From: Candidatus Woesearchaeota archaeon
GTDB lineage: Archaea > Nanobdellota > Nanobdellia > Woesearchaeales > GW2011-AR9
DNA length: 64,000 bases
Direction: 5' to 3'
Assembly (NCBI GenBank): GCA_018696595.1
Contig: JABHQW010000003.1
Span: forward strand, 62,001 to 126,000
In this document: positions 1 through 64,000 of the stretch, piece after piece
Layout: each line of letters opens with the position of its first letter
How positions within the stretch are numbered: position 1 is the first letter of the stretch
Notes under the pieces: model-generated
Databases searched by the model: none
The model's input: only the letters and a program-made list of their open reading frames with translations
Told to the model about the DNA's origin: nothing
Position numbers and translations under genes: made by a program

Positions 1-459
1 GGACCTAGTTCAGGAAGACCTAGACCACAAAGACATGGACAAAGAGATAATCGAGGACCAAGGTCATTTCCAAACATGCGTTGGGGAATTGCTCACATTT
101 ATTCAAGTTACAATAACACAATTATTACTGTTACCGATATTACTGGAACCGAAACTTTAGCAAGAAGTAGCGGTGGCCAGATGGTTAAAGCAGACAGATT
201 AGAAAGTTCACCTACCGCAGCAATGTCAGCAGCAAGAAAAGTTGCAGAAATTTGCCGTGAGAAAGGAGTTCAAGGATTATACATTAAGATCAGAGCAAAA
301 GGCGGTCATAATGGTCCTAAAAATCCTGGACCTGGTGCACAAGCAGCAGTTAGAACATTCTCTCGTGTTGGAATCAGAATTGGTAAAATCGAAGAAGTAA
401 CTCCAGAACCTCATAACGGTTGCCGAGCTAAAGGCGGTCGAAGAGGAAGAAGAGTATAA
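1..459 (+). CDS. rps11: Small ribosomal subunit protein uS11 (5' end possibly off window)
   Basis: Platform protein of the small ribosomal subunit. The core starting [13 protein letters not shown] and the segment [14 protein letters not shown] are typical of archaeal uS11, and the basic tail [11 protein letters not shown] is intact. An ATG at 76 gives a 127-aa protein. However, the same frame is open from base 1 and encodes a Gly/Arg/Pro/Gln-rich stretch, so the gene probably starts left of the window with an N-terminal extension. It heads the operon uS11-Rpo3-eL18-uL13-uS9-Rpo10, the conserved archaeal order. Family assignment is firm; the start is not. Confidence 0.95.
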
Positions 460-478
460 TCCTAATTAACTAATAAAA

Positions 479-1261
479 ATGGCAATGAAACTGGAAAAAA
501 TTAAGGAAGAACGAAAGAAAAACAAAATTACTTTCTTGTTCAAAGGAAGCGATGAAGTTTTTGCAAACACTATTCGTAGAACCATTATTGAAGAAGTTCC
601 AGTTTTAGCTGTAGAAGATTTAGAAATTAAAGAAAACAACTGTGCATTATACGATGAAATGTTAGGATTAAGATTAGGATTATGTCCAGTTAAGACTGAC
701 TTGAAAAGTTATAATTTGAAAGATGAATGTAAATGTGAAGGAGCAGGTTGTGCTCAGTGTGAATTGAAAATGCATCTTAAAGCAAGTAAAAAAGGTTATG
801 TTTATGCAAAAGACACACAAAGTTCAGATCCAAAATGTACTTTTGTTTATGACGAAATGCCTTTAGCAAAATTATTATCAAAACAAAAAGTTGATATTCA
901 GATGACTGCAACTATGGGAAAAGGTCGAGATCACGCAAAATGGATTCCTGGATTAGCTTTCTTTAAGAAAGAACCAGTTGTTAAAATTGGCACTGTTAAA
1001 GATGCTGAAGGAATTGCAGCTGCTTGTCCACAAAATGTTTTCAATGCTAAAGGCGGAAAATTAACAATTAATAAAGACAACTTATATGATTGCCATTTAT
1101 GTAATCAATGTGTTGATTTAGATAAAAATATTACTCTTGAAGACTCTGGCAACTTTATTTTTAGTTTAGAAAGCTGGGGACAATTAACTAATAAAGAAAT
1201 TTTAACGCAAAGTGCAAAAGTTTTATTAGAAAAGATTGACAATTTAGAAAAACAAATATAA
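479..1261 (+). CDS. rpo3: DNA-directed RNA polymerase subunit Rpo3 (RpoD)
   Basis: Archaeal counterpart of bacterial alpha and eukaryotic Rpb3; it pairs with Rpo11 to seed RNA polymerase assembly. The N-terminal segment ANTIRRTIIEEVPVLAVEDL is the dimerisation signature. A Cys-rich loop (C-x-C-x4-C-x2-C) lies near residues 80-95. A ferredoxin-like insert near 180-211 has one Cys (CPQNVF) followed by CxxCxxC (CHLCNQC), the pattern known to hold an Fe-S cluster in some archaeal Rpo3 proteins. Length 260 aa is normal. The gene starts 19 nt after uS11 and is probably in the same transcript. The Fe-S cluster is inferred from the cysteines. Confidence 0.95.
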   Translation: MAMKLEKIKEERKKNKITFLFKGSDEVFANTIRRTIIEEVPVLAVEDLEIKENNCALYDEMLGLRLGLCPVKTDLKSYNLKDECKCEGAGCAQCELKMHLKASKKGYVYAKDTQSSDPKCTFVYDEMPLAKLLSKQKVDIQMTATMGKGRDHAKWIPGLAFFKKEPVVKIGTVKDAEGIAAACPQNVFNAKGGKLTINKDNLYDCHLCNQCVDLDKNITLEDSGNFIFSLESWGQLTNKEILTQSAKVLLEKIDNLEKQI

Positions 1262-1270
1262 GGATATAAA

Positions 1271-1630
1271 ATGGTTAAAACAACAGGCCCAACAAACTAC
1301 CAAGCACGACTTTTATTGAATGAGTTAGATGCTAAGAGCAGGGAAAGTAATCTCTGGAAAAGAGTAGTCAAAGACCTAAAGAAACCATCAAGACAACGAA
1401 GAATAATTAATCTTTACAAAATCAATAAGTTTGCTCGTGATGGGGAAACTATCTTAGTTCCTGGAAAAGTTTTAAGTGTTGGTGAACTTGACAAAAAAGT
1501 TGATATCGCTGCAATGAACTTTTCAAACGGAGCAAAAGAAAAAATTATTAATGCTAAGGGTAAAGCAATGTCAATTCAAGAATTATTTAAAGCTAACCCA
1601 GAAGGCAAAAAAATCAGAATTTTAGGATAA
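1271..1630 (+). CDS. rpl18e: Large ribosomal subunit protein eL18
   Basis: The 119-aa protein begins MVKTTGPTN and contains RRIINLYKINKFARDGETIL and VPGKVLSVGEL, typical of archaeal L18e. It binds the large subunit rRNA. It lies 9 nt after rpo3 and 3 nt before uL13, inside the operon. Full length, no anomaly seen. Confidence 0.95.
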   Translation: MVKTTGPTNYQARLLLNELDAKSRESNLWKRVVKDLKKPSRQRRIINLYKINKFARDGETILVPGKVLSVGELDKKVDIAAMNFSNGAKEKIINAKGKAMSIQELFKANPEGKKIRILG

Positions 1631-1633
1631 AAA

Positions 1634-2056
1634 ATGAAAATATATAACGGAGAAGGAATGATACTTGGAAGAATGGCTGCAGTTATTGCTAAAGCATCCT
1701 TGCTTGGAGAAGAAGTAAACGTAGTTAACTGTGAGAAAATGGTAGTTAGTGGAAGAAAAACTAATACTGTTGCTCAAGAAAAGCAGAAAAGAGATCGAAA
1801 AGGATATCCGTTAAAAAGTGCAAAGTTCTCAAAATTACCTGATAGATATGTTAGAAGAACTATTCGAGGAATGGTTCCTTGGAAACAAGCTAGGGGAAAA
1901 GAAGCATATAAAAGAGTTATGTGTTATATTGGAATTCCAGCAGGCTTAGCTGATAAAGAAATGATTACTATTAAAGAAGCTTCAATGAAAAAATTACCTA
2001 CCTTAAAATATATGACTGTTGGAGAAGTTTGTAAAAGGTTAGGTGGAAAGTTATAA
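1634..2056 (+). CDS. rpl13: Large ribosomal subunit protein uL13
   Basis: A 140-aa uL13. It shows the opening GEGMILGRMAAVIAKASLLG, the segment VVNCEKMVVSG, and the central RRTIRGMVPWKQARGKEAYK found in archaeal and eukaryotic L13. It is an early-assembly 50S protein. The start follows the eL18 stop by 3 nt, and uS9 begins 2 nt after its stop, so translation is probably coupled. Confidence 0.95.
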   Translation: MKIYNGEGMILGRMAAVIAKASLLGEEVNVVNCEKMVVSGRKTNTVAQEKQKRDRKGYPLKSAKFSKLPDRYVRRTIRGMVPWKQARGKEAYKRVMCYIGIPAGLADKEMITIKEASMKKLPTLKYMTVGEVCKRLGGKL

Positions 2057-2057
2057 G

Positions 2058-2456
2058 ATGGCAAATAAAGTTATTCATAATTCCGGAACTCGTAAAAGAG
2101 CCGTTGCTCGAGCTACATTAAAGCCTGGAAAAGGTAAAATTGTTGTTAATGGTCAGTTATTAGAAAATTATAGTGACGAAATGTCTCGGTTAAGAATTAA
2201 AGAACCATTAGTTTTAGCAGGAAGTATTTCCGGCAAGGTTAATCTTAGTATTAAGGTTAATGGTGGTGGAAATAATGGGCAAGCAGACGCAATCAGACTA
2301 GCAATTGCTCGTGTATTTGTTGATTACGATAATAAATTAAAGAAAGTGTTTGATGATTATGACAGATTGTTGTTAGTTGCAGACGTTAGAAGAAAAGAAG
2401 CATGTAAACCAAACATGTCTAAAGCTAGAGCTAAAAGACAGAAGTCTTACAGATAG
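2058..2456 (+). CDS. rps9: Small ribosomal subunit protein uS9
   Basis: I place the start at the ATG at 2058 ([20 protein letters not shown]), just after the uL13 stop. A longer reading from 2043 would overlap uL13 and adds nothing conserved. The segment [19 protein letters not shown] and the basic end [11 protein letters not shown], which reaches the P-site tRNA in known ribosomes, are intact. Length 132 aa is normal. Confidence 0.95.
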
Positions 2457-2470
2457 AGGAAACAAAAAAA

Positions 2471-2668
2471 ATGATTATTCCAATTAGATGCCTTTCATGC
2501 GGGAAACCCGTTGGCCACTTATATGAAGAATATAAACAGAAACTAGAAAAGGGCGAAGAAGCCAAGAAAGTTTTAGATTCTTTAGGAATAGAAAGATATT
2601 GTTGCCGAGGAATCTTCTTAAGTCATGTTGAGTTAATTGACGTTGCTGGCGAGTTTAAGAAAGGATAA
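2471..2668 (+). CDS. rpo10: DNA-directed RNA polymerase subunit Rpo10 (RpoN)
   Basis: A 65-aa zinc-binding polymerase subunit. It has the atypical zinc site of this family: CLSCGK near the N-terminus and the later YCCRG pair. The N-terminus [15 protein letters not shown] is close to invariant in archaeal Rpo10. It ends the recognisable operon; T-rich DNA follows and a new TATA-like element precedes the next gene. Confidence 0.96.
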
Positions 2669-2716
2669 GTTTTTTTATTTCTTAACTTTTATATATTAAT
2701 TATTTCTTTATAGTTT

Positions 2717-3652
2717 ATGTTTAGATATTCTAAAAATGATGGCTTTAATCCAAACCTAAGTAATTATTTTACAGAAGCAGGAAAAGATGCTTTAGGAATC
2801 CTTGCTGGTTTAAATTCTTCTACCTTTAATGTAGCTAGTTTATTAACAGTAGATGCTCCAGAATTTGCTCGTAGAGTTATTAAAAACAGAGTACCATTAA
2901 CTCTGATTCATGCTTTAATTGATCGAATCCCAGGTAAAGATTATAATCGTCCTGGGGCAGATCCAGATGCTCCCGTGGTTTTCTTCAGGCATGGATATTG
3001 GACTGGAGCAGCTTCAATGAAAGGTTTTGGTAAAACTTTAGGAAAAGATTTTGGTATTGATAATCATCAATATGATTATACTGATTATTTGCCAGATCTT
3101 GCCGATCGTTTTCTAAATAAAGTTGAAAAAGTTAAAGCTGCAGGAAAAGAGGTTCATGTTATTGCTCACAGTAAAGGCGCTTTGGTTGCTTTATATGCTT
3201 ATCAGCAAAAACCAGAGTTGTTTGATAAGATTGTAACTATGGCTGTTCCTTTTCAAGGTTCAGAGATGGCTGATAAATATTGGTGGGTGACATTACCTTT
3301 CCCCCCTTATATTTCTTTAAGAGAATTCTCTCCAAACAATTTAATTCTGTCAAAGATGAAACGTAAAGGTTTACCTGAAAATGCCCAAATTATAAACTTC
3401 TATACAGATACTGATGAATTCATTAAACCATTTGAAAATGCTAAACTCCCAGAACAAGATAATGTTAACAATATTTTAATTCCTGAAATTAAACATAATG
3501 CTTTTCTTTATGATGCAGTTGTTCAACAGTTTGCAAGGTTTTTCTTGAATGGTTTTCCTTTGGATGATAGGCTATTTGATAGAATTGACTTTCAATTACA
3601 TGGGAAAGAAACAGCCAGGTTGGAAGAGATTGCTGAAGCCAATTGGGTTTAG
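2717..3652 (+). CDS. Alpha/beta-hydrolase, lipase-like
   Basis: A 311-aa protein with an alpha/beta-hydrolase core. VVFFRHGYW opens the fold, and VHVIAHSKGALVALYAY holds the nucleophile elbow (Ser of AHSKG, near residue 152), followed by VTMAVPFQGSEMA as in triacylglycerol lipases. A late Asp (FYTDTDEFI) and His (IKHNAF) could complete a catalytic triad. No signal peptide is visible. A TATA-like stretch (TTTTATATATTAA) lies about 20-30 nt before the ATG, suggesting a leaderless transcript. The substrate cannot be told. Confidence 0.7.
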   Translation: MFRYSKNDGFNPNLSNYFTEAGKDALGILAGLNSSTFNVASLLTVDAPEFARRVIKNRVPLTLIHALIDRIPGKDYNRPGADPDAPVVFFRHGYWTGAASMKGFGKTLGKDFGIDNHQYDYTDYLPDLADRFLNKVEKVKAAGKEVHVIAHSKGALVALYAYQQKPELFDKIVTMAVPFQGSEMADKYWWVTLPFPPYISLREFSPNNLILSKMKRKGLPENAQIINFYTDTDEFIKPFENAKLPEQDNVNNILIPEIKHNAFLYDAVVQQFARFFLNGFPLDDRLFDRIDFQLHGKETARLEEIAEANWV

Positions 3653-3733
3653 AAATTATAATCTCATTATTTTGTAAGTATTACTCAAAAGTGATAAAAA
3701 TAAGAAAACTTTATAAATGAGAAGTTCTATTTT

Positions 3734-4981
3734 ATGATTAATTTGGGACATACAACAAAAGTATTGGAAGATGAATATAGAAGAAAAGATTTGTTAGTAG
3801 TTCCTAGTTCTTATCCTGGACTTTTAAAAGCAGTACAAAGAACTTTAAAAGGAATACCTGATGAACTTCCAGCTAAATCTTTGGAAGATAAATTAACTCA
3901 CTTAAGGGTACTTCCTTTATTAGAACAGCTTGATATTCATCGTTATCAATTAGAACATGGAAGTATTTCTCAACAACAAAGTGAAAGACTTAGATTATTA
4001 GAAAAAAAATATCAAAGTCTTGCTAGAACTAAGCCATTACAACAAGTCGTTGCTACAGACTTACAATCATCAAAAACCAGAATGATAAGGTTTAATCCTA
4101 AACGAAGATCTCGTGCTGACTTAAAATATATTTTAACTCAAAACGGAATGTGTTACGCGGATAAAAGGCGTATAAGTGATATTACAAATCACTTTTATGA
4201 TGATAGTATCCTTGGTGGATCAGTAATTCTAACTGTTGAAAAGGGTGCAAAAGGAAAGAAGATTAAGTATGGAGTTGTTGAACGTAGAACAAAACAAAAT
4301 AATCCCATTTTAGCAGTGCTTAAATTATTTCTAGGTGTTGATAAAACAGGAGATGTTGTTTTAACAGCAGACCATTTTAGTGCAGCAAATTATTTTGCAA
4401 AAAGAATAGGTGATTGGGCAAATGATGGAAAAATAGATCTGTTTGCTTATGGCCCAGTAGCATCGTTATATCTTGCTGAGAGACTTGGAGTCAGTAAAGT
4501 TGTTTTCGGTGATAATGAACTAGAAGAGTTTGGTAAGGCTTGTGGTTTGACAGCAAGATCTACTTTCCATAGATTACCAAACGGAAAAAATAGTGGTCCA
4601 GCAGATTCTCGTAAAGTTGGAATTATTTCTCATCCTAATAATCAAGATGGTGTTTGGCAACATTCATTGTATCGAGTTCCTACTGGTAGGCAAGTTATTT
4701 ATGACCTAGAACCATTAAGTATTGACAACTTATTTGACGAGTTTAATCAAGTTCAGGTTGACTTAAGAACAGAAATTAGTAATAAAGGAAAATTAAGAAA
4801 AGGGTACTTAGAAAAGCTTAGGATTGATGAAAGATTTTCTATGATGCGCACCATATTAAGAATAATGGAAGATGCTTATCTAAAAAATAGAAGATTCATG
4901 GTTGCAAAGTCAAGTTATAATTCATCAATAGATCTTATTAAATCTAAAGATAGAGATTTCTCTAGGCCTTACGTAAATTAA
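3734..4981 (+). CDS. Hypothetical protein, 415 aa
   Basis: Not recognised. A soluble protein without signal peptide or membrane segment. The N-terminal 120 residues are helical and charged, and a basic segment (FNPKRRSRADLKYILTQNG) follows around 115-135. A TTTATAAATG element near 3710-3720 and the ATG at 3734 support the start. It sits between a hydrolase and MutS with no obvious functional link. Confidence 0.6.
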   Translation: MINLGHTTKVLEDEYRRKDLLVVPSSYPGLLKAVQRTLKGIPDELPAKSLEDKLTHLRVLPLLEQLDIHRYQLEHGSISQQQSERLRLLEKKYQSLARTKPLQQVVATDLQSSKTRMIRFNPKRRSRADLKYILTQNGMCYADKRRISDITNHFYDDSILGGSVILTVEKGAKGKKIKYGVVERRTKQNNPILAVLKLFLGVDKTGDVVLTADHFSAANYFAKRIGDWANDGKIDLFAYGPVASLYLAERLGVSKVVFGDNELEEFGKACGLTARSTFHRLPNGKNSGPADSRKVGIISHPNNQDGVWQHSLYRVPTGRQVIYDLEPLSIDNLFDEFNQVQVDLRTEISNKGKLRKGYLEKLRIDERFSMMRTILRIMEDAYLKNRRFMVAKSSYNSSIDLIKSKDRDFSRPYVN

Positions 4982-5028
4982 TCTTCTACTACAATAATCT
5001 TTAAATAATCGCCACTTCTCAACAACAC

Positions 5029-7539
5029 GTGGCAGAGAATATCAATAATATTAATAAAAAGAGTATCTTGGACATAGAGGAACAAAACTTAACTCCAGGT
5101 ATGAAACAATACAGAGATGTAAAAAAACAAAACCCTGACTGTCTAGTTATGCTTAGAATGGGTGATTTCTTTGAAATGTTTTATGAAGATGCTGTTACTG
5201 CAGCCAAAGAACTAGAGATTACACTTACCCAAAGAGGTAAGGGAGAAAAACGTGCTCCCTTAGCTGGAGTGCCTTACCATGCCCTAGAAACTTATCTTGG
5301 CAAACTTGTCAAGAAAGGCCATAAAGTAGCCATTGTAGAGCAATTAGAAGATCCTAAGAAAGCTAAAGGGCTTGTAAAGAGAGGCTTAGTAAGGATTGTC
5401 ACTCCTGGAACTCTGATTGACAGTTCAATGCTGGAAGAAACTGAAAATAATTATATTATGTCTTTAACAAGTTTTGCAGATGACTTTGCTGTTGCTTTTT
5501 GTGATTTATCAACTGGGGAATTCTTTACAACTACGATAGATTCAATGAACTTATTAATTAGCGAGATTGTAAGATTAAATCCTTCTGAATGTGTGATCCC
5601 TGAATCATTAATGGTCAATCAAGAATTAATTAAACAGATAAAAAATAACAATTGTTTCATCAACTCATTAGAAGATTATTATTTCAAGTCTGAAACTTCT
5701 AAAGAAATTATTCTAAACCATTTTAACCTGCCTAGTTTAGACTCTTTTGGACTAGAAGATAAAAAATTAAATTTATCTGTTTCTGGTGCTTTGATGAAAT
5801 ATTTAATTGATACACAAAAAAACACTTTATCTCACATAAAAAAGATTTCTGTAAGTAGTAGAGATAAGATGATTATTGATGCTTCTACGTTAAGAAATTT
5901 AGAACTGACTAAAAACATTAAAGATCACTCTTTGAAAGGAACTTTACTTTCCGTGTTGAACAAAACGGTTACAGCCATGGGTTCAAGATTGTTAAAGAAG
6001 TGGATTAAAGAACCTTTACTAAACAAAAAAGCAATTGAAAATAGATTAAATGCAATTGAAGCGTTAAACAATTCTGTTATTGTTAGGGAAGAAGTTATAA
6101 CTTTACTCAATGAAGTTTATGATTTAGAAAGATTAATCTCAAGAGTGAATTATGGTAATGCTAATCCTCGTGATTTACTTGCTTTAAAACATTCTTTGCA
6201 ACAATTTCCTGAAATCCAAGAAAAATTATCTTCTTTGGATTCGGACTTATTACAAAAGATTGCTGGAATCCCAAGTTTGCAAGAAATAACAACTTTGATT
6301 AATTCTGCAATTAGAGATGAAGCTCCGATTACAATTAGAGAAGGGAATATCATTAAAGGAGATTATAATTCTGAACTTGCTGAATTGTTAGACATAAAAA
6401 CAAACAGTAAGAAATTCTTGCAACAAATTGAAGAACGAGAGAAGAAAAAGACAGGCATCTCGACGTTAAAAATCGGTTTTACAAGAGTGTTTGGCTATTT
6501 TATTGAAGTTACAAAGAAAAATTTGCATTTAGTTCCAGAAACTTATATTCGTAAACAAACAACTGCAAATTCTGAGAGATATATTACAGAAGAATTGAAG
6601 TTGGAAGAAGAGAAAATTCTTGGAGCACAAGAAAAGATTCAGGTGTTAGAATATGATTTGTTTCAAGACTTAATTAAGAAGATTGCTGAGAAGACTTCTG
6701 AGATTCAAGATTCTGCTCAAAAATTAGCAGTGTTAGATGTGGTTTGTTCATTGGCAAAAACAGCAATGGAAAATAATTATTGTAAACCTCAGTTTGTTGA
6801 GGAGAAAGTTATTCAACTTCGTAATAGTAGACACCCAGTTGTTGAAATACTGGAGAGTAAGTTTGTTGCTAATGATATTGTTATGGGGCAAGGCGAGATG
6901 ATGATTGTTACTGGCGCCAACATGTCCGGTAAAAGTACAATGCAAAGACAAGTTGCTTTAATTATTTTAATGGCACAACTGGGTTCATTTGTACCCGCAG
7001 ATGAAGCAGTTCTAGGAATTACCGATAGAATATTTACCAGAGTTGGTGCTTCTGATGACCTTGTTTCTGGTCAGAGTACGTTTATGGTAGAAATGAATGA
7101 AACTGCTTCAATCTTAAATAATGCCACAGAAAATAGTTTAATTATTTTAGATGAGATTGGTCGTGGTACAAGTACTTTTGATGGTGTTTCAATTGCTTGG
7201 AGTGTTGCCGAACATATTTATAATCAAATAAAAGCTAAAACTCTTTTTAGTACACATTATCATGTCATGAATAAATTAGAAGAAAAATTTACTAAGATTA
7301 AAAATTATTATTTAGTTGCTAAAGAAGTCCGTGGTGAGATTGTTTTCTTGTATAAACTAATGGCTGGAGGAAGTGATCAAAGTTTCGGTGTGCACGTTGC
7401 CAAGTTAGCAGGTTTACCTTCTGAAGTTATTTCCCGTGCAGAAGAAATTCAAAGAATCCTTGAGAAGGATGATGAGATGGTTGGTAAGATTAAAGCTAAG
7501 AAGTTGCAAGAACAGATGATACTAAAGAATTTTAAGTGA
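5029..7539 (+). CDS. mutS: DNA mismatch repair protein MutS
   Basis: An 836-aa MutS1. The mismatch-binding Phe-x-Glu motif is at residues ~46-49 (GDFFEMFYEDA). The clamp and lever domains span the middle. The ATPase has Walker A TGANMSGKST near 627, STFMVEMNETA near 690, and Walker B LIILDEIGRGTSTFDG near 704. Translation starts at GTG (5029); no ATG is better placed. MutS1 is patchy in archaea and usually regarded as acquired from bacteria. No mutL is seen in this window, so a partner would have to be elsewhere. Confidence 0.95.
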   Translation: MAENINNINKKSILDIEEQNLTPGMKQYRDVKKQNPDCLVMLRMGDFFEMFYEDAVTAAKELEITLTQRGKGEKRAPLAGVPYHALETYLGKLVKKGHKVAIVEQLEDPKKAKGLVKRGLVRIVTPGTLIDSSMLEETENNYIMSLTSFADDFAVAFCDLSTGEFFTTTIDSMNLLISEIVRLNPSECVIPESLMVNQELIKQIKNNNCFINSLEDYYFKSETSKEIILNHFNLPSLDSFGLEDKKLNLSVSGALMKYLIDTQKNTLSHIKKISVSSRDKMIIDASTLRNLELTKNIKDHSLKGTLLSVLNKTVTAMGSRLLKKWIKEPLLNKKAIENRLNAIEALNNSVIVREEVITLLNEVYDLERLISRVNYGNANPRDLLALKHSLQQFPEIQEKLSSLDSDLLQKIAGIPSLQEITTLINSAIRDEAPITIREGNIIKGDYNSELAELLDIKTNSKKFLQQIEEREKKKTGISTLKIGFTRVFGYFIEVTKKNLHLVPETYIRKQTTANSERYITEELKLEEEKILGAQEKIQVLEYDLFQDLIKKIAEKTSEIQDSAQKLAVLDVVCSLAKTAMENNYCKPQFVEEKVIQLRNSRHPVVEILESKFVANDIVMGQGEMMIVTGANMSGKSTMQRQVALIILMAQLGSFVPADEAVLGITDRIFTRVGASDDLVSGQSTFMVEMNETASILNNATENSLIILDEIGRGTSTFDGVSIAWSVAEHIYNQIKAKTLFSTHYHVMNKLEEKFTKIKNYYLVAKEVRGEIVFLYKLMAGGSDQSFGVHVAKLAGLPSEVISRAEEIQRILEKDDEMVGKIKAKKLQEQMILKNFK

Positions 7540-7618
7540 AATTTTTGTAACTTTAATTCTAACAAATTAAAGTCTTTAGAAAAGTTTTAAATATTCTTTT
7601 CTATTTCTATTACCTAAT

Positions 7619-8110
7619 ATGGTAAAAATAAGAATTGGAACGTTAAAAGACATTTCACAAATAATTGGATTATGGAAAGATTTTATGGAAGAACATGATC
7701 AAGATGTAGCAAAAAGAAACAAGTTACTTAAGGAACAAATTATTAAATCCAAAACGGGAGCCAGTAAATTTAGAACTCATATTATTGAACTTTTAAAAAC
7801 AAAGAAAGGTCGTCTTATTGTTGCAGAAGAGAATGGAATTCTTGTAGGGTATAACTTAGCACAGATTAAGAAAGAAATCCCTGTCTTTAAATTAAAAAGA
7901 TTTGGATTAATTGCCGATCTTTATGTTCAAAAAGAATTTCGTGGTCAAGGGATTGCTACTCAATTCAAAGATGAAGCTGTAAAATGGTTTAAGAGAAATA
8001 AAATCAAGTATATGTCTATTACTGTTTATCCAGATAATCCACATGCATATAAAATTTATCAGAAATGGGGTTTTTCTGATTATAAAATAAATATGCGAAA
8101 AAAGATTTAA
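7619..8110 (+). CDS. GNAT-family N-acetyltransferase
   Basis: A 163-aa GNAT fold protein. The acetyl-CoA pyrophosphate loop is visible as ADLYVQKEFRGQGIATQFKD (RGQGIA) near residues 100-118, followed by the C-terminal pattern ITVYPDNPHAYKIYQKWGF. The substrate is unknown. The gene stands alone, with TATA-like TTTAAATATTC about 30 nt upstream. Confidence 0.85.
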   Translation: MVKIRIGTLKDISQIIGLWKDFMEEHDQDVAKRNKLLKEQIIKSKTGASKFRTHIIELLKTKKGRLIVAEENGILVGYNLAQIKKEIPVFKLKRFGLIADLYVQKEFRGQGIATQFKDEAVKWFKRNKIKYMSITVYPDNPHAYKIYQKWGFSDYKINMRKKI

Positions 8111-8150
8111 TTCTTAAAAGAAAGATATAAATAGAACTCTAAAGAAAAGT

Positions 8151-8726
8151 ATGAAGATGAAACGATTACTTACTTATATTCTTGGGACAGTTCTTACATT
8201 AGCACCTAACACTGCTTATGGCGATGATTATCAAATCATTTCATATAAAGCAACTAAGGAACAAGCTTGCTTAGAATTAAAAGTTAAAACAGAACTAGAA
8301 ACTGGTGCTGAAAAAGATGAGCTAATAACTATCTGTGATGGAACGAATGGTGAAAGAGATGACGAAATTGATGATGTTACTTTTAATAATCCTGTGCCTG
8401 AGAATATTGGTGATCTAAACACTTGTATTGGTGTGAATTACCAACAAATTAGAGATAATTTAATTGAGTGTCATGTTAATGTTTTCTTAAATGCAGTATC
8501 GGGTGACACTGGAGAAGTTATTCGTTTTGATACTAAAAAGAGATACATCTCTTTAGAAGCAGAGAATAAAGTTTATCTTTTATACACTAACTCAGAAAAT
8601 AAAACCCATCGGTTTTGTGTTTTAGGAAATGGGTTTGCAGTTTCCATTAAACAAGATCCGTTTACAGAACATCTGGTTAATGATTTGTATGAACGGGCTT
8701 TAGAAATTAGAGATAAAAATAAATAA
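8151..8726 (+). CDS. Secreted hypothetical protein
   Basis: A 191-aa protein with a convincing signal peptide (MKMKRLLTYILGTVLTLAP, then a probable cut near TAYG-DD). The mature part is acidic and carries four or five cysteines (ACLEL, TICDG, NTCIG, IECHV, HRFCV), which could form disulfides outside the cell. No family is recognised. It converges with topoisomerase I; the two stops are 2 nt apart. Confidence 0.65.
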   Translation: MKMKRLLTYILGTVLTLAPNTAYGDDYQIISYKATKEQACLELKVKTELETGAEKDELITICDGTNGERDDEIDDVTFNNPVPENIGDLNTCIGVNYQQIRDNLIECHVNVFLNAVSGDTGEVIRFDTKKRYISLEAENKVYLLYTNSENKTHRFCVLGNGFAVSIKQDPFTEHLVNDLYERALEIRDKNK

Positions 8727-8728
8727 TT

Positions 8729-10978
8729 TTACTTTTTCTTTTCTTCTTTATCTTTTTTAACATCTTTTTTGAATTTATCGTTAGATTCCAAACTTTCTGT
8801 ATATTTACATTTAGGATATCCTGGACAAGCTAAGAAACTACCATAAACAGATTTTCTAAGAATTAAATCTTTGCCACACTTAGGACACTTCTTTTCAATT
8901 TTCTTTTGTTCAATCTTTTCAATCTCTTTCTTTTCTTCATCAGAAGTTTTACTTTTACAATCTTGATTAATACAAACATCTAATGGTCGTTTACCTTTGT
9001 TAATAACTAAAATCATTGGATGACCACAAACTTCACAAACCTTATCCGTATTCTTAATTAGGCCTGTATTAGGAAGATTAAATGTTTTTTTACATTCTGG
9101 ATATTTATCACAAGCAATAAACTTGCCAAATTTTCCTCTTCTCATCATTAATCGGCCTTCTTTACATTCTGTACACTTACCAATGAAGTTTTGGATGTCT
9201 TCTGTTTCTCTTACAGAAGCAAGAATTTCTTTACCAATAACTTTCTCTTTCTTTTTGAAATCAGCTAATAGTTTTGTTAAAAATTTCTTTGCTTTCTCTA
9301 AAACATTTTCTTGTTTTTCTTTTCCTTCACGAATCTTAACCATATCAGCTTCAAAATCAGCAGTTAGTTTTTCATCTACAATTGTGGGTGCATATTTTTC
9401 TAAAACAGTAAGAGTCTCCATGCCATGTTTAGTTACATGGATTTGTACTCCCTCAACATATCCTCTTTGAAATAATCGGTCAAGAATGTCTGCTCGAGTA
9501 GCTTTTGTTCCCAAATTTCTTTTCTCTAATTCTTTAAGGATAGAACTTTGATTAAATCTCTTTGGAGGTTGGGTCTCTTTATCCTCTTTGAAGATCTTTT
9601 TAACATTAACAATTTCTCCTTCTTTTAGATCTGGAAGTGTAATCTCTTCCAATTTCACATAAGGCTTATAGAAAACGTGCCAGTTTTCTTCAACTGTTCT
9701 TGTTCCTTTAGCAATAAATATTTCTGCTTTAACATCTAAAGAAACTTCCATTGTTTCTCTAACAGCAGGTTCTGCAAAAGTTGCCATAAACCTTTTAACA
9801 ATTAAGTCATAAATCTTCTTTTCACGATCTTTTAATTCTCCTGGAACTTGTCCAGTGGGATAAATAGCTGGATGGGCAGGATCCGTTTTTTTACCGTTGT
9901 TTGGTTTTAATGTTCCTTTCTTTAACAGATCTTTACACAATCCGTCGTATTGTGGTTGTTTACTTAAGTCTGTTAGAATCTTCTTAAATCCTAGCTTAGG
10001 ATCTAATTGCTGTGAAGAAGTTCTAGGATAAGAAGTAACTCCTGCTAAATATAATGTTTGAGCAAGGGCCAAAGTTTCTTTCGGTGTAATTCTGAATAAG
10101 TTATATGATTCTGATTGTAAATTTATTAAGTTAAACGGAAACGGTGGGGCTTGATTTCTTTTTGTACGTTTGATTTTAGCAATTTTAGCTTCTTTCTCTC
10201 CTTTAACCACTTTTAAGATTTTTTCCATAACTTTTTTGTCAAAAATCTTATCTTTATTATGTGAAGCTTCAACCTTACTTTTTTTGTAATCACCTTCCAA
10301 CTTAATTAACCAAAACGGTTCAGAAACAAAAGCTTGAATTTCTCTTTCTCTGTCTACAAGTAATTTTAATGCTGGCCCTTGAACTCTTCCTGCAGACATA
10401 ACTTTGAACGCACCAGTAGACTTTACTGCCGCTGTTAATGCCCTACTTAAATTAATTCCGTAATACCAGTCTAGATAATGTCTTGTTTCTCCAGCGAAAG
10501 CTTGGCCCCAATCAAGATGTTTTAATTTATTTTCATAAGATTTAACTAAATCTCCTTTTGTTAAAGTAGAGAACTTCATTCTGTTAGCATCTTTTTTCTT
10601 ACAAGCGTACCTAACAACATTATATCCTATAACTTCTCCTTCTACATCATAGTCGCACGCGACTGTAAATTCATCACATTTCTTTGCTAATGTAGAAATT
10701 GTATCAATATAACCTTTAACATACTTCAAATCTTTATGAGACTTGTAAGAAGCGTCCCATTTAATATCAAAAACTGGATAAGTCCAACCTTTTTTATCTT
10801 TTTCAACTAATCCGTATAAATGACCAACTGCGGAAGTGATGTAAATAACTTTTTTGTTATGAATTACTTCGAAATATGATCCGCCTTTGCTCTTCTTTTG
10901 CACAGGAGCTTTATCTGCTAATGCAGCAGCTACTTTCCTTGCTGAGCTTGGTTTCTCTGTAATTATTAGTTCAGTCAT
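8729..10978 (-). CDS. topA: DNA topoisomerase I (type IA)
   Basis: A 749-aa type IA topoisomerase that relaxes negative supercoils. The N-terminal TOPRIM domain (LIITEKPSSARKVAAAL, then the acidic site CDYDVEGEVIGYN), the segment MSAGRVQGPALKLLVDRE, and the active-site region LAGVTSYPRTSSQ with its Tyr are all seen. The C-terminus carries three zinc-ribbon modules (CTECKEG..., CEVCGHP..., CPKCGKD...CPGYPKC) and a Lys/Glu-rich tail. Length fits archaeal TopA. Start chosen at the ATG preceding TELIITEKPS. Confidence 0.95.
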   Translation of the reverse strand: MTELIITEKPSSARKVAAALADKAPVQKKSKGGSYFEVIHNKKVIYITSAVGHLYGLVEKDKKGWTYPVFDIKWDASYKSHKDLKYVKGYIDTISTLAKKCDEFTVACDYDVEGEVIGYNVVRYACKKKDANRMKFSTLTKGDLVKSYENKLKHLDWGQAFAGETRHYLDWYYGINLSRALTAAVKSTGAFKVMSAGRVQGPALKLLVDREREIQAFVSEPFWLIKLEGDYKKSKVEASHNKDKIFDKKVMEKILKVVKGEKEAKIAKIKRTKRNQAPPFPFNLINLQSESYNLFRITPKETLALAQTLYLAGVTSYPRTSSQQLDPKLGFKKILTDLSKQPQYDGLCKDLLKKGTLKPNNGKKTDPAHPAIYPTGQVPGELKDREKKIYDLIVKRFMATFAEPAVRETMEVSLDVKAEIFIAKGTRTVEENWHVFYKPYVKLEEITLPDLKEGEIVNVKKIFKEDKETQPPKRFNQSSILKELEKRNLGTKATRADILDRLFQRGYVEGVQIHVTKHGMETLTVLEKYAPTIVDEKLTADFEADMVKIREGKEKQENVLEKAKKFLTKLLADFKKKEKVIGKEILASVRETEDIQNFIGKCTECKEGRLMMRRGKFGKFIACDKYPECKKTFNLPNTGLIKNTDKVCEVCGHPMILVINKGKRPLDVCINQDCKSKTSDEEKKEIEKIEQKKIEKKCPKCGKDLILRKSVYGSFLACPGYPKCKYTESLESNDKFKKDVKKDKEEKKK

Positions 10979-11044
10979 GTTGTATTAGAAAAATTAAGCT
11001 CTTTTAAAAAGGTATGGGAAAATAAAAGAAAAGAAAGAAAAAAA

Positions 11045-12202
11045 CTATTCATACTCTTTATCCCTACTAGAATCTCCGCGGAACTTCTTCTTAACTGCGT
11101 TCTTAGCGTTATCAAACGTTTTTCTCAATGCCGTTTCTAAGTCCCAATCATCTTGGTTAATTGCAATCAGTTGCCCAGGATATTCTAACTTGATGTGTAC
11201 AGAATACTTTTGTCTGCCACCTTTATTGTATGCTTTAAGATGTAGAACTAAGTTCAGTTCGTTATTAATTTTCTTTTGTAACTTCATTGCTTCATTACTA
11301 GCAATTTTCTTAATGTTATATTTTTGATAAGGTTCTAACTGGGCTTTATTTAATCCTACAAACTTAATTGTAAACTTTTTAGGAATTTTTAAATTACCAA
11401 TTTGTCTAAGAATACTTTTTACGGTTAACATTCCAACAAATTTATCATTTTCCATTACTAACAAATCAGAAATTCCTTTCTTAAGCATTAAATCAATTGC
11501 TCTGACTAACGATTCTCCAGTTGTAGTAGTTATTAAATTATAGTTAGTACTGAAATTACTTACAGGAATGTTGTTTAATTTTTGCATCTCTGATTCTGCA
11601 CATTTCGCATTAGCAGCATTATTAAACTTGGCTGAAAAATTTCTTTTTGGTGACCAATTAAGGTAACCTCGTAGAAGATCCTTAAATGTGATTATTCCTG
11701 TAACTTCACCATCTTCAAACAAAGGAACATGATCTATTTTCTCTTGGAACATTATGTTCATTGCTATTACTACTGGGTCTGTCATATTTACTTTTCTTGG
11801 TTTTACTAATTTAATATCTCTTACTTTAGTATCTTTAACTTCTGGAAGTTCTGCAATTAGTTTAGTTAAATCTAATGCGTTAAGCACACCAATTATTTTC
11901 TTATTACTTTCTACTGGAATGTAGCGTAAATCACTTTGATACATTAAGTAAGCAGTCTCAAATAAATCAGCATTTTCGTTAATGATTGGGGTTATTTGTA
12001 CAAAGTTTTTAATTTTAGCTTTACTGACATCAAGTCTTGATTTAAGAAGTTTCTTTTTTTCAATAAGACCCAAATATTTCTTTTTTCTAAAAACAAGTCC
12101 TGTACGTTTCTCAAATGTCTTTAATTTTCCTATTAGTTCAGAAAGAGTTGATTCCTCATCTAAAACCACAAAATCTTCTTTTATTAATGGTTTAATTTCC
12201 AT
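11045..12202 (-). CDS. CBS-domain protein with C-terminal HPF/YfiA-like domain
   Basis: A 385-aa protein with about four CBS motifs in the first ~270 residues (for example IPVESNKKIIGVLNALDLTK, VPLFEDGEVTGIITFKDLL and DLLVMENDKFVGMLTVKSIL). The last ~105 residues (FTIKFVGLNKAQLEP onward, with LVLHLKAYNKGG and YSVHIKLEYPGQ) resemble the beta-alpha-beta fold of ribosome hibernation factors. CBS pairs bind adenine nucleotides, so a nucleotide-gated ribosome-binding role is plausible. That role is inference. The start follows a purine-rich GAGGTGG (12,207-12,213). Confidence 0.75.
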   Translation of the reverse strand: MEIKPLIKEDFVVLDEESTLSELIGKLKTFEKRTGLVFRKKKYLGLIEKKKLLKSRLDVSKAKIKNFVQITPIINENADLFETAYLMYQSDLRYIPVESNKKIIGVLNALDLTKLIAELPEVKDTKVRDIKLVKPRKVNMTDPVVIAMNIMFQEKIDHVPLFEDGEVTGIITFKDLLRGYLNWSPKRNFSAKFNNAANAKCAESEMQKLNNIPVSNFSTNYNLITTTTGESLVRAIDLMLKKGISDLLVMENDKFVGMLTVKSILRQIGNLKIPKKFTIKFVGLNKAQLEPYQKYNIKKIASNEAMKLQKKINNELNLVLHLKAYNKGGRQKYSVHIKLEYPGQLIAINQDDWDLETALRKTFDNAKNAVKKKFRGDSSRDKEYE

Positions 12203-12303
12203 ATGTCCACCTCAAAATGTTTAATTATAAGTATATCTAATTACTATTTAAACATTGTTAAATAAGGGTGTTTTGAATCAGAAAATTGAGATACTCTTGG
12301 TAA

Positions 12304-12651
12304 TTAGTGCATCTCTTTTTTAGGTGGAGCTTGAAATGTTTCAATATCTCTTTCATTTAATTTATCTCTAATAATATCTGTTAATTGGTAAACCAATCCT
12401 TGATTTATTTCTGGGATACGTTCATTATTAGAAGTTTCCATATTTATTCTCATTCCATTATAAGCAACAAGTTCTAATGAAGATTCTCCTTCTTCAAGTT
12501 TTTGTGCAAAAACCTCTCCAACTTCATCAAAAAAATCTTCTCTATCATTGGTCCCATCATAAATTGCAGTAACATAACTTAAACCAACTAATAATTGATA
12601 GTTTTCATGATTGTCAGGTAATTGTCCAACTAATAATAATGCTTTATCCAT
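12304..12651 (-). CDS. Hypothetical protein, 115 aa
   Basis: Not recognised. A small acidic soluble protein (MDKALLLVGQLPDNHENYQ...), with no membrane segment or cysteine motif. The start ATG at 12651 has a TATA-like TTTATAAACTTT about 20 nt upstream (12,673-12,685), supporting a real, leaderless gene. No partner is evident. Confidence 0.55.
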   Translation of the reverse strand: MDKALLLVGQLPDNHENYQLLVGLSYVTAIYDGTNDREDFFDEVGEVFAQKLEEGESSLELVAYNGMRINMETSNNERIPEINQGLVYQLTDIIRDKLNERDIETFQAPPKKEMH

Positions 12652-12732
12652 AGAAAATTCGGGAACTCGTTGATTTATAAACTTTTTGTAGAATAACTAC
12701 TCTGGGATAATAACTAAGATCCAACAAACCAA

Positions 12733-12909
12733 TCAAACATCCTTGCCCATTACTGTTCTTCTACCGTTTTCTTTAGCTCTTTTAGCGGCATCAATAATCA
12801 GCTGTTTAACTCTTTCATCTAAACGATCGATAAAGTCTCCAGAAACATTTTCTACTCCTAACTCTGAATCTTTAAGAATTTCTTTAATTTGTGTTCTTAC
12901 TGTTAACAT
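12733..12909 (-). CDS. Small histone-fold protein (DUF1931-like)
   Basis: A 58-aa protein. It starts MLTVRTQIKEIL, continues NVSGDFIDRLDERVKQLI and ends AKRAKENGRRTVMGKDV. The end matches the histone-fold signature (long central helix, then GR-x-TV-x-x-x-D), as in the short DUF1931-type proteins common in DPANN archaea. It would be a DNA-binding or dimerisation unit. It overlaps a spurious plus-strand reading frame. A TATA-like TTTATAAAT lies about 25 nt upstream in the minus direction (12,930-12,938). Confidence 0.75.
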   Translation of the reverse strand: MLTVRTQIKEILKDSELGVENVSGDFIDRLDERVKQLIIDAAKRAKENGRRTVMGKDV

Positions 12910-12961
12910 GTCTTTTTGTAAGAAGGTAAGGTTTATAAATATTTTCTTAATTATTTAATGT

Positions 12962-13312
12962 ATGGAATACCAACATTTAGGTGGCGGAGACTATTTAGTA
13001 AAGATTGATGAAGATAAGATTGAGAGGGTTATAGAAACAATGGCAGAAAAATCTTACTTAACTGCTAAATTAAAAAGAGAATCATTTTCTGGGGATGATT
13101 TAGTTTTAGACGATTTTATAGTTTATTCTTCAGATCACACAAAAGTAATTGGTTTAAACATGGGGTTAATTAATCAGCGTCAATGTTACACAAAATTACA
13201 AAAAATGATTGCTGGTGATGATTTTATTTTTCGTGGTAAGTATTTTGAAAAAGGCGGTCGTGACCCAGAACAATTTTTAGATTCTATTGTTCAAGAAATA
13301 GAAAATAAATAG
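12962..13312 (+). CDS. Hypothetical protein, 116 aa
   Basis: Not recognised. Compact soluble protein (MEYQHLGGGDYLVKIDEDKI...) ending with a helical tail (DPEQFLDSIVQEIENK). An in-frame ATG does not exist upstream; the ATG at 12958 is in another frame. The TTTATAAAT element at 12930-12938 is placed correctly for this gene and is palindromic enough to serve the divergent histone-fold gene too. The stop codon overlaps the first base of the structured element that follows. Confidence 0.55.
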   Translation: MEYQHLGGGDYLVKIDEDKIERVIETMAEKSYLTAKLKRESFSGDDLVLDDFIVYSSDHTKVIGLNMGLINQRQCYTKLQKMIAGDDFIFRGKYFEKGGRDPEQFLDSIVQEIENK

Positions 13313-13385
13313 GTGAGCAGCGCCAATGGAGGCGCATTTTTTCCACTGTTTAGGAAAAAATATAAGGCGCCGTGCCCTGCTCACC
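13312..13385. ncRNA. 74-nt cloverleaf-like structured element (candidate small RNA)
   Basis: Closed by a perfect 9-bp stem (13312-13320 with 13377-13385, GGTGAGCAG/CTGCTCACC). Inside are GCGCC/GGCGC (13320-13324 with 13331-13335, loop AATGGA) and a perfect 9-bp hairpin (13336-13344 with 13353-13361, loop ACTGTTTA). A second GGCGC at 13366-13370 could compete for the same GCGCC. The size and closing stem resemble a tRNA, but there is no T-loop TTC motif and the anticodon arm is too long. Could be a regulatory or processed RNA, or a 3' end signal of the preceding gene. Strand is uncertain. Confidence 0.45.
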
Positions 13386-13425
13386 ATAGAAAGTAATAAA
13401 TAATATTATATTCTTACATTAAATT

Positions 13426-13827
13426 ATGACTCCCTGTATCTTTTGTAAAATCATAAACAAAGAAATCCCTTGTCATCAGATTTATGAAGATGAAAATTTC
13501 TTAGCTTTTTTAGATGTTTATCCGCATGCGAAAGGACATACTGTAGTTATTCCAAAAGAACATGTTAATTTAATCTCTGAATTAAATAATGAGAAAAGTA
13601 AAGAGTTAATGGTTATTGTAAAGAAAGTAATGAAAATTATTGAAGATAAACTTAATCCTGATGGGTTTAATGTTGGTTGGAATTCTGGCGAAGTAGCAGG
13701 ACAAGTTGTTCCCCACTTACATCTTCATCTTATTCCTCGCTATTCTGGGGATGGTGGCGGAAGTATTCATTCTATTATCAAGAACCCTGGTGATTTATCA
13801 GTAGAAGAAGTAGCTAAACTATTTTAA
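13426..13827 (+). CDS. HIT-family nucleotide hydrolase
   Basis: A 133-aa histidine-triad protein. It has the N-terminal zinc-type pair CIFCKIINKEIPCH and the active-site HLHLHLIPRY (residues ~104-113), which binds the nucleotide alpha-phosphate. The family hydrolyses AMP-lysine, AMP-N or dinucleoside polyphosphates; the substrate here is unknown. Full-length for the HINT branch. TATA-like AATATTATATTC lies just upstream of the ATG. Confidence 0.93.
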   Translation: MTPCIFCKIINKEIPCHQIYEDENFLAFLDVYPHAKGHTVVIPKEHVNLISELNNEKSKELMVIVKKVMKIIEDKLNPDGFNVGWNSGEVAGQVVPHLHLHLIPRYSGDGGGSIHSIIKNPGDLSVEEVAKLF

Positions 13828-13868
13828 TTCATAAATATTAAATATTTCAACTTCTTTCATTAAATAAA

Positions 13869-14132
13869 TTGGATTCTCTGGCGGCAAGAGTTGTACCAAA
13901 ATTTTACCCGTTTAAGTACCACACTTTAGAAGATATTGCGGGTATGGTTTATGATCATCAGATTGGGTTTGGTCAAGGTGCTGATATTATTGGGGATTTA
14001 CTATCTAAAAGGTATCCAGGCGTCGTTAATTATAGGGATATTCAGGAATCTTTATTTGAGAAATCTAATGACAACAGAGATTATTTCAGAAATATGTATG
14101 ATTTTGGTAAGGCTTTGGAAAGATTAGTCTGA
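13869..14132 (+). CDS. Hypothetical protein, 87 aa
   Basis: Not recognised. Small soluble protein with aromatic residues (VVPKFYPFKYHTLEDIAGMV). The start is a TTG at 13869; an ATG at 13945 would give a much shorter product, so the TTG is tentative. A TTAAATATTTC element is about 25 nt upstream. Codon pattern looks coding. Confidence 0.45.
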   Translation: MDSLAARVVPKFYPFKYHTLEDIAGMVYDHQIGFGQGADIIGDLLSKRYPGVVNYRDIQESLFEKSNDNRDYFRNMYDFGKALERLV

Positions 14133-14199
14133 TTTTAGGAAATCTTTATAATATACTTAGTTATTTTCTCTTTAAATGGCGAAGTAGCTTAACCTGGCA

Positions 14200-14240
14200 C
14201 GAGAAAGCTCAGCTTTCTGGGCTCCCCTGTGGGGAATTAT
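14200..14240 (+). other. D-arm insertion in tRNA-Met (probable intron)
   Basis: About 41 nt separate GGCA from AGCG of the D arm. It folds as two hairpins: GAAAGC/GCTTTC (14203-14208 with 14212-14217) and CCCC/GGGG (14224-14227 with 14231-14234). I could not place a clean bulge-helix-bulge, so the exact ends may be off by a few bases. Confidence 0.55.
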
Positions 14241-14255
14241 AGCGCCACGCTCATA

Positions 14256-14305
14256 TATAAATGAGCTATGAGGCATTTATGCTGATGACTAAAGCTTATT
14301 GGGTT
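14256..14305 (+). other. tRNA-Met intron at position 37/38
   Basis: 50-nt intron in the canonical archaeal site. Central 4-bp helix is CTCA (14250-14253) with TGGG (14300-14303, one wobble); bulges are TAT (14254-14256) and TTA (14304-14306). The inner helix is ATAA/TTAT. Removal gives the 7-nt loop CTCATAA. Confidence 0.82.
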
Positions 14306-14327
14306 ACGTGGAGGTTGGGGGCTCAAA

Positions 14328-14369
14328 TATCTCTTAGAGAGACCACAAATCTTTCTAAAGATTTGAGTG
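14328..14369 (+). other. tRNA-Met intron in the T loop (59/60)
   Basis: 42-nt intron. Central helix CTCA (14322-14325) with TGAG (14364-14367); bulges AAT (14326-14328) and TGT (14368-14370). Splicing joins GGGGG-CTCAAA to T-CCCCC. Internal hairpins CTCT/AGAG and AATCTTT/AAAGATT are visible. Confidence 0.78.
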
Positions 14370-14428
14370 TCCCCCCTTCGCCATACTTAAGCCAACGTGG
14401 GACAATCTGGTACTCCGCAAGACTGGAA

Positions 14429-14451
14429 CAGATTTTCAATAAGATCTAGCG
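14429..14451 (+). other. tRNA-Ser intron at position 37/38
   Basis: 23-nt intron. Central helix CTGG (14423-14426) with CTAG (14446-14449); cut sites in the bulges AAC (14427-14429) and CGA (14450-14452). Splicing yields the loop CTGGAAA. The inner helix is weak and AT-rich, so the motif is relaxed on that side. Confidence 0.8.
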
Positions 14452-14483
14452 ATCTTGTTTGCTTCGGCATTTCCCGGTTCAAA

Positions 14484-14515
14484 TAGAATCTAAGAATTAT
14501 CTTGGTTCATGAAAG
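14484..14515 (+). other. tRNA-Ser intron in the T loop (59/60)
   Basis: 32-nt intron with a textbook bulge-helix-bulge. Central helix TTCA (14478-14481) with TGAA (14510-14513); bulges AAT (14482-14484) and AGT (14514-14516). The intron itself forms a hairpin GAATC...GGTTC. Removal restores the T loop TTCAAAT. Confidence 0.87.
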
Positions 14516-14529
14516 TCCGGGCGTTGGCG

Positions 14530-14550
14530 CTTTTCTTTTCTTTTCTTTTT
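14530..14550 (+). terminator. T-rich terminator after the tRNA pair
   Basis: Four TTTTC-type repeats directly follow the tRNA-Ser discriminator base. Poly-T tracts of this sort are the usual archaeal transcription terminator. Confidence 0.6.
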
Positions 14551-14665
14551 CACTCCTTTAAGTAACAGCTATAACCCACCTCTAGTTAATAGTAAACTTA
14601 TTACCACTATGTAATGCTAAAAGATAGAAATCTTTATAAACTATATAAATTCTCAATATAAAATC

Positions 14666-17050
14666 ATGAAAAGATCACTATTAGAACGGTTAGTTGGAGT
14701 AACTAAAGAAACTGTTAGAAATCTTAAGAAACCAGCATCAATGCTTGCATTAGGATTGGCTTTATCTTATGCTGCTCCCGCTTGTAGTTTTACTGTGGAT
14801 AGGCCAGAATTTGTTCCCCAAGATACTCAAGAAGATGTTTACGAAGATCAAAAAGATATCTCTGGTGATAATTCCATTGATGGTTCTGGCGATATAAATC
14901 CTTTTGATAATAAACCAGATTGTGAAAATCCACAGACTTTCTACTTTGATAATGATGGAGATACTTTTGGAGATGCATATGAAACTGAAACATTCTGTTC
15001 AGAGAAAGAAGCTGAAATTAACGGTTTTGTTCCAAATCCTTTAGATTGTGATGATGAAGTAAATTATATTCATCCTGATGCAGAAGAACTTTGTGATGGT
15101 TTTGATAACAATTGTGATTTTAATATCGATGAAGGTTTAGAAATTCTTGCACAATGTTATAAAGATTTTGATGATGATGGTTTTGGCGTTGAAGATGATA
15201 CCTTTGGAACTTGTATGTCAAGTTGTGGTGAAGGTTATGCAAAACATTCCGGTACAAAACCCTTTGATTGTGCAGACGATAATGATAAAGTTTTTCCAGG
15301 AGCAGAAGAAGTTTGTGATTTAATTGATAATAATTGTGAGAATGGAAACAATGAAGGTTTTGAAAATTTAGATTATTATCCAGACGTAGATGGAGATAAT
15401 GCTGGTAATATGTATGCAGAAGCAATTAAGTTCTGTAAAGAACCAACTGCTGAAATGAAACCTGCTGGTATGGAAGATGTTGAATATGTTCCAAATGCAA
15501 CAGATTGTGAAGATGGGGATCCAACTATAAATTTGAATCATCCCGAGATTTGTGACGGAAAAGATAATAATTGTAATGATGAAATTGATGATGGTGCTCC
15601 ATTATTAGATTATTTTAAAGATAATGATGGTGATGGTTACGGAAACGAAGCAGACGGAACTTGGGAAGGTTGTGGTTCAAAGCCGGGTTATGTTACTAAA
15701 GGTGGAGATTGTAATAATGAAAATAATGCAATTCATCCATTTGCAGAAGAAATTTGTAACGGTTTAGACGATGATTGTAATAATTTAATTGACTTAGAAG
15801 ATGGGTTGGCTTCAATTATTTGTTATGTTGACGACGATCAAGATGGATTTGGTTTGTCTGATTACTCTTTAGAAACTTGTGAAACAGAATGCCCTCCGTT
15901 TACATCTAAAACTGCAGGAGATTGTTACGACTTAAGTGATGCAATTCATCCTTTTGCAGAAGAAATTTGTAATACTTTAGATGATAATTGTAATGGTTTA
16001 GTTGACGATGGTTTAGAAGATGTTCAAGCATGTGATGTTTATAATAACAATATGAATGGGTTGCAAACAATTGATTGTAATGCTGAAACTGGTGTTTACG
16101 AACCTACTAGTGAATGTGATGATCCTGATGAATGTGCCCCTCAACCACAATTAAATTTGAAACCTTGTTCAACAGATGTTGGAGTTTGTGAAGAGGGTCA
16201 TGAGAAATATGATTGTGAACAGGACGATGAAGGAAATTATATTGAAGTTCTTGTTGAAGAATGTGATGGAGTTATGCCAGGAGTAGAAGATTTAGGATTA
16301 GAAGGATGTACTGTTGAAGATCTTAATGGTTTAGATGATGATTGTAACGGATTTGTCGACGAAATATGTAATGCTTATATCCCTGCTGGAATATTTAATA
16401 TGGGTTGTAATCCTACTTTTAACATTGGTTGTAATGGAGATAATGCAGATCATGCAGTTATGTTAGATGATTATGAAATTGGGATGCATGAAGTTACTAA
16501 TGCACAATACTTAGCTTGTATTCAAGCTTTAGCTTGTTCAGATTCTGCAGGTGGTTCTAAAGTAAATGATCCCGCTTATGCAAATCATCCAGTAACAAAT
16601 GTAACTTGGCAACAAGCAAAAGATTATTGTGAACACGCCGGTGGGAATTTACCTACAGAAGCACAATGGGAAAAAGCTGCTCGTGGTGAAGATAGCTGGC
16701 AAATGTTTCCTTGGGGAGATAATTTACCAAATTGTAATTTAGTAAATTATAACATGTGTGTGGGCGAAACTACAGAAGTTGACGATTATGAAGATGGCGT
16801 TTCTCCATTTGGTTTGTTTAATATGAGTGGAAATGTTATGGAATGGGTTGGAGATTGGTCTAGTGCTTATCAACAAGGTTTCCAAGAGAATCCTACTGGT
16901 CCAGAAGATGGGGTTCAGAAGGTTGTTCGGAGTTCAAATTATTCAGACAGTGAAGAATTTGTTACAACTTATCAAAGAAATGGTATAGGTCCCAGTATGA
17001 ACAAAGCTTATATTGGTTTACGTTGTGTTACAGAACCAACTGATGAATAA
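14666..17050 (+). CDS. Secreted MopE-repeat protein with FGE/sulfatase-modifying-like domain
   Basis: 794 aa, probably exported and cell-surface bound. The N-terminus has a hydrophobic signal (MLALGLALSYAAPAC, a lipobox-like end at Cys ~41). Residues ~85-570 hold repeated MopE-type metal-binding units: DCDD...IHPDAEELCDGFDNNC, repeated about six to seven times with the NGLDDDCN variant. The last ~220 residues look like a formylglycine-generating-enzyme fold (YIPAGIFNMGC, NHPVTNVTWQQAKDYCEHAGG, LPTEAQWEKAARG, FNMSGNVMEWVGDWS). Both domain types are common in Deltaproteobacteria/Myxococcota, suggesting transfer. Whether the FGE-like part is catalytic or a binding module is unknown. Confidence 0.82.
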   Translation: MKRSLLERLVGVTKETVRNLKKPASMLALGLALSYAAPACSFTVDRPEFVPQDTQEDVYEDQKDISGDNSIDGSGDINPFDNKPDCENPQTFYFDNDGDTFGDAYETETFCSEKEAEINGFVPNPLDCDDEVNYIHPDAEELCDGFDNNCDFNIDEGLEILAQCYKDFDDDGFGVEDDTFGTCMSSCGEGYAKHSGTKPFDCADDNDKVFPGAEEVCDLIDNNCENGNNEGFENLDYYPDVDGDNAGNMYAEAIKFCKEPTAEMKPAGMEDVEYVPNATDCEDGDPTINLNHPEICDGKDNNCNDEIDDGAPLLDYFKDNDGDGYGNEADGTWEGCGSKPGYVTKGGDCNNENNAIHPFAEEICNGLDDDCNNLIDLEDGLASIICYVDDDQDGFGLSDYSLETCETECPPFTSKTAGDCYDLSDAIHPFAEEICNTLDDNCNGLVDDGLEDVQACDVYNNNMNGLQTIDCNAETGVYEPTSECDDPDECAPQPQLNLKPCSTDVGVCEEGHEKYDCEQDDEGNYIEVLVEECDGVMPGVEDLGLEGCTVEDLNGLDDDCNGFVDEICNAYIPAGIFNMGCNPTFNIGCNGDNADHAVMLDDYEIGMHEVTNAQYLACIQALACSDSAGGSKVNDPAYANHPVTNVTWQQAKDYCEHAGGNLPTEAQWEKAARGEDSWQMFPWGDNLPNCNLVNYNMCVGETTEVDDYEDGVSPFGLFNMSGNVMEWVGDWSSAYQQGFQENPTGPEDGVQKVVRSSNYSDSEEFVTTYQRNGIGPSMNKAYIGLRCVTEPTDE

Positions 17051-17122
17051 ATTTCTAAATAATTTTTCTTTTTAAAATAAGTATCTTTATATAAGATAAA
17101 AAAATACTTTTTATTAGTATAT

Positions 17123-20100
17123 ATGTACTTAGACAAAAAAGGGGAAGTTGTAGTAGTAGTTATTATAGCTCTTGCTGTAATTATTTCTAGTTTTTTCGCT
17201 ATAAATCAAATTTCTGATGGTAATATGGTTACTGGGGCAGCAATTGGTTTAGGTAATATTAAAACTCAAGCATCTTGTGGGGATACAATTACTTCTAGCA
17301 CTACTTTAACAGAAAACTTAGGACCTTGCTCAAACTTAGATGGGTTGATAATTGGAGCAAATAATGTTGTTTTAGATTGTGCTGGTTACAAAATTATTGG
17401 AGAAAATGATTTAAATAAATACGGGGTTAAAAACCCTCAATACAATCGAATTACTATCAAGAACTGTTCCATTACAAACTTTTCTATCGGTATCAGTTTT
17501 AGCAGAGACTCATTACTATCAACAATAATCAACAACACTTTATTCACAAACACAGATGGTATTTATATCTTTAATTCAAATACTACAACAATAATAAATA
17601 ACACCATTAAGAATCAAACACAGCACGGTCTTTGGTTAGTTGGAGTTGGAGATGGCTTAATAATAAATAACCTAATAGAAAACAATGGAATTAGTGACTT
17701 AACTACAAAGAACGGAATAAATATAGACTTTGGAGATTATTCTTCAAATTTAACTTTTATTAACAACACACTTTACAACAACTCAATAGCAATAGAAGCA
17801 AGTGTAACAGAGACAAGATTCTATAACAACAAATTCAATTACACGCCAATTATAAATGGTAACGCAGTAACTATCTGGAACACAACATATGATAACACAA
17901 CAAAGAACATTGTCTACGGAATCTCAACCGGTGGTAACTGGTGGCATAATTATACTGGAAACGATACTAACGATGATGGTATTGGAGATGATGCAAACTA
18001 TTCTATTACTGCCACTTACAAAGATGAAAGACCGTTAGTTTCTGTTTATCAATTTACGAAACCTAATAGTGCAGCAACATTCGCCGATAACTTAAACATC
18101 AATAGCACTTTTAACTCAACTAACCCAATGACATCTGGAAGTAACCATTCAACAAGGCAGAATATTACTTTCTTTAATAGTACAACTAGAAATAAATATT
18201 TTACAGTTGAAGCATACTTTAATCAGACAGTTGGCCTAGGTTCTATTAGATTCTATAGGAACCTAACTGCAGAAAATAATGTAGTTGCCATTGCTGTTGA
18301 TATCTCTTCTGCTACTGGAACAGCACCTACACACACCACTTATCTTTTCAATAATAATTCCGGAGATGGGGTTACAGTTTGTTCTTTTGCAGAAACTTTA
18401 ACAGCTACAAATCTTAGTTGTGAAAACCGAACCCAGATAACATCACAAAACATTACAGACGCAGTTTCTATAAAAAACGTTACAGTTAGTTTAGATGGAG
18501 ATTATTACAAGATAGAAAATCTTTCAGGGACAGGTGTTCTTCTAGGATCAAACACTAGCCTAGTTATCTGGGATGAGACCGATACAAACGTACGTTATGG
18601 AGATGCATTAAGAAACCCAGATGCTAACACTTCGTTCTTTGCAAATTATACCAGTTCTTTAGGAACTGCAATTACTAATGGGAATTGTACAATTACTTAT
18701 AATAATGCCTCCGCTTTCCAAATGCCCTATGATTCTGCTAAAGAACTATTTGTTGCTAATGCTAGCAACTTTAGTGGAGGGATTGAAGAATGGAATGTAA
18801 CTTGTTTTGCTTTATACCGCCACACCATGTTCTTAAACGATAGTGTTAACATATCCACTTGTCCCCGTTATGTTAACAATGATTATACATTAACTATTGA
18901 CCACACCGCAACAACTGATTGTTTAATTATTAATGCTAGTAACGTTACAATTAACGGTGCGGGATATTCTATTAATGGAAATGGAACTGGGACAGGGATT
19001 TTGTCAACTGCTTTTAGAAACATAACAATTCAAAACATTAATGTTTTCAATTTTAGTTATGCAGTATTTCTTAATCTTTCAGATAACGTAACAATCAGTA
19101 ACAGCAACTTAACTGAATTTATAAATTATGGTTTACTTTTAACAAATACAAATAATTCTTACTTTTCAGATCTTAATATCACAGGAAACCAAGGAGTTTC
19201 ATCTGCACTTTATGTTCTTTATAATTCCACTAACAATAACTTAACAAATTGTGAACTTTCATCCACTAATCCAGATGTGGCGGCTAATCATCAAGGACAA
19301 TTATATTTACTTAATAGCACTTTTAATCGAAACAATATGCTTGTTACATCTATAGGAAATGTTTTTGTGCAATGGTATTTACAATACAACATTACTGCTG
19401 CCGACGGTTCACCAATCCCTTCTGCTATAGTTAATATTACTTACAATTCTACTATCACAAATTTCTCATTCCCTGTAGATGATGAAAGTTTAACTACAAA
19501 AATTATTGCTACTGAATTCTTTAAAAATTCTACAAATACAACTTATGAAACTCCAACCAGAGCAATCGCTTATGCTTTTGGATTCTTACAAACTATAAAT
19601 TATACAAACTTAACTCAAACTAATTCTACCTTAAAACAAATGAACCTTAGTTTAATTCCTCAAGCACCTAACAACGATTGTGGTACATATACAACTGATA
19701 TTGTTTTCTCAGGTGGAATTACATATGCTAATTCTACTATTTGTATAACTGTAGGTGCCGATAATATTGTCATTAATGGAAATGGATCAGTAATTTATGG
19801 TAATCATAGTTCTACCGCCTATGGACTTTATGCTTTATTGAAAGATAATGTCACGATACACAATCTCACATTAATCAATTTTACTAATTATCAAGTTTAT
19901 TTAGCAGGTTCAAATAATTTCACTTTTTACAATTCTTCATTTCGTGCTAATGACACTAATAATTTAGGATTCTTTTTGTATTATTCAGATGACAATAATA
20001 TTACCAACAATACAATCTTTACAGAAACCACAAATGGTTATGGTTCTTATTCATATCGTTCTCATAGAAACCTTTTTTCCAAAAATAGAATCACAACAAA

Positions 20101-22630
20101 AGGAGCAACTAGTCCGGGGTTATATTTTACTGGCAGATCAAATACTAACTCGGTTTTGAGTAATATTATTAACACCACTGGAGCCAGTTCTAAGAGTATT
20201 CAATTAGATACTTCTCTTAGTAATATTATATCACACAATATAATTTACGCCCCTGGTTCTTCTAGTAGAGGGATAGATTTAACCTCCTCTAATTCTTCAA
20301 CAATATTCAATAATACAATTAACCCAGTAAATAATGGCATGGTAATAAGTTCTTCAGTCTTAAACAACATTTCTAATAACACTTTAAACACTAGTGCAGA
20401 CGGAATAGTTTTTATCGGCGGACAGCAAAACATTGTTGATTTTAATTCAATTAATTCTACTTCAGAAGGATTATTCTTAAGTGGGAGCGATTATGGGAAA
20501 TTTAGAGGAAACAATGTTATTTCTGACGCAGTAGGTGCTTTTTTACAAATCGGTGCGATTGGTAATAACTTTTCCAATAATAACTTTACAGTGAGTTCTT
20601 CTGGAACTTATGGTGTAAGATTTGGTGGCACAGATACCAATAACACCTTTGTCAATGATTATATTAATTCATCTGGCACTTCAGATATTTATAGTGCTGG
20701 AAATGCAGGAGATTACAATTACTTTGTCAATTCTAGTTTCAACAAGAACAGCATAACAGCTGCTGCTCCGGGAAGAATTTATGTTCAATGGTATTTAGAC
20801 CTAACTGTTAAGAACGGTTCTTTAACTGCAATTAATGGCTCTTTAATTAACATTAACAACTCATTGAATGAATTTGAAATTAGTAATCTTTACACAAACA
20901 TTTCAGGACAAATTCCAAGACAAACTTTAACTGAATTCTTTAGAAATAGCACTGGACAATTTAATCAAACTCCACACAATATAACTGCAATTAGGATTAC
21001 TCCAACTCCTGCTTATCGGCTTAATTACACTGTAATTAATCTTTCTCAAACAAACAGTACAGCAGTAACTTTAATTCAAAAATTCAATAGCGACCCTGTT
21101 TTGACTAATCCTGCAATGAATTTAACAGTAGTTTATACTGATACAAATCATATTAATGCGAGTGTAACTTATACTGATGATGATTTGGACTTAGGAAACA
21201 TAACTTTTATTTGGTACGTAAACAATAATGAAATTAAAAGAACGTATAATGTTAGCGTAAATGCAACAGTTGTTGTAAGTAACATTTCTTTAACAGATTA
21301 TAATTATAATAAAGGAGATGTGATAAGAGTTAATGTAACAGCTAATGACACTTACTTAACAGTTATGGTTACTAACACCACAACAATACCAAATAAACCG
21401 CCTGCATTAACAATTCCTATAATCTTACCGGGTCCTGCTTACACGAACAGTACATTGACAACAAACACAACTGTGACGGATGCTGACGGTGACTTAACAC
21501 AGTTATGGTTAGATTGGTATTCTAATAATGCCCTTGTAAAAAGTGAGAATTGGGGTGGTTTAGCTAACGGCACACTAAGAAGTTCTACTTTAGCAAGTTC
21601 TAACTTTGTAAAGAGTAATATTGTTAATGTTACGGTAATTGCTTATGATGGAACCAGTTATAGTACTAGAAACTGGTCTGTTAATTTAAATGTAACAAAT
21701 TCAGTTCCTTTGTACAATTTAACAATTGGAAATTTTAGTATGAGTACTAGTGAAGAAACTACTTTGAATTTAAGCACTTATTTTACTGATGGTGATAGCG
21801 ATACCTTAAATTATACTATTGTTAACGTTTCTATCGTTAGTTTTACAATTAATACTACTACAAAAATCTTAACAATTACTTCTAATAGTACGACTGGAAG
21901 TGTTTCTACTTTTATTAACGCAACAGATGGACAGAATTCCACTGCGGGGGGCAATTTTACAATTACAGTGAGTGCCCCAAGTACATCAACATCAACAAGT
22001 CCTGGTGGTGGAAGGGGGGGCGGTCCACCAAAAGTGATTATTGAAGAAGAAGAAGAGGAAAAGAAACCCGTTGAAACGGATTCTGCATTTACATCTACTT
22101 CTTCAAGTGGTAGTGAATGTCCGCCAGGACAAATCTTAATAAATGGTACCTGTGTAGATATAACCGAAGATCCTTATGAGAATTTTAAGAAACTTGAAGA
22201 AGAATTTGATCAAATGTATCCCACTTCTTTCTCTAAAGTATTAGAAGAACAAGTTGGTATGAGTTGTTTAACTCGATCTCCAAACCCATTGTTTAAGATT
22301 AAGAATGAGAATTACATTCTTGCGTTGGAAGCTTTAGGAAATAAAGAAACCGTTGTAATGTATGAATTACAAGGCAATGTTTTGAAATTAATTTGGTTAG
22401 TTAATGAAAAAGAGGAAAAAGAAATATGTACTGAATTAAATTTTATTAATCAGAAAGAAAAAGAAGTATTATCATCAGTTAATAACATCTTAACTCAAGG
22501 TAACAGCTTGTTTACTGAATTTATATGTTTTAATTCAGAAGTTCAATCAATGATCATTATCCAAGATTATGTTATTTGCGATGAATTAGCTAATCAAGAT
22601 TATTTAATTGAAACAGATTTAATGAAATGA
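17123..22630 (+). CDS. Giant surface protein with right-handed beta-helix repeats
   Basis: 1835 aa. One N-terminal membrane segment (VVVVVIIALAVIISSFFAIN) is followed by several stretches of parallel beta-helix (NosD/PbH1-like) repeats such as NRITIKNCSITNFS, NNLTNCELSS and SNIISHNIIY. Ig/cadherin-like regions follow (TVTDADGDLTQLWLDWY, STYFTDGDSDTLNYT). Near residue 1630 a Ser/Thr/Gly/Pro linker and a Glu-run separate an acidic C-terminal domain with several Cys (CPPGQILINGTC). It is very rich in Asn-x-Ser/Thr, so heavy N-glycosylation is likely. Probably an adhesin or cell-envelope protein. Confidence 0.8.
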   Translation: MYLDKKGEVVVVVIIALAVIISSFFAINQISDGNMVTGAAIGLGNIKTQASCGDTITSSTTLTENLGPCSNLDGLIIGANNVVLDCAGYKIIGENDLNKYGVKNPQYNRITIKNCSITNFSIGISFSRDSLLSTIINNTLFTNTDGIYIFNSNTTTIINNTIKNQTQHGLWLVGVGDGLIINNLIENNGISDLTTKNGINIDFGDYSSNLTFINNTLYNNSIAIEASVTETRFYNNKFNYTPIINGNAVTIWNTTYDNTTKNIVYGISTGGNWWHNYTGNDTNDDGIGDDANYSITATYKDERPLVSVYQFTKPNSAATFADNLNINSTFNSTNPMTSGSNHSTRQNITFFNSTTRNKYFTVEAYFNQTVGLGSIRFYRNLTAENNVVAIAVDISSATGTAPTHTTYLFNNNSGDGVTVCSFAETLTATNLSCENRTQITSQNITDAVSIKNVTVSLDGDYYKIENLSGTGVLLGSNTSLVIWDETDTNVRYGDALRNPDANTSFFANYTSSLGTAITNGNCTITYNNASAFQMPYDSAKELFVANASNFSGGIEEWNVTCFALYRHTMFLNDSVNISTCPRYVNNDYTLTIDHTATTDCLIINASNVTINGAGYSINGNGTGTGILSTAFRNITIQNINVFNFSYAVFLNLSDNVTISNSNLTEFINYGLLLTNTNNSYFSDLNITGNQGVSSALYVLYNSTNNNLTNCELSSTNPDVAANHQGQLYLLNSTFNRNNMLVTSIGNVFVQWYLQYNITAADGSPIPSAIVNITYNSTITNFSFPVDDESLTTKIIATEFFKNSTNTTYETPTRAIAYAFGFLQTINYTNLTQTNSTLKQMNLSLIPQAPNNDCGTYTTDIVFSGGITYANSTICITVGADNIVINGNGSVIYGNHSSTAYGLYALLKDNVTIHNLTLINFTNYQVYLAGSNNFTFYNSSFRANDTNNLGFFLYYSDDNNITNNTIFTETTNGYGSYSYRSHRNLFSKNRITTKGATSPGLYFTGRSNTNSVLSNIINTTGASSKSIQLDTSLSNIISHNIIYAPGSSSRGIDLTSSNSSTIFNNTINPVNNGMVISSSVLNNISNNTLNTSADGIVFIGGQQNIVDFNSINSTSEGLFLSGSDYGKFRGNNVISDAVGAFLQIGAIGNNFSNNNFTVSSSGTYGVRFGGTDTNNTFVNDYINSSGTSDIYSAGNAGDYNYFVNSSFNKNSITAAAPGRIYVQWYLDLTVKNGSLTAINGSLININNSLNEFEISNLYTNISGQIPRQTLTEFFRNSTGQFNQTPHNITAIRITPTPAYRLNYTVINLSQTNSTAVTLIQKFNSDPVLTNPAMNLTVVYTDTNHINASVTYTDDDLDLGNITFIWYVNNNEIKRTYNVSVNATVVVSNISLTDYNYNKGDVIRVNVTANDTYLTVMVTNTTTIPNKPPALTIPIILPGPAYTNSTLTTNTTVTDADGDLTQLWLDWYSNNALVKSENWGGLANGTLRSSTLASSNFVKSNIVNVTVIAYDGTSYSTRNWSVNLNVTNSVPLYNLTIGNFSMSTSEETTLNLSTYFTDGDSDTLNYTIVNVSIVSFTINTTTKILTITSNSTTGSVSTFINATDGQNSTAGGNFTITVSAPSTSTSTSPGGGRGGGPPKVIIEEEEEEKKPVETDSAFTSTSSSGSECPPGQILINGTCVDITEDPYENFKKLEEEFDQMYPTSFSKVLEEQVGMSCLTRSPNPLFKIKNENYILALEALGNKETVVMYELQGNVLKLIWLVNEKEEKEICTELNFINQKEKEVLSSVNNILTQGNSLFTEFICFNSEVQSMIIIQDYVICDELANQDYLIETDLMK

Positions 22631-22740
22631 AAACATTTATAATAACAAAAATAATAATAACTAAAAAAGACATAAGAAAACGTTTTACATTTTCTAGAGT
22701 CTTTTTAAAATCAAAAGTCTAAAAAAGAGGTTAATAAGAA

Positions 22741-22962
22741 ATGTTAGTGTTTGGTGTTGATATACCTTTGGTAGAGGTTATCTTTGTATTGTCCATTATC
22801 ATATTCATTCTATTAATAGAAGCTATTGTCGTTATTTCTTTGTTAATTAAACAAATGAACAAGACTAAGAAGCTAACAGGTCTTATTGAAAAACTTTCTA
22901 ATACTATTCTTGAGATTAAAAAGAAAGAAATTGAACAACTTGATAAGTTAAAAAGAAGATAA
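22741..22962 (+). CDS. Small membrane protein with coiled coil
   Basis: 73 aa. One long hydrophobic segment (FVLSIIIFILLIEAIVVISL, residues ~15-36) is followed by a charged helical tail (LIEKLSNTILEIKKKEIEQL) likely to form a coiled coil. Function unknown. It sits between the giant surface protein and convergent L11. Confidence 0.6.
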   Translation: MLVFGVDIPLVEVIFVLSIIIFILLIEAIVVISLLIKQMNKTKKLTGLIEKLSNTILEIKKKEIEQLDKLKRR

Positions 22963-23018
22963 TTTGTTGTTTTTATTCTGATAAATTAAATAAGAAAAAA
23001 AAATTAAAAAGAATAGCC

Positions 23019-23729
23019 CTACTTAGGAGCTTCTTCTTTCTTCTCTTCTGGTGCCAATTCGTTAATAATCGGCATCGGAATTCCTGCTTCTTCCATAGCT
23101 TTTCTTGCTTTTCTATTATCTTTGAACTTACTTAAGATATCTTTAGCTTTGGTTTCGTACTCTGCACGTTTTAGTTCAAGATCTTCTTGAAGTTTTTTCT
23201 GCTCTTCTTCTTGTGCTTTAAGCTCTTCTGCAGTTAATTCTGTTTTTCCAGAAATAATCTTTTCATCGAATCGTCCTTCATCAATCGCTTTTAATGCGTC
23301 TGTTGCGGACATTCCTTCAATCATGATTCCCATTGATTGACAAGTTCCAACAATTTCTTTTGCCCTTGATTTGTTGTTTGCCCCTAATAAAGCGTCTTCT
23401 TTCATCTTAGCAACCTTAATGATCTGTTCGATCTTTAAGTCTGCAACTTTATCAGTTAAAGGATTAGCTGCTCCTTTAGCAATACCTGCTTCTTTCTTAA
23501 TTAAAGCAGCTGCTGGTGGAGTTCCAATTTCGATTGTAAAATCTTTAGTTGAATCATCTATAATAACTTTAACAGGAACTTGCATTCCTTTCAAGTCAGC
23601 AGTTTTTTTGTTGATCTCAGACACAACTTGTCCAATATTTACTCCTGCTGGCCCTAAAGCTGGTCCTAATGGTGGTGCTGCAGTAGCTTTTCCACCTTCA
23701 ATTAATACTTCTATAGTTTGTTTTCCCAT
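23019..23729 (-). CDS. rpl11: Large ribosomal subunit protein uL11, C-terminally extended
   Basis: I set the start at the ATG at 23729 (MGKQTIEVLIEGGKATAAPP); the longer reading runs into the leader. The N-terminal PPLGPALGPAGVNIGQVV and the rRNA-binding half (KEIVGTCQSMGIMIEG) are classical. uL11 is usually ~160 aa in archaea. This one is 236 aa, with a Glu/Lys-rich helical extension (residues ~160-235) ending in APEEKKEEAPK. It contacts the GTPase centre of the ribosome. The gene looks monocistronic; no L1 or L10 follows. Confidence 0.92.
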   Translation of the reverse strand: MGKQTIEVLIEGGKATAAPPLGPALGPAGVNIGQVVSEINKKTADLKGMQVPVKVIIDDSTKDFTIEIGTPPAAALIKKEAGIAKGAANPLTDKVADLKIEQIIKVAKMKEDALLGANNKSRAKEIVGTCQSMGIMIEGMSATDALKAIDEGRFDEKIISGKTELTAEELKAQEEEQKKLQEDLELKRAEYETKAKDILSKFKDNRKARKAMEEAGIPMPIINELAPEEKKEEAPK

Positions 23730-23761
23730 ATAATCTTTACAAAGATTATCATTCAAAGACT

Positions 23762-23793
23762 GCGGGATGCGTTTACTTCGTAAACTTACCCAC
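23762..23793 (-). promoter_or_regulatory. Hairpin in the uL11 leader
   Basis: In the minus direction, GTGGG and GTTTAC pair with GTAAAC and CCCGC around a GAA loop (6 + 5 bp with a 3x4 internal loop). It lies 33-64 nt before the start codon in an otherwise long leader, which is unusual in a genome of mostly leaderless genes. A ribosomal-protein autoregulatory site is possible but unproven. Confidence 0.4.
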
Positions 23794-23918
23794 AAAGTCA
23801 TGCATCATGATATGATAACCTTTCCCTCCGTGTGTTAGGTGCTTTTATTTCACCCTTGTAATAGTAATGCGTAACTTTGCTTTAAAGAAGGGATTCATTT
23901 ATAAGGTTTACGCAGAAA

Positions 23919-24494
23919 TTATTCTAATAAATTTCTAATTTCTTGAATTTCTGCTAAGTACTGGGGTTTCATCCCTGGTTGTCTAAAACAAAGCTCATAT
24001 TTATCAACACAAGTTTGATACGTTTTTTCTTCTTTTGTTGGCGGTTTATGAGATGTTAATCTTTGAAAATAGTCAAACCTGGCTTTTGCTACTAAAAAAT
24101 TCTTTTTTCTTCTAGACTTAGCGGCTTGACACATCTCATCTAATAAAACATCTTTTCTTTTTCTAGTTCTTTTTCTATAATCTACTAATTTTTTCTCTAC
24201 TTTTTTACCTGTTCTAACTTCTTCTGCATTATGATAATCTTCATTTAGTTTTTCTGCAATCATTGCTAAATTTGGTTTTCCTGCATTTGTTCCAGATTGA
24301 TATCTAAATTCAGACATTCTTGTATATTCGAAAGCATCTTTTATTTCATCATCACTCCAAACATTTTTCCCTTGGACTCTAGCAGACTCTCTTCCTGCTT
24401 CCGCTACTCCATTTGTCTGAAACTCTTCTGAAAATATACCTGTTTCATTCTCTAAAGTACTAAGTCCGCCCATAACTCGATGATCTATGCTCAT
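23919..24494 (-). CDS. Hypothetical protein, 191 aa
   Basis: Not recognised. Charged, helical, basic in the middle (KKVEKKLVDYRKRTRKRKDVLL). Two Cys near the C-terminus (YQTCVDKYELCFRQPG). No signal or membrane segment. A TATA-like stretch lies about 25 nt before the ATG. Confidence 0.55.
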   Translation of the reverse strand: MSIDHRVMGGLSTLENETGIFSEEFQTNGVAEAGRESARVQGKNVWSDDEIKDAFEYTRMSEFRYQSGTNAGKPNLAMIAEKLNEDYHNAEEVRTGKKVEKKLVDYRKRTRKRKDVLLDEMCQAAKSRRKKNFLVAKARFDYFQRLTSHKPPTKEEKTYQTCVDKYELCFRQPGMKPQYLAEIQEIRNLLE

Positions 24495-24586
24495 AATTAT
24501 ATCTTTTACCTATTTGTTTTATAAGTCTTTTGTTATTCCTTAGTTACTACAAACAATAATAAACTAAATTACTTTAATTGATCTTA

Positions 24587-25249
24587 ATGAAACTTAAAAT
24601 TTACCTATTCAGACACGGACAAACGTATTATAACAAGAAGCATATTTTTACTGGCTGGAAAGATTCTAAATTAACCGCTAAAGGAGTCAAAGATGCCAAG
24701 AAAGTTGCTCAGAAGCTCAAAAAAATGCATATAGACATTGCTTATCGTTCACATTTATCTCGTTCCAAAGATACTTTGAAGCATGTTCTTAAATTTCACC
24801 CTGAATGTAAAGAAATAATTGAAGATGATAGAATGATTGAACGTTCTTATGGAAAATTACAAGGTAAATCACACAAAAGTTTTATTGAGAAAGAAGGAAA
24901 AGATAGTTATCAGACTTTATTACATTGGCATAAAATCGATCATTTAGAAGGAAAAGAAAAAAAAGAGTTTATTAAAAAAATGGGTGAAGCAGAATTAAAA
25001 ATTGTACGTAGAAGTTATAACGTTGCTCCTCCCGGTGGAGAATCAGTAAAAATGGTTGAAAAACGAGTAAATTCTTTCATTAAAGACCTCTTAAAAAAGA
25101 TGAAAAAAGAAAAAATTAACGTCGCGATTTCTGCTCATGGTAATTCTATGCGTCCATTTAGAAAATATTTTGAGAAGTTAAGTAAAGAACAAATGATGGA
25201 ATTAGAGAATCCCTGGGATGATTACTTTGAATATACTGTTAATGTTTAA
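24587..25249 (+). CDS. Histidine phosphatase superfamily, phosphoglycerate mutase-like
   Basis: About 220 aa. The phospho-acceptor motif is LFRHGQTYYNKKHIFTGWKD near the N-terminus, followed by LTAKG and the acidic ERSYGKLQGK. The second active-site His is in ISAHGNSMR. The pattern FTGWxDxxLTxxG is that of 2,3-bisphosphoglycerate-dependent phosphoglycerate mutase (glycolysis), a likely but not certain activity. I prefer the ATG at 24587 to the TTG nine bases earlier. Confidence 0.85.
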   Translation: MKLKIYLFRHGQTYYNKKHIFTGWKDSKLTAKGVKDAKKVAQKLKKMHIDIAYRSHLSRSKDTLKHVLKFHPECKEIIEDDRMIERSYGKLQGKSHKSFIEKEGKDSYQTLLHWHKIDHLEGKEKKEFIKKMGEAELKIVRRSYNVAPPGGESVKMVEKRVNSFIKDLLKKMKKEKINVAISAHGNSMRPFRKYFEKLSKEQMMELENPWDDYFEYTVNV

Positions 25250-25297
25250 AAAATCATATCCCATAAATCCAAAAATAATATAAACTCTTTCTATCCC

Positions 25298-25720
25298 ATG
25301 AATAAAATGAGAGATACATCAAAACACCCACATGATAAAACATTAAAAGAACATCCACAAAACGATTTAGAAGAAAAATTGGTTAGGGTGCCAATATTAG
25401 GACAACCTAACTTAAAAGAAGAATTAATGTTGATTTTATATTCAGAAGATTTCTCTAAAAATGTTATTGGCCCAGATGAACCAAGTGAACCCCAATTAAA
25501 TTATTTCACTGGATTTGATACTTTTAACGAGTTCAATGAAAAAACGGGATGGGGAAAATATGAATCAACAGTTACACAGAGACACACTCTCAGAAGCTTT
25601 GGATCAGATCAAAATGCAGCTAAAGCATCATACGATAATCTTTGTTCAATGGTAGAATCTAATCAAGTTTACTTTGTTGACAAAGGTGGTTGTAAATTAG
25701 TAACTGATTTAAGCAAATAA
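25298..25720 (+). CDS. Hypothetical protein, 140 aa
   Basis: Not recognised. Hydrophilic soluble protein; no cysteine motif until the end (LCSMV, GGCKL). The first 30 residues (MRDTSKHPHDKTLKEHPQND) look disordered. TATA-like AATATAAAC lies about 20 nt before the ATG. Confidence 0.5.
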   Translation: MNKMRDTSKHPHDKTLKEHPQNDLEEKLVRVPILGQPNLKEELMLILYSEDFSKNVIGPDEPSEPQLNYFTGFDTFNEFNEKTGWGKYESTVTQRHTLRSFGSDQNAAKASYDNLCSMVESNQVYFVDKGGCKLVTDLSK

Positions 25721-25734
25721 TCATTTTTCCAAAA

Positions 25735-26094
25735 TCAAGAAATAGTGGTCTGCAATTTTCTCTTTGGTTTCTTAACCTCTTTAAAATACTCTTTCACGTT
25801 GTTAAATTGTTTAACTTCTTTATTAATTTTATCAATGATTTTTACACCTTTTTCAGTAAGTTTGATCTTTCTATTATGATACTCGATCAATTTTTTATCC
25901 TCTAAAGTTTCCAAGTTCTTATATAACGCTCGTTCCTGTTTTCCCATGATTCTCGACGATAAAAGCAACTCGATAAACGCTATTTTACTTGTTCTTAATT
26001 TTAAATGTTTCTCAGAAAGTGGTTGATTTAACGACTTGTAAAATTGTCCTAAAGAGTACAAGATTAGCCGTTGAGTTTTAGTGATTTTAATCAT
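25735..26094 (-). CDS. Winged-helix transcription regulator
   Basis: 119 aa from the ATG at 26094 (MIKITKTQRLILYSLGQFY). Helix-turn-helix in the first 60 residues; the wing-like segment NLETLEDKKLIEYHNRKIKLTEKG is typical of archaeal MarR/PadR-like winged helices. The C-terminus is a basic helix. It is divergent from the PAC2 gene, so it may regulate it; that is inference. Confidence 0.7.
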   Translation of the reverse strand: MIKITKTQRLILYSLGQFYKSLNQPLSEKHLKLRTSKIAFIELLLSSRIMGKQERALYKNLETLEDKKLIEYHNRKIKLTEKGVKIIDKINKEVKQFNNVKEYFKEVKKPKRKLQTTIS

Positions 26095-26203
26095 TTTTAG
26101 AGTAAAAGACGTTGAAATATAAAAAGATTTAGAGGCTAGATTAGAAATGTTTAAAAACAACTAAAAAATAACTTAATTATCAATTTAAAAAAGGTGATAA
26201 TAA

Positions 26204-26911
26204 ATGAAATTAACTTTAACTAAAAAACCAAAAAATACTATCATTATAGAAGGATTTCCTGGATTCGGATTAATTGGAACAATTGCAATTGAATATTTAA
26301 TGGACCATTTGGAAACTGAAAAAATTGGCGTTGTAGAAATGGAAGAAATTCCAGCCATGATTGCTATTCATCAAAATAAAGTTGTTGAACCAATCTCTAT
26401 CCATTACAATAAGCAATATAACTTAGTTTTAATCCATGCAATTAATGTTGGTAAAAATTTGGGTTGGAAGCTTGCAGAGATGGTTGCTGAACTAGCCAAA
26501 CAAATTAGTGCAAAACAAATAATTTCTTTAGAAGGAGTAGGTTCACCAAATCCTGATTCTGGAAGAGTTTTCTATTACTCGACGACTAACGGAAATACTA
26601 ATAAGAAATTAGAAGACACCGCTAAACCTTTAATGGAGGGTATTATTGTTGGTGCTACTGGGGCATTATTGGCCAAAAGCATGAACATTCCAATTTTAGC
26701 ACTGTTTGCAGAAGCTAAGTCTGGATTGCCTGATAGTAAAGCTGCTGCTGAAATTATTAAGGCATTAGATGCTTATACTGGTTTAAAGGTTGATCCTAAG
26801 CCATTAATGAAACAAGCAGCAATGTTTGAAAACAAACTTAAGACAATTATTGAGAAAGGTCAAAAAGCAGAAGACACTCATCAAAAAAAGAAATTAAGTT
26901 ATGTGGGTTAA
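26204..26911 (+). CDS. PAC2-family protein (proteasome assembly chaperone-like)
   Basis: 235 aa. The N-terminal EGFPGFGLIGTIAIEYL and the later SLEGVGSPNPDSGRVFYYS are signatures of the archaeal PAC2/DUF75 family. Eukaryotic PAC2 proteins help build the proteasome alpha ring; archaeal roles are less clear. A run AAAAAAGGTGATAAT before the ATG contains a GGTGA ribosome-binding site. The downstream membrane protein overlaps slightly or abuts, so the two are probably co-transcribed. Confidence 0.82.
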   Translation: MKLTLTKKPKNTIIIEGFPGFGLIGTIAIEYLMDHLETEKIGVVEMEEIPAMIAIHQNKVVEPISIHYNKQYNLVLIHAINVGKNLGWKLAEMVAELAKQISAKQIISLEGVGSPNPDSGRVFYYSTTNGNTNKKLEDTAKPLMEGIIVGATGALLAKSMNIPILALFAEAKSGLPDSKAAAEIIKALDAYTGLKVDPKPLMKQAAMFENKLKTIIEKGQKAEDTHQKKKLSYVG

Positions 26912-26915
26912 GAAT

Positions 26916-27176
26916 ATGGCAAAGAAAGCAGAACAACCAAAAGTAAAAAAGATTGAAGCCCCTAAACAAGAGAAACATAGTTACTTTCCTAAGTTCTTAA
27001 TTTTTTTTAGTTTGATTGTAATTGCTTTTGCGTTAAACAATTTCTTTAAGTGGTATACTCTTCCAGATTATGTTGTATCTATTGTGTTATTTTTATCTGG
27101 ATTATGGATGTTTAAGATTGGCTTAGAGAAAGGTATGTATAGAAGAAGAAAAGAAGTTGTTAAAAAATATCTTTAA
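26916..27176 (+). CDS. Small membrane protein, two transmembrane helices
   Basis: 86 aa from the ATG at 26916 (MAKKAEQPKVKK). The N-terminal basic region is cytoplasmic by the positive-inside rule. Two hydrophobic segments (FLIFFSLIVIAFALNNFF and YVVSIVLFLSGLWMFKIGL) are followed by a basic tail. Function unknown; it shares the PAC2 transcript. Confidence 0.65.
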   Translation: MAKKAEQPKVKKIEAPKQEKHSYFPKFLIFFSLIVIAFALNNFFKWYTLPDYVVSIVLFLSGLWMFKIGLEKGMYRRRKEVVKKYL

Positions 27177-27615
27177 ATTTTCTATTTTTTTCATTCTTTA
27201 TTTTTTAGTTATTAATTGAATCTTTTTGTTATTTAAGTTTTAGTGTTTGCTTGTTGCTTTTGTTGTTTTTTGTGCTTAAAGATTGTAAGCAAGAGAGAAA
27301 TAAAACATTTAAGCAGAAACTAAAGTTTTTAGAATCCGGTAGATGGTATATTTTACAAGAAAAAATATTTTTTAGCACAATTTCTTTTCTAAAACTTTTA
27401 AGCAATTATTGAACTTTCTATGGGGGAAGTTACACCGACATTTTCCTAAAAAATACCAAAAAACGAAGCCCTTATTTCTTTCCAAAGGCCGGCTTATTTT
27501 GGCTAAATGTGGTGAAAGTCGCTAAACGTAACACTTTATACAGAATGTTACGAAAAAAGTAATAAAATATGCCCAAAACGTAACATTTAAATAATCTATT
27601 ACCTTTTCTTCGTAG
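27177..27615. other. 439-nt intergenic region with repeated sites near its right end
   Basis: Very AT-rich; I see no coding frame or recognisable RNA in 27177-27500. The right end carries the ACGTAACA repeats listed separately and a TTTAAATA box at 27586-27593, 23 nt before the recombinase ATG. Confidence 0.5.
27526..27588 (+). promoter_or_regulatory. Inverted and direct repeats upstream of recombinase (dif-like or operator)
   Basis: Two arms, ACGTAACACTT (27526-27536) and GAATGTTACGA (27543-27553), form an imperfect inverted repeat with a 6-bp spacer, the geometry of a Xer/dif site. A third arm, ACGTAACATTT (27578-27588), matches the first at 10 of 11 positions and touches the TATA box (27586-27593). 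This could be a recombination site, an autoregulatory operator, or both. Confidence 0.5.
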
Positions 27616-28236
27616 ATGAATGAAAAAGTGGTGAAGAAAGGACATAGCAGAAGCCAGTTTCATCTTTCTGAAGAACAGATTAAACAATTGATAAAACACG
27701 CAGACAAACTAAGAGACAAAGTAATTATCAAACTTCTTGCGTATTGTGGATTGAGACGTTTTGAGTTAGCAAAGATAAAAATTTCTGATGTTAATTTAGA
27801 AACTAACAAAATTAGCATTCGCGGCAAGAAGAACATTGATCGACTCGCTACCATGTTTTCTGATCAACTTGTTGAAGACTTAAAAATTTACATGCAATAT
27901 GTGTTAAACAACGCGAAGCAAGGTTATTTGTTCCCAGCAGTTTCTAGTTTGAATGATAAAGAACATATTACGCCCACCCAGATTAATCGAATTGTTGCTA
28001 AAGCTGGCCATAGAGCACAATTAAACAACCCAATTCCCGAATTAAAGAACATTAACCCCCACATCTTACGTCACAGTTGCGCCCGTATATTGAAAGATAG
28101 GGGACTTAGTTTAGAGGTAGTTCAGCGTGTTTTGGGGCATTTATCCTTTAAAACAACTATGGATTTGTATGGGACTAAGAGTATTTCTGAAATGGACGAT
28201 GAATTAAAAGAAAAAGCAGGCGATTTATTTGACTGA
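27616..28236 (+). CDS. Tyrosine recombinase, XerA-like, catalytic domain only
   Basis: 206 aa. The catalytic set is visible: Arg in YCGLRRFELAK, Lys in IRGKKNIDR, HxxR in NPHILRHSCAR, His in VLGHLSFKTT and Tyr in MDLYGTK. It lacks most of the ~90-residue N-terminal core-binding domain of XerC/D and archaeal XerA. No start further upstream can restore it. Could resolve chromosome dimers or belong to an integrated element. Confidence 0.87.
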   Translation: MNEKVVKKGHSRSQFHLSEEQIKQLIKHADKLRDKVIIKLLAYCGLRRFELAKIKISDVNLETNKISIRGKKNIDRLATMFSDQLVEDLKIYMQYVLNNAKQGYLFPAVSSLNDKEHITPTQINRIVAKAGHRAQLNNPIPELKNINPHILRHSCARILKDRGLSLEVVQRVLGHLSFKTTMDLYGTKSISEMDDELKEKAGDLFD

Positions 28237-28390
28237 AATTTTATTCTTAAACATTTATGATTTGATTAAAGGTTTCTAGAACAATTGTTTTTGATTTTCT
28301 TTTGTAGTTTCTGGTTGGTTTTTAGTGTGAAGTTCTTAGTATTTGATTAAATATTGATTTACTAAAACATCTAATCAGAAACAGCAAGTT

Positions 28391-29113
28391 TCATTGTTGG
28401 AAATAGTCTGGAAAATTTGTAAAAACCCCATCCACTGCTAAAAGTTTTAATCTTTTGATATCTTTCTTAGAATTAACAGTCCAGACATTTACTTTTAGTT
28501 TGTTTTTATGTAGAAATTTAATCATGCCTTTAGTTGCTAAGGGCAAAGATAAATTCACTTCATTAACATTGGCATCTTTTGCTCTTTTTAAAATCAGTTT
28601 TTTAGTTATTGGTAAAATTAATACACGAGAAATATCAAATAAAATTTGTCCAAAATCAGTTACTGTTGACCAATATATCAAAGCTGTTTTAATCCCCTTT
28701 TTCTTAGCCCCTAACAAGCTTTCTTTATGATTAGAAGACATAACAGTTTGTTTAACAAAACGTTCTTTAACAATGATTTCTGCTACTTTCTTAGCAGAGT
28801 TCATTTTTTTTATTTCAACATTTAATTTACATTTATTTCTACAAACTTTAATAACTTCTTCTAATGTTGGAATCTTTTCTCCTTTTCCTGCATTTAGTTT
28901 TCTTAGTTCTTTTAATGTTAGATCTTTTACTTGACCTTTACCATTAGTTGTTTTACTAACATCAGAATAATGAAGAATTACCACCCGATTATCTTTAGTT
29001 AGATAAGCATCACATTCAACCATATCAACATTTAATTCAATTGCTTTTCTAAAAGACCTGAGTGTATTCCCTGGTTCGTATCCACAAGCACCACGATGAC
29101 CTATCTTAAGCAT
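28391..29113 (-). CDS. Glycerophosphodiester phosphodiesterase
   Basis: 240 aa TIM-barrel GDPD. Opens with IGHRGACGYEPGNTLRSFRK (catalytic HRG and the EN pair), then VECDAYLTKDNRVVILHYSD, the metal-binding E-x-D and second His. VNVWTVNSKKDIKRL is the usual C-terminal strand. Cleaves glycerophosphodiesters to glycerol-3-phosphate and an alcohol. Complete, no signal peptide, so cytoplasmic. Confidence 0.93.
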   Translation of the reverse strand: MLKIGHRGACGYEPGNTLRSFRKAIELNVDMVECDAYLTKDNRVVILHYSDVSKTTNGKGQVKDLTLKELRKLNAGKGEKIPTLEEVIKVCRNKCKLNVEIKKMNSAKKVAEIIVKERFVKQTVMSSNHKESLLGAKKKGIKTALIYWSTVTDFGQILFDISRVLILPITKKLILKRAKDANVNEVNLSLPLATKGMIKFLHKNKLKVNVWTVNSKKDIKRLKLLAVDGVFTNFPDYFQQ

Positions 29114-29143
29114 GTTTGAAAGAATGTTTTAGAAGTTATAAAT

Positions 29144-30511
29144 CTATTTATTCAGCTTCTTCTCTAATCGTATAATCTTATCTTCCCTTAAATCTAACTT
29201 TTCACCAAGCTTATCATTCTCATGGCTAAGCTTGATTATTTCCTTTTGTTTTTCTTTACTTTCTGCTTCGGTTTTCTTAATAGAATATTCTTTTCTTTCA
29301 ATTTCTCCGTTTAGATCTAGGATTTCTTTATCCAACTCTTTAATTTCCTGCTCTTGTTTCTGATTAGTTTCTTCTAAAGCTTTGTAGCGATCTTTTTCCT
29401 TCTGAATTCGTTTAAGTTCTTTGTTAAAATAATCAGAACGTTCTTCTTCATCAAAGTTACTTTCTATTTTCTTGTATTCAGATCTATCTTTAACCGGAGT
29501 AATTTGAATTTTTTCAGTTTCATCTTTTGAAGAGAACAAGTAGTAACCCAATCCTGCAGTTTTTAATTTTTGAAAATTAACTTTAGGAATCCTTAATTGT
29601 TTTGATAAAAATACTGCGTCTTTGTCTAAAGATTCTTGAAATGCGATAATTGTTCCTGCATTAGCTAAGATTGTTTCTGAGAAGTCTGTAGGTCGCTGTG
29701 ATGCAAGAATAATACCTACTCCGTATTTCCTAGACTCTCTAAGTAATAATTCAACAGGGGAACCAGGATACATCATCCTATGTGCTTCATCAATAATAAC
29801 GTACAACCAATAATCTTCACACTTTCCTTTGATGTACAGGAAGTTGATTAATTTTTTTAGTAATAAGTCTGCCACTAATGCTTTAACTTCATCTGTAGGG
29901 AAATCTAATAGTTCTATTACACTTAGATTTTTTATGATGGTGTCTAATGATAAAGAAGTACCATCTGCTTCCATGAACAGATCAACATCGAAAAGAACTG
30001 ATATTTTTGCTAATAGTTTAGATACACCTTGATTTCTTATTGGCGTATCAAAGATAATATCTCTGAAAAATGAGAATGGTAATAATTCAATAGTTCCGTC
30101 ATTTGCTTTTTTAATATCTTTAATACCTGACTTTAAATAAAACGCTTTAATCGCTTCCCTAATAATAGCTTCTTGTACATCTCCTAGAGAGAAGACACTA
30201 GCAATCATTTTAGAAACTTTATAACAAACATCTAATGGTTTTTCATTAATCTGCACTTCTAAAGGATGTAATGTAGCTTTATCTATTTGTACTAAATTAT
30301 CTGCGAAAACTTTGAAATCGTTATGAAAGTCTAGAATTAATGATTTTATCTTATGTTGCTTTAGTTCTAACATAATCGCTTTTAGAGTTTCCGTCTTCCC
30401 TGATCCAGACCCACCTACTGTGATTAGGTGTGGGTTCTTTTCTTCCTTAGGATTCCAGAATACTTTGGTTTTGTTAGACGTTCCTAGGTATACATTCAGA
30501 TCTTTAGCCAT
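29144..30511 (-). CDS. HerA/VirB4-type P-loop ATPase with C-terminal coiled coil
   Basis: 455 aa. Walker A GGSGSGKTETLK at ~32-43, LILDFHNDF after it, Walker B LYVIIDEAHRMMYPG near 235, and GIILASQRPTDFSETI (sensor) near 265. This is the archaeal HerA/FtsK-related motor family, used in DNA translocation. A NurA partner is not seen nearby. Residues ~350-455 are a long heptad-like coiled coil. Confidence 0.85.
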   Translation of the reverse strand: MAKDLNVYLGTSNKTKVFWNPKEEKNPHLITVGGSGSGKTETLKAIMLELKQHKIKSLILDFHNDFKVFADNLVQIDKATLHPLEVQINEKPLDVCYKVSKMIASVFSLGDVQEAIIREAIKAFYLKSGIKDIKKANDGTIELLPFSFFRDIIFDTPIRNQGVSKLLAKISVLFDVDLFMEADGTSLSLDTIIKNLSVIELLDFPTDEVKALVADLLLKKLINFLYIKGKCEDYWLYVIIDEAHRMMYPGSPVELLLRESRKYGVGIILASQRPTDFSETILANAGTIIAFQESLDKDAVFLSKQLRIPKVNFQKLKTAGLGYYLFSSKDETEKIQITPVKDRSEYKKIESNFDEEERSDYFNKELKRIQKEKDRYKALEETNQKQEQEIKELDKEILDLNGEIERKEYSIKKTEAESKEKQKEIIKLSHENDKLGEKLDLREDKIIRLEKKLNK

Positions 30512-30553
30512 TTTAGCTATATACTCGAATAGTGGGGTTTAAGAATGTTTTGG

Positions 30554-30808
30554 TTATTCCTTGATTTTAATATAGTCGCATTTTGTACAAAGAAGAGTAA
30601 ATTTATTATCTTTCATTCCATGATGTAAACCTTTCTTTTTGCATTTGGGACAAATCCCATCCCCCGCTAAAAGAAATACTGCCCGTCTGGAATCATAATT
30701 TTGTTCTTTTGGTTTCATACCTTTTTCCCAACTAGAACCACAATCATTACACACAGTATATTTTCCTTCTTTTCTTAAGTTTTCACCTTTACATTCAGTA
30801 CATTTCAT
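30554..30808 (-). CDS. Double zinc-ribbon protein
   Basis: 84 aa. Two CxxC pairs make one ribbon at the N-terminus (CTECKGENL...CNDCGSS), and a second is CPKCKKKG...CTKCDYI. Probably binds nucleic acid or a protein partner; the specific role is unknown. It lies upstream of the HerA-like gene on the same strand (42 nt gap). Confidence 0.75.
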   Translation of the reverse strand: MKCTECKGENLRKEGKYTVCNDCGSSWEKGMKPKEQNYDSRRAVFLLAGDGICPKCKKKGLHHGMKDNKFTLLCTKCDYIKIKE

Positions 30809-30884
30809 ATGATGGGTAAGAAAGATTTAGTTTATAAATTATTTGTAGTTAACTAAGCAAAAGTCTAAGTAAACACAATATTAA

Positions 30885-30903
30885 AATTTCTTCAGAAGCT
30901 TCT
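30885..30903 (+). repeat. 19-bp direct repeat, copy 1
   Basis: AATTTCTTCAGAAGCTTCT; identical to the copy at 31372-31390. Contains the perfect palindrome AGAAGCTTCT. The two copies flank the 117-aa gene between them. Confidence 0.75.
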
Positions 30904-30980
30904 GTGGCATCTTGTTTTAAGGTGGATCTATAAGAATTTCAACAGAAATAATTATAAGTAATAGCTAACATCCAATAATT

Positions 30981-31334
30981 ATGGCAAGAAGATTTTGGGA
31001 TGGTCCAGTTGTACAAGCAACTGAAGAGGAAATAAAGGCTATTAATGAAGGAAAGGTGGGATTATTTACAATTGGAAAAATTAACAGAAATGACAAAACC
31101 ATTCACAATTTTAAGATTCCTCCAGCCAAACTAAGACATAATTATTATAACACAGATTGTGGAATTAAAGTTAAAGATATTGTTGAAGATTATCCTGGTA
31201 ATCAAAGACTAAATTGTCAGGTTTGTATGTGGGGAAAAGATTGGAAAAAGACTCGATTTAAGAGACATATGGGATTTCCGAAGATGTTTTTTAAACAACT
31301 TATTTTCTATTGTAAAAGCATTCTCCGAAAATAA
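30981..31334 (+). CDS. Hypothetical protein, 117 aa
   Basis: Not recognised. It has three or four Cys (NTDCGIKV, LNCQVCMWG, FYCKS), a basic C-terminus, and an N-terminal MARRFWDGPVV. The gene is bracketed by two identical 19-bp repeats. Confidence 0.5.
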   Translation: MARRFWDGPVVQATEEEIKAINEGKVGLFTIGKINRNDKTIHNFKIPPAKLRHNYYNTDCGIKVKDIVEDYPGNQRLNCQVCMWGKDWKKTRFKRHMGFPKMFFKQLIFYCKSILRK

Positions 31335-31371
31335 TTGAAAGTCTATCAGATGCAGAGTTACTAGTTATTAT

Positions 31372-31390
31372 AATTTCTTCAGAAGCTTCT
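31372..31390 (+). repeat. 19-bp direct repeat, copy 2
   Basis: Second identical copy of AATTTCTTCAGAAGCTTCT, 487 bp from the first. It lies in the ~210-nt gap before the defence island, where I see no other feature apart from a likely promoter near 31495-31515. Confidence 0.75.
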
Positions 31391-31545
31391 TTGTGTCTCG
31401 GAAACAGTTGGAGCTAGGTTTAGAAGGGAGTGTTAGTTTGTTTTTTTAGAATATAGAAGAAAGTGTTAGATTTAACTATTTTAGAGGGAAAACTTTTAAA
31501 TAATTGATATAATCAGCTATATGTAATTCATAATTTCTTTAAAAA

Positions 31546-34377
31546 ATGGAAAAAGTTACAGAAAAAATAAACAGAACTCATCCCTTACTTGAAGAGCTAA
31601 GTGAAAAACAACAAGGCGCAGTTCTAAATCAAAATAATAGATTGCTTGTTTTAGCCGGCGCTGGTTCTGGTAAAACAAAAACTTTAATTCAAAGGATTAT
31701 ATATCTTATGTTTGAAAGTCAAGTTAAATCAAAAAATATTCTTGCAATTACATTTACAAAAAATGCAGCAAATGAAATGACTGATCGATTAATTTTAGCT
31801 GCTGATAATTCGGGTAATTATCGAAAAATAATCTTTAATAAAAAAGTATCTAAAGCACAAAAAGATAACACAAGACAAGAATATCTTAGAAAGTATCCTT
31901 GGATTAGAAATATTACTGTAAAGACTTTTCATAGTTTATGTTATTCTATTATGAGAAATCATGGAAATCCTGAATTTGATAATAAATTCAAGTTATTAAT
32001 TGATAAAATTGACGAAGAAGATATTGAAAATAGGCATAAAGCGAAAGAAACACAAAGTGAAATAATTAAAGATATAATTGTAAAAAAATGTGAAGACATT
32101 GAATTCTTGTTAACTCTTAAAAGATATATTCTTGATTTTTATGTAGATAAATTAAAAACTTATCAAAACAAACCTGGTTTTGTTGATTATAAAAAACCTT
32201 TTACAACTTTAAAAGGTGAGAAAGTTAGATCAAAATCTGAAAGATATATTGCTGATTGGTGTTATAGGCATAATATTGATTATGTCTATGAACCTACAAT
32301 CAATCTAAAAGATTTTGATTTTAGGCCAGATTTTTTTATTCCAGAGATTAATACTTATATTGAACATGTTAGTAATTTAAGCAAAGGGATGAAAAATAAA
32401 GAAGAACAATTTAAGTTAACAAATCATACTTTATTCAAAACTTACGAACATATGACACTTGATATAAATAAATTCTACGAAGCTCTTGACAGAATCGTTT
32501 TTGGAAAAATTGATAAGAAAATATCAAGAATGACTGCATTAAGATTCGAAGAAGAATTTAGTGGTTATCACGATAAATTAATTCCTTATACACATTATGT
32601 AAAAAGTGCAATTGATAAAATTAAAGTCTCTAATTACAACATTACGGAAATAATGAAAACTGCTTCAGGAAACCCCCATGACCGGGTTAAAGTATTTTAC
32701 GAATTATTCCAACCTATTTTTGAAGAATATACTAAGTATTGTACTAAAATGTCTTACTTAGATTTTAATGATTTATTAATTAGATCAGTCCAACTTTTGA
32801 ATAATAATAAAGAAGTAAAAACATATTATCAAAAGTTATTCCAACATGTTTTAGTGGATGAGTTCCAAGATGTAAATAACATTCAAGTTCAACTATTAAA
32901 TGAACTTATTAACGGAGGAACTCAGTTGTTTTGTGTGGGAGATGATTGGCAAAGTATATACGGTTTTAGAGGTTCTGAAGTTGAATACATTGTTAATTTT
33001 AAAAAATATTTTCCTGGTTCTGAGATTGTTAAGTTAAATATTAATTATAGAAGTAATGACGTTATTGTAAATGCAAGTAATGAAGTTATTAAAAAAAACA
33101 AATTTAAATTAGATAAAGAAATTAGGTCATTAAACTCATCTGGGAAAAAAATATATCTTTATTGTTCAAAGCGTGAAGAAGAAGATGGTGTTGAAACAGT
33201 TGTTAAAAAAGTTAAACAACTTTATGAAGCAGGTTATAGTAGAGAAGATATTTTAATACTTTATAGAAGAAGTGGAATATATGGGCCTTACTTCCAAAGA
33301 TTTAGAGAATTAGGCATTAAAGTTCAAGCTAAAACCATACATGCTTCAAAAGGCCTAGAAGCAAAAATTGTTTTCATCATAGGTCTTAAAGATGGGTGGG
33401 GCGGATTTCCAAATGTTTGGGAAGATGACCTTATTTTTCAAATTATTAAGAAAACCAACTATGAGTTATTAATGGAAGAAGAAAGAAGACTTTTCTATGT
33501 TGCATTAACTAGAGCAAAAGATGAATTATTTCTAATTTCAGAACAGGGAAATGAATCTATTTTTGTTGAAGATATACCTGGCGAATTTGTTGACAGAGAA
33601 AACTTTCTAATATTAAACATAGAAAAACCTAAAACAAACATTTGTAAATCATGTAATGAAGAATTAAAAATAATCTTTAATTACTGCCCACATTGTGGAA
33701 AAGAAATTATTGAAGAGATTGATAAAAAAGTAGAAACTAAAACGTTTAATACTAAAAAGTTAAAAGAAATCAAACAAGAACACCCTATGGCTTATGAATT
33801 ATGGGATGAAAAACAAGAAGAAATGTTAATAGAATTATTTGACAAGAAAAAGTCTGTTTCCGAGATTTCTGAGATGATGCAAAGAAAACCAGGAGGGATA
33901 AAAGCTAGATTAATAAAATTAGGCTTAATAGAATCCAATAACTCAGAATTAAAAACTGTGAAAAATAAGATTGTAAATGATTTAACTAAAGTAGAATTTA
34001 ATGAAGATGGAAGTTTAAAATTACCACAAAATATTCTTGCAATGAAAGAAAATGAGAAAAACAGTATTATTCTCAGAAGAGTTCAAATCAATACAAATAA
34101 TCCGGCAATAGCTAATTTGAGAATTGAGTTTCCAGAAGAAATTAAAAATCCAAATAAAATAACCTCTTATTATAATGAAATTAAAGATAGAAAATATCCA
34201 TCTGTAGACCACATTATTAAACAAACTGATAAGAAAACATTTATTATTGAAGTGAATCAAGGAACCACATTTATGTACTCTTTACTGGATCATTTACTTG
34301 AATGTTTTAAATCTAAACTTGAGATAGAAAATAACGTTGTCGTAAAAGGTACTTGGGACAAATTTGATTCTGATTAA
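31546..34377 (+). CDS. UvrD/Rep-family helicase with nuclease-like insertion, zinc ribbon and C-terminal HTH-like domain
   Basis: 943 aa SF1A helicase. Motif I is LVLAGAGSGKTKTLIQR (~33-48), motif Ia ILAITFTKNAANEM, motif II VLVDEFQDVN (~435), then VGDDWQSIYGFRGS and YVALTRAKDELFL. Inserted in domain 1B (~225-290) is a PD-(D/E)xK-like module (SKSERYIADWC, FRPDFFIPEINTYIEHVS). Residues ~700-720 hold a zinc ribbon (CKSCNEE...CPHCGKE). Residues ~745-787 hold an HTH-like unit shared with the RecQ of this island, and a further ~130-aa tail follows. First gene of the defence island; role probably nucleic-acid processing. Confidence 0.88.
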   Translation: MEKVTEKINRTHPLLEELSEKQQGAVLNQNNRLLVLAGAGSGKTKTLIQRIIYLMFESQVKSKNILAITFTKNAANEMTDRLILAADNSGNYRKIIFNKKVSKAQKDNTRQEYLRKYPWIRNITVKTFHSLCYSIMRNHGNPEFDNKFKLLIDKIDEEDIENRHKAKETQSEIIKDIIVKKCEDIEFLLTLKRYILDFYVDKLKTYQNKPGFVDYKKPFTTLKGEKVRSKSERYIADWCYRHNIDYVYEPTINLKDFDFRPDFFIPEINTYIEHVSNLSKGMKNKEEQFKLTNHTLFKTYEHMTLDINKFYEALDRIVFGKIDKKISRMTALRFEEEFSGYHDKLIPYTHYVKSAIDKIKVSNYNITEIMKTASGNPHDRVKVFYELFQPIFEEYTKYCTKMSYLDFNDLLIRSVQLLNNNKEVKTYYQKLFQHVLVDEFQDVNNIQVQLLNELINGGTQLFCVGDDWQSIYGFRGSEVEYIVNFKKYFPGSEIVKLNINYRSNDVIVNASNEVIKKNKFKLDKEIRSLNSSGKKIYLYCSKREEEDGVETVVKKVKQLYEAGYSREDILILYRRSGIYGPYFQRFRELGIKVQAKTIHASKGLEAKIVFIIGLKDGWGGFPNVWEDDLIFQIIKKTNYELLMEEERRLFYVALTRAKDELFLISEQGNESIFVEDIPGEFVDRENFLILNIEKPKTNICKSCNEELKIIFNYCPHCGKEIIEEIDKKVETKTFNTKKLKEIKQEHPMAYELWDEKQEEMLIELFDKKKSVSEISEMMQRKPGGIKARLIKLGLIESNNSELKTVKNKIVNDLTKVEFNEDGSLKLPQNILAMKENEKNSIILRRVQINTNNPAIANLRIEFPEEIKNPNKITSYYNEIKDRKYPSVDHIIKQTDKKTFIIEVNQGTTFMYSLLDHLLECFKSKLEIENNVVVKGTWDKFDSD

Positions 34378-34449
34378 ACTAGGCCATTTATTCCAATAAG
34401 AATATTTCTATCAACAAATTATTTAAATAAGAATATTCTCCCTCTTAAT

Positions 34450-34803
34450 ATGAACCAAAAATTATACGAACAAGCAAAAAAGAATATCATTAAAGAAAGA
34501 GAAGAAGATCTTAAAGAAGAGATCAAAGAAGAGTACAAAGCTTTACTCTTTGAATCACAGAAACTTGTTGCTGATAAAGAAATGATGCTTCATTTGAAAT
34601 CGTTGTTAAAGAAAGCAAAGAAGTTGCCTGTTAGATCTATGGGAGAGAACTATTCTGTAAACCATCTCAAAGGAAAGATTATGACGATGATTGAGGAAGG
34701 GAAGTATCATAAGAGAGAGTTGAGAGAGATTGAAGGGAGAGTCGAAGAGAAGTTGAATCCGAAAGAGAATGTGAATGTTGTGATGAAAGGGATTGTTGGA
34801 TAG
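34450..34803 (+). CDS. Hypothetical coiled-coil protein, 117 aa
   Basis: Highly charged, helical. The first 45 residues (KNIIKEREEDLKEEIKEEYK) are coiled-coil-like. No family recognised. TATA-like TTATTTAAATAAG precedes the ATG by about 22-30 nt, so it is probably its own leaderless transcript. Confidence 0.55.
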   Translation: MNQKLYEQAKKNIIKEREEDLKEEIKEEYKALLFESQKLVADKEMMLHLKSLLKKAKKLPVRSMGENYSVNHLKGKIMTMIEEGKYHKRELREIEGRVEEKLNPKENVNVVMKGIVG

Positions 34804-34847
34804 AAAAGTATAAATAAATCAAGTAAGAGAGATTCTTTAAAGAAATT

Positions 34848-35855
34848 TTATTGATTCAAAGTTTTATCAATTAACTTTTCTCCCCAAAAGATCTTATCAT
34901 AATGAAATCTAATAAACTCATCATTTATATCTGTTCTTTCATAAACTAAATCTTTATCATTATAATTGTTATTTGGATCACTATGTATTATTTTCTTAGT
35001 CACTGGATTTATCGCTATAGACCCGTAATCAAATTCAGCATGATGATATGGACAGAGAATTATTATATTCTCTTTTACGTCTGGACCATTGTACTCGCCA
35101 CCAAGAGGTTTCAAGTGATGCCCTTCTGCATAATATTTAGAGTTTTCCAACAATATTCTTTTTCCACAAACTTGACATTTCCAATTAAAATTAGATTTTA
35201 TTCCCCTTACAAGAGCTGTATCTCTAACAATCCTTGAAGTTATAACCTCAATTCTTCCAGGACTGGTGTAATCCGGATAGGGGGGTTCGTTCACAGTAGG
35301 AACTTGAGAGTTCTCATTTCTAAATTGTACAATGAAATTAAGGCTTTCTGAGAAATCATCAAAGAGATCATATAATACAGGAGGAACTTTTGCAAAATAT
35401 TTTTGAGATACTCGCAAATCTCCCCCAGTGGGATATTCAACATAGAACATGCCTTCTTTATTTTCATGTAATATTTCTCTAAGTGAAGAATTATATTCTC
35501 TGAAGAAAGATCCAATAGTTGGAGGGGAGATTAAATTATTAAATTGACCAAGATTAATTCTTTGATAAGGAGACATGTTTGTCCATCTTTCGGGCCTAGG
35601 TGGTTCATCAATGGTTTGAATTAATGGTGTCACAACCATAGAAACGCCAGCCCAAACATATCCCTCATCAGACTTTAATAAATGAATAATGATATCACCA
35701 ACTTGAACCTCTTTCATGATTTTCCATGCTTCTGAACCGCCCCTGTCTTTTACCGGACTCCACAAGCAACTCCCAAATTCCCACCCAGAACCACCGTGAG
35801 CTGGATTTGTAATTTCAAGGAATACAGATTGGCCTTCTTTTAATTTAGGTAACAT
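34848..35855 (-). CDS. EVE-like/HNH endonuclease, candidate type IV restriction enzyme
   Basis: 335 aa. The first ~150 residues (VFLEITNPAHGGSGWEFGSC, LWSP, VGDIIIHLLKSDEGYVWAGV) resemble EVE/PUA-like modified-base readers. The C-terminus is HNH: CQVCGKRILLENSK, then AEGHHLKPLGGEYNGPD and IIILCPYHHAEFD, with zinc Cys and catalytic His. EVE-HNH enzymes are known to cut DNA with modified cytosine. A sulfur-binding domain is not visible. It lies inside a DNA-modification island, so it must tolerate host phosphorothioate if it is active. Confidence 0.7.
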   Translation of the reverse strand: MLPKLKEGQSVFLEITNPAHGGSGWEFGSCLWSPVKDRGGSEAWKIMKEVQVGDIIIHLLKSDEGYVWAGVSMVVTPLIQTIDEPPRPERWTNMSPYQRINLGQFNNLISPPTIGSFFREYNSSLREILHENKEGMFYVEYPTGGDLRVSQKYFAKVPPVLYDLFDDFSESLNFIVQFRNENSQVPTVNEPPYPDYTSPGRIEVITSRIVRDTALVRGIKSNFNWKCQVCGKRILLENSKYYAEGHHLKPLGGEYNGPDVKENIIILCPYHHAEFDYGSIAINPVTKKIIHSDPNNNYNDKDLVYERTDINDEFIRFHYDKIFWGEKLIDKTLNQ

Positions 35856-35941
35856 AGAATTAAATAATGAGCACTGATATATATTATTTATGTTTTAATA
35901 TATTCTTTAGAAGCATTTGTGAGATCTAGTTTTTAGTGTAT

Positions 35942-36238
35942 TTATTTTGACAACAAATACTTTTTATCTCCAACCTTTTGAAACACTAATTGATCTATAG
36001 GTTTTAAGTTAATTTTATTCTTTAAATCCTGATTTAACTTGATAATATGAGATTTAAATTTAGTTTTTAGATAACAGGTGTATTCAATATTATCAAATAT
36101 AAAAGTTAATTCACAATCTTCATGAGGAAAATGTTTTTTGTTACTTTCTCCCACCCGTAACTGTCCTTTTTCTCTATCGATACGAGTGATATGGTTATCT
36201 TTACCCTCCGTATCAGGGATATAAAATGGTTGAGTCAT
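35942..36238 (-). CDS. Hypothetical protein, 98 aa
   Basis: Not recognised. Mixed alpha/beta, one Cys pair (EDCELTF, YTCYLK). It lies 87 nt upstream of the EVE-HNH gene on the same strand and could be a partner or antidote; that is speculation. The TATA-like element for it is shared with the divergent cassette region. Confidence 0.5.
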   Translation of the reverse strand: MTQPFYIPDTEGKDNHITRIDREKGQLRVGESNKKHFPHEDCELTFIFDNIEYTCYLKTKFKSHIIKLNQDLKNKINLKPIDQLVFQKVGDKKYLLSK

Positions 36239-36339
36239 ATTTTAAAAAGTATTTTAAGTTTATATAAATCTTCCGACCATCGTAAATAAGTGATGAGATA
36301 TGAATCAATGATATTTAGAAATTAAAAAAACATCAATAA

Positions 36340-36371
36340 GTTTTTATAAAAGTAACCAAAATAGAATAAAA
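36340..36371 (+). promoter_or_regulatory. Promoter of the cassette upstream of dnd
   Basis: TTTTTATAAAAG near 36341-36351 is a TATA box 20-28 nt before the ATG at 36371, giving an essentially leaderless mRNA. Confidence 0.55.
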
Positions 36372-37789
36372 TGTCATTAAATGTACTTGAAGATCTTAAA
36401 GAAGTTTACAAATTAATATATAAATTGCTAATTTTTCCTGAATCTGATTGGAAAACTAAGATTTATGCTTCTACAGCTATGGCTTATCTCATAAATCCTT
36501 ATGATGTTATTCCCGAAGCAGAAAAAGGAAGTGAAGGTTATATTGATGATTTATATCTTTGTTTGTTAGTTTTAAAAGATTTGTCATTGTATAGAAAGGA
36601 TCTTATTGAAATAGCCAATGATAATAGATTAGATATTCAAGAATTTGTTGAACAAAAATTGATTATTTGTAAAAACGAGTTATGCGAAAAAACTAAACTG
36701 ATTGAAAAAGTTTCTGGTTATGATTCTCTGGAAAGATTTGATATTAGAAATTCACAAGTAGATTCCAAAATATCATCACAACTTGAACAGAACTCAACAA
36801 TTCTAGGAACAATTGCATTCTTTTATGATGAACTTTTAAATGTTCAAAAAACCTATGAAGAAAGAAGAGGTATGAACAAAAGAGGACCCCCTATAAGAAA
36901 AGGTTTAGGAAGAAAGATGGATCTTCCTTATGCATACCACCACACATTCTTAGAATTAAAAGAATCTAATCTTTTTTTTGATCTTAATAGGGTCTGTTTA
37001 CAATTTAACAAAAGTGAAGAATTAAAGCTTAAGATTGATTCTAATAATTCAACAGAAGATTTATTTATGAATTACGAGGACAACTTAAAAAATTTTAATG
37101 AAGATGTAGAATATTATAAAATCATTAAATTTGCTCATCCATTATTTAAAACATTATGTAATATTTCTAATGACTCCGATTGTAGTTGGCAAATCAAACA
37201 TGAAATCAATTCAGCGTTGGCTTATTTTTCATTAGTTGATGATGTTATTGATGACACTATAGAGTCTGGTCTTGGTTATGTTGATGATATTTTTGTTGCA
37301 TCATTTGTTTTATTTGATATTGCTGAAAAAGATTTTCATCTTTTAAACAGAAATTTAGACTCTGGTTTAAGTATTACAACAATTAAAAACTTATTTGAAA
37401 GATCAAGTGAAATTATTGATAATGATTTGAGTCAAATAATTAATTTACTAGGTTTAAGGGGATTAATGTCATTTTTTGATTTAAATCAACCAAATAACAC
37501 TAATGTTTGTATTATTTCCAATCATGGTTCTAATTATAAAAAGATTTTGAATAGTTTAATTAAGCTATATTTTGTTCCAGAACTTAGTTTTGACAAGAAA
37601 TCAAACATATCAGAATACATTAAAGAAATTAATAAAAGTTTATCTGGAGATCAATTATTAAAATTAAATAAGTTTATTGAAATAGCAGAAAACAGTTGTT
37701 ATAATAAAAACATACAACAAGAATTTGAAAACAAAGAACATGAAGAGATCAGATTATTAATACTTAAACATAAAATATTATCAAGCTAA
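36371..37789 (+). CDS. Double DUF1232 (YkvA-like) protein of the phosphorothioation cassette
   Basis: 472 aa. Two DUF1232-like units: WKTKIYASTAMAYLINPYDVIPEA...YIDDLYLCLLVLKDLS (~27-75) and a divergent copy IKHEINSALAYFSLVDDVIDDTI...GYVDDIFVASFVLFDIA (~275-320). The C-terminal ~20 residues (EHEEIRLLILKHKIL) recur in the minus-strand protein at 48624. DUF1232 folds are found in membrane-near and defence proteins, with no settled function. It starts an operon; the next gene begins 1 nt after its stop. Confidence 0.7.
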   Translation: MSLNVLEDLKEVYKLIYKLLIFPESDWKTKIYASTAMAYLINPYDVIPEAEKGSEGYIDDLYLCLLVLKDLSLYRKDLIEIANDNRLDIQEFVEQKLIICKNELCEKTKLIEKVSGYDSLERFDIRNSQVDSKISSQLEQNSTILGTIAFFYDELLNVQKTYEERRGMNKRGPPIRKGLGRKMDLPYAYHHTFLELKESNLFFDLNRVCLQFNKSEELKLKIDSNNSTEDLFMNYEDNLKNFNEDVEYYKIIKFAHPLFKTLCNISNDSDCSWQIKHEINSALAYFSLVDDVIDDTIESGLGYVDDIFVASFVLFDIAEKDFHLLNRNLDSGLSITTIKNLFERSSEIIDNDLSQIINLLGLRGLMSFFDLNQPNNTNVCIISNHGSNYKKILNSLIKLYFVPELSFDKKSNISEYIKEINKSLSGDQLLKLNKFIEIAENSCYNKNIQQEFENKEHEEIRLLILKHKILSS

Positions 37790-37790
37790 A

Positions 37791-39917
37791 ATGGAAAACA
37801 AATCGTTTAAAGAAATAGATGAACAAATTAAAGACACTTACTATAATTCAGAAGACAATCCCATTAAAAATTTTATGATTCCTGTTCTAAAGTGTTCTAA
37901 AATATATCGCCGCGAAACATACAGTTTTAATGCAGCTATATTTTCTTTGATTAGTGATGCTTTAGTTGATGTGTTTGAAAATGATTGTAAAATCCAGTAT
38001 ATTGTTGGCATGGAAATTAACGAAAAACATGAATTAGCAATTGAAAAAGGACTAGAAGATGAAGTAGGTCTTATTGAAAAACATTTAATTAATGATTTTG
38101 GGGACATTGAAAAATTTGTTGAAAAATTAAATAGTAAATATGAAAAAGAAAAAATAGAGAATAGGTTAAGAATGCTTAGTCTGATGATCTCAAAAGGAAT
38201 TTTAGAGATTAAAGTAGGATTTAAATGTAAAAGGGGAAAACCATTAGACCCTCGTTGGGCAAAATTCCACCCCAAAGTTATGATTTTTACTGATTTTGAA
38301 GGAAACTCAATTGTTACAAATGGATCACCTAATGAGAGCGAAGGTGGTGGAGACCGTAATGAAGAAGCATTTGATGTATTCAAAAGTTGGGACATTGGAT
38401 CCAAAAAATGGTTTGATAGACATTGGGCAAAGTTTGATGAATTTTGGGATAATACTAAGGAAAACGTAAAGACTATTGAAGTAAGTAAATTAATTGAAAG
38501 TAATGTTCTTAGAAAATATAGAAGTAGATCCAAAACTAAAGGAGAAATGATCAATATTGAAAAAGATTTAAACAAGCTGTTGGAAATGGAAAAAAAGGTG
38601 GATCAAACTGAAGAAAATATCCCTAAAGAATCAGGAGAGATAGAATTACGACATTACCAAAATGAGATTATTGATAATTGGTTTAAAGAAGACTCTAAAG
38701 GAATTTATGCACTTTGTACAGGAGCAGGTAAAAGTATTACTGCTATTCGCACTATTAAAAGATTATTGAAAAATCATCCTAAAACCATTACAATTATTGT
38801 TGCACCATATATCCCCCTTTGTGAACAATGGATACAAGTTTTAAAAACTGAGAATATAACCCCATTAATGGCATATAAGTCAATGGAATTATGGTATAAA
38901 TCATTAAAACATAAATTACTTTCATTTCAAATGGGTGGAACTGATTCGATATTTATTATCACAACAAATAAAACATACTCTAGTGATGAATTTCAAAATT
39001 TATTGAATAATTATTGGAAAAATTGTTTTTTAATAATCGATGAGTGCCATCATTTTGCTAGTACAACATACAGATCAACATTAAATGAGAGAATACAATT
39101 TAGGCTAGGTCTTTCAGCAACCCCGGAAAATGAGATGGACAGAGAGGGAAACATGGTGTTATATCGTTTTTTTAAGAAAAATATACCTCCTGAATATTCT
39201 TTAAAAGATGCTATCATTGAAGGTTACTTAAACAGATATGATTATTATCCAATAATTAATGAACTTGATGATCAAGAAAATGAAAATTTTGAGGAAATAA
39301 CTTTAAGAATATTAGCTGCTAAAAAAGATGGTGACTTTAAAAAAGTTGAAACCATATCTAAAGAAAGAGATGTTCTAATAGATACTTCGAAAACAAAAAT
39401 CCCAAATCTTTCAAGACTATTAGATCAGATTGAAGATTTATCACATTCGTTAATTTATTGTTCTGGAACTAAACAATTAGAACAAGTTTCAAGACTATTA
39501 AAGGAAAAAGGAATAAATTTTGGAAAAATTACTTCTGATGAAACCGCAAAAGAAAGATATAATATGATCGATCAATTTAAAAAAGGATTTATTAAACTTC
39601 TTTTGAGCATAAGAATACTTGATGAAGGTATAGATATTCCAGCAATTAAAACTGCAATGATATTAAAAAGTTCAGCAAGATCTCGACAAGCAATTCAGAG
39701 AAGGGGAAGATGTTTAAGATTATTAAAAGATGAATTTGGAGAGATAATTGATAAAAATGCTAGAATTTACGACTTTGTCACTTTGCCAAGGTCAAAATTA
39801 GATGTGGTTAAAGAATCATATGGTCTTGAAATAAAACGAATAATGGAATTCGTAACTTTATCAAACAATTCAAAAGAAGCAGAAAAGATTATAAAAGATC
39901 ACTTCCCTTATGTTTAA
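37791..39917 (+). CDS. PLD-like nuclease domain fused to SF2 helicase
   Basis: 708 aa. N-terminal phospholipase-D-like domain: HPKVMIF at ~160 and TNGSPNESEGGG...NEEAFDVF, the H-x-K...N...E pattern, probably nuclease or DNA-binding. The helicase half begins near 285 (LRHYQNEIIDNWF): Walker A CTGAGKSITAI ~308, DECHHFAS ~417, LGLSATPENEMD, then the second RecA domain with SLIYCSGTKQLE, DEGIDIPAIKTAMIL and QRRGRCLRLL. PLD-helicase fusions occur in restriction and defence systems. Translation is likely coupled to the DUF1232 gene. Confidence 0.88.
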   Translation: MENKSFKEIDEQIKDTYYNSEDNPIKNFMIPVLKCSKIYRRETYSFNAAIFSLISDALVDVFENDCKIQYIVGMEINEKHELAIEKGLEDEVGLIEKHLINDFGDIEKFVEKLNSKYEKEKIENRLRMLSLMISKGILEIKVGFKCKRGKPLDPRWAKFHPKVMIFTDFEGNSIVTNGSPNESEGGGDRNEEAFDVFKSWDIGSKKWFDRHWAKFDEFWDNTKENVKTIEVSKLIESNVLRKYRSRSKTKGEMINIEKDLNKLLEMEKKVDQTEENIPKESGEIELRHYQNEIIDNWFKEDSKGIYALCTGAGKSITAIRTIKRLLKNHPKTITIIVAPYIPLCEQWIQVLKTENITPLMAYKSMELWYKSLKHKLLSFQMGGTDSIFIITTNKTYSSDEFQNLLNNYWKNCFLIIDECHHFASTTYRSTLNERIQFRLGLSATPENEMDREGNMVLYRFFKKNIPPEYSLKDAIIEGYLNRYDYYPIINELDDQENENFEEITLRILAAKKDGDFKKVETISKERDVLIDTSKTKIPNLSRLLDQIEDLSHSLIYCSGTKQLEQVSRLLKEKGINFGKITSDETAKERYNMIDQFKKGFIKLLLSIRILDEGIDIPAIKTAMILKSSARSRQAIQRRGRCLRLLKDEFGEIIDKNARIYDFVTLPRSKLDVVKESYGLEIKRIMEFVTLSNNSKEAEKIIKDHFPYV

Positions 39918-39922
39918 ATAAA

Positions 39923-40093
39923 ATGAAAGAAATTAAAAACATATTAGAGAATATGAAATGTCCTGAGGAGAATCAGATTTTACTTATTGAAACACTTAAG
40001 AGTTGTAAATATCATAGATCTGATAAGAATAATAAAGAAATAATCTTACAAATATATTCTACACTTAATAAATTGATGAAAAATGAAAATTAA
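39923..40093 (+). CDS. Small 56-aa protein in the cassette
   Basis: Starts 6 nt after the helicase stop and overlaps the start of the ATPase gene by 11 nt, so it fits a translationally coupled operon. Sequence begins MKEIKNILENMKCPEENQ and ends STLNKLMKNEN; helical with two Cys. No family recognised. Shorter than common length cut-offs, so easily missed. Confidence 0.55.
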   Translation: MKEIKNILENMKCPEENQILLIETLKSCKYHRSDKNNKEIILQIYSTLNKLMKNEN

Positions 40094-42101
40094 AGAAATG
40101 AAATTGAAGAATTTCAAAGCATATCGTAATGAAGAACTAAAATTCAGTACAGATAAGGAAAAAAATGTCACATTAATTTATGGTGTTAATGGAGCGGGTA
40201 AAACTTCTTTTTTTCAGGCATTGAATTGGGGTTTATATGGGTATGATGTGATTGGTACAAACAACACAATCTCCTCAATGAAAACAATTGCAGGAAAATA
40301 TTTATTGGATGAATTATCTGAAGGAGAAACTGAAGAAGTAAAAATTGAAATTCAATTTGAAAACGATGGATATGATTATACATTAACAAGGATTGCACAT
40401 TTTATTAAAAAAAATAATGAGCTTTCTTACTTAATGAAAAATGATTTCCTGAGTTTGTACTATGTCTCTGATATGGGTAAACCAAGTATGATTAAAAATG
40501 ACTCATTGGATCAAGAACAAAAAATATCAAGAATCATAAACAACGTTCTTCCTTTCGGTTCTAGAGAGTACTTTTTATTTGATGGTGAAAATTTAGCTAA
40601 TTACTCAGAAGCCAATAAACACCAATGTCTCGAAATTAAAAATGCAATTAGACAAGTATTAGGGTTAGATGACTTTGATATTGCTATTAAAAATATAAAA
40701 GCGGTTAATGATCAATTAAGAAAAGATTTCGAGAAAAAAGAATGTTCTGAAAAGATAAATGACACCAATAATGTGATTGGAGATTACCAGGAAAGACAAA
40801 CAAAAATTAGCAAAGAAGTAATTTCTCAGAGATATTTATTAAAAGAAAAGAATACTGAATTTACAAAAAATGAAGATTTATTGAAATCTTTTCATCAAGA
40901 AATAGAAAAAATAGAAAAAAGAAGTGAAATTGAAAAAGAAATTGAATCAATTAAAATTACACTTTCCTTAAATTTAAAAGAATTAAGGTCTGTTTTGACT
41001 CAAGGTTATATGTGTTATTCAGAATCAATCCAAACAGAATGTTTTAATTTGCTAACATCATGGAGAAAACAAAATAAATTTCCAACTAAATATTATAATC
41101 TTGATTTTGTAAAAAATATTATCCAAAATAAAAAATGTTTTTTTTGGGATTTTGAAGAAAATAGTGAAGAACATAAATTCTTTTTAAAAGAAGAAGAAAA
41201 ATTACAAAATTGGGGACATAATATTCAAAATGATCTAACTGATTTTTATGGTAAAGTTTCTTCATTAAAAATAGGATCAAAAAGTTTAATTAAAGATATA
41301 AGTGAACAACATAAAGTATATGTACAAACTGAAACAAAATTTAGAGAACATATTCTTGCTCACGAGGAAATTAACAAAGAAATAAAATCCAAAATAACCG
41401 ATAAAGAAATTCAAGAATGTAATAATAAAAGAGAAATCATTCAAAATGAGATTCTTAAAGTTAGTACAAACATTAAATCACTTACTGAACAATCTATACT
41501 TTTTGAAGAAGAGATTAGAAAAGCAAATTCCCTCTTAAACTCTATGAAAAGTAAAACTGTAGAGGGAAAGAAAATTCAAGATAAAAAGAAATTAATAACT
41601 GAATCAATTTATTGGTTAAAACAATTATATGAACACTATTCTCAAATTAAACGACAAGAAGTTGAGAAACACATGCAAGACTTATTTAGAAATATTCTTT
41701 GGAAAAAACAACACTACCAGGATGCTAAACTAACCTCAGATTATAAATTAACATTACCTGACAAATGGGGAGATGCCGGAGAAGATCTGGTTTCAAAAGG
41801 AGAAGGCCAAGTATTAATATTAAGTTTTGTGGCAGCATTAGCAAAGTCTACAAATGATGAAGCACCATTTATTATTGATACTCCTTTTGCAAGAATTTCA
41901 ATAGAACCTACAATTAATATTGCAAAATTCTTACCAGAGCAAGTTTCACAATTAGTTCTTTTTGTTACTGATAAAGAATTAACTACCGAATCTGAAAGAT
42001 TATTTACTGAAAAAACCCAATATGTTTGGACAATAAAGTTTAATGAGGAAAATTCAGAAACAAATATTATAAATGGCAAACAAGTCAAAACAGAATATTA
42101 A
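40083..42101 (+). CDS. DndD/RecF-like ABC ATPase (SMC-like) of the cassette
   Basis: 672 aa. Head 1: LKNFKAYRNEELKF and Walker A YGVNGAGKTSFFQALNWGLYG (~34-54). FLFDGENLANYSE (~160) resembles DndD. A coiled coil of ~300 residues follows. Head 2: SKGEGQVLILSFVAALAKS (signature-like) and Walker B APFIIDTPFARISIEP (~593-608). Same family as DndD at 45166, but clearly a separate protein with a different hinge. Probably an SMC-like DNA-handling ATPase that cooperates with the helicase. Confidence 0.85.
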   Translation: MKIKEMKLKNFKAYRNEELKFSTDKEKNVTLIYGVNGAGKTSFFQALNWGLYGYDVIGTNNTISSMKTIAGKYLLDELSEGETEEVKIEIQFENDGYDYTLTRIAHFIKKNNELSYLMKNDFLSLYYVSDMGKPSMIKNDSLDQEQKISRIINNVLPFGSREYFLFDGENLANYSEANKHQCLEIKNAIRQVLGLDDFDIAIKNIKAVNDQLRKDFEKKECSEKINDTNNVIGDYQERQTKISKEVISQRYLLKEKNTEFTKNEDLLKSFHQEIEKIEKRSEIEKEIESIKITLSLNLKELRSVLTQGYMCYSESIQTECFNLLTSWRKQNKFPTKYYNLDFVKNIIQNKKCFFWDFEENSEEHKFFLKEEEKLQNWGHNIQNDLTDFYGKVSSLKIGSKSLIKDISEQHKVYVQTETKFREHILAHEEINKEIKSKITDKEIQECNNKREIIQNEILKVSTNIKSLTEQSILFEEEIRKANSLLNSMKSKTVEGKKIQDKKKLITESIYWLKQLYEHYSQIKRQEVEKHMQDLFRNILWKKQHYQDAKLTSDYKLTLPDKWGDAGEDLVSKGEGQVLILSFVAALAKSTNDEAPFIIDTPFARISIEPTINIAKFLPEQVSQLVLFVTDKELTTESERLFTEKTQYVWTIKFNEENSETNIINGKQVKTEY

Positions 42102-42108
42102 ATAGAAG

Positions 42109-42549
42109 ATGAATCAATCAAGAAACCCACCCATCCACATTAATGAAAAGTTTAATATGAGATATAGTCTTTACTCTAATCCACAACACAAAAGAAACAC
42201 TGATGAAAAGGAGTTATTATTTTTCTCTAGGATGGTTGATTTATTTATGTTAGCTACAATTCATGGCTTTAAAGAAGGATTAAGAATTCCCTTTGAAAAA
42301 CCAAGTGAAAAAACTGATATTTTCAAATGGAGCAATTTTAAAGACGAAGATTTGACAATTATTAAATCAATAGGATTATTAGAGCTTATTAGAATTGGAA
42401 ATGAGGATCCGAACATTATTAATGATAAATCAAGAATGGTTGAAATAATTCAAGAATATGCTAATGGGGGATTTCAAGATTTAATGGAAATATTAGAAGA
42501 GAACCCTGACTTTGAAGGAAATTTCATTTCATTAATACTAACAAAATAA
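42109..42549 (+). CDS. Dnd system-associated protein 4-like
   Basis: 146 aa. The segment LFMLATIHGFKEGLRIPFE, then FKWSNF, then IIQEYANGGFQDLMEILEE fits my recollection of the small Dnd-associated family 4 found beside phosphorothioation genes. It starts 7 nt after the ATPase stop. The probable role is to link the cassette to DNA phosphorothioate; this is inferred from genomic context. Confidence 0.6.
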   Translation: MNQSRNPPIHINEKFNMRYSLYSNPQHKRNTDEKELLFFSRMVDLFMLATIHGFKEGLRIPFEKPSEKTDIFKWSNFKDEDLTIIKSIGLLELIRIGNEDPNIINDKSRMVEIIQEYANGGFQDLMEILEENPDFEGNFISLILTK

Positions 42550-42576
42550 TTTAGTAACTCAAATAAACCACTAATT

Positions 42577-42592
42577 GGATTACGTTTAATCC
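42577..42592 (+). promoter_or_regulatory. Palindrome GGATTA-CGTT-TAATCC upstream of dndB
   Basis: Perfect 6-bp arms around CGTT, about 47 nt before the dndB TATA box. A good shape for a dimeric regulator of the dnd operon. DndB itself is a known repressor of dnd genes in bacteria, so it is a candidate binder (inference). Confidence 0.45.
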
Positions 42593-42638
42593 GTTCAAAA
42601 GGAAGTCTATTTTATTCACTTGGAAGTTAAACTGAAAG

Positions 42639-42670
42639 TTTATATATCATTTAATTCTTAGAACTTTTTA
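42639..42670 (+). promoter_or_regulatory. dnd operon promoter
   Basis: TATA-like TTTATATAT at 42639-42647, 23-31 nt before the dndB ATG at 42670, so initiation would fall at or next to the start codon (leaderless). Confidence 0.6.
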
Positions 42671-43779
42671 TGGTGATAAAAAAAGAGGTTAGTTCAAATG
42701 CTTTCTCATTTACTGCATTAAGAGGCATTCAGTCTGGAAGAGAATATTATGTTGCAATGTGTCCATTAAGATTAATTCCTAGAATATTCTTATTTAACGA
42801 AATGGAAATCCCCCCCCATATGAGGGCACAAAGAACTCTTAATAAAGCAAGAGTTCCTGAAATGGCTTCATATATGATTAAAAATAATGATTATATTTTT
42901 TCATCTATTACTGCATCTATAGATGGAGAGATTCTATTTGAACCGATTGAGGATACTGGTCATAAATCTAAAATGGGAACTCTGAGCGTTCCTATGAGTG
43001 CTAGATTTTTAATTAATGATGGGCAGCATAGAAGAGCAGCAATAGAAAAAGCTTTAGCAGAGAAGCCAGAATTAGGTTCTGAAACAATCTCTGTAGTGTT
43101 CTTCCTTGATGCTGGATTGAAACGTAGCCAACAAATGTTTGCAGATCTTAATAAAAATGCGGTAAAACCTACAACTTCATTAAATATTTTATATAATCAT
43201 AGAGATGAGTTTTCAAGATCCATTATTTCACAATTAAATAATATACCTATTTTTGGAAATCAGTTAACTGAATTAGAAAAAACATCTATTTCAAATAGAG
43301 CCAAAAAGGTTTTCACTCTAAATAGTATTTATCATTCAACAAAATCATTTTTAGGTAAAAAAGAAAAAACCCCAGTTATATCTAATGATGAAAAGAAATT
43401 GGTTTCTGAGTTTTGGAATGAAGTTCATAATAATATTTCTGAATGGCAAGATGTTGTTAATGATAAGATCACTCCTTATGGATTGAGACAAGATTATGTT
43501 CATGTTTCCGGTGTTGTTCTTCATGCTATAGGTAGAATGGGTCATAAACTAATAAAAGATTATCCCAATAATTGGAAAATAAAACTAAAAAATCTTCAAC
43601 AAATTGATTGGAAAAAATCAAATCCCATTTGGGAAGGAAGAGCCATGCAAAATGGAAGATTAAGTAAAGTAAATACCAATTTGATTTTAACAAGTAATTA
43701 TCTTAAACAGCAAATGGAAGTTCCATTAAGTAAAGCAGAGATTGAAATTGAAAAAATAATAACAGGCGGATCAAAATAG
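42670..43779 (+). CDS. dndB: DNA phosphorothioation regulator DndB (DGQHR protein)
   Basis: 369 aa. The family motif is LINDGQHRRAAIEKAL near residue 115, followed by FFLDAGLKRSQQMFADLNKNAVKPT. DndB proteins bind DNA and repress or tune dnd expression and the frequency of modified sites. It is first in the operon dndB-C-D-E-A, has its own promoter, and is separated by 120 nt from the upstream cassette. The length matches bacterial DndB. Confidence 0.93.
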   Translation: MVIKKEVSSNAFSFTALRGIQSGREYYVAMCPLRLIPRIFLFNEMEIPPHMRAQRTLNKARVPEMASYMIKNNDYIFSSITASIDGEILFEPIEDTGHKSKMGTLSVPMSARFLINDGQHRRAAIEKALAEKPELGSETISVVFFLDAGLKRSQQMFADLNKNAVKPTTSLNILYNHRDEFSRSIISQLNNIPIFGNQLTELEKTSISNRAKKVFTLNSIYHSTKSFLGKKEKTPVISNDEKKLVSEFWNEVHNNISEWQDVVNDKITPYGLRQDYVHVSGVVLHAIGRMGHKLIKDYPNNWKIKLKNLQQIDWKKSNPIWEGRAMQNGRLSKVNTNLILTSNYLKQQMEVPLSKAEIEIEKIITGGSK

Positions 43780-45179
43780 TTAAAGAATCTATATTTAAAA
43801 GTAGAAAATTAAAAGACATTCACAAAGAGATACAAACGGTTTATTTAAGTGATGATAGACCTTGGGTTATTGGATTTAGTGGAGGAAAAGATTCTACAGT
43901 TATTTTACAACTAATTTGGTATGCATTATCCGAATTACCAAAAAATAAATTAAAAAAAACTATACATGTTATTTCTTCAAATACTTTAGTAGAATCACCT
44001 ATTTTAATTAATTATGTTGGAAAGATTCATAAGTTGATCAATAGCAAAGCAAAAGAGCAAGGGATTCCAATTACTGCCACACACATTTTTCCCAAAGTAG
44101 AAGACACTTTTTGGGTTAATTTAATTGGAAAAGGTTATCCTGCACCAACAAGAATGTTTAGATGGTGTACAGAAAGGTTAAAAATTAAACCCGCTGATGA
44201 GTTTATTTTTAATACAGTAAGTAAGTATGGTGAAGCAATCGTTGTTTTAGGAGTTCGTAAAGAGGAAAGTACTTCAAGAGAACAAAGTATGAATACTTAT
44301 AAAATTCAAGGTTCTTTGTTATCAAAGCATTCAAAATTCTCACAGGCGTATGTTTATACCCCCATTGAAGAATTTACTGTGGATGATGTTTGGTCATATT
44401 TATTACAAAAAAAGTCTCCTTGGGGAGCTAATAATAGGGAACTATTAACAATGTATTCTGATAAGAATAGTGGAGAATGTCCATTAGTAGTAGATAATAC
44501 TTCTCCTAGTTGTGGTGGGTCTAGATTTGGTTGTTGGACTTGTACATTGGTTAAAAAAGATAAATCAATGGATAATCTAATCTCTAGTGGTGAAAAATGG
44601 ATGCAACCTTTGTCTGATTTTAGAGTTAAACTATATGAAACAACAGATCCTGAAAAAAAGTATAAATTTAGAGATTTTAAGAGTAGAAGAGGTTTTGTAA
44701 GGTTAAAAAATGATGGAAGCGGAAAAATTGCTAGAGGCCCATACAAATTCTCTTATTGTAAGGAATTGTTATTAGAATTATTAAAAATTCAAATGAAATT
44801 TAATGAACAAGGGATTGATTTTCAGGTAATTAATGAAAATGAGATTCATGAAATTAGGAAAATTTGGCGTAATGAAAGAAATGATTGGGAAGACTCAATT
44901 CCAAAAATGTATGAATCAGTATTAGGGAAAAGCCTTAATTGGGTTCAAGATGATTTCGGGGAATTTTCGGTTTCTGAAAGAGAATTATTGAAAAGAATCT
45001 GTGAAAAAAATAATGTCTCAACAGATCTAATATTAGAATTATTAGATGTAGAAAAACAATTCCAAGGAATGACCCGTAGAGCAAATATTTATGCCAAACT
45101 AGGATCGACATTAAAAAAAGAATGGAGGTCTGAAGAAGAATTTTTAGATTCTTTAAAAAAGAAAAATGAAAATAAATGA
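43776..45179 (+). CDS. dndC: DNA sulfur modification protein DndC (start codon non-canonical)
   Basis: PAPS-reductase-like ATP pyrophosphatase that inserts sulfur into the DNA backbone. PP-loop DDRPWVIGFSGGKDSTVILQ lies at ~29-48 counted from 43776. Cys clusters for the Fe-S site are seen at RMFRWCTERLK, GECPLV, SPSCGGSRFGCWTCT. The frame is open from 43752 but has no ATG, GTG or TTG before TTG 44034, which would delete the PP-loop. Candidate starts are ATA 43776 (overlapping the dndB TAG), ATA 43791 or ATT 43818. An assembly error is also possible. The 5' end is uncertain, the identity is not. Confidence 0.9.
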   Translation: MVKESIFKSRKLKDIHKEIQTVYLSDDRPWVIGFSGGKDSTVILQLIWYALSELPKNKLKKTIHVISSNTLVESPILINYVGKIHKLINSKAKEQGIPITATHIFPKVEDTFWVNLIGKGYPAPTRMFRWCTERLKIKPADEFIFNTVSKYGEAIVVLGVRKEESTSREQSMNTYKIQGSLLSKHSKFSQAYVYTPIEEFTVDDVWSYLLQKKSPWGANNRELLTMYSDKNSGECPLVVDNTSPSCGGSRFGCWTCTLVKKDKSMDNLISSGEKWMQPLSDFRVKLYETTDPEKKYKFRDFKSRRGFVRLKNDGSGKIARGPYKFSYCKELLLELLKIQMKFNEQGIDFQVINENEIHEIRKIWRNERNDWEDSIPKMYESVLGKSLNWVQDDFGEFSVSERELLKRICEKNNVSTDLILELLDVEKQFQGMTRRANIYAKLGSTLKKEWRSEEEFLDSLKKKNENK

Positions 45180-47130
45180 AGTTAAATTAAATAATTATGG
45201 CCTGTATCATGGCACTCAAACTTTTGATCTTAGAACTACTGGTTCTAAAAATATAATCCTAATTGGTGGAGAGAATGGGCATGGTAAAACAACTTTATTT
45301 GATGCCATAAAACTCGCACTATATGGAAAGAAGTCCGCAGATTTTAGTTTAACTAATCAAGAATATCAAGAATTATTATTCAGTAAAATTCATGACTCTG
45401 CTAGTGTTGAATCGGCAGATCATGCTGGAATAGAAGTGGAATTTGAACATTCAGTTCTAGGAGAAATTAATAAATATCGAATTAAGCGATTTTGGAATGT
45501 ACGTAACAATAAAATTATTGAAGATTTTGAAGTTTCCCAGAATGGAAAAACTCTGGATGATTTCTCTTTTGAACAATGGGAAGATTTTATTAATGACTTA
45601 ATTCCTCAAGGATTGGCAAAATTATTCTTTTTTGATGGAGAAAAAATACAAAATTTAGCAGAAGATAAAAATAATCAATATTTATCTGATGCATTTAAAA
45701 GTTTATTAGGTATAGATTTAATTGAAAAATTAAAAGCTGACCTTAGAATATATTTAATTCGGAATACAAACGGGAAAGAATCTTCTGACATTGAAAAAGA
45801 AGTAACTAAATTAAATAAAAATAAAATCATTTTATCAAAACAAATTGATGGTATAGACTCAAATATTGAGAAAAATGATTTATTTTTGAAAAAAAACATC
45901 AAACAAATAAAATATCTTGAGAATGCACTCTCTGTAAAAGGGGGGAATTTTGCTCGTGATCGTGATTCTTTGAAACAAAAATCAAACGAATTGGATGTTA
46001 AAATTAATTTTTGTGAAGAAAAAATACGTTCAATGTGTAATGAACAATTACCTTTTATTTTTTCTCCAAAATTAAATTTATCTCTTTTAACTAGATTAAA
46101 AGTTGAAAGAGAGTCAAAACACAACCAAATTGCTTTTGATAAGGTGATCTCTGCCATAAAAGAAATAAAAAATGAATTAGTTAGCAGTAAGAAAAATGAT
46201 AAATCAGTTTTGAATATTTTGGATAACAAAATTAAAAGCTTCAATATTGAAGGAGACCAAAATGAAGTTCACAAAATATCAGATAGTCACTTTTTTAGAC
46301 TTACAAATTTAATTGGAACAGATATTGATGAAACCAAAAAAGGATTTATTAATTTAGTTAAGGACCACGAACAATTAACTTATAAAAAAACAAAATTAGT
46401 AAAACAATTAGGAATTGTCCCTGATGAATTGGATCTAAAGCCTTACTTTGAAAAATTAGGTAAGTGTAATAAAAAATTAGGAGAATTTAATTCATTTAAA
46501 AAACAGTTGTTAGAAAAGAAAAAAACTTTTGATTTCAAAATAAATCAGTTAGAAAGAGACATTGATAAAAAAATTGATATGATCAGGACAATTAATAAGA
46601 AAGATGAAATTATCCAATCAATAAGCAAGGTAGAATCTGTTTTAACTGAATATCATGGTAAATTGCATGATTTTAAAATGAAAGAATTTTCTAAATATTT
46701 TCTTATGTGTTTTGATAGTATATCTAAGAAGAAGAACATTTTTTCAAAAGTAGAATTAGATCCTAAAACATTTAATGTTTATTTATGGAAATATAGTAAT
46801 AATAAGAGGATCTCAAAGAATCAACTTTCTACAGGAGAAAAACAATTATATGCTATTGCTGTTTTATGGACATTAATAAAAATATCTCAAAGACCTCTTC
46901 CTTTTATTATTGATACTCCCTTAGCCAGACTTGATGTTAAAAATAGGAATAATATTGTCAATAATTTTTTTCCCAATGCAAGTCATCAAATCATTATCCT
47001 CTCAACAGATACTGAAATTGATCAGAATTATCATGGTATTCTGAAAAATAAAATTTCAAGAGAGATGGTTTTAGATTTTAATGATGAGAAAACAAGAATA
47101 ATTCCTGGTTATTTTTGGGGTGAAAAATGA
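45166..47130 (+). CDS. dndD: DNA sulfur modification protein DndD
   Basis: 654 aa SMC/RecF-like ATPase. MKINEVKLNNYGLYHGTQTF opens head 1 with Walker A GGENGHGKTTLFDAIKLALYG (~34-54) and FFFDGEKIQNLAED (~150). The coiled coil runs ~210-530. Head 2 has NQLSTGEKQLYAIAVLW and Walker B PFIIDTPLARLD. It supplies ATPase/DNA-nicking functions in phosphorothioation. It overlaps dndC by 14 nt. Confidence 0.94.
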   Translation: MKINEVKLNNYGLYHGTQTFDLRTTGSKNIILIGGENGHGKTTLFDAIKLALYGKKSADFSLTNQEYQELLFSKIHDSASVESADHAGIEVEFEHSVLGEINKYRIKRFWNVRNNKIIEDFEVSQNGKTLDDFSFEQWEDFINDLIPQGLAKLFFFDGEKIQNLAEDKNNQYLSDAFKSLLGIDLIEKLKADLRIYLIRNTNGKESSDIEKEVTKLNKNKIILSKQIDGIDSNIEKNDLFLKKNIKQIKYLENALSVKGGNFARDRDSLKQKSNELDVKINFCEEKIRSMCNEQLPFIFSPKLNLSLLTRLKVERESKHNQIAFDKVISAIKEIKNELVSSKKNDKSVLNILDNKIKSFNIEGDQNEVHKISDSHFFRLTNLIGTDIDETKKGFINLVKDHEQLTYKKTKLVKQLGIVPDELDLKPYFEKLGKCNKKLGEFNSFKKQLLEKKKTFDFKINQLERDIDKKIDMIRTINKKDEIIQSISKVESVLTEYHGKLHDFKMKEFSKYFLMCFDSISKKKNIFSKVELDPKTFNVYLWKYSNNKRISKNQLSTGEKQLYAIAVLWTLIKISQRPLPFIIDTPLARLDVKNRNNIVNNFFPNASHQIIILSTDTEIDQNYHGILKNKISREMVLDFNDEKTRIIPGYFWGEK

Positions 47131-47492
47131 ATGACTTTACTAGAATGAGAATATCTAATGATGCTACTTTCAAATTACGCTCTTTAAAACAAAGAACAGG
47201 ATTAACTCCAAATTTATTGTGTAGGGTTGGTTTATGTTTCTCATTGGAAAATGACCTACAAAATGATCTGGTTCCCTTAGATGAAGATGGGCAAGAGTTT
47301 AATCGTCAAACTTTATTGGGTGAAAATGACTTATTTTTTATTTCACTCATTAAGGAAAAATGTGCTTTAATGGGATTAGATTCTGAAAAAGATTTTATGC
47401 AACAATTTAAGTATCATTTGAATAATGGGATTTTAGTCTTACATGGAAGGGTTAAAAGTTTAACTGATTTAACAAACCTTATTGAAAAATGA
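47127..47492 (+). CDS. dndE: DNA sulfur modification protein DndE
   Basis: 121 aa. Opens MNDFTRMRISNDATFKLRSL, then KQRTGLTPNLLCRVGLCFSL and NRQTLLGENDLFFISLIKE, the DndE pattern. Its bacterial relatives form oligomers that bind nicked DNA. It starts inside the dndD stop (ATGA overlap) and ends inside the dndA start, so all three are coupled. Confidence 0.92.
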   Translation: MNDFTRMRISNDATFKLRSLKQRTGLTPNLLCRVGLCFSLENDLQNDLVPLDEDGQEFNRQTLLGENDLFFISLIKEKCALMGLDSEKDFMQQFKYHLNNGILVLHGRVKSLTDLTNLIEK

Positions 47493-48607
47493 AAATAATC
47501 TATTGTGATAATAACTCCACTACTCAAGTAGATAAGAAAGTACTAAATGAAATGTTGCCTTACTTTTGTGAGAAATTTGGTAATGCTTCTAGTATTGACC
47601 ATGTTTATGGAAATGAATTATTACCTGAGATCAAGAAAGCAAGAGAGTCTATTGCTAAAGTAATTAATTGTGATTTTGATGAAATTATATTCACTAGTGG
47701 TGCTACTGAATCTAATAATTTGGCAATTATGGGCACAGTTGAGCAGTTAAAAGAAAAAGGAAATCATATTGTTACTTCTTCAATTGAACATAAATCAATT
47801 TTGAATGTTTGTCAAGAATTAGAAAAAAGAGGTTTTCAAGTTACTTATGTTTCTCCTGACAAGAGCGGAGTGTTGAAATCTGAAGATATTAAGTCTGCAA
47901 TTACTGATCAAACTATATTGATTTCGATTATGGGTGCCAATAATGAAATTGGCACTATTCAACCTATCAAAGAAATTGGCATTATTGCTAAAGAAAAAGG
48001 AATTGTATTTCATACTGATTCTGCACAAGCTTTTGGAAAAATTTCTTTAGATGTAAATAATATTGATTTAATGTCAATATCATCGCATAAAGTGTATGGT
48101 CCTAAAGGAATTGGTGCTTTATTTATTAGAAGAGGAGTAAAAATAAAACCTATCATTTTTGGTGGTGGCCAAGAAGGAAAGATACGACCAGGCACCTATA
48201 ATGTTCCAAGCATAGTTGGTTTTGGAAAAGCAAGTGAATTAGTTTCATTAAAGAATCAAGAATTAATTAAAAATTTAACTATGAATTTATATGATCGTTT
48301 GTCTGAACATGTCCAACTAAATGGAGATCTAAATAATCGTATTCCTGGAAATCTAAATTTGTTTGTTGAGGATGTTGATTCAAAAGCTTTAATTAATGAA
48401 GTAAAGACAAGTCTTGCAATTTCTGCAGGTTCCGCTTGTAATAGTGATGAAGTAACTCCTTCTCATGTTATTCTAGCTTTAGGATATGATGATAATAGAG
48501 CATATAGTAGTATTAGAATTGGATTAGGAAGATTTACAACGGAAGAAGAAATAAATAAAGTGGTAAATGTTTTAATTCCAGCAATTAAGAAACTGAGAAA
48601 TTTATAA
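47489..48607 (+). CDS. dndA: Cysteine desulfurase DndA (IscS/NifS family)
   Basis: 372 aa PLP enzyme that takes sulfur from cysteine for DndC. PLP-lysine lies in ISSHKVYGPKGIGALF (~200), the PLP-contact ATESNNLA near 75, and the catalytic Cys loop SAGSACNSDEVTP (~313-325). Family opener IIYCDNNSTTQVDKKVL is present. Last gene of the operon, as in archaeal dndCDEA clusters rather than the bacterial order with divergent dndA. Confidence 0.93.
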   Translation: MKIIYCDNNSTTQVDKKVLNEMLPYFCEKFGNASSIDHVYGNELLPEIKKARESIAKVINCDFDEIIFTSGATESNNLAIMGTVEQLKEKGNHIVTSSIEHKSILNVCQELEKRGFQVTYVSPDKSGVLKSEDIKSAITDQTILISIMGANNEIGTIQPIKEIGIIAKEKGIVFHTDSAQAFGKISLDVNNIDLMSISSHKVYGPKGIGALFIRRGVKIKPIIFGGGQEGKIRPGTYNVPSIVGFGKASELVSLKNQELIKNLTMNLYDRLSEHVQLNGDLNNRIPGNLNLFVEDVDSKALINEVKTSLAISAGSACNSDEVTPSHVILALGYDDNRAYSSIRIGLGRFTTEEEINKVVNVLIPAIKKLRNL

Positions 48608-48623
48608 ATATAAATTATAAAAT

Positions 48624-48998
48624 TTAATAATCATTCCCCAAAATCTTGTGTTTAAGCAATAATAATCTGATCTCATGATTCTCCTGATTCTCAAGTTTTC
48701 TTTTAATATTCTCACTTAAGTTTTTCCCGCTTTTATCAATTACTTCTTTAATAATACTAAACACTTTCCGTGATCTATCAATTAAGGGGAATATTGATTC
48801 TACTTCTTCATGTGTCATCCTTCCTAGACGGCATATGGAATACTCTCCATTACCTTGTTTAAATTCTTTAATTATTTGTAACTTTGGATTCCCTTTGTTA
48901 TAAGAATATATTACTATTCTAAATTTAGTTTTTCCTATGTTCACAGATTCTGAGAATAATTCAAGATCTAAATTAACATCATATCCAAATTTAGTCAT
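48624..48998 (-). CDS. Small PC4-like protein with tail shared with the DUF1232 protein
   Basis: 124 aa. Start taken at the ATG (48998), which overlaps the TGA of the upstream nuclease gene (ATGA), rather than a longer reading. The N-terminal 75 residues (TKFRIVIYSYNKGNPKLQII, then YSICRLGRMTHEEVESI) resemble a PC4-type single-strand DNA-binding domain; this is weak. The last 20 residues (ENHEIRLLLLKHKILGNDY) repeat the C-terminus of the protein at 36371. Converges with dndA, 16 nt apart. Confidence 0.55.
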   Translation of the reverse strand: MTKFGYDVNLDLELFSESVNIGKTKFRIVIYSYNKGNPKLQIIKEFKQGNGEYSICRLGRMTHEEVESIFPLIDRSRKVFSIIKEVIDKSGKNLSENIKRKLENQENHEIRLLLLKHKILGNDY

Positions 48999-50413
48999 TT
49001 CACCAACTCCCTCAACGCTTCTACAATCCAGATCATACCTTCGGTATCTAACTCGCAATACTTAAGCAGATCATCACGGACATCTTCACCGCCGTTGAGC
49101 ATCTTTACAAATAACAAAGAAGCAGTATCGCCATCAGAGATTTCTAAATGAGAATAATCTTTACCAACAATCGCAGGTAAGACTTTCTTTAAAGAAGCTG
49201 AACCTTTCTGTTTAAGATTGTAATAATGAAATTGTCTGAAAGGAACAATTAAATCAACCACTCTACTAACTACGCCCTCAACCCAATCTTTATATTCAGG
49301 AAATACTAAACCTAACTCTCGTAACCGACCAATCTCAAAAGATTGATTATATGTTACAATAGTTCCAGAAGAACCTAAAACTTCTTTCAAAGCTTTAAGA
49401 AATTCTAAGCGACAATCTAATTTAGAACCTAAAAACTCATAATGCTTATCATTAACATGTAAAGACCATTGAAACGGAATTTGTTGGTATGGTTTAGTTC
49501 CATCTAAAATAGGAACAGCTGACCGAAAAGTTTCGAAATCTAAATAGTATAGTTCACCTTTCAAAGTATTAAGAAACTTTTCAATCTCTTCTTTATTTAC
49601 ATGAACTTTTCCATTAATCTCACATTGATGTTGAATACCTTGTTTATCAGATAATTTAAACTCAGAAGGAATGTCTTTCAATTCTAAAATTCCATCTTCA
49701 TATAACTGAAAACTTTTCTTCCCACCACGAGATAAATCAAAAACACTTGAAGAAGGTAAAAATCCCCAACATCCATCTTCTAAAGGACAATCGTAAGGGT
49801 CAGCACAATCTGACGAAATCTTTACAGTAGGACAAACATTAGATCTCATTACTTTAAGCATTTCATCAATCTTTTCTTTAATTCCTGTAACTTCACTAAC
49901 TAAAGAAGTAATATCTTCTTTAACAAAGAACTTTACAGGGTCTATCTCTCCATCTTTAACAAACTTATTATTAACATGCATTAAAAAACAATTCTTAATT
50001 TTCAAACCACATAAAGAATAAACATATTTCTGAAATGCAACATCTTGAATATTAATTTTTTTAACAGAAGCGCCAGATTTAACTTCAATAATGTCCCAAC
50101 CATCTTCATTAGGAACAAGAACGTCTGCCCGAGAATAAACTTCTCCATCTGAATAGGCTGCTTCGAATAAAGGTTTGCCTTCAGACAATAGTTTTCTTGA
50201 ATTAATCAAACTTCCTTTAAAATCAGCTTCAGGGATATCAATGCCTTCTGGAAACATTTTCTTTGCTAACTGACCAACGATATGACCTTGATCAAACTTA
50301 TGTTTAGTAGCTAAATCATGTTCAGGAATTTTATCTTTCTCATGCAAATCTATCCAGAAGTACTTTAAACATTGTAGTCCGACTAAGTATCTTGATTTTG
50401 TTAATAATGCCAT
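48995..50413 (-). CDS. DUF2779 / RecB-like nuclease
   Basis: 472 aa. N-terminal half is a RecB/Cas4-like nuclease: MALLTKSRYLVGLQCLKYFW, then YSRADVLVPNEDGWDIIEVKSGAS (D...E-x-K). A Cys-rich segment (CADPYDCPLEDGCWGF) may bind Fe-S. The C-terminal half is DUF2779 with DnaQ-like patterns (LYYLDFETFRSAVP, TYNQSFEIGRLREL). Probably a DNA nuclease. It is coupled with the downstream PC4-like gene. Confidence 0.85.
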   Translation of the reverse strand: MALLTKSRYLVGLQCLKYFWIDLHEKDKIPEHDLATKHKFDQGHIVGQLAKKMFPEGIDIPEADFKGSLINSRKLLSEGKPLFEAAYSDGEVYSRADVLVPNEDGWDIIEVKSGASVKKINIQDVAFQKYVYSLCGLKIKNCFLMHVNNKFVKDGEIDPVKFFVKEDITSLVSEVTGIKEKIDEMLKVMRSNVCPTVKISSDCADPYDCPLEDGCWGFLPSSSVFDLSRGGKKSFQLYEDGILELKDIPSEFKLSDKQGIQHQCEINGKVHVNKEEIEKFLNTLKGELYYLDFETFRSAVPILDGTKPYQQIPFQWSLHVNDKHYEFLGSKLDCRLEFLKALKEVLGSSGTIVTYNQSFEIGRLRELGLVFPEYKDWVEGVVSRVVDLIVPFRQFHYYNLKQKGSASLKKVLPAIVGKDYSHLEISDGDTASLLFVKMLNGGEDVRDDLLKYCELDTEGMIWIVEALRELVK

Positions 50414-50476
50414 TTTATACTAAAATATAAGCTACATTAAAAATTTAACTAAAACATCGCCCCAAAACACCACTAA

Positions 50477-52189
50477 CTATTCTAAGCCAAATTTTCTTAA
50501 CCTACTTCTTATAGCACCCGGTTGTCGTTTTAGAATTCTAGCAATTTCATCAACTGAAACAGATAGTTCAAATAACCTTCTTAATCTATCATCATCATCT
50601 ACGCCCCAAGAAGCATAAGCATTTGGAGATGTTTCTTGTATTTGTTCTATTCTTTTATGATAATCAGTTTTAATATTTACTTTCTCACTCTCAGTTGTAT
50701 GATCATTAATTACATCTAAAAATGCTTCTCCATAATCACTTAACTTGTTATGACCAACACCTTTAATTTGTAAAAATTCTGCATTATTCTTTGGCAAGTA
50801 TGAAACCATCTCTCTTAAAGAAACATCTCCAAACACAATGTAAGGAGGACAATTTTTTCTTCTGGCAATTTTCAATCTTAAAGCTCTTAACTTCTGAAAT
50901 AAACCAGTATCTACCCCAGAGACTACTATTTTCTTAGAAACTGTTCTTCCCTTAGAGACCACTTCAGAAACCCCAGAAACAACTTTTATCCCAAGACCGC
51001 CTTTACAGATATCACACCCGTTACAATTATTCCCAGAATATGACTCCCCTAAATATTCTAAAATGCTCTTTCTCCGACATAATGAACTTTCACAAAAACT
51101 CATCATTCTGTTCAACTTGTTTAATGCAGTACTTTTCATTAAAGGATTATAAATATTTTTAAGAAAAAATTTATGTTTTATAATATCGCCTCTTGAATAA
51201 AATAAAACACAATCACTGGAAAGTCCATCACGTCCTGCTCTACCAATCTCTTGATAATATCCTTCTAGTGATTTTGAAAACGTATGATGGATTACTAATC
51301 GCACGTCAGGCTTGTCTATCCCCATCCCAAAAGCAATTGTAGCTACAATTATATTTACTTCATCTTTGATAAATAGATCTTGATTCTTCTGTCTTAATTC
51401 ACTAGAAAGACCTGCATGGTATGGTAAGGCGTTAAATCCACCCTCCCTTAACTGTTTAGCAACTTTCATTGTATCTTTACGAGAAAAACAATAAATGATT
51501 GTAGGTTCACCCTGATGTTTTTTTACCAAACCCAATATTTTGTTAAAAGTCTTCTTTTTCTCAGTAACAATTATGTTTAAATTTTCTCTATCAAAACTTG
51601 AAATAAATGTTTGTGGATTTACTAATGCTAATTGTTTTAGAATATCTTCTCTAACTTTTAATGTGGCAGTTGCTGTTAAAGCAATGATGGGCGTTTCAGG
51701 AAATAAAGTTTTGAATAATTTTAAATTTCCATAATCTTTACGAAAGTCATGTCCCCATTCAGAAATACAATGTGCTTCATCAATTGCTATTAAACTGATG
51801 TTAAGTGTTAATAAAAATCTTTTAAATTTTTCTAATGCTAATCTTTCAGGAGCAACATAAAGAATTTTAACATCATTCTGTTTAATTCTTTCTTTAATCT
51901 CTTCAATTTCACTATAAGAAAGAGTAGAATTAATAAATTCTGCTTTAATTCCATTTGCTTTTAAGTTATCAACTTGATCTTTCATTAAAGAAATCAAAGG
52001 TGAAACTACAATGGTAAGTCCTTCAAGTTGAATAGCAGGTATTTGATAACAAATTGACTTCCCTCCACCAGTTGGCATTAGAACCAGTGAATCTTTCTTT
52101 TGTAGAACACGATTAATAATATCTAATTGTAATGGTCTAAATTTATCATAACCAAAATGTTTTTTTAATAATAATTCCATACTTGACAA
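50477..52189 (-). CDS. recQ: RecQ-type DNA helicase with HRDC and C-terminal HTH-like domain
   Basis: 570 aa SF2 helicase. Motif I LMPTGGGKSICYQIPA (~37-52), motif II LIAIDEAHCISEWGHDFR, and motif VI YYQEIGRAGRDGLSSDCVL. Cys (FCESSLCRR, NCNGCDIC) form the RecQ zinc module. HRDC-like domain at ~420-485 (LREMVSYLPKNNAEFLQIKG, VG). The last ~55 residues (PNAYASWGVDDDDRLRRLFE onward, RQPGAIRSRLRKFGLE) match the HTH-like unit of the UvrD-type helicase at 31546. Start at ATG 52189 (MSSMELLLKKHFGYDKFRPL). Confidence 0.92.
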   Translation of the reverse strand: MSSMELLLKKHFGYDKFRPLQLDIINRVLQKKDSLVLMPTGGGKSICYQIPAIQLEGLTIVVSPLISLMKDQVDNLKANGIKAEFINSTLSYSEIEEIKERIKQNDVKILYVAPERLALEKFKRFLLTLNISLIAIDEAHCISEWGHDFRKDYGNLKLFKTLFPETPIIALTATATLKVREDILKQLALVNPQTFISSFDRENLNIIVTEKKKTFNKILGLVKKHQGEPTIIYCFSRKDTMKVAKQLREGGFNALPYHAGLSSELRQKNQDLFIKDEVNIIVATIAFGMGIDKPDVRLVIHHTFSKSLEGYYQEIGRAGRDGLSSDCVLFYSRGDIIKHKFFLKNIYNPLMKSTALNKLNRMMSFCESSLCRRKSILEYLGESYSGNNCNGCDICKGGLGIKVVSGVSEVVSKGRTVSKKIVVSGVDTGLFQKLRALRLKIARRKNCPPYIVFGDVSLREMVSYLPKNNAEFLQIKGVGHNKLSDYGEAFLDVINDHTTESEKVNIKTDYHKRIEQIQETSPNAYASWGVDDDDRLRRLFELSVSVDEIARILKRQPGAIRSRLRKFGLE

Positions 52190-52320
52190 AATTTTAAATT
52201 TAAAGATATATAAGTTTTGTTATTCCTTCAGAATCTTCCCAACCTGCTAGTTTCATGGCAACCAAACATATATTCCCCATTACAAAAGTAATTATAAACA
52301 ATTAAGCAATAACTCATCCC
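52190..52320. other. Divergent promoter region
   Basis: 131 nt between RecQ and a small plus-strand gene, AT-rich with TATA-like elements on both strands; no other feature seen. Confidence 0.35.
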
Positions 52321-52650
52321 ATGTCCAAAACAAATGAACAAAAATTGGTAGATCGGTTAAACCAAGACTTAGAACCTGGAAAATTCATACAACTAGAAGG
52401 AAAAGTTGCTTTTGGCCCATTAGGTGAAGAAAACAAAGTTGATATTGGTGCCCCAGGAACATTGATATATGTTGGACATTTTAGAATTTCTTCAAGTGGA
52501 GACAATCACAGATTAAACTTTAACGGTGGATATTTTGATTTTCATCATGGAAGAGATGCACAAGTTCATGAAAAACAAATTCATATTCCCATCGACAATC
52601 CAGAAAATTATGGGTTAGATTTATTCGGTCTAAGAAAAATCCAATATTAA
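52321..52650 (+). CDS. Hypothetical protein, 109 aa
   Basis: Not recognised. Beta-rich appearance (FIQLEGKVAFGPLGEENKVD, TLIYVGHFRISSSGDN). No signal or membrane segment. Convergent with the J-domain gene, 9 nt apart. Confidence 0.5.
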   Translation: MSKTNEQKLVDRLNQDLEPGKFIQLEGKVAFGPLGEENKVDIGAPGTLIYVGHFRISSSGDNHRLNFNGGYFDFHHGRDAQVHEKQIHIPIDNPENYGLDLFGLRKIQY

Positions 52651-52659
52651 AAAGTTAAA

Positions 52660-53199
52660 TTAAACAAGTTCTCTTTTCAGAATCTTATGAGCATTATTGA
52701 TTGCTTTAAACTTCTCTGTACTACCACCAGAAACGTCAGGATGAGCACTCTTAGCCATTTGTTTATAGTTTTGACTAATTAGTTCCAAGTCATTACAATC
52801 TTCTTCAACACCAAGTAATTCACGAGCTTCTTTACGTTTTTCTTCAACATCATCTTCTTCATAAAAGTCAACAGTAAATTGTTCAGGTCTCTTCTCTTCA
52901 TTCAGAATTAAGTTAACTTCAGATTCAATTACTTTTAACACAACATAAAGATTATCAACATACTTCCTGGAACGATTGTAACTGTAATAAAGATGTTGTC
53001 CTTCTAAATACCAAGAAGCTGAAGCTCGTCCTCTTCTAAAAGCCATTGGTGGTAATTCTACATTAATATCATCTTCAGGAATACCAATTTTCTTAAGTAA
53101 AGTAATAATACTATTTTTGAATTGTAATGCTCTTCTGTCGAAGGAATCTCTAATTAAAGGTTCTTTGAATTCATGTCCTTTAACTGTAATGTTAGCCAT
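52660..53199 (-). CDS. C-terminal J-domain protein
   Basis: 179 aa from the ATG at 53199 (MANITVKGHEFKEPLIRDSF). The last ~70 residues form a J-domain: ARELLGVEEDCNDLELISQ, then the invariant HPD in KSAHPDVSGGSTEKFKAINN. J-domains stimulate Hsp70 ATPase. The N-terminal ~100 residues are unknown. Confidence 0.82.
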   Translation of the reverse strand: MANITVKGHEFKEPLIRDSFDRRALQFKNSIITLLKKIGIPEDDINVELPPMAFRRGRASASWYLEGQHLYYSYNRSRKYVDNLYVVLKVIESEVNLILNEEKRPEQFTVDFYEEDDVEEKRKEARELLGVEEDCNDLELISQNYKQMAKSAHPDVSGGSTEKFKAINNAHKILKRELV

Positions 53200-53299
53200 T
53201 CCTAGCAAAATCAGTTGTTTGTTTATAAAGTTATACCAAAGATATGCTAATATGAAACCCTCACCATTGCCATCAGGTCAAAATTCCTGCGAAATAATC

Positions 53300-53349
53300 T
53301 TTTAGTGCGTTACGGGGGGTTGTCCCTTACGGGGACGTAGCACTATAAA
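53300..53349 (-). ncRNA. Hairpin element with GTAA tetraloop (copy of the 59.3-kb motif)
   Basis: Outer stem TAGTGC/GCACTA (53303-53308 with 53340-53345). Read on the minus strand, the inner hairpin is GTCCC-CGTAA-GGGAC, whose GTAA tetraloop fits GNRA, followed by ACAACCCCCC. The core matches the minus-to-plus equivalent at 59,324-59,356. Could be a short structured RNA or a repeat-derived regulatory hairpin. Confidence 0.45.
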
Positions 53350-53453
53350 AACAAACTTAAAGAATTTTGAAGGCAAAAAAAGAGGGATTCATATTAGTAT
53401 TAAAGATAACAATAAACAATAACAAATATAAACAACAAACATTTAATTTCCTC

Positions 53454-53741
53454 ATGGAAACTAAACAATGGTTTGTTTACATCTTAGAATGTCATAACGA
53501 TTCTCTTTATACAGGTATCACTAACGATTTAGAGAAACGTATGCTCACTCATAAAAGTGGCAAAGGAAGTAAATATGTTCGTGCAAAAGGTTTCAAAAAA
53601 TTATTACATGCAATTTCTACAACAAACAAAAGTGAAGCAGCTAAGATGGAATATCAAATTAAGCAATTAGAACGAAACGACAAGATTACTTTCTTTATGA
53701 AACACCCAGATTTATTAAATAATCAATCAAAAGAGAATTAA
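53454..53741 (+). CDS. GIY-YIG nuclease domain protein (UPF0213-like)
   Basis: 95 aa from the ATG at 53454. Motif is FVYILECHNDSLYTGITNDL (GIY-like YIL...TGIT), then the Arg of EKRMLTHKSGKGSKYVRAKG and a late E in TNKSEAAKMEYQIKQLER. The earlier reading frame start at 53367 has no conserved residues. Small family nucleases of this kind act in DNA repair or are of unknown role. Confidence 0.87.
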   Translation: METKQWFVYILECHNDSLYTGITNDLEKRMLTHKSGKGSKYVRAKGFKKLLHAISTTNKSEAAKMEYQIKQLERNDKITFFMKHPDLLNNQSKEN

Positions 53742-53877
53742 AAAATTCTATCTCTGTTAAAACAAAGAAGTTAGAAATACTATTTTTTATGAAATTTAAT
53801 AGAAACTTAATATTTACTTACTAAATAGTGGTTACATTATAGGAACATTTATAAACCCTATATCATTCAAAGAGGTT

Positions 53878-54516
53878 ATGAAAGATTTTAACGATTACTT
53901 GTTACATGTTAAAGAAATGCGAAAGATATTAGCTTCAGAAGAAACTCAACAATTGACTAGAGAAATCCGTTCTAAAGGTAACAAACCAAGATATGTACCC
54001 TCATTTGAATTACCTATATACCCTACGCATGATAATCAGTTGTTATTTACTGATTTGAATGTTGAGGATCTTACATGTATGATGGAAAATTTAGGGTTTA
54101 AGGTTTCTGGAGAAAGGACTTCTGAAAATTCTCGTTGGGATTGGCATACTAAAGGATTATTCAAACAATATTCAATGAGATATGGGGAACAGGGAATTTC
54201 CGCAGCAGTTGGTTATGACCCTGCTACAATCTATTTCGCATCTTTAGACAAAGAAGTGGTTGAAACAACAATAGGGTTAAAAGTTGAATCACCAGAAGTA
54301 GAATTCTTAGGCAAAAGACTTACTCCAGATAATGAACCTCGACTAATTACATCAATACCATTATCCTCATTTGTAACGTTACACCCAAACGATGCAACAC
54401 CTCAGCAAAGTGAAGATGTAGTAATTAAGCTTCTTGAACAAACTGTGGAAAGAAATGCAAATGGTTTTTATGGTGGGTTTAAGTCACAGCGTGGTGTACT
54501 TCATCAAGTTAAATAA
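53878..54516 (+). CDS. Hypothetical protein, 212 aa
   Basis: Not recognised. Soluble, mixed alpha/beta (FNDYLLHVKEMRKILASEET and WDWHTKGLFKQYSMRYGEQG). AAAGAGGTT just before the ATG is a possible ribosome-binding site, and TATA-like TTTATAAACC lies about 28 nt upstream. Confidence 0.5.
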   Translation: MKDFNDYLLHVKEMRKILASEETQQLTREIRSKGNKPRYVPSFELPIYPTHDNQLLFTDLNVEDLTCMMENLGFKVSGERTSENSRWDWHTKGLFKQYSMRYGEQGISAAVGYDPATIYFASLDKEVVETTIGLKVESPEVEFLGKRLTPDNEPRLITSIPLSSFVTLHPNDATPQQSEDVVIKLLEQTVERNANGFYGGFKSQRGVLHQVK

Positions 54517-54558
54517 AGAAAATATAACTTTGTAAACTAATTTCCAAACTGTCATTTT

Positions 54559-56103
54559 CTAAAACTTCTCTAAACTCAACTGTCCTTTCCGAGTCATCTT
54601 AGGTATTTCTCGAACTTCCATTCCAACTTGCTTATGAACATCAACAGCAAGTTTCACACCAATCATTTGTGCTAAACTAGTCAGATCTGTTTTCTTTACA
54701 TCACCAAGATCTTTTATGCCATTAAGAACCATCTTTCTAGCACGAACTCTACCAACGCCCTTCAATTTCAATAAAGGTAACAGATCGGCTTTAACACCGC
54801 TTTTAACACGAATACGAAGTTTATGTAATTCGTTCAATAAATATTTATCATTAGAAGAAACTCTTACTAATTCGGAAGAAGCATAAAACAACCAATTAGC
54901 AACTTCTATCTTAACTCGAATTTCTCCAGGTCGAATATCAAAATTCTCTAACAAAAAATCTTCATTAGTTTCATTAATCCATGCTTCAAAAAACAAGGAA
55001 GTTTTAATTGAATTAATGAATTCATCATATTCTAAATCGAAAGCAGACGGTTCTTCTTTTAATAATTGGTCATAGTTTTTAACTAAACCTTCCTGAATTT
55101 TATCTTGTTCTTTCGCTTTAACCCTTAACAGAGGTCGCATTTCTAAAGTGTGTGAAATCATTTGTAATAAAGAAAATTCATTTTTCTCAGAAGAAAAATT
55201 TGCTAAACAATCTAAAATGTGTCTTGCTGTTAATGGATCTAGATAAAGTTGAGAAACTCTTTTACCAAGCAAAGTTGGTTTCAGTTTCCTAATTTCCTTC
55301 TTACCCTGGTCTAAATCATTAGCAGAAACAAAATCATCTTTAACTCCGCTTTCACCAAAAACTTTAACAAATCCCCATTCATCCAAAAGACCTAACATTT
55401 TTTCCATAATCATTTCCAGTTTTGCAAAATCTTTAAACTGAGATGCCCAGAAAGTTCTTGAAAAGAATTCTTTCATTGATTTGTCATCAGTGATTATTCC
55501 AGAAGAAATTAACGATAATAAATAAGTTCTTAACACCGGTTCAACAGCAAGTTTAGAATAAATATCTTCAGGTTCACCTAAAACATATCTTTCATGAATT
55601 TCATCTTTTTCTTTATCAGTTCTGGCAATTGTAATTGCTTGACCTTCTTTTTCAAATTCAGGGCGACCAGCTCTGCCAGCCATTTGCATATATTCTAAAA
55701 CAGGAATCCAATCCATACCCCAACGACCAGAATACCTTTTTAGAGATTTGATGATTACTCTGTAAGCTGGTAATGAAAGTCCAGCAGCCAAAGTCGGAGT
55801 AGCACAAACAATTTTAATTTTTCCAGATCGAAATTCGTCTTCAACCAGATCTTTCTGTTTTTGCATTAATCCAGCATGATGGAAAGCAACCCCTTTTCTA
55901 ATACAATGAGATAATCTTCGACATTGTTTCGTTGGCGAAGAAGCTGCTTTCAAAACTACTTCTTCCATTTCCGGATGTTGAAAACTTGTTAATTTAGAAA
56001 TATCTTCAGCAGTCTTTTCTGCAGAAGCTCTAGATGCAACAAAAACTATTGCTTGCTTATTCTTTTGCATAGTTTCTACTGCTAATTTCTGAATATCATC
56101 CAT
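54559..56103 (-). CDS. Hel308-like helicase lacking the first RecA domain
   Basis: 514 aa versus ~700 in full Hel308. It begins with the second RecA domain (QAIVFVASRASAEKTAEDIS, CATPTLAAGLSLPAYRV, YMQMAGRAGRPEF), then the winged helix, ratchet and C-terminal helix-loop-helix domain (LLKLKGVGRVRARKMVLNGI). Walker A and DExH motifs are absent. An in-frame TAA immediately precedes the ATG, and a TATA-like TTAATATATTCC is ~20-30 nt upstream, so the gene starts here. It is either a split Hel308 (first half elsewhere) or a degraded copy. Confidence 0.85.
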   Translation of the reverse strand: MDDIQKLAVETMQKNKQAIVFVASRASAEKTAEDISKLTSFQHPEMEEVVLKAASSPTKQCRRLSHCIRKGVAFHHAGLMQKQKDLVEDEFRSGKIKIVCATPTLAAGLSLPAYRVIIKSLKRYSGRWGMDWIPVLEYMQMAGRAGRPEFEKEGQAITIARTDKEKDEIHERYVLGEPEDIYSKLAVEPVLRTYLLSLISSGIITDDKSMKEFFSRTFWASQFKDFAKLEMIMEKMLGLLDEWGFVKVFGESGVKDDFVSANDLDQGKKEIRKLKPTLLGKRVSQLYLDPLTARHILDCLANFSSEKNEFSLLQMISHTLEMRPLLRVKAKEQDKIQEGLVKNYDQLLKEEPSAFDLEYDEFINSIKTSLFFEAWINETNEDFLLENFDIRPGEIRVKIEVANWLFYASSELVRVSSNDKYLLNELHKLRIRVKSGVKADLLPLLKLKGVGRVRARKMVLNGIKDLGDVKKTDLTSLAQMIGVKLAVDVHKQVGMEVREIPKMTRKGQLSLEKF

Positions 56104-56166
56104 TTATAGCTAGGATAGAAGGGAATATATTAAGTTAATGGTTAGAAAAGAAAAAAAGAAAAAAAA

Positions 56167-57294
56167 TCAAATTCTTACCTTAACCTTGTAACCTTTAGAC
56201 CTTAAATCAGTAATCAACTCTTCAGGCCCACGTGCATCCCCCAGTTCGTTTTGCATACATACTGCAGCTTTGTAATTACCACCAACCCCTGGTCTTGCTG
56301 CCAAATCTTCGATGTTAATCATTGGCCGCAAGATATCTCTTAACTCAGTCCGTTCTCTATTGGTTACAATGATCCTCGTTTCAGGCAAAGCCAAACGAAT
56401 TATCCCATGATAAGCAATGTAACTAAGATCATCTACAGGATTTGGTGTAGCAAAACAATGGTTAGGTATTTTTTGATGCCTAGGTATTGAAATACTTTGA
56501 GGAAACTTTCCTGAAATCTCTTTGATATGATATGCATGAGCAATTAAAGATAAAATCTCATAATCATGCCCGCCATCGTTACAATTCAATCCCAACAATG
56601 TTCCAATACCCACTTCATCAAAACCTGCTTCTAATGCTCTTTCTTGTGCATTAACCCGAAACTCAAAATTCTTTTTAGGTCCTGAAGGATGATGACCACC
56701 ATATGTTACAGGATCGTAAGATTCTTGAAATACCCTAAATTGTAACTGATGATCAATTCCTGCCCTGATCTTTTGGAAATCACTAACACTCATCGGTGCA
56801 ACATTAAAGTTAATCCGTTCAAGTTTCCCTAAACAATCACTTCTCTTAGCAATATTTCCAGCCATTACTAAAAATTCTGGTGTTACAACTCTTGGATCTT
56901 CTCCTGCAAGAATACAAATTTCTGCTGGTCCGTACTTTAACACTTGATCAAAGTCTTGTTCCATTTCTTTTGCTGTCAAAACACTTCTTTCTTGAGGAAG
57001 TTCTTGATTATGGCCACAGTAGTTACAACTATTGATACAAAAGTCTGATAAATAACTTACAGCATAGAAATCAATCTCTTTAGCATACATCTTTTCATTA
57101 AGCTTTTTTGCTTTTTCCATAATCTCTGCAAAAAATAAAGCTTTATGTTTTAAGACTGCAGCAAGTTCTTCTACCATAAAGATTCCATCTTGAGCTTTTT
57201 CAGTTATTCTGTCAACAGAAACATTCTCAACATTGGCACTATCAAGAATTTTAGGCAATCCCACAAGTTTATCAACTAAACTAACCATCTTCAA
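56167..57294 (-). CDS. Radical SAM protein, ThiH/HydG-like
   Basis: 375 aa. The [4Fe-4S]-SAM motif is CINSCNYCGH (C-x3-C-x2-C) at ~81-90. LERINFNVAPMS, FQESYDPVTYGGHHPSGPKK, LEAGFDEVGIGTLLGL and LPETRIIVTNRERTELRD follow in the order of ThiH/HydG tyrosine-lyase relatives. The product could be a cleaved aromatic amino acid, but the substrate is unknown. The start region overlaps the upstream unknown gene by 14 nt, implying a two-gene operon. Confidence 0.8.
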   Translation of the reverse strand: MKMVSLVDKLVGLPKILDSANVENVSVDRITEKAQDGIFMVEELAAVLKHKALFFAEIMEKAKKLNEKMYAKEIDFYAVSYLSDFCINSCNYCGHNQELPQERSVLTAKEMEQDFDQVLKYGPAEICILAGEDPRVVTPEFLVMAGNIAKRSDCLGKLERINFNVAPMSVSDFQKIRAGIDHQLQFRVFQESYDPVTYGGHHPSGPKKNFEFRVNAQERALEAGFDEVGIGTLLGLNCNDGGHDYEILSLIAHAYHIKEISGKFPQSISIPRHQKIPNHCFATPNPVDDLSYIAYHGIIRLALPETRIIVTNRERTELRDILRPMINIEDLAARPGVGGNYKAAVCMQNELGDARGPEELITDLRSKGYKVKVRI

Positions 57295-58234
57295 TCACCT
57301 TAAATTCCTGATGAAACTTTTTTGGATCTTTAATATCAAGAAACTCACCACCATTGTACGGAGTTATGGGTTCATTTACATCCTGGAAGAAAACGTCTGT
57401 GTAAACAATGAAACCATCCAAGTCTGATTCTACTTTCATTGGCGTAACAAAATCTCTTTCAAATCTTCTTACTTGAGATTTCCCATCACTGTAAACATTT
57501 GCTCCAGGAAGATCAACCACTAAGTGATCAATCTTATTAGTCCTTAGTGCCTCTACTAAATTCTGAAAAATCCCTGGCATTCTTGTTCCAAAATTTGGCC
57601 CACGGGTATGAAACTCCATTAAATCTCTACCCAAAAAGTAATTGATCCCAGTAACTATGTCTTTAGGAGTTTTCTCAAACATTGCTGAATCAAAAGTGTA
57701 AACTAGTTTCTCATCTTTTTTGATTACAACCCCAAAATCTTGTTGTACATGACAACTCATGTAATGTAATGCGTCATGACCTACAATCTTGTCAAGAATG
57801 TTTGTCTCAGTAATTATCCCTTGCTCGTTAAAAACAAAGTAACCCCTCTCTGGAATGGTCACTTTAAGATTTCCTTGAACCGCTTCATCTTTCTCAACTA
57901 TTGCATTTTCATGCAAAAGTGCCAATGACGTTGCAGTTATTACTGAATCCCTACTTTGTTTATCTTTCTCAAATTGTCCAACACTAAATTCTAATTTCTC
58001 CCCTAACATTTCAGAAAGTTTTAAAGCATACTCAACATCAGAAGACAACCTAACAGGAGTAATTGGTGTTGGTGTTAAAGGTACAACTAATCCTCCATTT
58101 ACTGTATCCTCTAAACTTCTTTCCAATGCAGATATACTTGCATGTGGGTTATGAATTACATTTAAGTATAGTGCACTGACATTCTTTTCAGCAGGTAATT
58201 CATTAATTTTAATAGTCCTAAATCTATTTGACAT
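57281..58234 (-). CDS. Unknown protein, partner of the radical SAM enzyme
   Basis: 317 aa from the ATG at 58234, which has GGAGG nine nt upstream, one of the clearer Shine-Dalgarno sites in the window. No family recognised. Motifs worth noting: GHDALHYMSCHVQQDFGVV, RGPNFGTRMPGIFQNLVE, HLVVDLPGANV and DGFIVYTDVF. It overlaps the radical SAM gene and probably acts with it. Confidence 0.7.
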   Translation of the reverse strand: MSNRFRTIKINELPAEKNVSALYLNVIHNPHASISALERSLEDTVNGGLVVPLTPTPITPVRLSSDVEYALKLSEMLGEKLEFSVGQFEKDKQSRDSVITATSLALLHENAIVEKDEAVQGNLKVTIPERGYFVFNEQGIITETNILDKIVGHDALHYMSCHVQQDFGVVIKKDEKLVYTFDSAMFEKTPKDIVTGINYFLGRDLMEFHTRGPNFGTRMPGIFQNLVEALRTNKIDHLVVDLPGANVYSDGKSQVRRFERDFVTPMKVESDLDGFIVYTDVFFQDVNEPITPYNGGEFLDIKDPKKFHQEFKVIEDG

Positions 58235-58383
58235 TTTATTATTCCTCCAAATCTGTTTTGTTAATTTATTTATTTCAAGAACCAACAACCAATTTTCTTT
58301 TTCCTTTTTGTTAAAAAGTTTAGCTTCTTAATTAAGTAAAAAATTATAAGGGCTGATTAAATAATCACCAATAGAAATAGTTA

Positions 58384-58421
58384 AAACTAACACAATTGTC
58401 CTCGACAAAATTGTTTAGTTT
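58384..58421. promoter_or_regulatory. Long imperfect hairpin in the 58.3-58.5 kb spacer
   Basis: AAACTAA-C-ACAATT (58384-58397) pairs with AATTGTTTAGTTT (58409-58421): 13 bp with one bulged C, around the loop GTCCTCGACAA. Located between the NYN gene and the radical SAM operon; may be a terminator or leader structure. Confidence 0.45.
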
Positions 58422-58508
58422 AGTTTTCATTATAGGTAGGAATGTAAAAGAATATAAAAACTTTTCTATAAAAAAATCAAAAAAAACACGGAAAAAGAAA
58501 GAAAAAAA

Positions 58509-59036
58509 CTATTTCTTTTTAGGTGGATAACTTTTCTTAGGAGAATAATTCTTCTTAGCGGGTGACTTAAACACAAACCAGTCTTCTTTAGTTATCGGAT
58601 GAAAGTAGTCCGCTTCATTAATTAGAATTCTAGCAGTTGTTTCTCTAACAGCAGCAATCTCTACACGAACACCTTCAGATTTTAGATGAGTAACTAAATC
58701 AACATAATCTGAATCGCCAGACATAATAATAATTGTATCAACTTTAGAAGCTAATTGTGTGGCTTTAATAGATAACGGAATGTCTGCAGATTTGTGACAA
58801 GGTACAACAGAACCGTAATATTGGTTATGTAATCTCTCTGCTAACTTATCAGAAATATTTTTTCCTTCCCGGAAATAGATTAATCTATTTAACCCTCTCT
58901 CATTAAGTAACTTAGGAATTAGTTTGTCAAAATTCACCATTGCGCTAGTGTTTTTAGCAATGTCATGAATACTTCTTTCTACATTATTACCATCACAAAG
59001 AATTGCTACGGACTGATTAATTTGAATTTTTGTCAT
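58509..59036 (-). CDS. NYN/LabA-type PIN-like nuclease domain
   Basis: 175 aa from the ATG at 59036, preceded by GAGGTGG. Asp residues in SVAILCDGNNVER and IIIMSGDSDYVDLVTHLKSE are the metal ligands of the NYN/DUF88 fold. A basic Lys/Pro tail (KKNYSPKKSYPPKKK) could bind RNA. Likely an RNase or RNA-processing factor. It is 25 nt downstream of the small zinc-ribbon gene on the same strand. Confidence 0.85.
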   Translation of the reverse strand: MTKIQINQSVAILCDGNNVERSIHDIAKNTSAMVNFDKLIPKLLNERGLNRLIYFREGKNISDKLAERLHNQYYGSVVPCHKSADIPLSIKATQLASKVDTIIIMSGDSDYVDLVTHLKSEGVRVEIAAVRETTARILINEADYFHPITKEDWFVFKSPAKKNYSPKKSYPPKKK

Positions 59037-59061
59037 AATTACCACCTCAACTTAAAAAAAA

Positions 59062-59208
59062 TTATTTCTTTTCTTCTTTTTCTTTCTCTTTCTGATACTT
59101 CACGTAATTTTTCTTACACTTATCACAAATAACTGGCTGTCTACTCTCAACAGCTACCCAAACGTCTTTACAAACTCTACATTTCTTCTTAAACTTTAAT
59201 TTTGCCAT
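59062..59208 (-). CDS. Small zinc-ribbon protein, 48 aa
   Basis: MAKLKFKKKCRVCKDVWVAV then VICDKCKKNYVKYQ and a Lys/Glu tail. Two CxxC pairs make a zinc ribbon. Precedes the NYN gene by 25 nt, probably in one operon. Found by reading the minus strand. Confidence 0.65.
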   Translation of the reverse strand: MAKLKFKKKCRVCKDVWVAVESRQPVICDKCKKNYVKYQKEKEKEEKK

Positions 59209-59283
59209 ATATCTATTAATTTATTCCTTTATATAAGTCTTTGTGTTTATATAATCAATTAATACAAACATCAACGTAAATTT

Positions 59284-59403
59284 TGAATAGCACAGGTTCG
59301 CTTCTCCTATGTATAATAAGAATGCGGTCCCCCCCGTAAGGGGCACCACCCACCGCACACAAATGTTTGTTCTATTAGAACGCTCACAAATTGGTGCTAT
59401 TCA
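59284..59403 (+). ncRNA. ~120-nt structured RNA candidate
   Basis: Closing stem TGAATAGCAC/GTGCTATTCA (10 bp, 59284-59293 with 59394-59403). Inside, GCGGT/ACCGC (59324-59328 with 59352-59356) encloses CCCC-GTAA-GGGG (59332-59343), a GNRA tetraloop hairpin. A third arm contains GTTC-TATTA-GAAC (about 59369-59381). It matches no RNA I know (not tRNA, 5S, SRP or RNase P consensus). Shares its CCCC-GTAA-GGGG core with 53300-53349. Confidence 0.5.
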
Positions 59404-59483
59404 TTAAAGTCTTCTGTTTATAATTTAGAAGTTAACACATAGTTTTATAAAAGAAAGACGTATTTTAGGTGTATCAATACAAG

Positions 59484-59507
59484 TATGAGTACCAGTATGA
59501 GTATTAT
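59484..59507 (+). promoter_or_regulatory. Direct repeats before the cold-shock gene
   Basis: AGTATGAGTA occurs twice, 12 bp apart, ~30-50 nt before the ATG at 59532. GAGTA-type motifs also occur in the leader of the DEAD-box helicase near 63870-63900. Confidence 0.45.
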
Positions 59508-59531
59508 TTAATTTAGGAGGAAAACATCAAA

Positions 59532-59726
59532 ATGGAAGGAACAATCAAATGGTTTGACACCACAAAAGGATTTGGTTTCATTCACTGCGAAGAAGAAGGA
59601 AAAGACTTTTTTGTCCATCATAGCGCTTTGCCAGAAGGAATGCAATTAAATGAAGGAGATAAAGTTACTTTTGACCCAGTCGAAACCGAAAAAGGCGTTC
59701 AAGCACAAAACGTTAAACTAGTTTAA
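59532..59726 (+). CDS. Cold-shock domain protein (CspA-like)
   Basis: 64 aa. The RNP motifs are KGFGFI and DFFVHHSAL after the opener MEGTIKWFDTTKGFGF. Binds single-stranded RNA/DNA as an RNA chaperone. A strong AGGAGG lies ~13 nt upstream, rare here, consistent with acquisition from bacteria or with special translation. Confidence 0.94.
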   Translation: MEGTIKWFDTTKGFGFIHCEEEGKDFFVHHSALPEGMQLNEGDKVTFDPVETEKGVQAQNVKLV

Positions 59727-59816
59727 TCATTATTATAATTCAATTATAATTCTAATTATTCAAATTTCTTTTTTTTATCTTTTTTTCTCAACTTCTAGAA
59801 ATACTTAATGCATCAT

Positions 59817-60200
59817 CTAATCAAAATATTCAACATCATCAGTTGTTATTTCAATAACTTTTCTTTCTTTTCTAAAAGTACTTGTTTGGTTAGAAAAAGT
59901 TGGTTTGGGTTTATCCTCAAGAACATCTTCAATCTTATTTTTGGTAGTAATAGTTTTAATTTCCAAAGCCTTACTTTGATTAACGTTACCACAATTGATA
60001 CAATTAAAATAAGTTCCAAATTTACCTGCACGAGGTTCTAACCAAGAGCCGCAAGTACACTTAAAGTCTTGTAAAACACTTTTAGTGTGCATTCTACAAA
60101 CATCTATTCCTTGCTCATTCTTTTGCGTGGCAACACCATTACAGAAAGGGCACATTGCTCTTTTATAATTACCATAACTTTTCTTCGCTTTGAATCCCAT
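59817..60200 (-). CDS. Zinc-finger protein, topoisomerase-C-terminus-like
   Basis: 127 aa. Cys pattern CPFCNGVATQKNEQGIDVC, then CTCGSWLEPRAGKFGTYFNC INC, resembling the topoisomerase I zinc ribbon. Acidic tail. Could bind nucleic acid; exact role unknown. Confidence 0.65.
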   Translation of the reverse strand: MGFKAKKSYGNYKRAMCPFCNGVATQKNEQGIDVCRMHTKSVLQDFKCTCGSWLEPRAGKFGTYFNCINCGNVNQSKALEIKTITTKNKIEDVLEDKPKPTFSNQTSTFRKERKVIEITTDDVEYFD

Positions 60201-60242
60201 TAAAGAAATAAAAAAATTATGCTTTATATTATTAACGGTTTA

Positions 60243-61346
60243 TTATTTTTCTTGATCTAACAATTTGCTTAACAAACGATAACGATTATTTTTCCAAGGA
60301 GCATCTTTAGGACCACGAACAAAAGGATTCACCCAATTCTTTACCACTCCATCATTAGTGTGATATCTTTGAAAGTGACCACGAACAATTTCTCTATAAT
60401 CCATCGTTCTTGGTTCAATATCATCAGTTTTAGGATAAGTAGTAGTTCTTTTAATATCAATCCAATGAACTGGTTTTAATTGCCTTAATGGCTCTTTTCC
60501 TTTTTTTACTCTTCTTCTATTTATCCTAGTTACATCTGTTCTGGACTTCTTAACAATCGTAATATTATGTGCATTAATATAATCAATTATATTAACACAA
60601 AGATCTATTAATTTAAAATAAGGTTCTTCTTCTATCATTAAGTCTAATTTTACACCAGAACATTCAGTTACACAGAAATCCATACCTCTCCCTTTCTTTA
60701 AATCTTCACCTACAAAACTAAGATGATAAGGTAAATCAAATCGATTCATACCTTCAAAAAATAATCCTGCATAAAATAAATCATTGTTCACTATTTTTTC
60801 TAGAAGTTCCCTTTTCATTTCATCGTCTTCAACATCTGGATCAGACATTAACACATTAGTAACTGGACAAATATCTTCCATTTTTCCAAAAAGAATTCCT
60901 TTTAATGGTGCTTCTACACCTTTTTGCATTTCAAAAGGAACAGCTTCATTCAATTCAAAAAACATTACGTCAAAAGGCAAATAATCTAAAGCATCATAAT
61001 TTGTTTGTGGTTGTTCTAAAAAATACAAGCTATCCACAACAGCGCCATTTAGAAGTATTAATTTTGAAGAATCTAAAGAAGAACTTAAATCTTTTCTTAA
61101 TCTTGCTTCATATTCCAAATCAGGTTGCCCTTCAATTTTTACAGGTGAACGTTTACTATGTTCAGATTCTTTTCTAGGTGTATCTTCTGTAGGCTCTTCA
61201 CTATACCAATTAATCAGATCATCTAATAACATACGTTTTGCTTTTGACATAAAGTCAAAATCTATTTTTCTTTTATAAACCTTACGCCCATTAACTACTG
61301 AAAGATAACGATTATCAATTAAAACAGTAATCTTTATATCTACCAA
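60243..61346 (-). CDS. Hypothetical protein, 367 aa
   Basis: Not recognised. Soluble; the C-terminus (DYREIVRGHFQRYHTNDGVV and VNPFVRGPKDAPWKNNRYRL) resembles the RGHFRRY...RGP tails seen on some plasmid or phage proteins, which could hint at mobile origin. The start ATG has TATA-like elements about 25 nt upstream on the minus strand; divergent from the pseudouridine synthase. Confidence 0.5.
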   Translation of the reverse strand: MVDIKITVLIDNRYLSVVNGRKVYKRKIDFDFMSKAKRMLLDDLINWYSEEPTEDTPRKESEHSKRSPVKIEGQPDLEYEARLRKDLSSSLDSSKLILLNGAVVDSLYFLEQPQTNYDALDYLPFDVMFFELNEAVPFEMQKGVEAPLKGILFGKMEDICPVTNVLMSDPDVEDDEMKRELLEKIVNNDLFYAGLFFEGMNRFDLPYHLSFVGEDLKKGRGMDFCVTECSGVKLDLMIEEEPYFKLIDLCVNIIDYINAHNITIVKKSRTDVTRINRRRVKKGKEPLRQLKPVHWIDIKRTTTYPKTDDIEPRTMDYREIVRGHFQRYHTNDGVVKNWVNPFVRGPKDAPWKNNRYRLLSKLLDQEK

Positions 61347-61363
61347 ACAAATTTCTAACTAAC

Positions 61364-62071
61364 ATGGAAAGAGTTCAAAAGATATTATCCAATCGAGGCT
61401 TTTGTTCAAGAAGGAAAGCAGAACAGTTAATTAAAGAAGGAAGAGTTAAAGTTAATGGTAAAACTATCTCGATTGGCGATCAGGCTACAAACAAAAGTAA
61501 GATTACAGTAGATAATGATCCAATCGATAAGCCGAGAAGGATTTATTTAATGTTTAACAAACCTAATAAATGTATAACTGCTTTAACAGATCCAGAATTA
61601 CCAACAGTAATGGAATATATTGACATTCCTGAAAGAGTTTTTCCAGTAGGAAGATTAGATTATAACACCACTGGATTACTTTTATTAACAAATGATGGAG
61701 ATTTTGCTAACAGAGTTATGCATCCTCGAAATGAAGTCAAGAAAACTTATCAAGTTAAATTAACTTCAACTATTACAGATGATCAACTTAGACAAGCTCG
61801 TGAAGGGATTGATTTAAGAGATGGTACAACTAGACCGGCAAGAATTAAAAAGTACGATAGAACATTCTTCGACATCGTTATCCATGAAGGAAAGAATCAA
61901 ATCATTAAAAGAATGTTTAAGAAAATGGGTTTCAGAGTTAAATCTTTGAAACGGGTTGCTATTGGAAGATTAACTTTAGGAAAATTAAAGCCCGGTGAAT
62001 TCAAAGAGTTAACTAAAAAAGAAATTGATCGAATCTTTGTTAAAATTGTAATCCCAAAAGTAAAAAGATAA
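61364..62071 (+). CDS. Pseudouridine synthase, RsuA/RluB family
   Basis: 235 aa. N-terminal S4 domain (RVQKILSNRGFCSRRKAEQL), then the catalytic segment GRLDYNTTGLLLLTNDG with the active Asp, and the end EGKNQIIKRMFKKMGF. Modifies uridine in rRNA. The family is mainly bacterial, so transfer is likely. Confidence 0.9.
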   Translation: MERVQKILSNRGFCSRRKAEQLIKEGRVKVNGKTISIGDQATNKSKITVDNDPIDKPRRIYLMFNKPNKCITALTDPELPTVMEYIDIPERVFPVGRLDYNTTGLLLLTNDGDFANRVMHPRNEVKKTYQVKLTSTITDDQLRQAREGIDLRDGTTRPARIKKYDRTFFDIVIHEGKNQIIKRMFKKMGFRVKSLKRVAIGRLTLGKLKPGEFKELTKKEIDRIFVKIVIPKVKR

Positions 62072-62087
62072 AGTAATAGAGTCTTTA

Positions 62088-62453
62088 TTAAGGGTTAGTT
62101 GTTCTTCCATTAATTGATCTTAATGCATCTTCTAACTGACGGACATATACAAGTTTAAGATTTTTATCAAACAAGTTCTTTATGTCTGTTGGAGTTGGAC
62201 CTCCTCCTCTACTAATTGCTATAAAGTAACTCCAAGGTTGTTCTTCTTTTAATTGACGAACATCATCAAATCCAACATTAGATAAATGTAAAACATACAG
62301 ATCATAATCTCTTGGAAGACGATCTACCCTCAGTTGATGAGAAACCCTTAGTTCAATTGGAATATTGGTCTCATCAGAAGCTAACCTTAATGATCCCGCA
62401 ATCTTTTCTCCAACTCTAGAAGAATCTACCAGATATACTTTCTTCTCACCCAT
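62088..62453 (-). CDS. Small receiver-like protein
   Basis: 121 aa. Alternating strand/helix pattern (KKVYLVDSSRVGEKIAG, YDLYVLHLSNVGFDDVRQL, FIAISRGGGPTPTDI) resembles a response-regulator fold, but the phospho-acceptor Asp is uncertain. It lies 2 nt after the DEAD-box gene and is likely co-transcribed. Confidence 0.5.
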   Translation of the reverse strand: MGEKKVYLVDSSRVGEKIAGSLRLASDETNIPIELRVSHQLRVDRLPRDYDLYVLHLSNVGFDDVRQLKEEQPWSYFIAISRGGGPTPTDIKNLFDKNLKLVYVRQLEDALRSINGRTTNP

Positions 62454-62455
62454 TA

Positions 62456-63805
62456 CTAATCACTTCTTCGAGTCATTTCTCTAGAACGGTATTGAGAACC
62501 ACCAGATGAAGATGAGTTACTTCTACTTCTGGAACGATTGTATCCACCGCTTCCACCACGACTTCCGCCACGTCCACCATAACCTCTTCCAGCATGATGA
62601 CCGTGTTGGTTTCGATGTCCACGAGTATCTCGATGACCACTAAACCTTCTTCGATTACCGCCATCAGAACTTTCTCGAGGACGAGCATCAAAACTTAACT
62701 TAGGAAAGTCAGGAGCTTCAATTTCGCTGATTTCTAAATCAAATCTGTCAAAGATATTGTTAAAAACTTCATAATCTCGATCACTAAGTAAAGTTATTGC
62801 TTTACCTTGTTCTCCAGCACGAGCAGTTCTACCAATTCTGTGAACATACTCTTGTGGGTCTTTGGACAAGTCATAATTAAAAACGTGTGTTACGCCTTTA
62901 ATATCTAACCCACGAGCAGCAACAGCAGAAGCAACTAAAACATTTAACTTATCTTTGTTAAATCTTTCAATAACATTTAACCGTTTATTCTGACTCATTT
63001 TACCGTGAATCATTTCTGCTTTAATACCTTGTGCTTTCAAGTTAGGTGTTAACATTTCTACTGTTGAACGAGATGAACAGAAAATCATTACTCGATCAGT
63101 TTCTTCCGACTTAATCAAATGTACTAACAAAGAGAACTTTTGATTATGTGGAATATTGTAATAATGTTGCTCCAAAAATTCTTGCTTAACATGTTTGTCT
63201 GCTTCAGCTACAACAGGATTTTTCATGTGAGTTTTCTTAATATGTTCAATCTCATTAGAAATTGTTGCACCGAACAATAAAATCTGTCTTCCTTCAGGAG
63301 TTTCAGATAAAATCAGTTCAATATCTTCAACAAAACCCATTTCTACCATCTTATCTGCTTCATCTAAAACAAAACAGTTTACATTAGAAAAATTAACATT
63401 TCTTCTATTTAAATGGTCTAATAATCTTCCAGGTGTAGAGACAACAATGTCTGCTTTTCTCATTTCTCTAACTTGCGGATCTAAAGCAACTCCACCGTAA
63501 ACAGTAGCAATGTTACATCTTTTATACTTAGAAAATTTCTTTAATTCATTAGCAATTTGTACCGCCAATTCTCTAACTGGTGATAAAATTACAACTTGTA
63601 ATCCTTGTCCAGGTTTTACGTTATCAATTACAGGAACTCCAAAAGCTACTGTTTTTCCTGATCCAGTGTAAGACATTCCAATAACATCTTTTCCTTCCAA
63701 GATTAATGGGATTGCCATCTCTTGAATTTTTGTAGGGTTAACAACACCTTGTTCTTCCAACGCTTTGCTAACTTCTGTACTTACTTTTATATCTTTAAAT
63801 AACAT
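62456..63805 (-). CDS. DEAD-box RNA helicase with RGG-rich tail
   Basis: 449 aa. Q motif PTKIQEMAIPLI, motif I SYTGSGKTVAFG (~43-54), PVRELAVQIANEL, VSTPGRLLDHL, motif II CFVLDEADKMVEMG, motif III LLFGAT (GAT in place of SAT), motif VI YVHRIGRTARAGEQG. The C-terminal ~75 residues are Arg/Gly/Ser-rich (GRGYGGRGGSRGGSGG), an RNA-binding tail. AGGAG 10-13 nt upstream of the ATG supports the start. Cold-adapted RNA unwinding is the usual role. Confidence 0.95.
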   Translation of the reverse strand: MLFKDIKVSTEVSKALEEQGVVNPTKIQEMAIPLILEGKDVIGMSYTGSGKTVAFGVPVIDNVKPGQGLQVVILSPVRELAVQIANELKKFSKYKRCNIATVYGGVALDPQVREMRKADIVVSTPGRLLDHLNRRNVNFSNVNCFVLDEADKMVEMGFVEDIELILSETPEGRQILLFGATISNEIEHIKKTHMKNPVVAEADKHVKQEFLEQHYYNIPHNQKFSLLVHLIKSEETDRVMIFCSSRSTVEMLTPNLKAQGIKAEMIHGKMSQNKRLNVIERFNKDKLNVLVASAVAARGLDIKGVTHVFNYDLSKDPQEYVHRIGRTARAGEQGKAITLLSDRDYEVFNNIFDRFDLEISEIEAPDFPKLSFDARPRESSDGGNRRRFSGHRDTRGHRNQHGHHAGRGYGGRGGSRGGSGGYNRSRSRSNSSSSGGSQYRSREMTRRSD

Positions 63806-64000
63806 TTTATTTATTTCTCCTTGAACAAACTCTAATTTACTTAACCTTTTAGTTTAAATAATTTGAAACAGAATGAGTATAAAATACGAGTATAAACTCT
63901 CTGCTTCCGCCTATTCAATAATACTATTTATTTAAACGGGGAGTTTATAAATGTTTGCAAATAAAATCCTATTTTTAACTTAATTCTTATCTCAGGTAAT
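63806..64000. other. Upstream region of the DEAD-box gene
   Basis: 195 nt, AT-rich. Contains GAGTATAAAATACGAGTATA (about 63877-63896), a near-repeat of the GAGTA motif also seen before the cold-shock gene, and a TATA-like element. No gene seen to the window edge. Confidence 0.4.

What the first reader, a model, noticed from the sequence alone, without database searches (positions are those of the whole stretch)
36371..48607. Archaeal phosphorothioation locus with a cassette that replaces DndFGH
dndB-C-D-E-A is complete, but no DndF, DndG or DndH homologue is seen. Immediately upstream is a tightly packed set: double DUF1232 protein, PLD-SF2 helicase, 56-aa protein, DndD-like ATPase and Dnd-associated small protein (1-7 nt gaps or overlaps). 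Known from the literature: archaeal DndCDEA can pair with PbeABCD, which halts virus replication without cutting DNA. The gene set here may be that system or a variant with a nuclease (PLD) arm. The linkage is seen; the function is inference.
Basis: partly seen in the sequence, partly recalled or inferred. Interest (0 to 1): 0.88.

Follow-up and report, generated by a model that had tools for sequence, protein, structure and literature searches.

The report
Archaeal sulfur-DNA defence with extra subunit
A tiny uncultivated archaeon carries a known type of antiviral system that marks its own DNA with sulfur and blocks unmarked DNA (Dnd + PbeABCD); what is new is an extra, unstudied gene (DUF1232) fixed in front of the effector gene here and in several relatives.

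Summary
A dndB-C-D-E-A set follows a tightly packed five-gene cassette in a Nanoarchaeota/Nanobdellota genome. The cassette is not a new replacement for DndFGH. Its last four genes are PbeA, PbeB, PbeC and PbeD in the published order, the archaeal phosphorothioate (PT) defence described in 2019 and reinterpreted in 2024 as a PLD-helicase plus ABC ATPase/DndE-like module. The PLD "arm" is simply PbeA, so it is not a variant.

The possibly new part is the first gene, a tandem DUF1232 protein. DUF1232 is rare in this phylum: over the family cut-off in 8 of 371 genomes, against 7 with full-length PbeA. Five of those seven have DUF1232 directly in front of pbeA. It recurs in a methanogen. It accompanies pbe whether the neighbouring modifier is Dnd or a cytosine methylase, and it sits on more than one PbeA lineage (AU p=0.017). 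Pbe-linked DUF1232 proteins share a C-terminal helix motif absent from orphan ones. I infer an adaptor or regulator of PbeA. No function has been tested. I found no paper linking DUF1232 with PT systems. Verdict: a divergent member of a known system with a conserved fifth component.

The parts
36371..37789 (+). DUF1232 (YkvA-family) tandem-domain protein, 472 aa; proposed fifth Pbe component, translationally coupled to pbeA (1-nt gap)
   Evidence: Pfam PF06803 4.4e-9, two stretches; homologues directly upstream of pbeA in G127, G123, G079, G353, G476 and Methanoculleus
37791..39917 (+). pbeA: PLD (HKD) nuclease fused to SF2 helicase, 708 aa
   Evidence: PADLOC PbeA 1.4e-167; TIGR04095 domain, below its cut-off; H160-x-K162 and D168 invariant in nine homologues, helicase Walker A and DECH intact
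39923..40093 (+). pbeB: 56-aa small protein in the PbeB position
   Evidence: position between pbeA and pbeC; aligns with 89 small proteins in the same slot; no profile hit of its own
40083..42101 (+). pbeC: SMC/DndD-like ABC ATPase, 672 aa, lacking the usual CxC hook
   Evidence: PADLOC PbeC 7.4e-76 (254 bits) against DndD 153 bits; tree; CFFW where relatives have C-x-C-G
42109..42549 (+). pbeD: DndE-like small protein (dnd_assoc_4)
   Evidence: TIGR04062 1.1e-9, below its curated cut-off; weak PADLOC PbeD hit 0.006; gene order
42670..43779 (+). dndB: DGQHR-domain putative regulator
   Evidence: PF14072 4.8e-131; PADLOC DndB 3e-155
43776..45179 (+). dndC: PP-loop sulfurtransferase; apparent ATA start overlapping the dndB stop; C-terminal Sp-DndD segment
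   Evidence: PADLOC DndC 1e-167, PF20306 5e-11 at residues 351-392 of the fragment, start-codon analysis
45166..47130 (+). dndD: ABC ATPase
   Evidence: TIGR03185 2.4e-148; DndD clade
47127..47492 (+). dndE
   Evidence: PADLOC DndE 5.9e-39; PF08870
47489..48607 (+). dndA: cysteine desulfurase; PLP lysine motif SSHK and cysteine motif GSACN present
   Evidence: PADLOC DndA 2.1e-148; motifs
48624..48998 (-). Convergent small protein ending in the same C-terminal tail as the DUF1232 protein; possible accessory part (uncertain). Longer ORF to 49058; ATG at 48998 gives a 4-nt overlap with the upstream DUF2779 gene
   Evidence: 16/28 identical C-terminal residues; genome-wide E=1.4e-4; tail absent from its own paralogue at G000:C5:97389-97619

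Best explanation
This is a divergent PT-based DndBCDEA-PbeABCD defence system in a DPANN archaeon, extended by a DUF1232 protein. Dnd proteins put sulfur into the host DNA backbone as a self mark, with DndB as likely regulator. PbeC and PbeD (ABC ATPase plus DndE-like DNA binder) scan DNA, with PbeB as a small linker. On unmarked invading DNA they engage PbeA, a dimerising PLD nuclease driven by an SF2 translocase, so that viral replication stops. The DUF1232 protein is made with PbeA and most likely binds a Pbe protein, PbeA first of all, through its C-terminal helix; there it would act as adaptor, inhibitor or sensor controlling PbeA. Shown here: gene identities, order, conserved motifs, recurrent linkage and the shared tail. 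Taken from published work on another archaeon: PT dependence and the replication block. Inferred: that the same happens here, all contacts, and the role of DUF1232.
For: Profiles and gene order match PbeABCD. The PLD and helicase motifs are intact and conserved in nine PbeAs. Published work shows DndCDEA-PbeABCD of Haloterrigena jeotgali blocks SNJ1 replication and that all four pbe genes matter (PMC6459918). DUF1232 is over the Pfam cut-off in 8 of 371 genomes of the phylum, full-length PbeA is in 7, and 5 genomes have both (Fisher p=2e-8); in all five the DUF1232 gene abuts pbeA. A sixth nanoarchaeal locus (L051 = G476) and Methanoculleus L052 repeat it, and Methanobrevibacter L098 has DUF1232 just after the pbeD-position gene. 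The DUF1232-bearing PbeAs do not form one clade (AU p=0.017), and the neighbouring modifier is Dnd in four loci and a C5 methylase in four, so DUF1232 tracks the Pbe side rather than one ancestor or one modifier. A tail motif E-x2-L-x3-R-x-R-x-L-L ends most Pbe-linked DUF1232 proteins and is absent from the 140-aa orphans.
Against: There is no functional data for this organism or for any DUF1232-Pbe protein. DUF1232 is missing from 3 of 9 nanoarchaeal pbe loci and from most bacterial ones, so it is not needed for Pbe function in general. The tail regex was derived from the proteins it describes; the L025 tail matches only loosely, and in L027 only the second of two DUF1232 genes has it. PbeC here lacks the CxC hook, and dndC lacks a normal start codon, so the system could be partly decayed. 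The cited experiments reported no cleavage of viral DNA (PMC6459918), whereas PMC10853773 argues for cleavage. AlphaFold models of the DUF1232 proteins were weak (mean pLDDT 49 and 58).
Confidence: 0.72

Rival explanations
1. Ordinary PbeABCD-Dnd system; the DUF1232 gene is a passenger or separate defence gene that merely sits beside it in a defence island.
For: Most pbe loci worldwide lack DUF1232; all four published pbe genes suffice for defence in Haloterrigena without it (PMC6459918); defence genes cluster generally.
Against: Recurrent immediate adjacency, often with overlap or a 1-4 nt gap, in at least seven loci on several PbeA lineages and with different modifiers; rarity of DUF1232 in the phylum outside pbe loci; Pbe-specific tail.
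Confidence: 0.22
2. The DUF1232 protein is a membrane or cell-death effector triggered by the Pbe machinery (abortive infection) rather than a regulator.
For: PMC10853773 proposes suicide as one mode of Pbe action; a position at the head of a defence operon can hold an effector.
Against: No transmembrane segment in gene 1 (best 19-residue hydropathy 1.46); all-helical prediction with no known toxin fold in PDB or viral libraries (weak model); PbeA already supplies a nuclease.
Confidence: 0.12
3. The locus is decaying and non-functional: dndC start lost, PbeC hook lost, PbeA and PbeC on very long branches.
For: ATA at the aligned dndC start; CFFW in place of CxC; end branches of about 2 changes per column.
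Against: All ten reading frames are intact with catalytic motifs kept; three other PbeC proteins in the sample of 25 also lack the hook motif; a single ATA could be an assembly error.
Confidence: 0.12

Closest known systems
DndCDEA-PbeABCD of Haloterrigena jeotgali A29 (PMC6459918)
   Same: Same four pbe genes in the same order with the same domains (PLD + ResIII + helicase; about 60 aa; AAA ATPase; about 150 aa), next to dndC-D-E-A
   Different: Window has dndB, an additional DUF1232 gene before pbeA, no CxC in PbeC, and PbeA and PbeC only about 18-33% identical to the relatives compared here; host is a DPANN archaeon
CxC ABC ATPase-DndE anchored systems (PMC10853773)
   Same: HKD-SF2 helicase, small protein, ABC ATPase and clade-2 DndE-like protein; found with Dnd or with methylases
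   Different: Hook motif absent in this PbeC; DUF1232 partner not mentioned in that paper's main text
SauUSI, PLD-SF2 type IV restriction enzyme (PDB 7CLG, PMC7913695)
   Same: PbeA profile aligns over PLD and helicase (7clg E=1.2e-36); gives a model for translocation-coupled cutting by dimers
   Different: SauUSI has its own SRA recognition domain and cuts modified DNA; PbeA lacks it and depends on PbeB, PbeC and PbeD
DndFGH restriction module
   Same: Also pairs with Dnd modification
   Different: No DndF, G or H homologue among the cassette genes and none found in the genome

Membership tests
PbeABCD PT-dependent defence system | PbeA: PLD + ResIII + helicase C in one chain | tested here: met
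PbeABCD PT-dependent defence system | Order pbeA-small protein-ATPase-about 150 aa protein, tightly packed | tested here: met
PbeABCD PT-dependent defence system | PbeD homologue in fourth place | tested here: met
   TIGR04062 E=1.1e-9 (38.6 bits, below the curated cut-off 74); divergent
PbeABCD PT-dependent defence system | PbeB homologue between A and C | tested here: inconclusive
   Right position and length; no significant profile hit
PbeABCD PT-dependent defence system | Adjacent dndC, D, E, A | tested here: met
PbeABCD PT-dependent defence system | PT-dependent block of virus DNA replication | not testable with these tools
   Needs a host and virus
CxC ABC ATPase clade (PbeC) | CxC Zn-hook at the coiled-coil apex | tested here: not met
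   CFFW at the aligned place; the motif search finds none
CxC ABC ATPase clade (PbeC) | Groups with pbeA-linked ATPases and not DndD | tested here: met
   98/92 separation; window with L081, L082, L086 at 94/95
DndABCDE PT modification | All five genes intact | tested here: inconclusive
   All present with motifs; dndC start codon is ATA
DndFGH restriction | DndF, DndG or DndH homologue | tested here: not met
   None among the cassette genes; none in the genome, without a positive control
DUF1232 (PF06803) | Match above the Pfam gathering score | tested here: met
   36.4 bits against 23, two stretches

The most novel reading that the evidence does not exclude
The place in front of pbeA is an exchangeable sensor/regulator slot of Pbe systems. 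In archaea it is filled repeatedly by DUF1232 proteins, which dock by a C-terminal helix; elsewhere it is filled by a sigma-like HTH protein or a radical-SAM-linked protein. Here the same docking helix has been grafted onto a second, convergently encoded small protein, which would make that neighbour part of the system.
Probability: 0.25. Interest if true: 0.68.

Novelty: new variant of a known kind. Interest (0 to 1): 0.47.

Why it matters
How Pbe stops a virus, and what keeps its nuclease-helicase quiet, is unsettled: one group reports no DNA cleavage, another argues for it. A conserved partner made together with PbeA, with a candidate docking helix, gives a direct handle on that question. 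It would also give a first functional context for a DUF1232 protein, and it adds a multigene PT defence to small-genome DPANN archaea, in which RM and CRISPR-Cas are reported to be underrepresented (PMC12988326).

Tried and rejected
DUF1232 homologues on plasmids: none. Single-sequence PbeA scan of genome contigs: no hit; replaced by an alignment of more typical PbeAs (A3).

DUF1232 in viral contigs: none confirmed. Literature on DUF1232 with PT or defence: nothing relevant. PDB by sequence for gene 1: only chance-level hits. AlphaFold plus Foldseek: window model poor (mean pLDDT 49); the single-module model is good only for residues of about 30-160, and fold search gave no match under E=0.001.

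'DUF1232 is inherited with one PbeA lineage' was tested and rejected (AU p=0.017), with long branches as a caveat. 'PbeB is a disordered protein unrelated to Dnd' is questioned: the PbeB family aligns weakly with the DndC C-terminus (hhalign P=0.001, probability only 19%), while Pfam Sp-DndD and the PADLOC PbeB model hit the DndC tail. This is a lead only.

Full report
What is there. The window is contig C6 positions 62001-126000 of a 1.19-Mb, 97% complete genome. The host is therefore a DPANN archaeon of the Nanoarchaeota/Nanobdellota. Archaeal ribosomal and RNA-polymerase genes open the window.

Identity. PADLOC, Pfam and NCBIfam scans name the genes PbeA (1e-167), a 56-aa gene in the PbeB place, PbeC (7e-76), PbeD (TIGR04062, 1e-9), DndB (3e-155), DndC (1e-167), DndD (NCBIfam 2.4e-148), DndE (6e-39) and DndA (2e-148). 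This is the order and domain content of DndCDEA-PbeABCD (PMC6459918). A 2024 reappraisal reads it as an HKD nuclease-helicase, a small protein, an ABC ATPase and a DndE-like protein (PMC10853773). The 'PLD arm' that looked like a variant is standard PbeA. PbeA keeps H160-x-K162 and D168, Walker A and DECH; these are invariant in nine homologues apart from conservative Walker A changes. The best solved relative that also covers the PLD part is SauUSI (7clg; PMC7913695), a dimeric PLD-SF2 enzyme that translocates and cuts. That makes nuclease action plausible, although PMC6459918 reports no viral DNA cleavage.

Oddities of this copy. PbeC lacks the CxC hook (CFFW) but belongs to the pbe-linked clade and not to DndD (98/92). 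PbeA and PbeC sit on long branches. The aligned start codon of dndC is ATA at 43776. Decay cannot be excluded, but no frame is broken.

Is it a replacement for DndFGH? None of the cassette genes matches DndF, G or H, and the genome shows none (without positive control). However, pbe cassettes occur beside C5 methylases with no dnd nearby, in G123, G079 and G353, and PMC10853773 finds Pbe and DndFGH together in some genomes. 'Replaces DndFGH' is therefore too strong.

The DUF1232 gene. Homologues of gene 1 were sought in 371 genomes of the phylum, as was PbeA. In G127, G123, G079 and G353 the DUF1232 gene directly precedes pbeA on the same strand. G476/L051 and Methanoculleus L052 repeat this, and Methanobrevibacter L098 carries it just after the pbeD-position gene. 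Nanoarchaeal loci without it are G125, G333 and G506. With the Pfam model, DUF1232 passes the cut-off in only 8 of 371 genomes. PbeA is full length in 7 and both are present in 5 (Fisher p=2e-8). In G079 the two DUF1232 modules are two adjacent genes, whereas in the window they are fused. The neighbouring modifier is Dnd in the window, G127, G476 and Methanoculleus, and a C5 methylase in G123, G079, G353 and Methanobrevibacter. The DUF1232-bearing PbeAs are not one clade (5 changes; AU p=0.017; long branches are a caveat). Together this argues for a functional tie to the Pbe side.

The tail. Pbe-linked DUF1232 proteins end in a short amphipathic helix, E-x2-L-x3-R-x-R-x-L-L. A regex made from them finds one other protein among 3,209 ORFs of at least 80 aa in the loci examined. 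The 140-aa orphan DUF1232 proteins lack it. The window's gene 1 shares 16 of 28 C-terminal residues with the convergent small protein at 48624-48998 (genome-wide E=1.4e-4). The paralogue of that small protein elsewhere in the genome ends before this tail. A docking peptide is the simplest reading; local DNA duplication is the alternative (76% identity over 58 nt).

Mechanism. I propose PT self-marking by Dnd, DNA surveillance by PbeC-PbeD, a PLD-translocase effector in PbeA, and a DUF1232 adaptor or regulator bound through its tail. Identity, order, linkage and motifs are shown here. PT dependence is published for another archaeon. Contacts and the DUF1232 role are inference. DUF1232 is dispensable in other Pbe systems, so it should tune rather than drive the response.

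Novelty. The system is known. The DUF1232 component is not mentioned in the main text of the two key papers or in a literature search; supplements could not be read. I file it as a new variant of a known kind.

Noticed in passing
L038 4912-7992, L105 5752-8997 and 18 other loci; L060, L063, L067, L076, L131 and 14 others: The slot directly upstream of pbeA is filled in many other loci by one of two unrelated families: a long sigma-70-region-4/HTH-like protein (20 loci) or an about 230-aa protein, often fused to a radical-SAM-like part (19 loci; their PbeAs form one clade).
   Followed up: partly
window 39923-40093 and the C-terminal end of dndC (before 45179): PbeB-type small proteins resemble the C-terminal segment of DndC: Pfam Sp-DndD hits the DndC tail at 5e-11, while the profile-profile match is weak. 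PbeB may be a free version of the part of DndC that docks on the ATPase.
   Followed up: partly
window 43776: dndC appears to start with ATA, overlapping the dndB stop codon; rare start codon, lesion or assembly error.
   Followed up: partly
window 34848-35855 (-): HNH endonuclease with an unassigned N-terminal domain directly upstream of the cassette; could be a modification-dependent nuclease.
   Followed up: no
window 48995-52189 (-): DUF2779 nuclease-like gene and a RecQ-type helicase in a convergent block; a DUF2779-like gene also lies upstream of the C5 methylase-DUF1232-pbe locus in G353 (L028 2208-3692).
   Followed up: no
L025 4341-5513 and L026 18266-19270 (-): A RecB/Cas4-like gene abuts or overlaps the DUF1232 gene upstream in G127 and G123.
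   Followed up: no
L131, L132: pbeA-pbeC pairs lie on IMG/VR contigs, so a virus or provirus may carry the cassette.
   Followed up: no
window 31546-34377: UvrD/REP-like helicase with an inserted segment and zinc ribbon at the left edge of the low-GC island.
   Followed up: no
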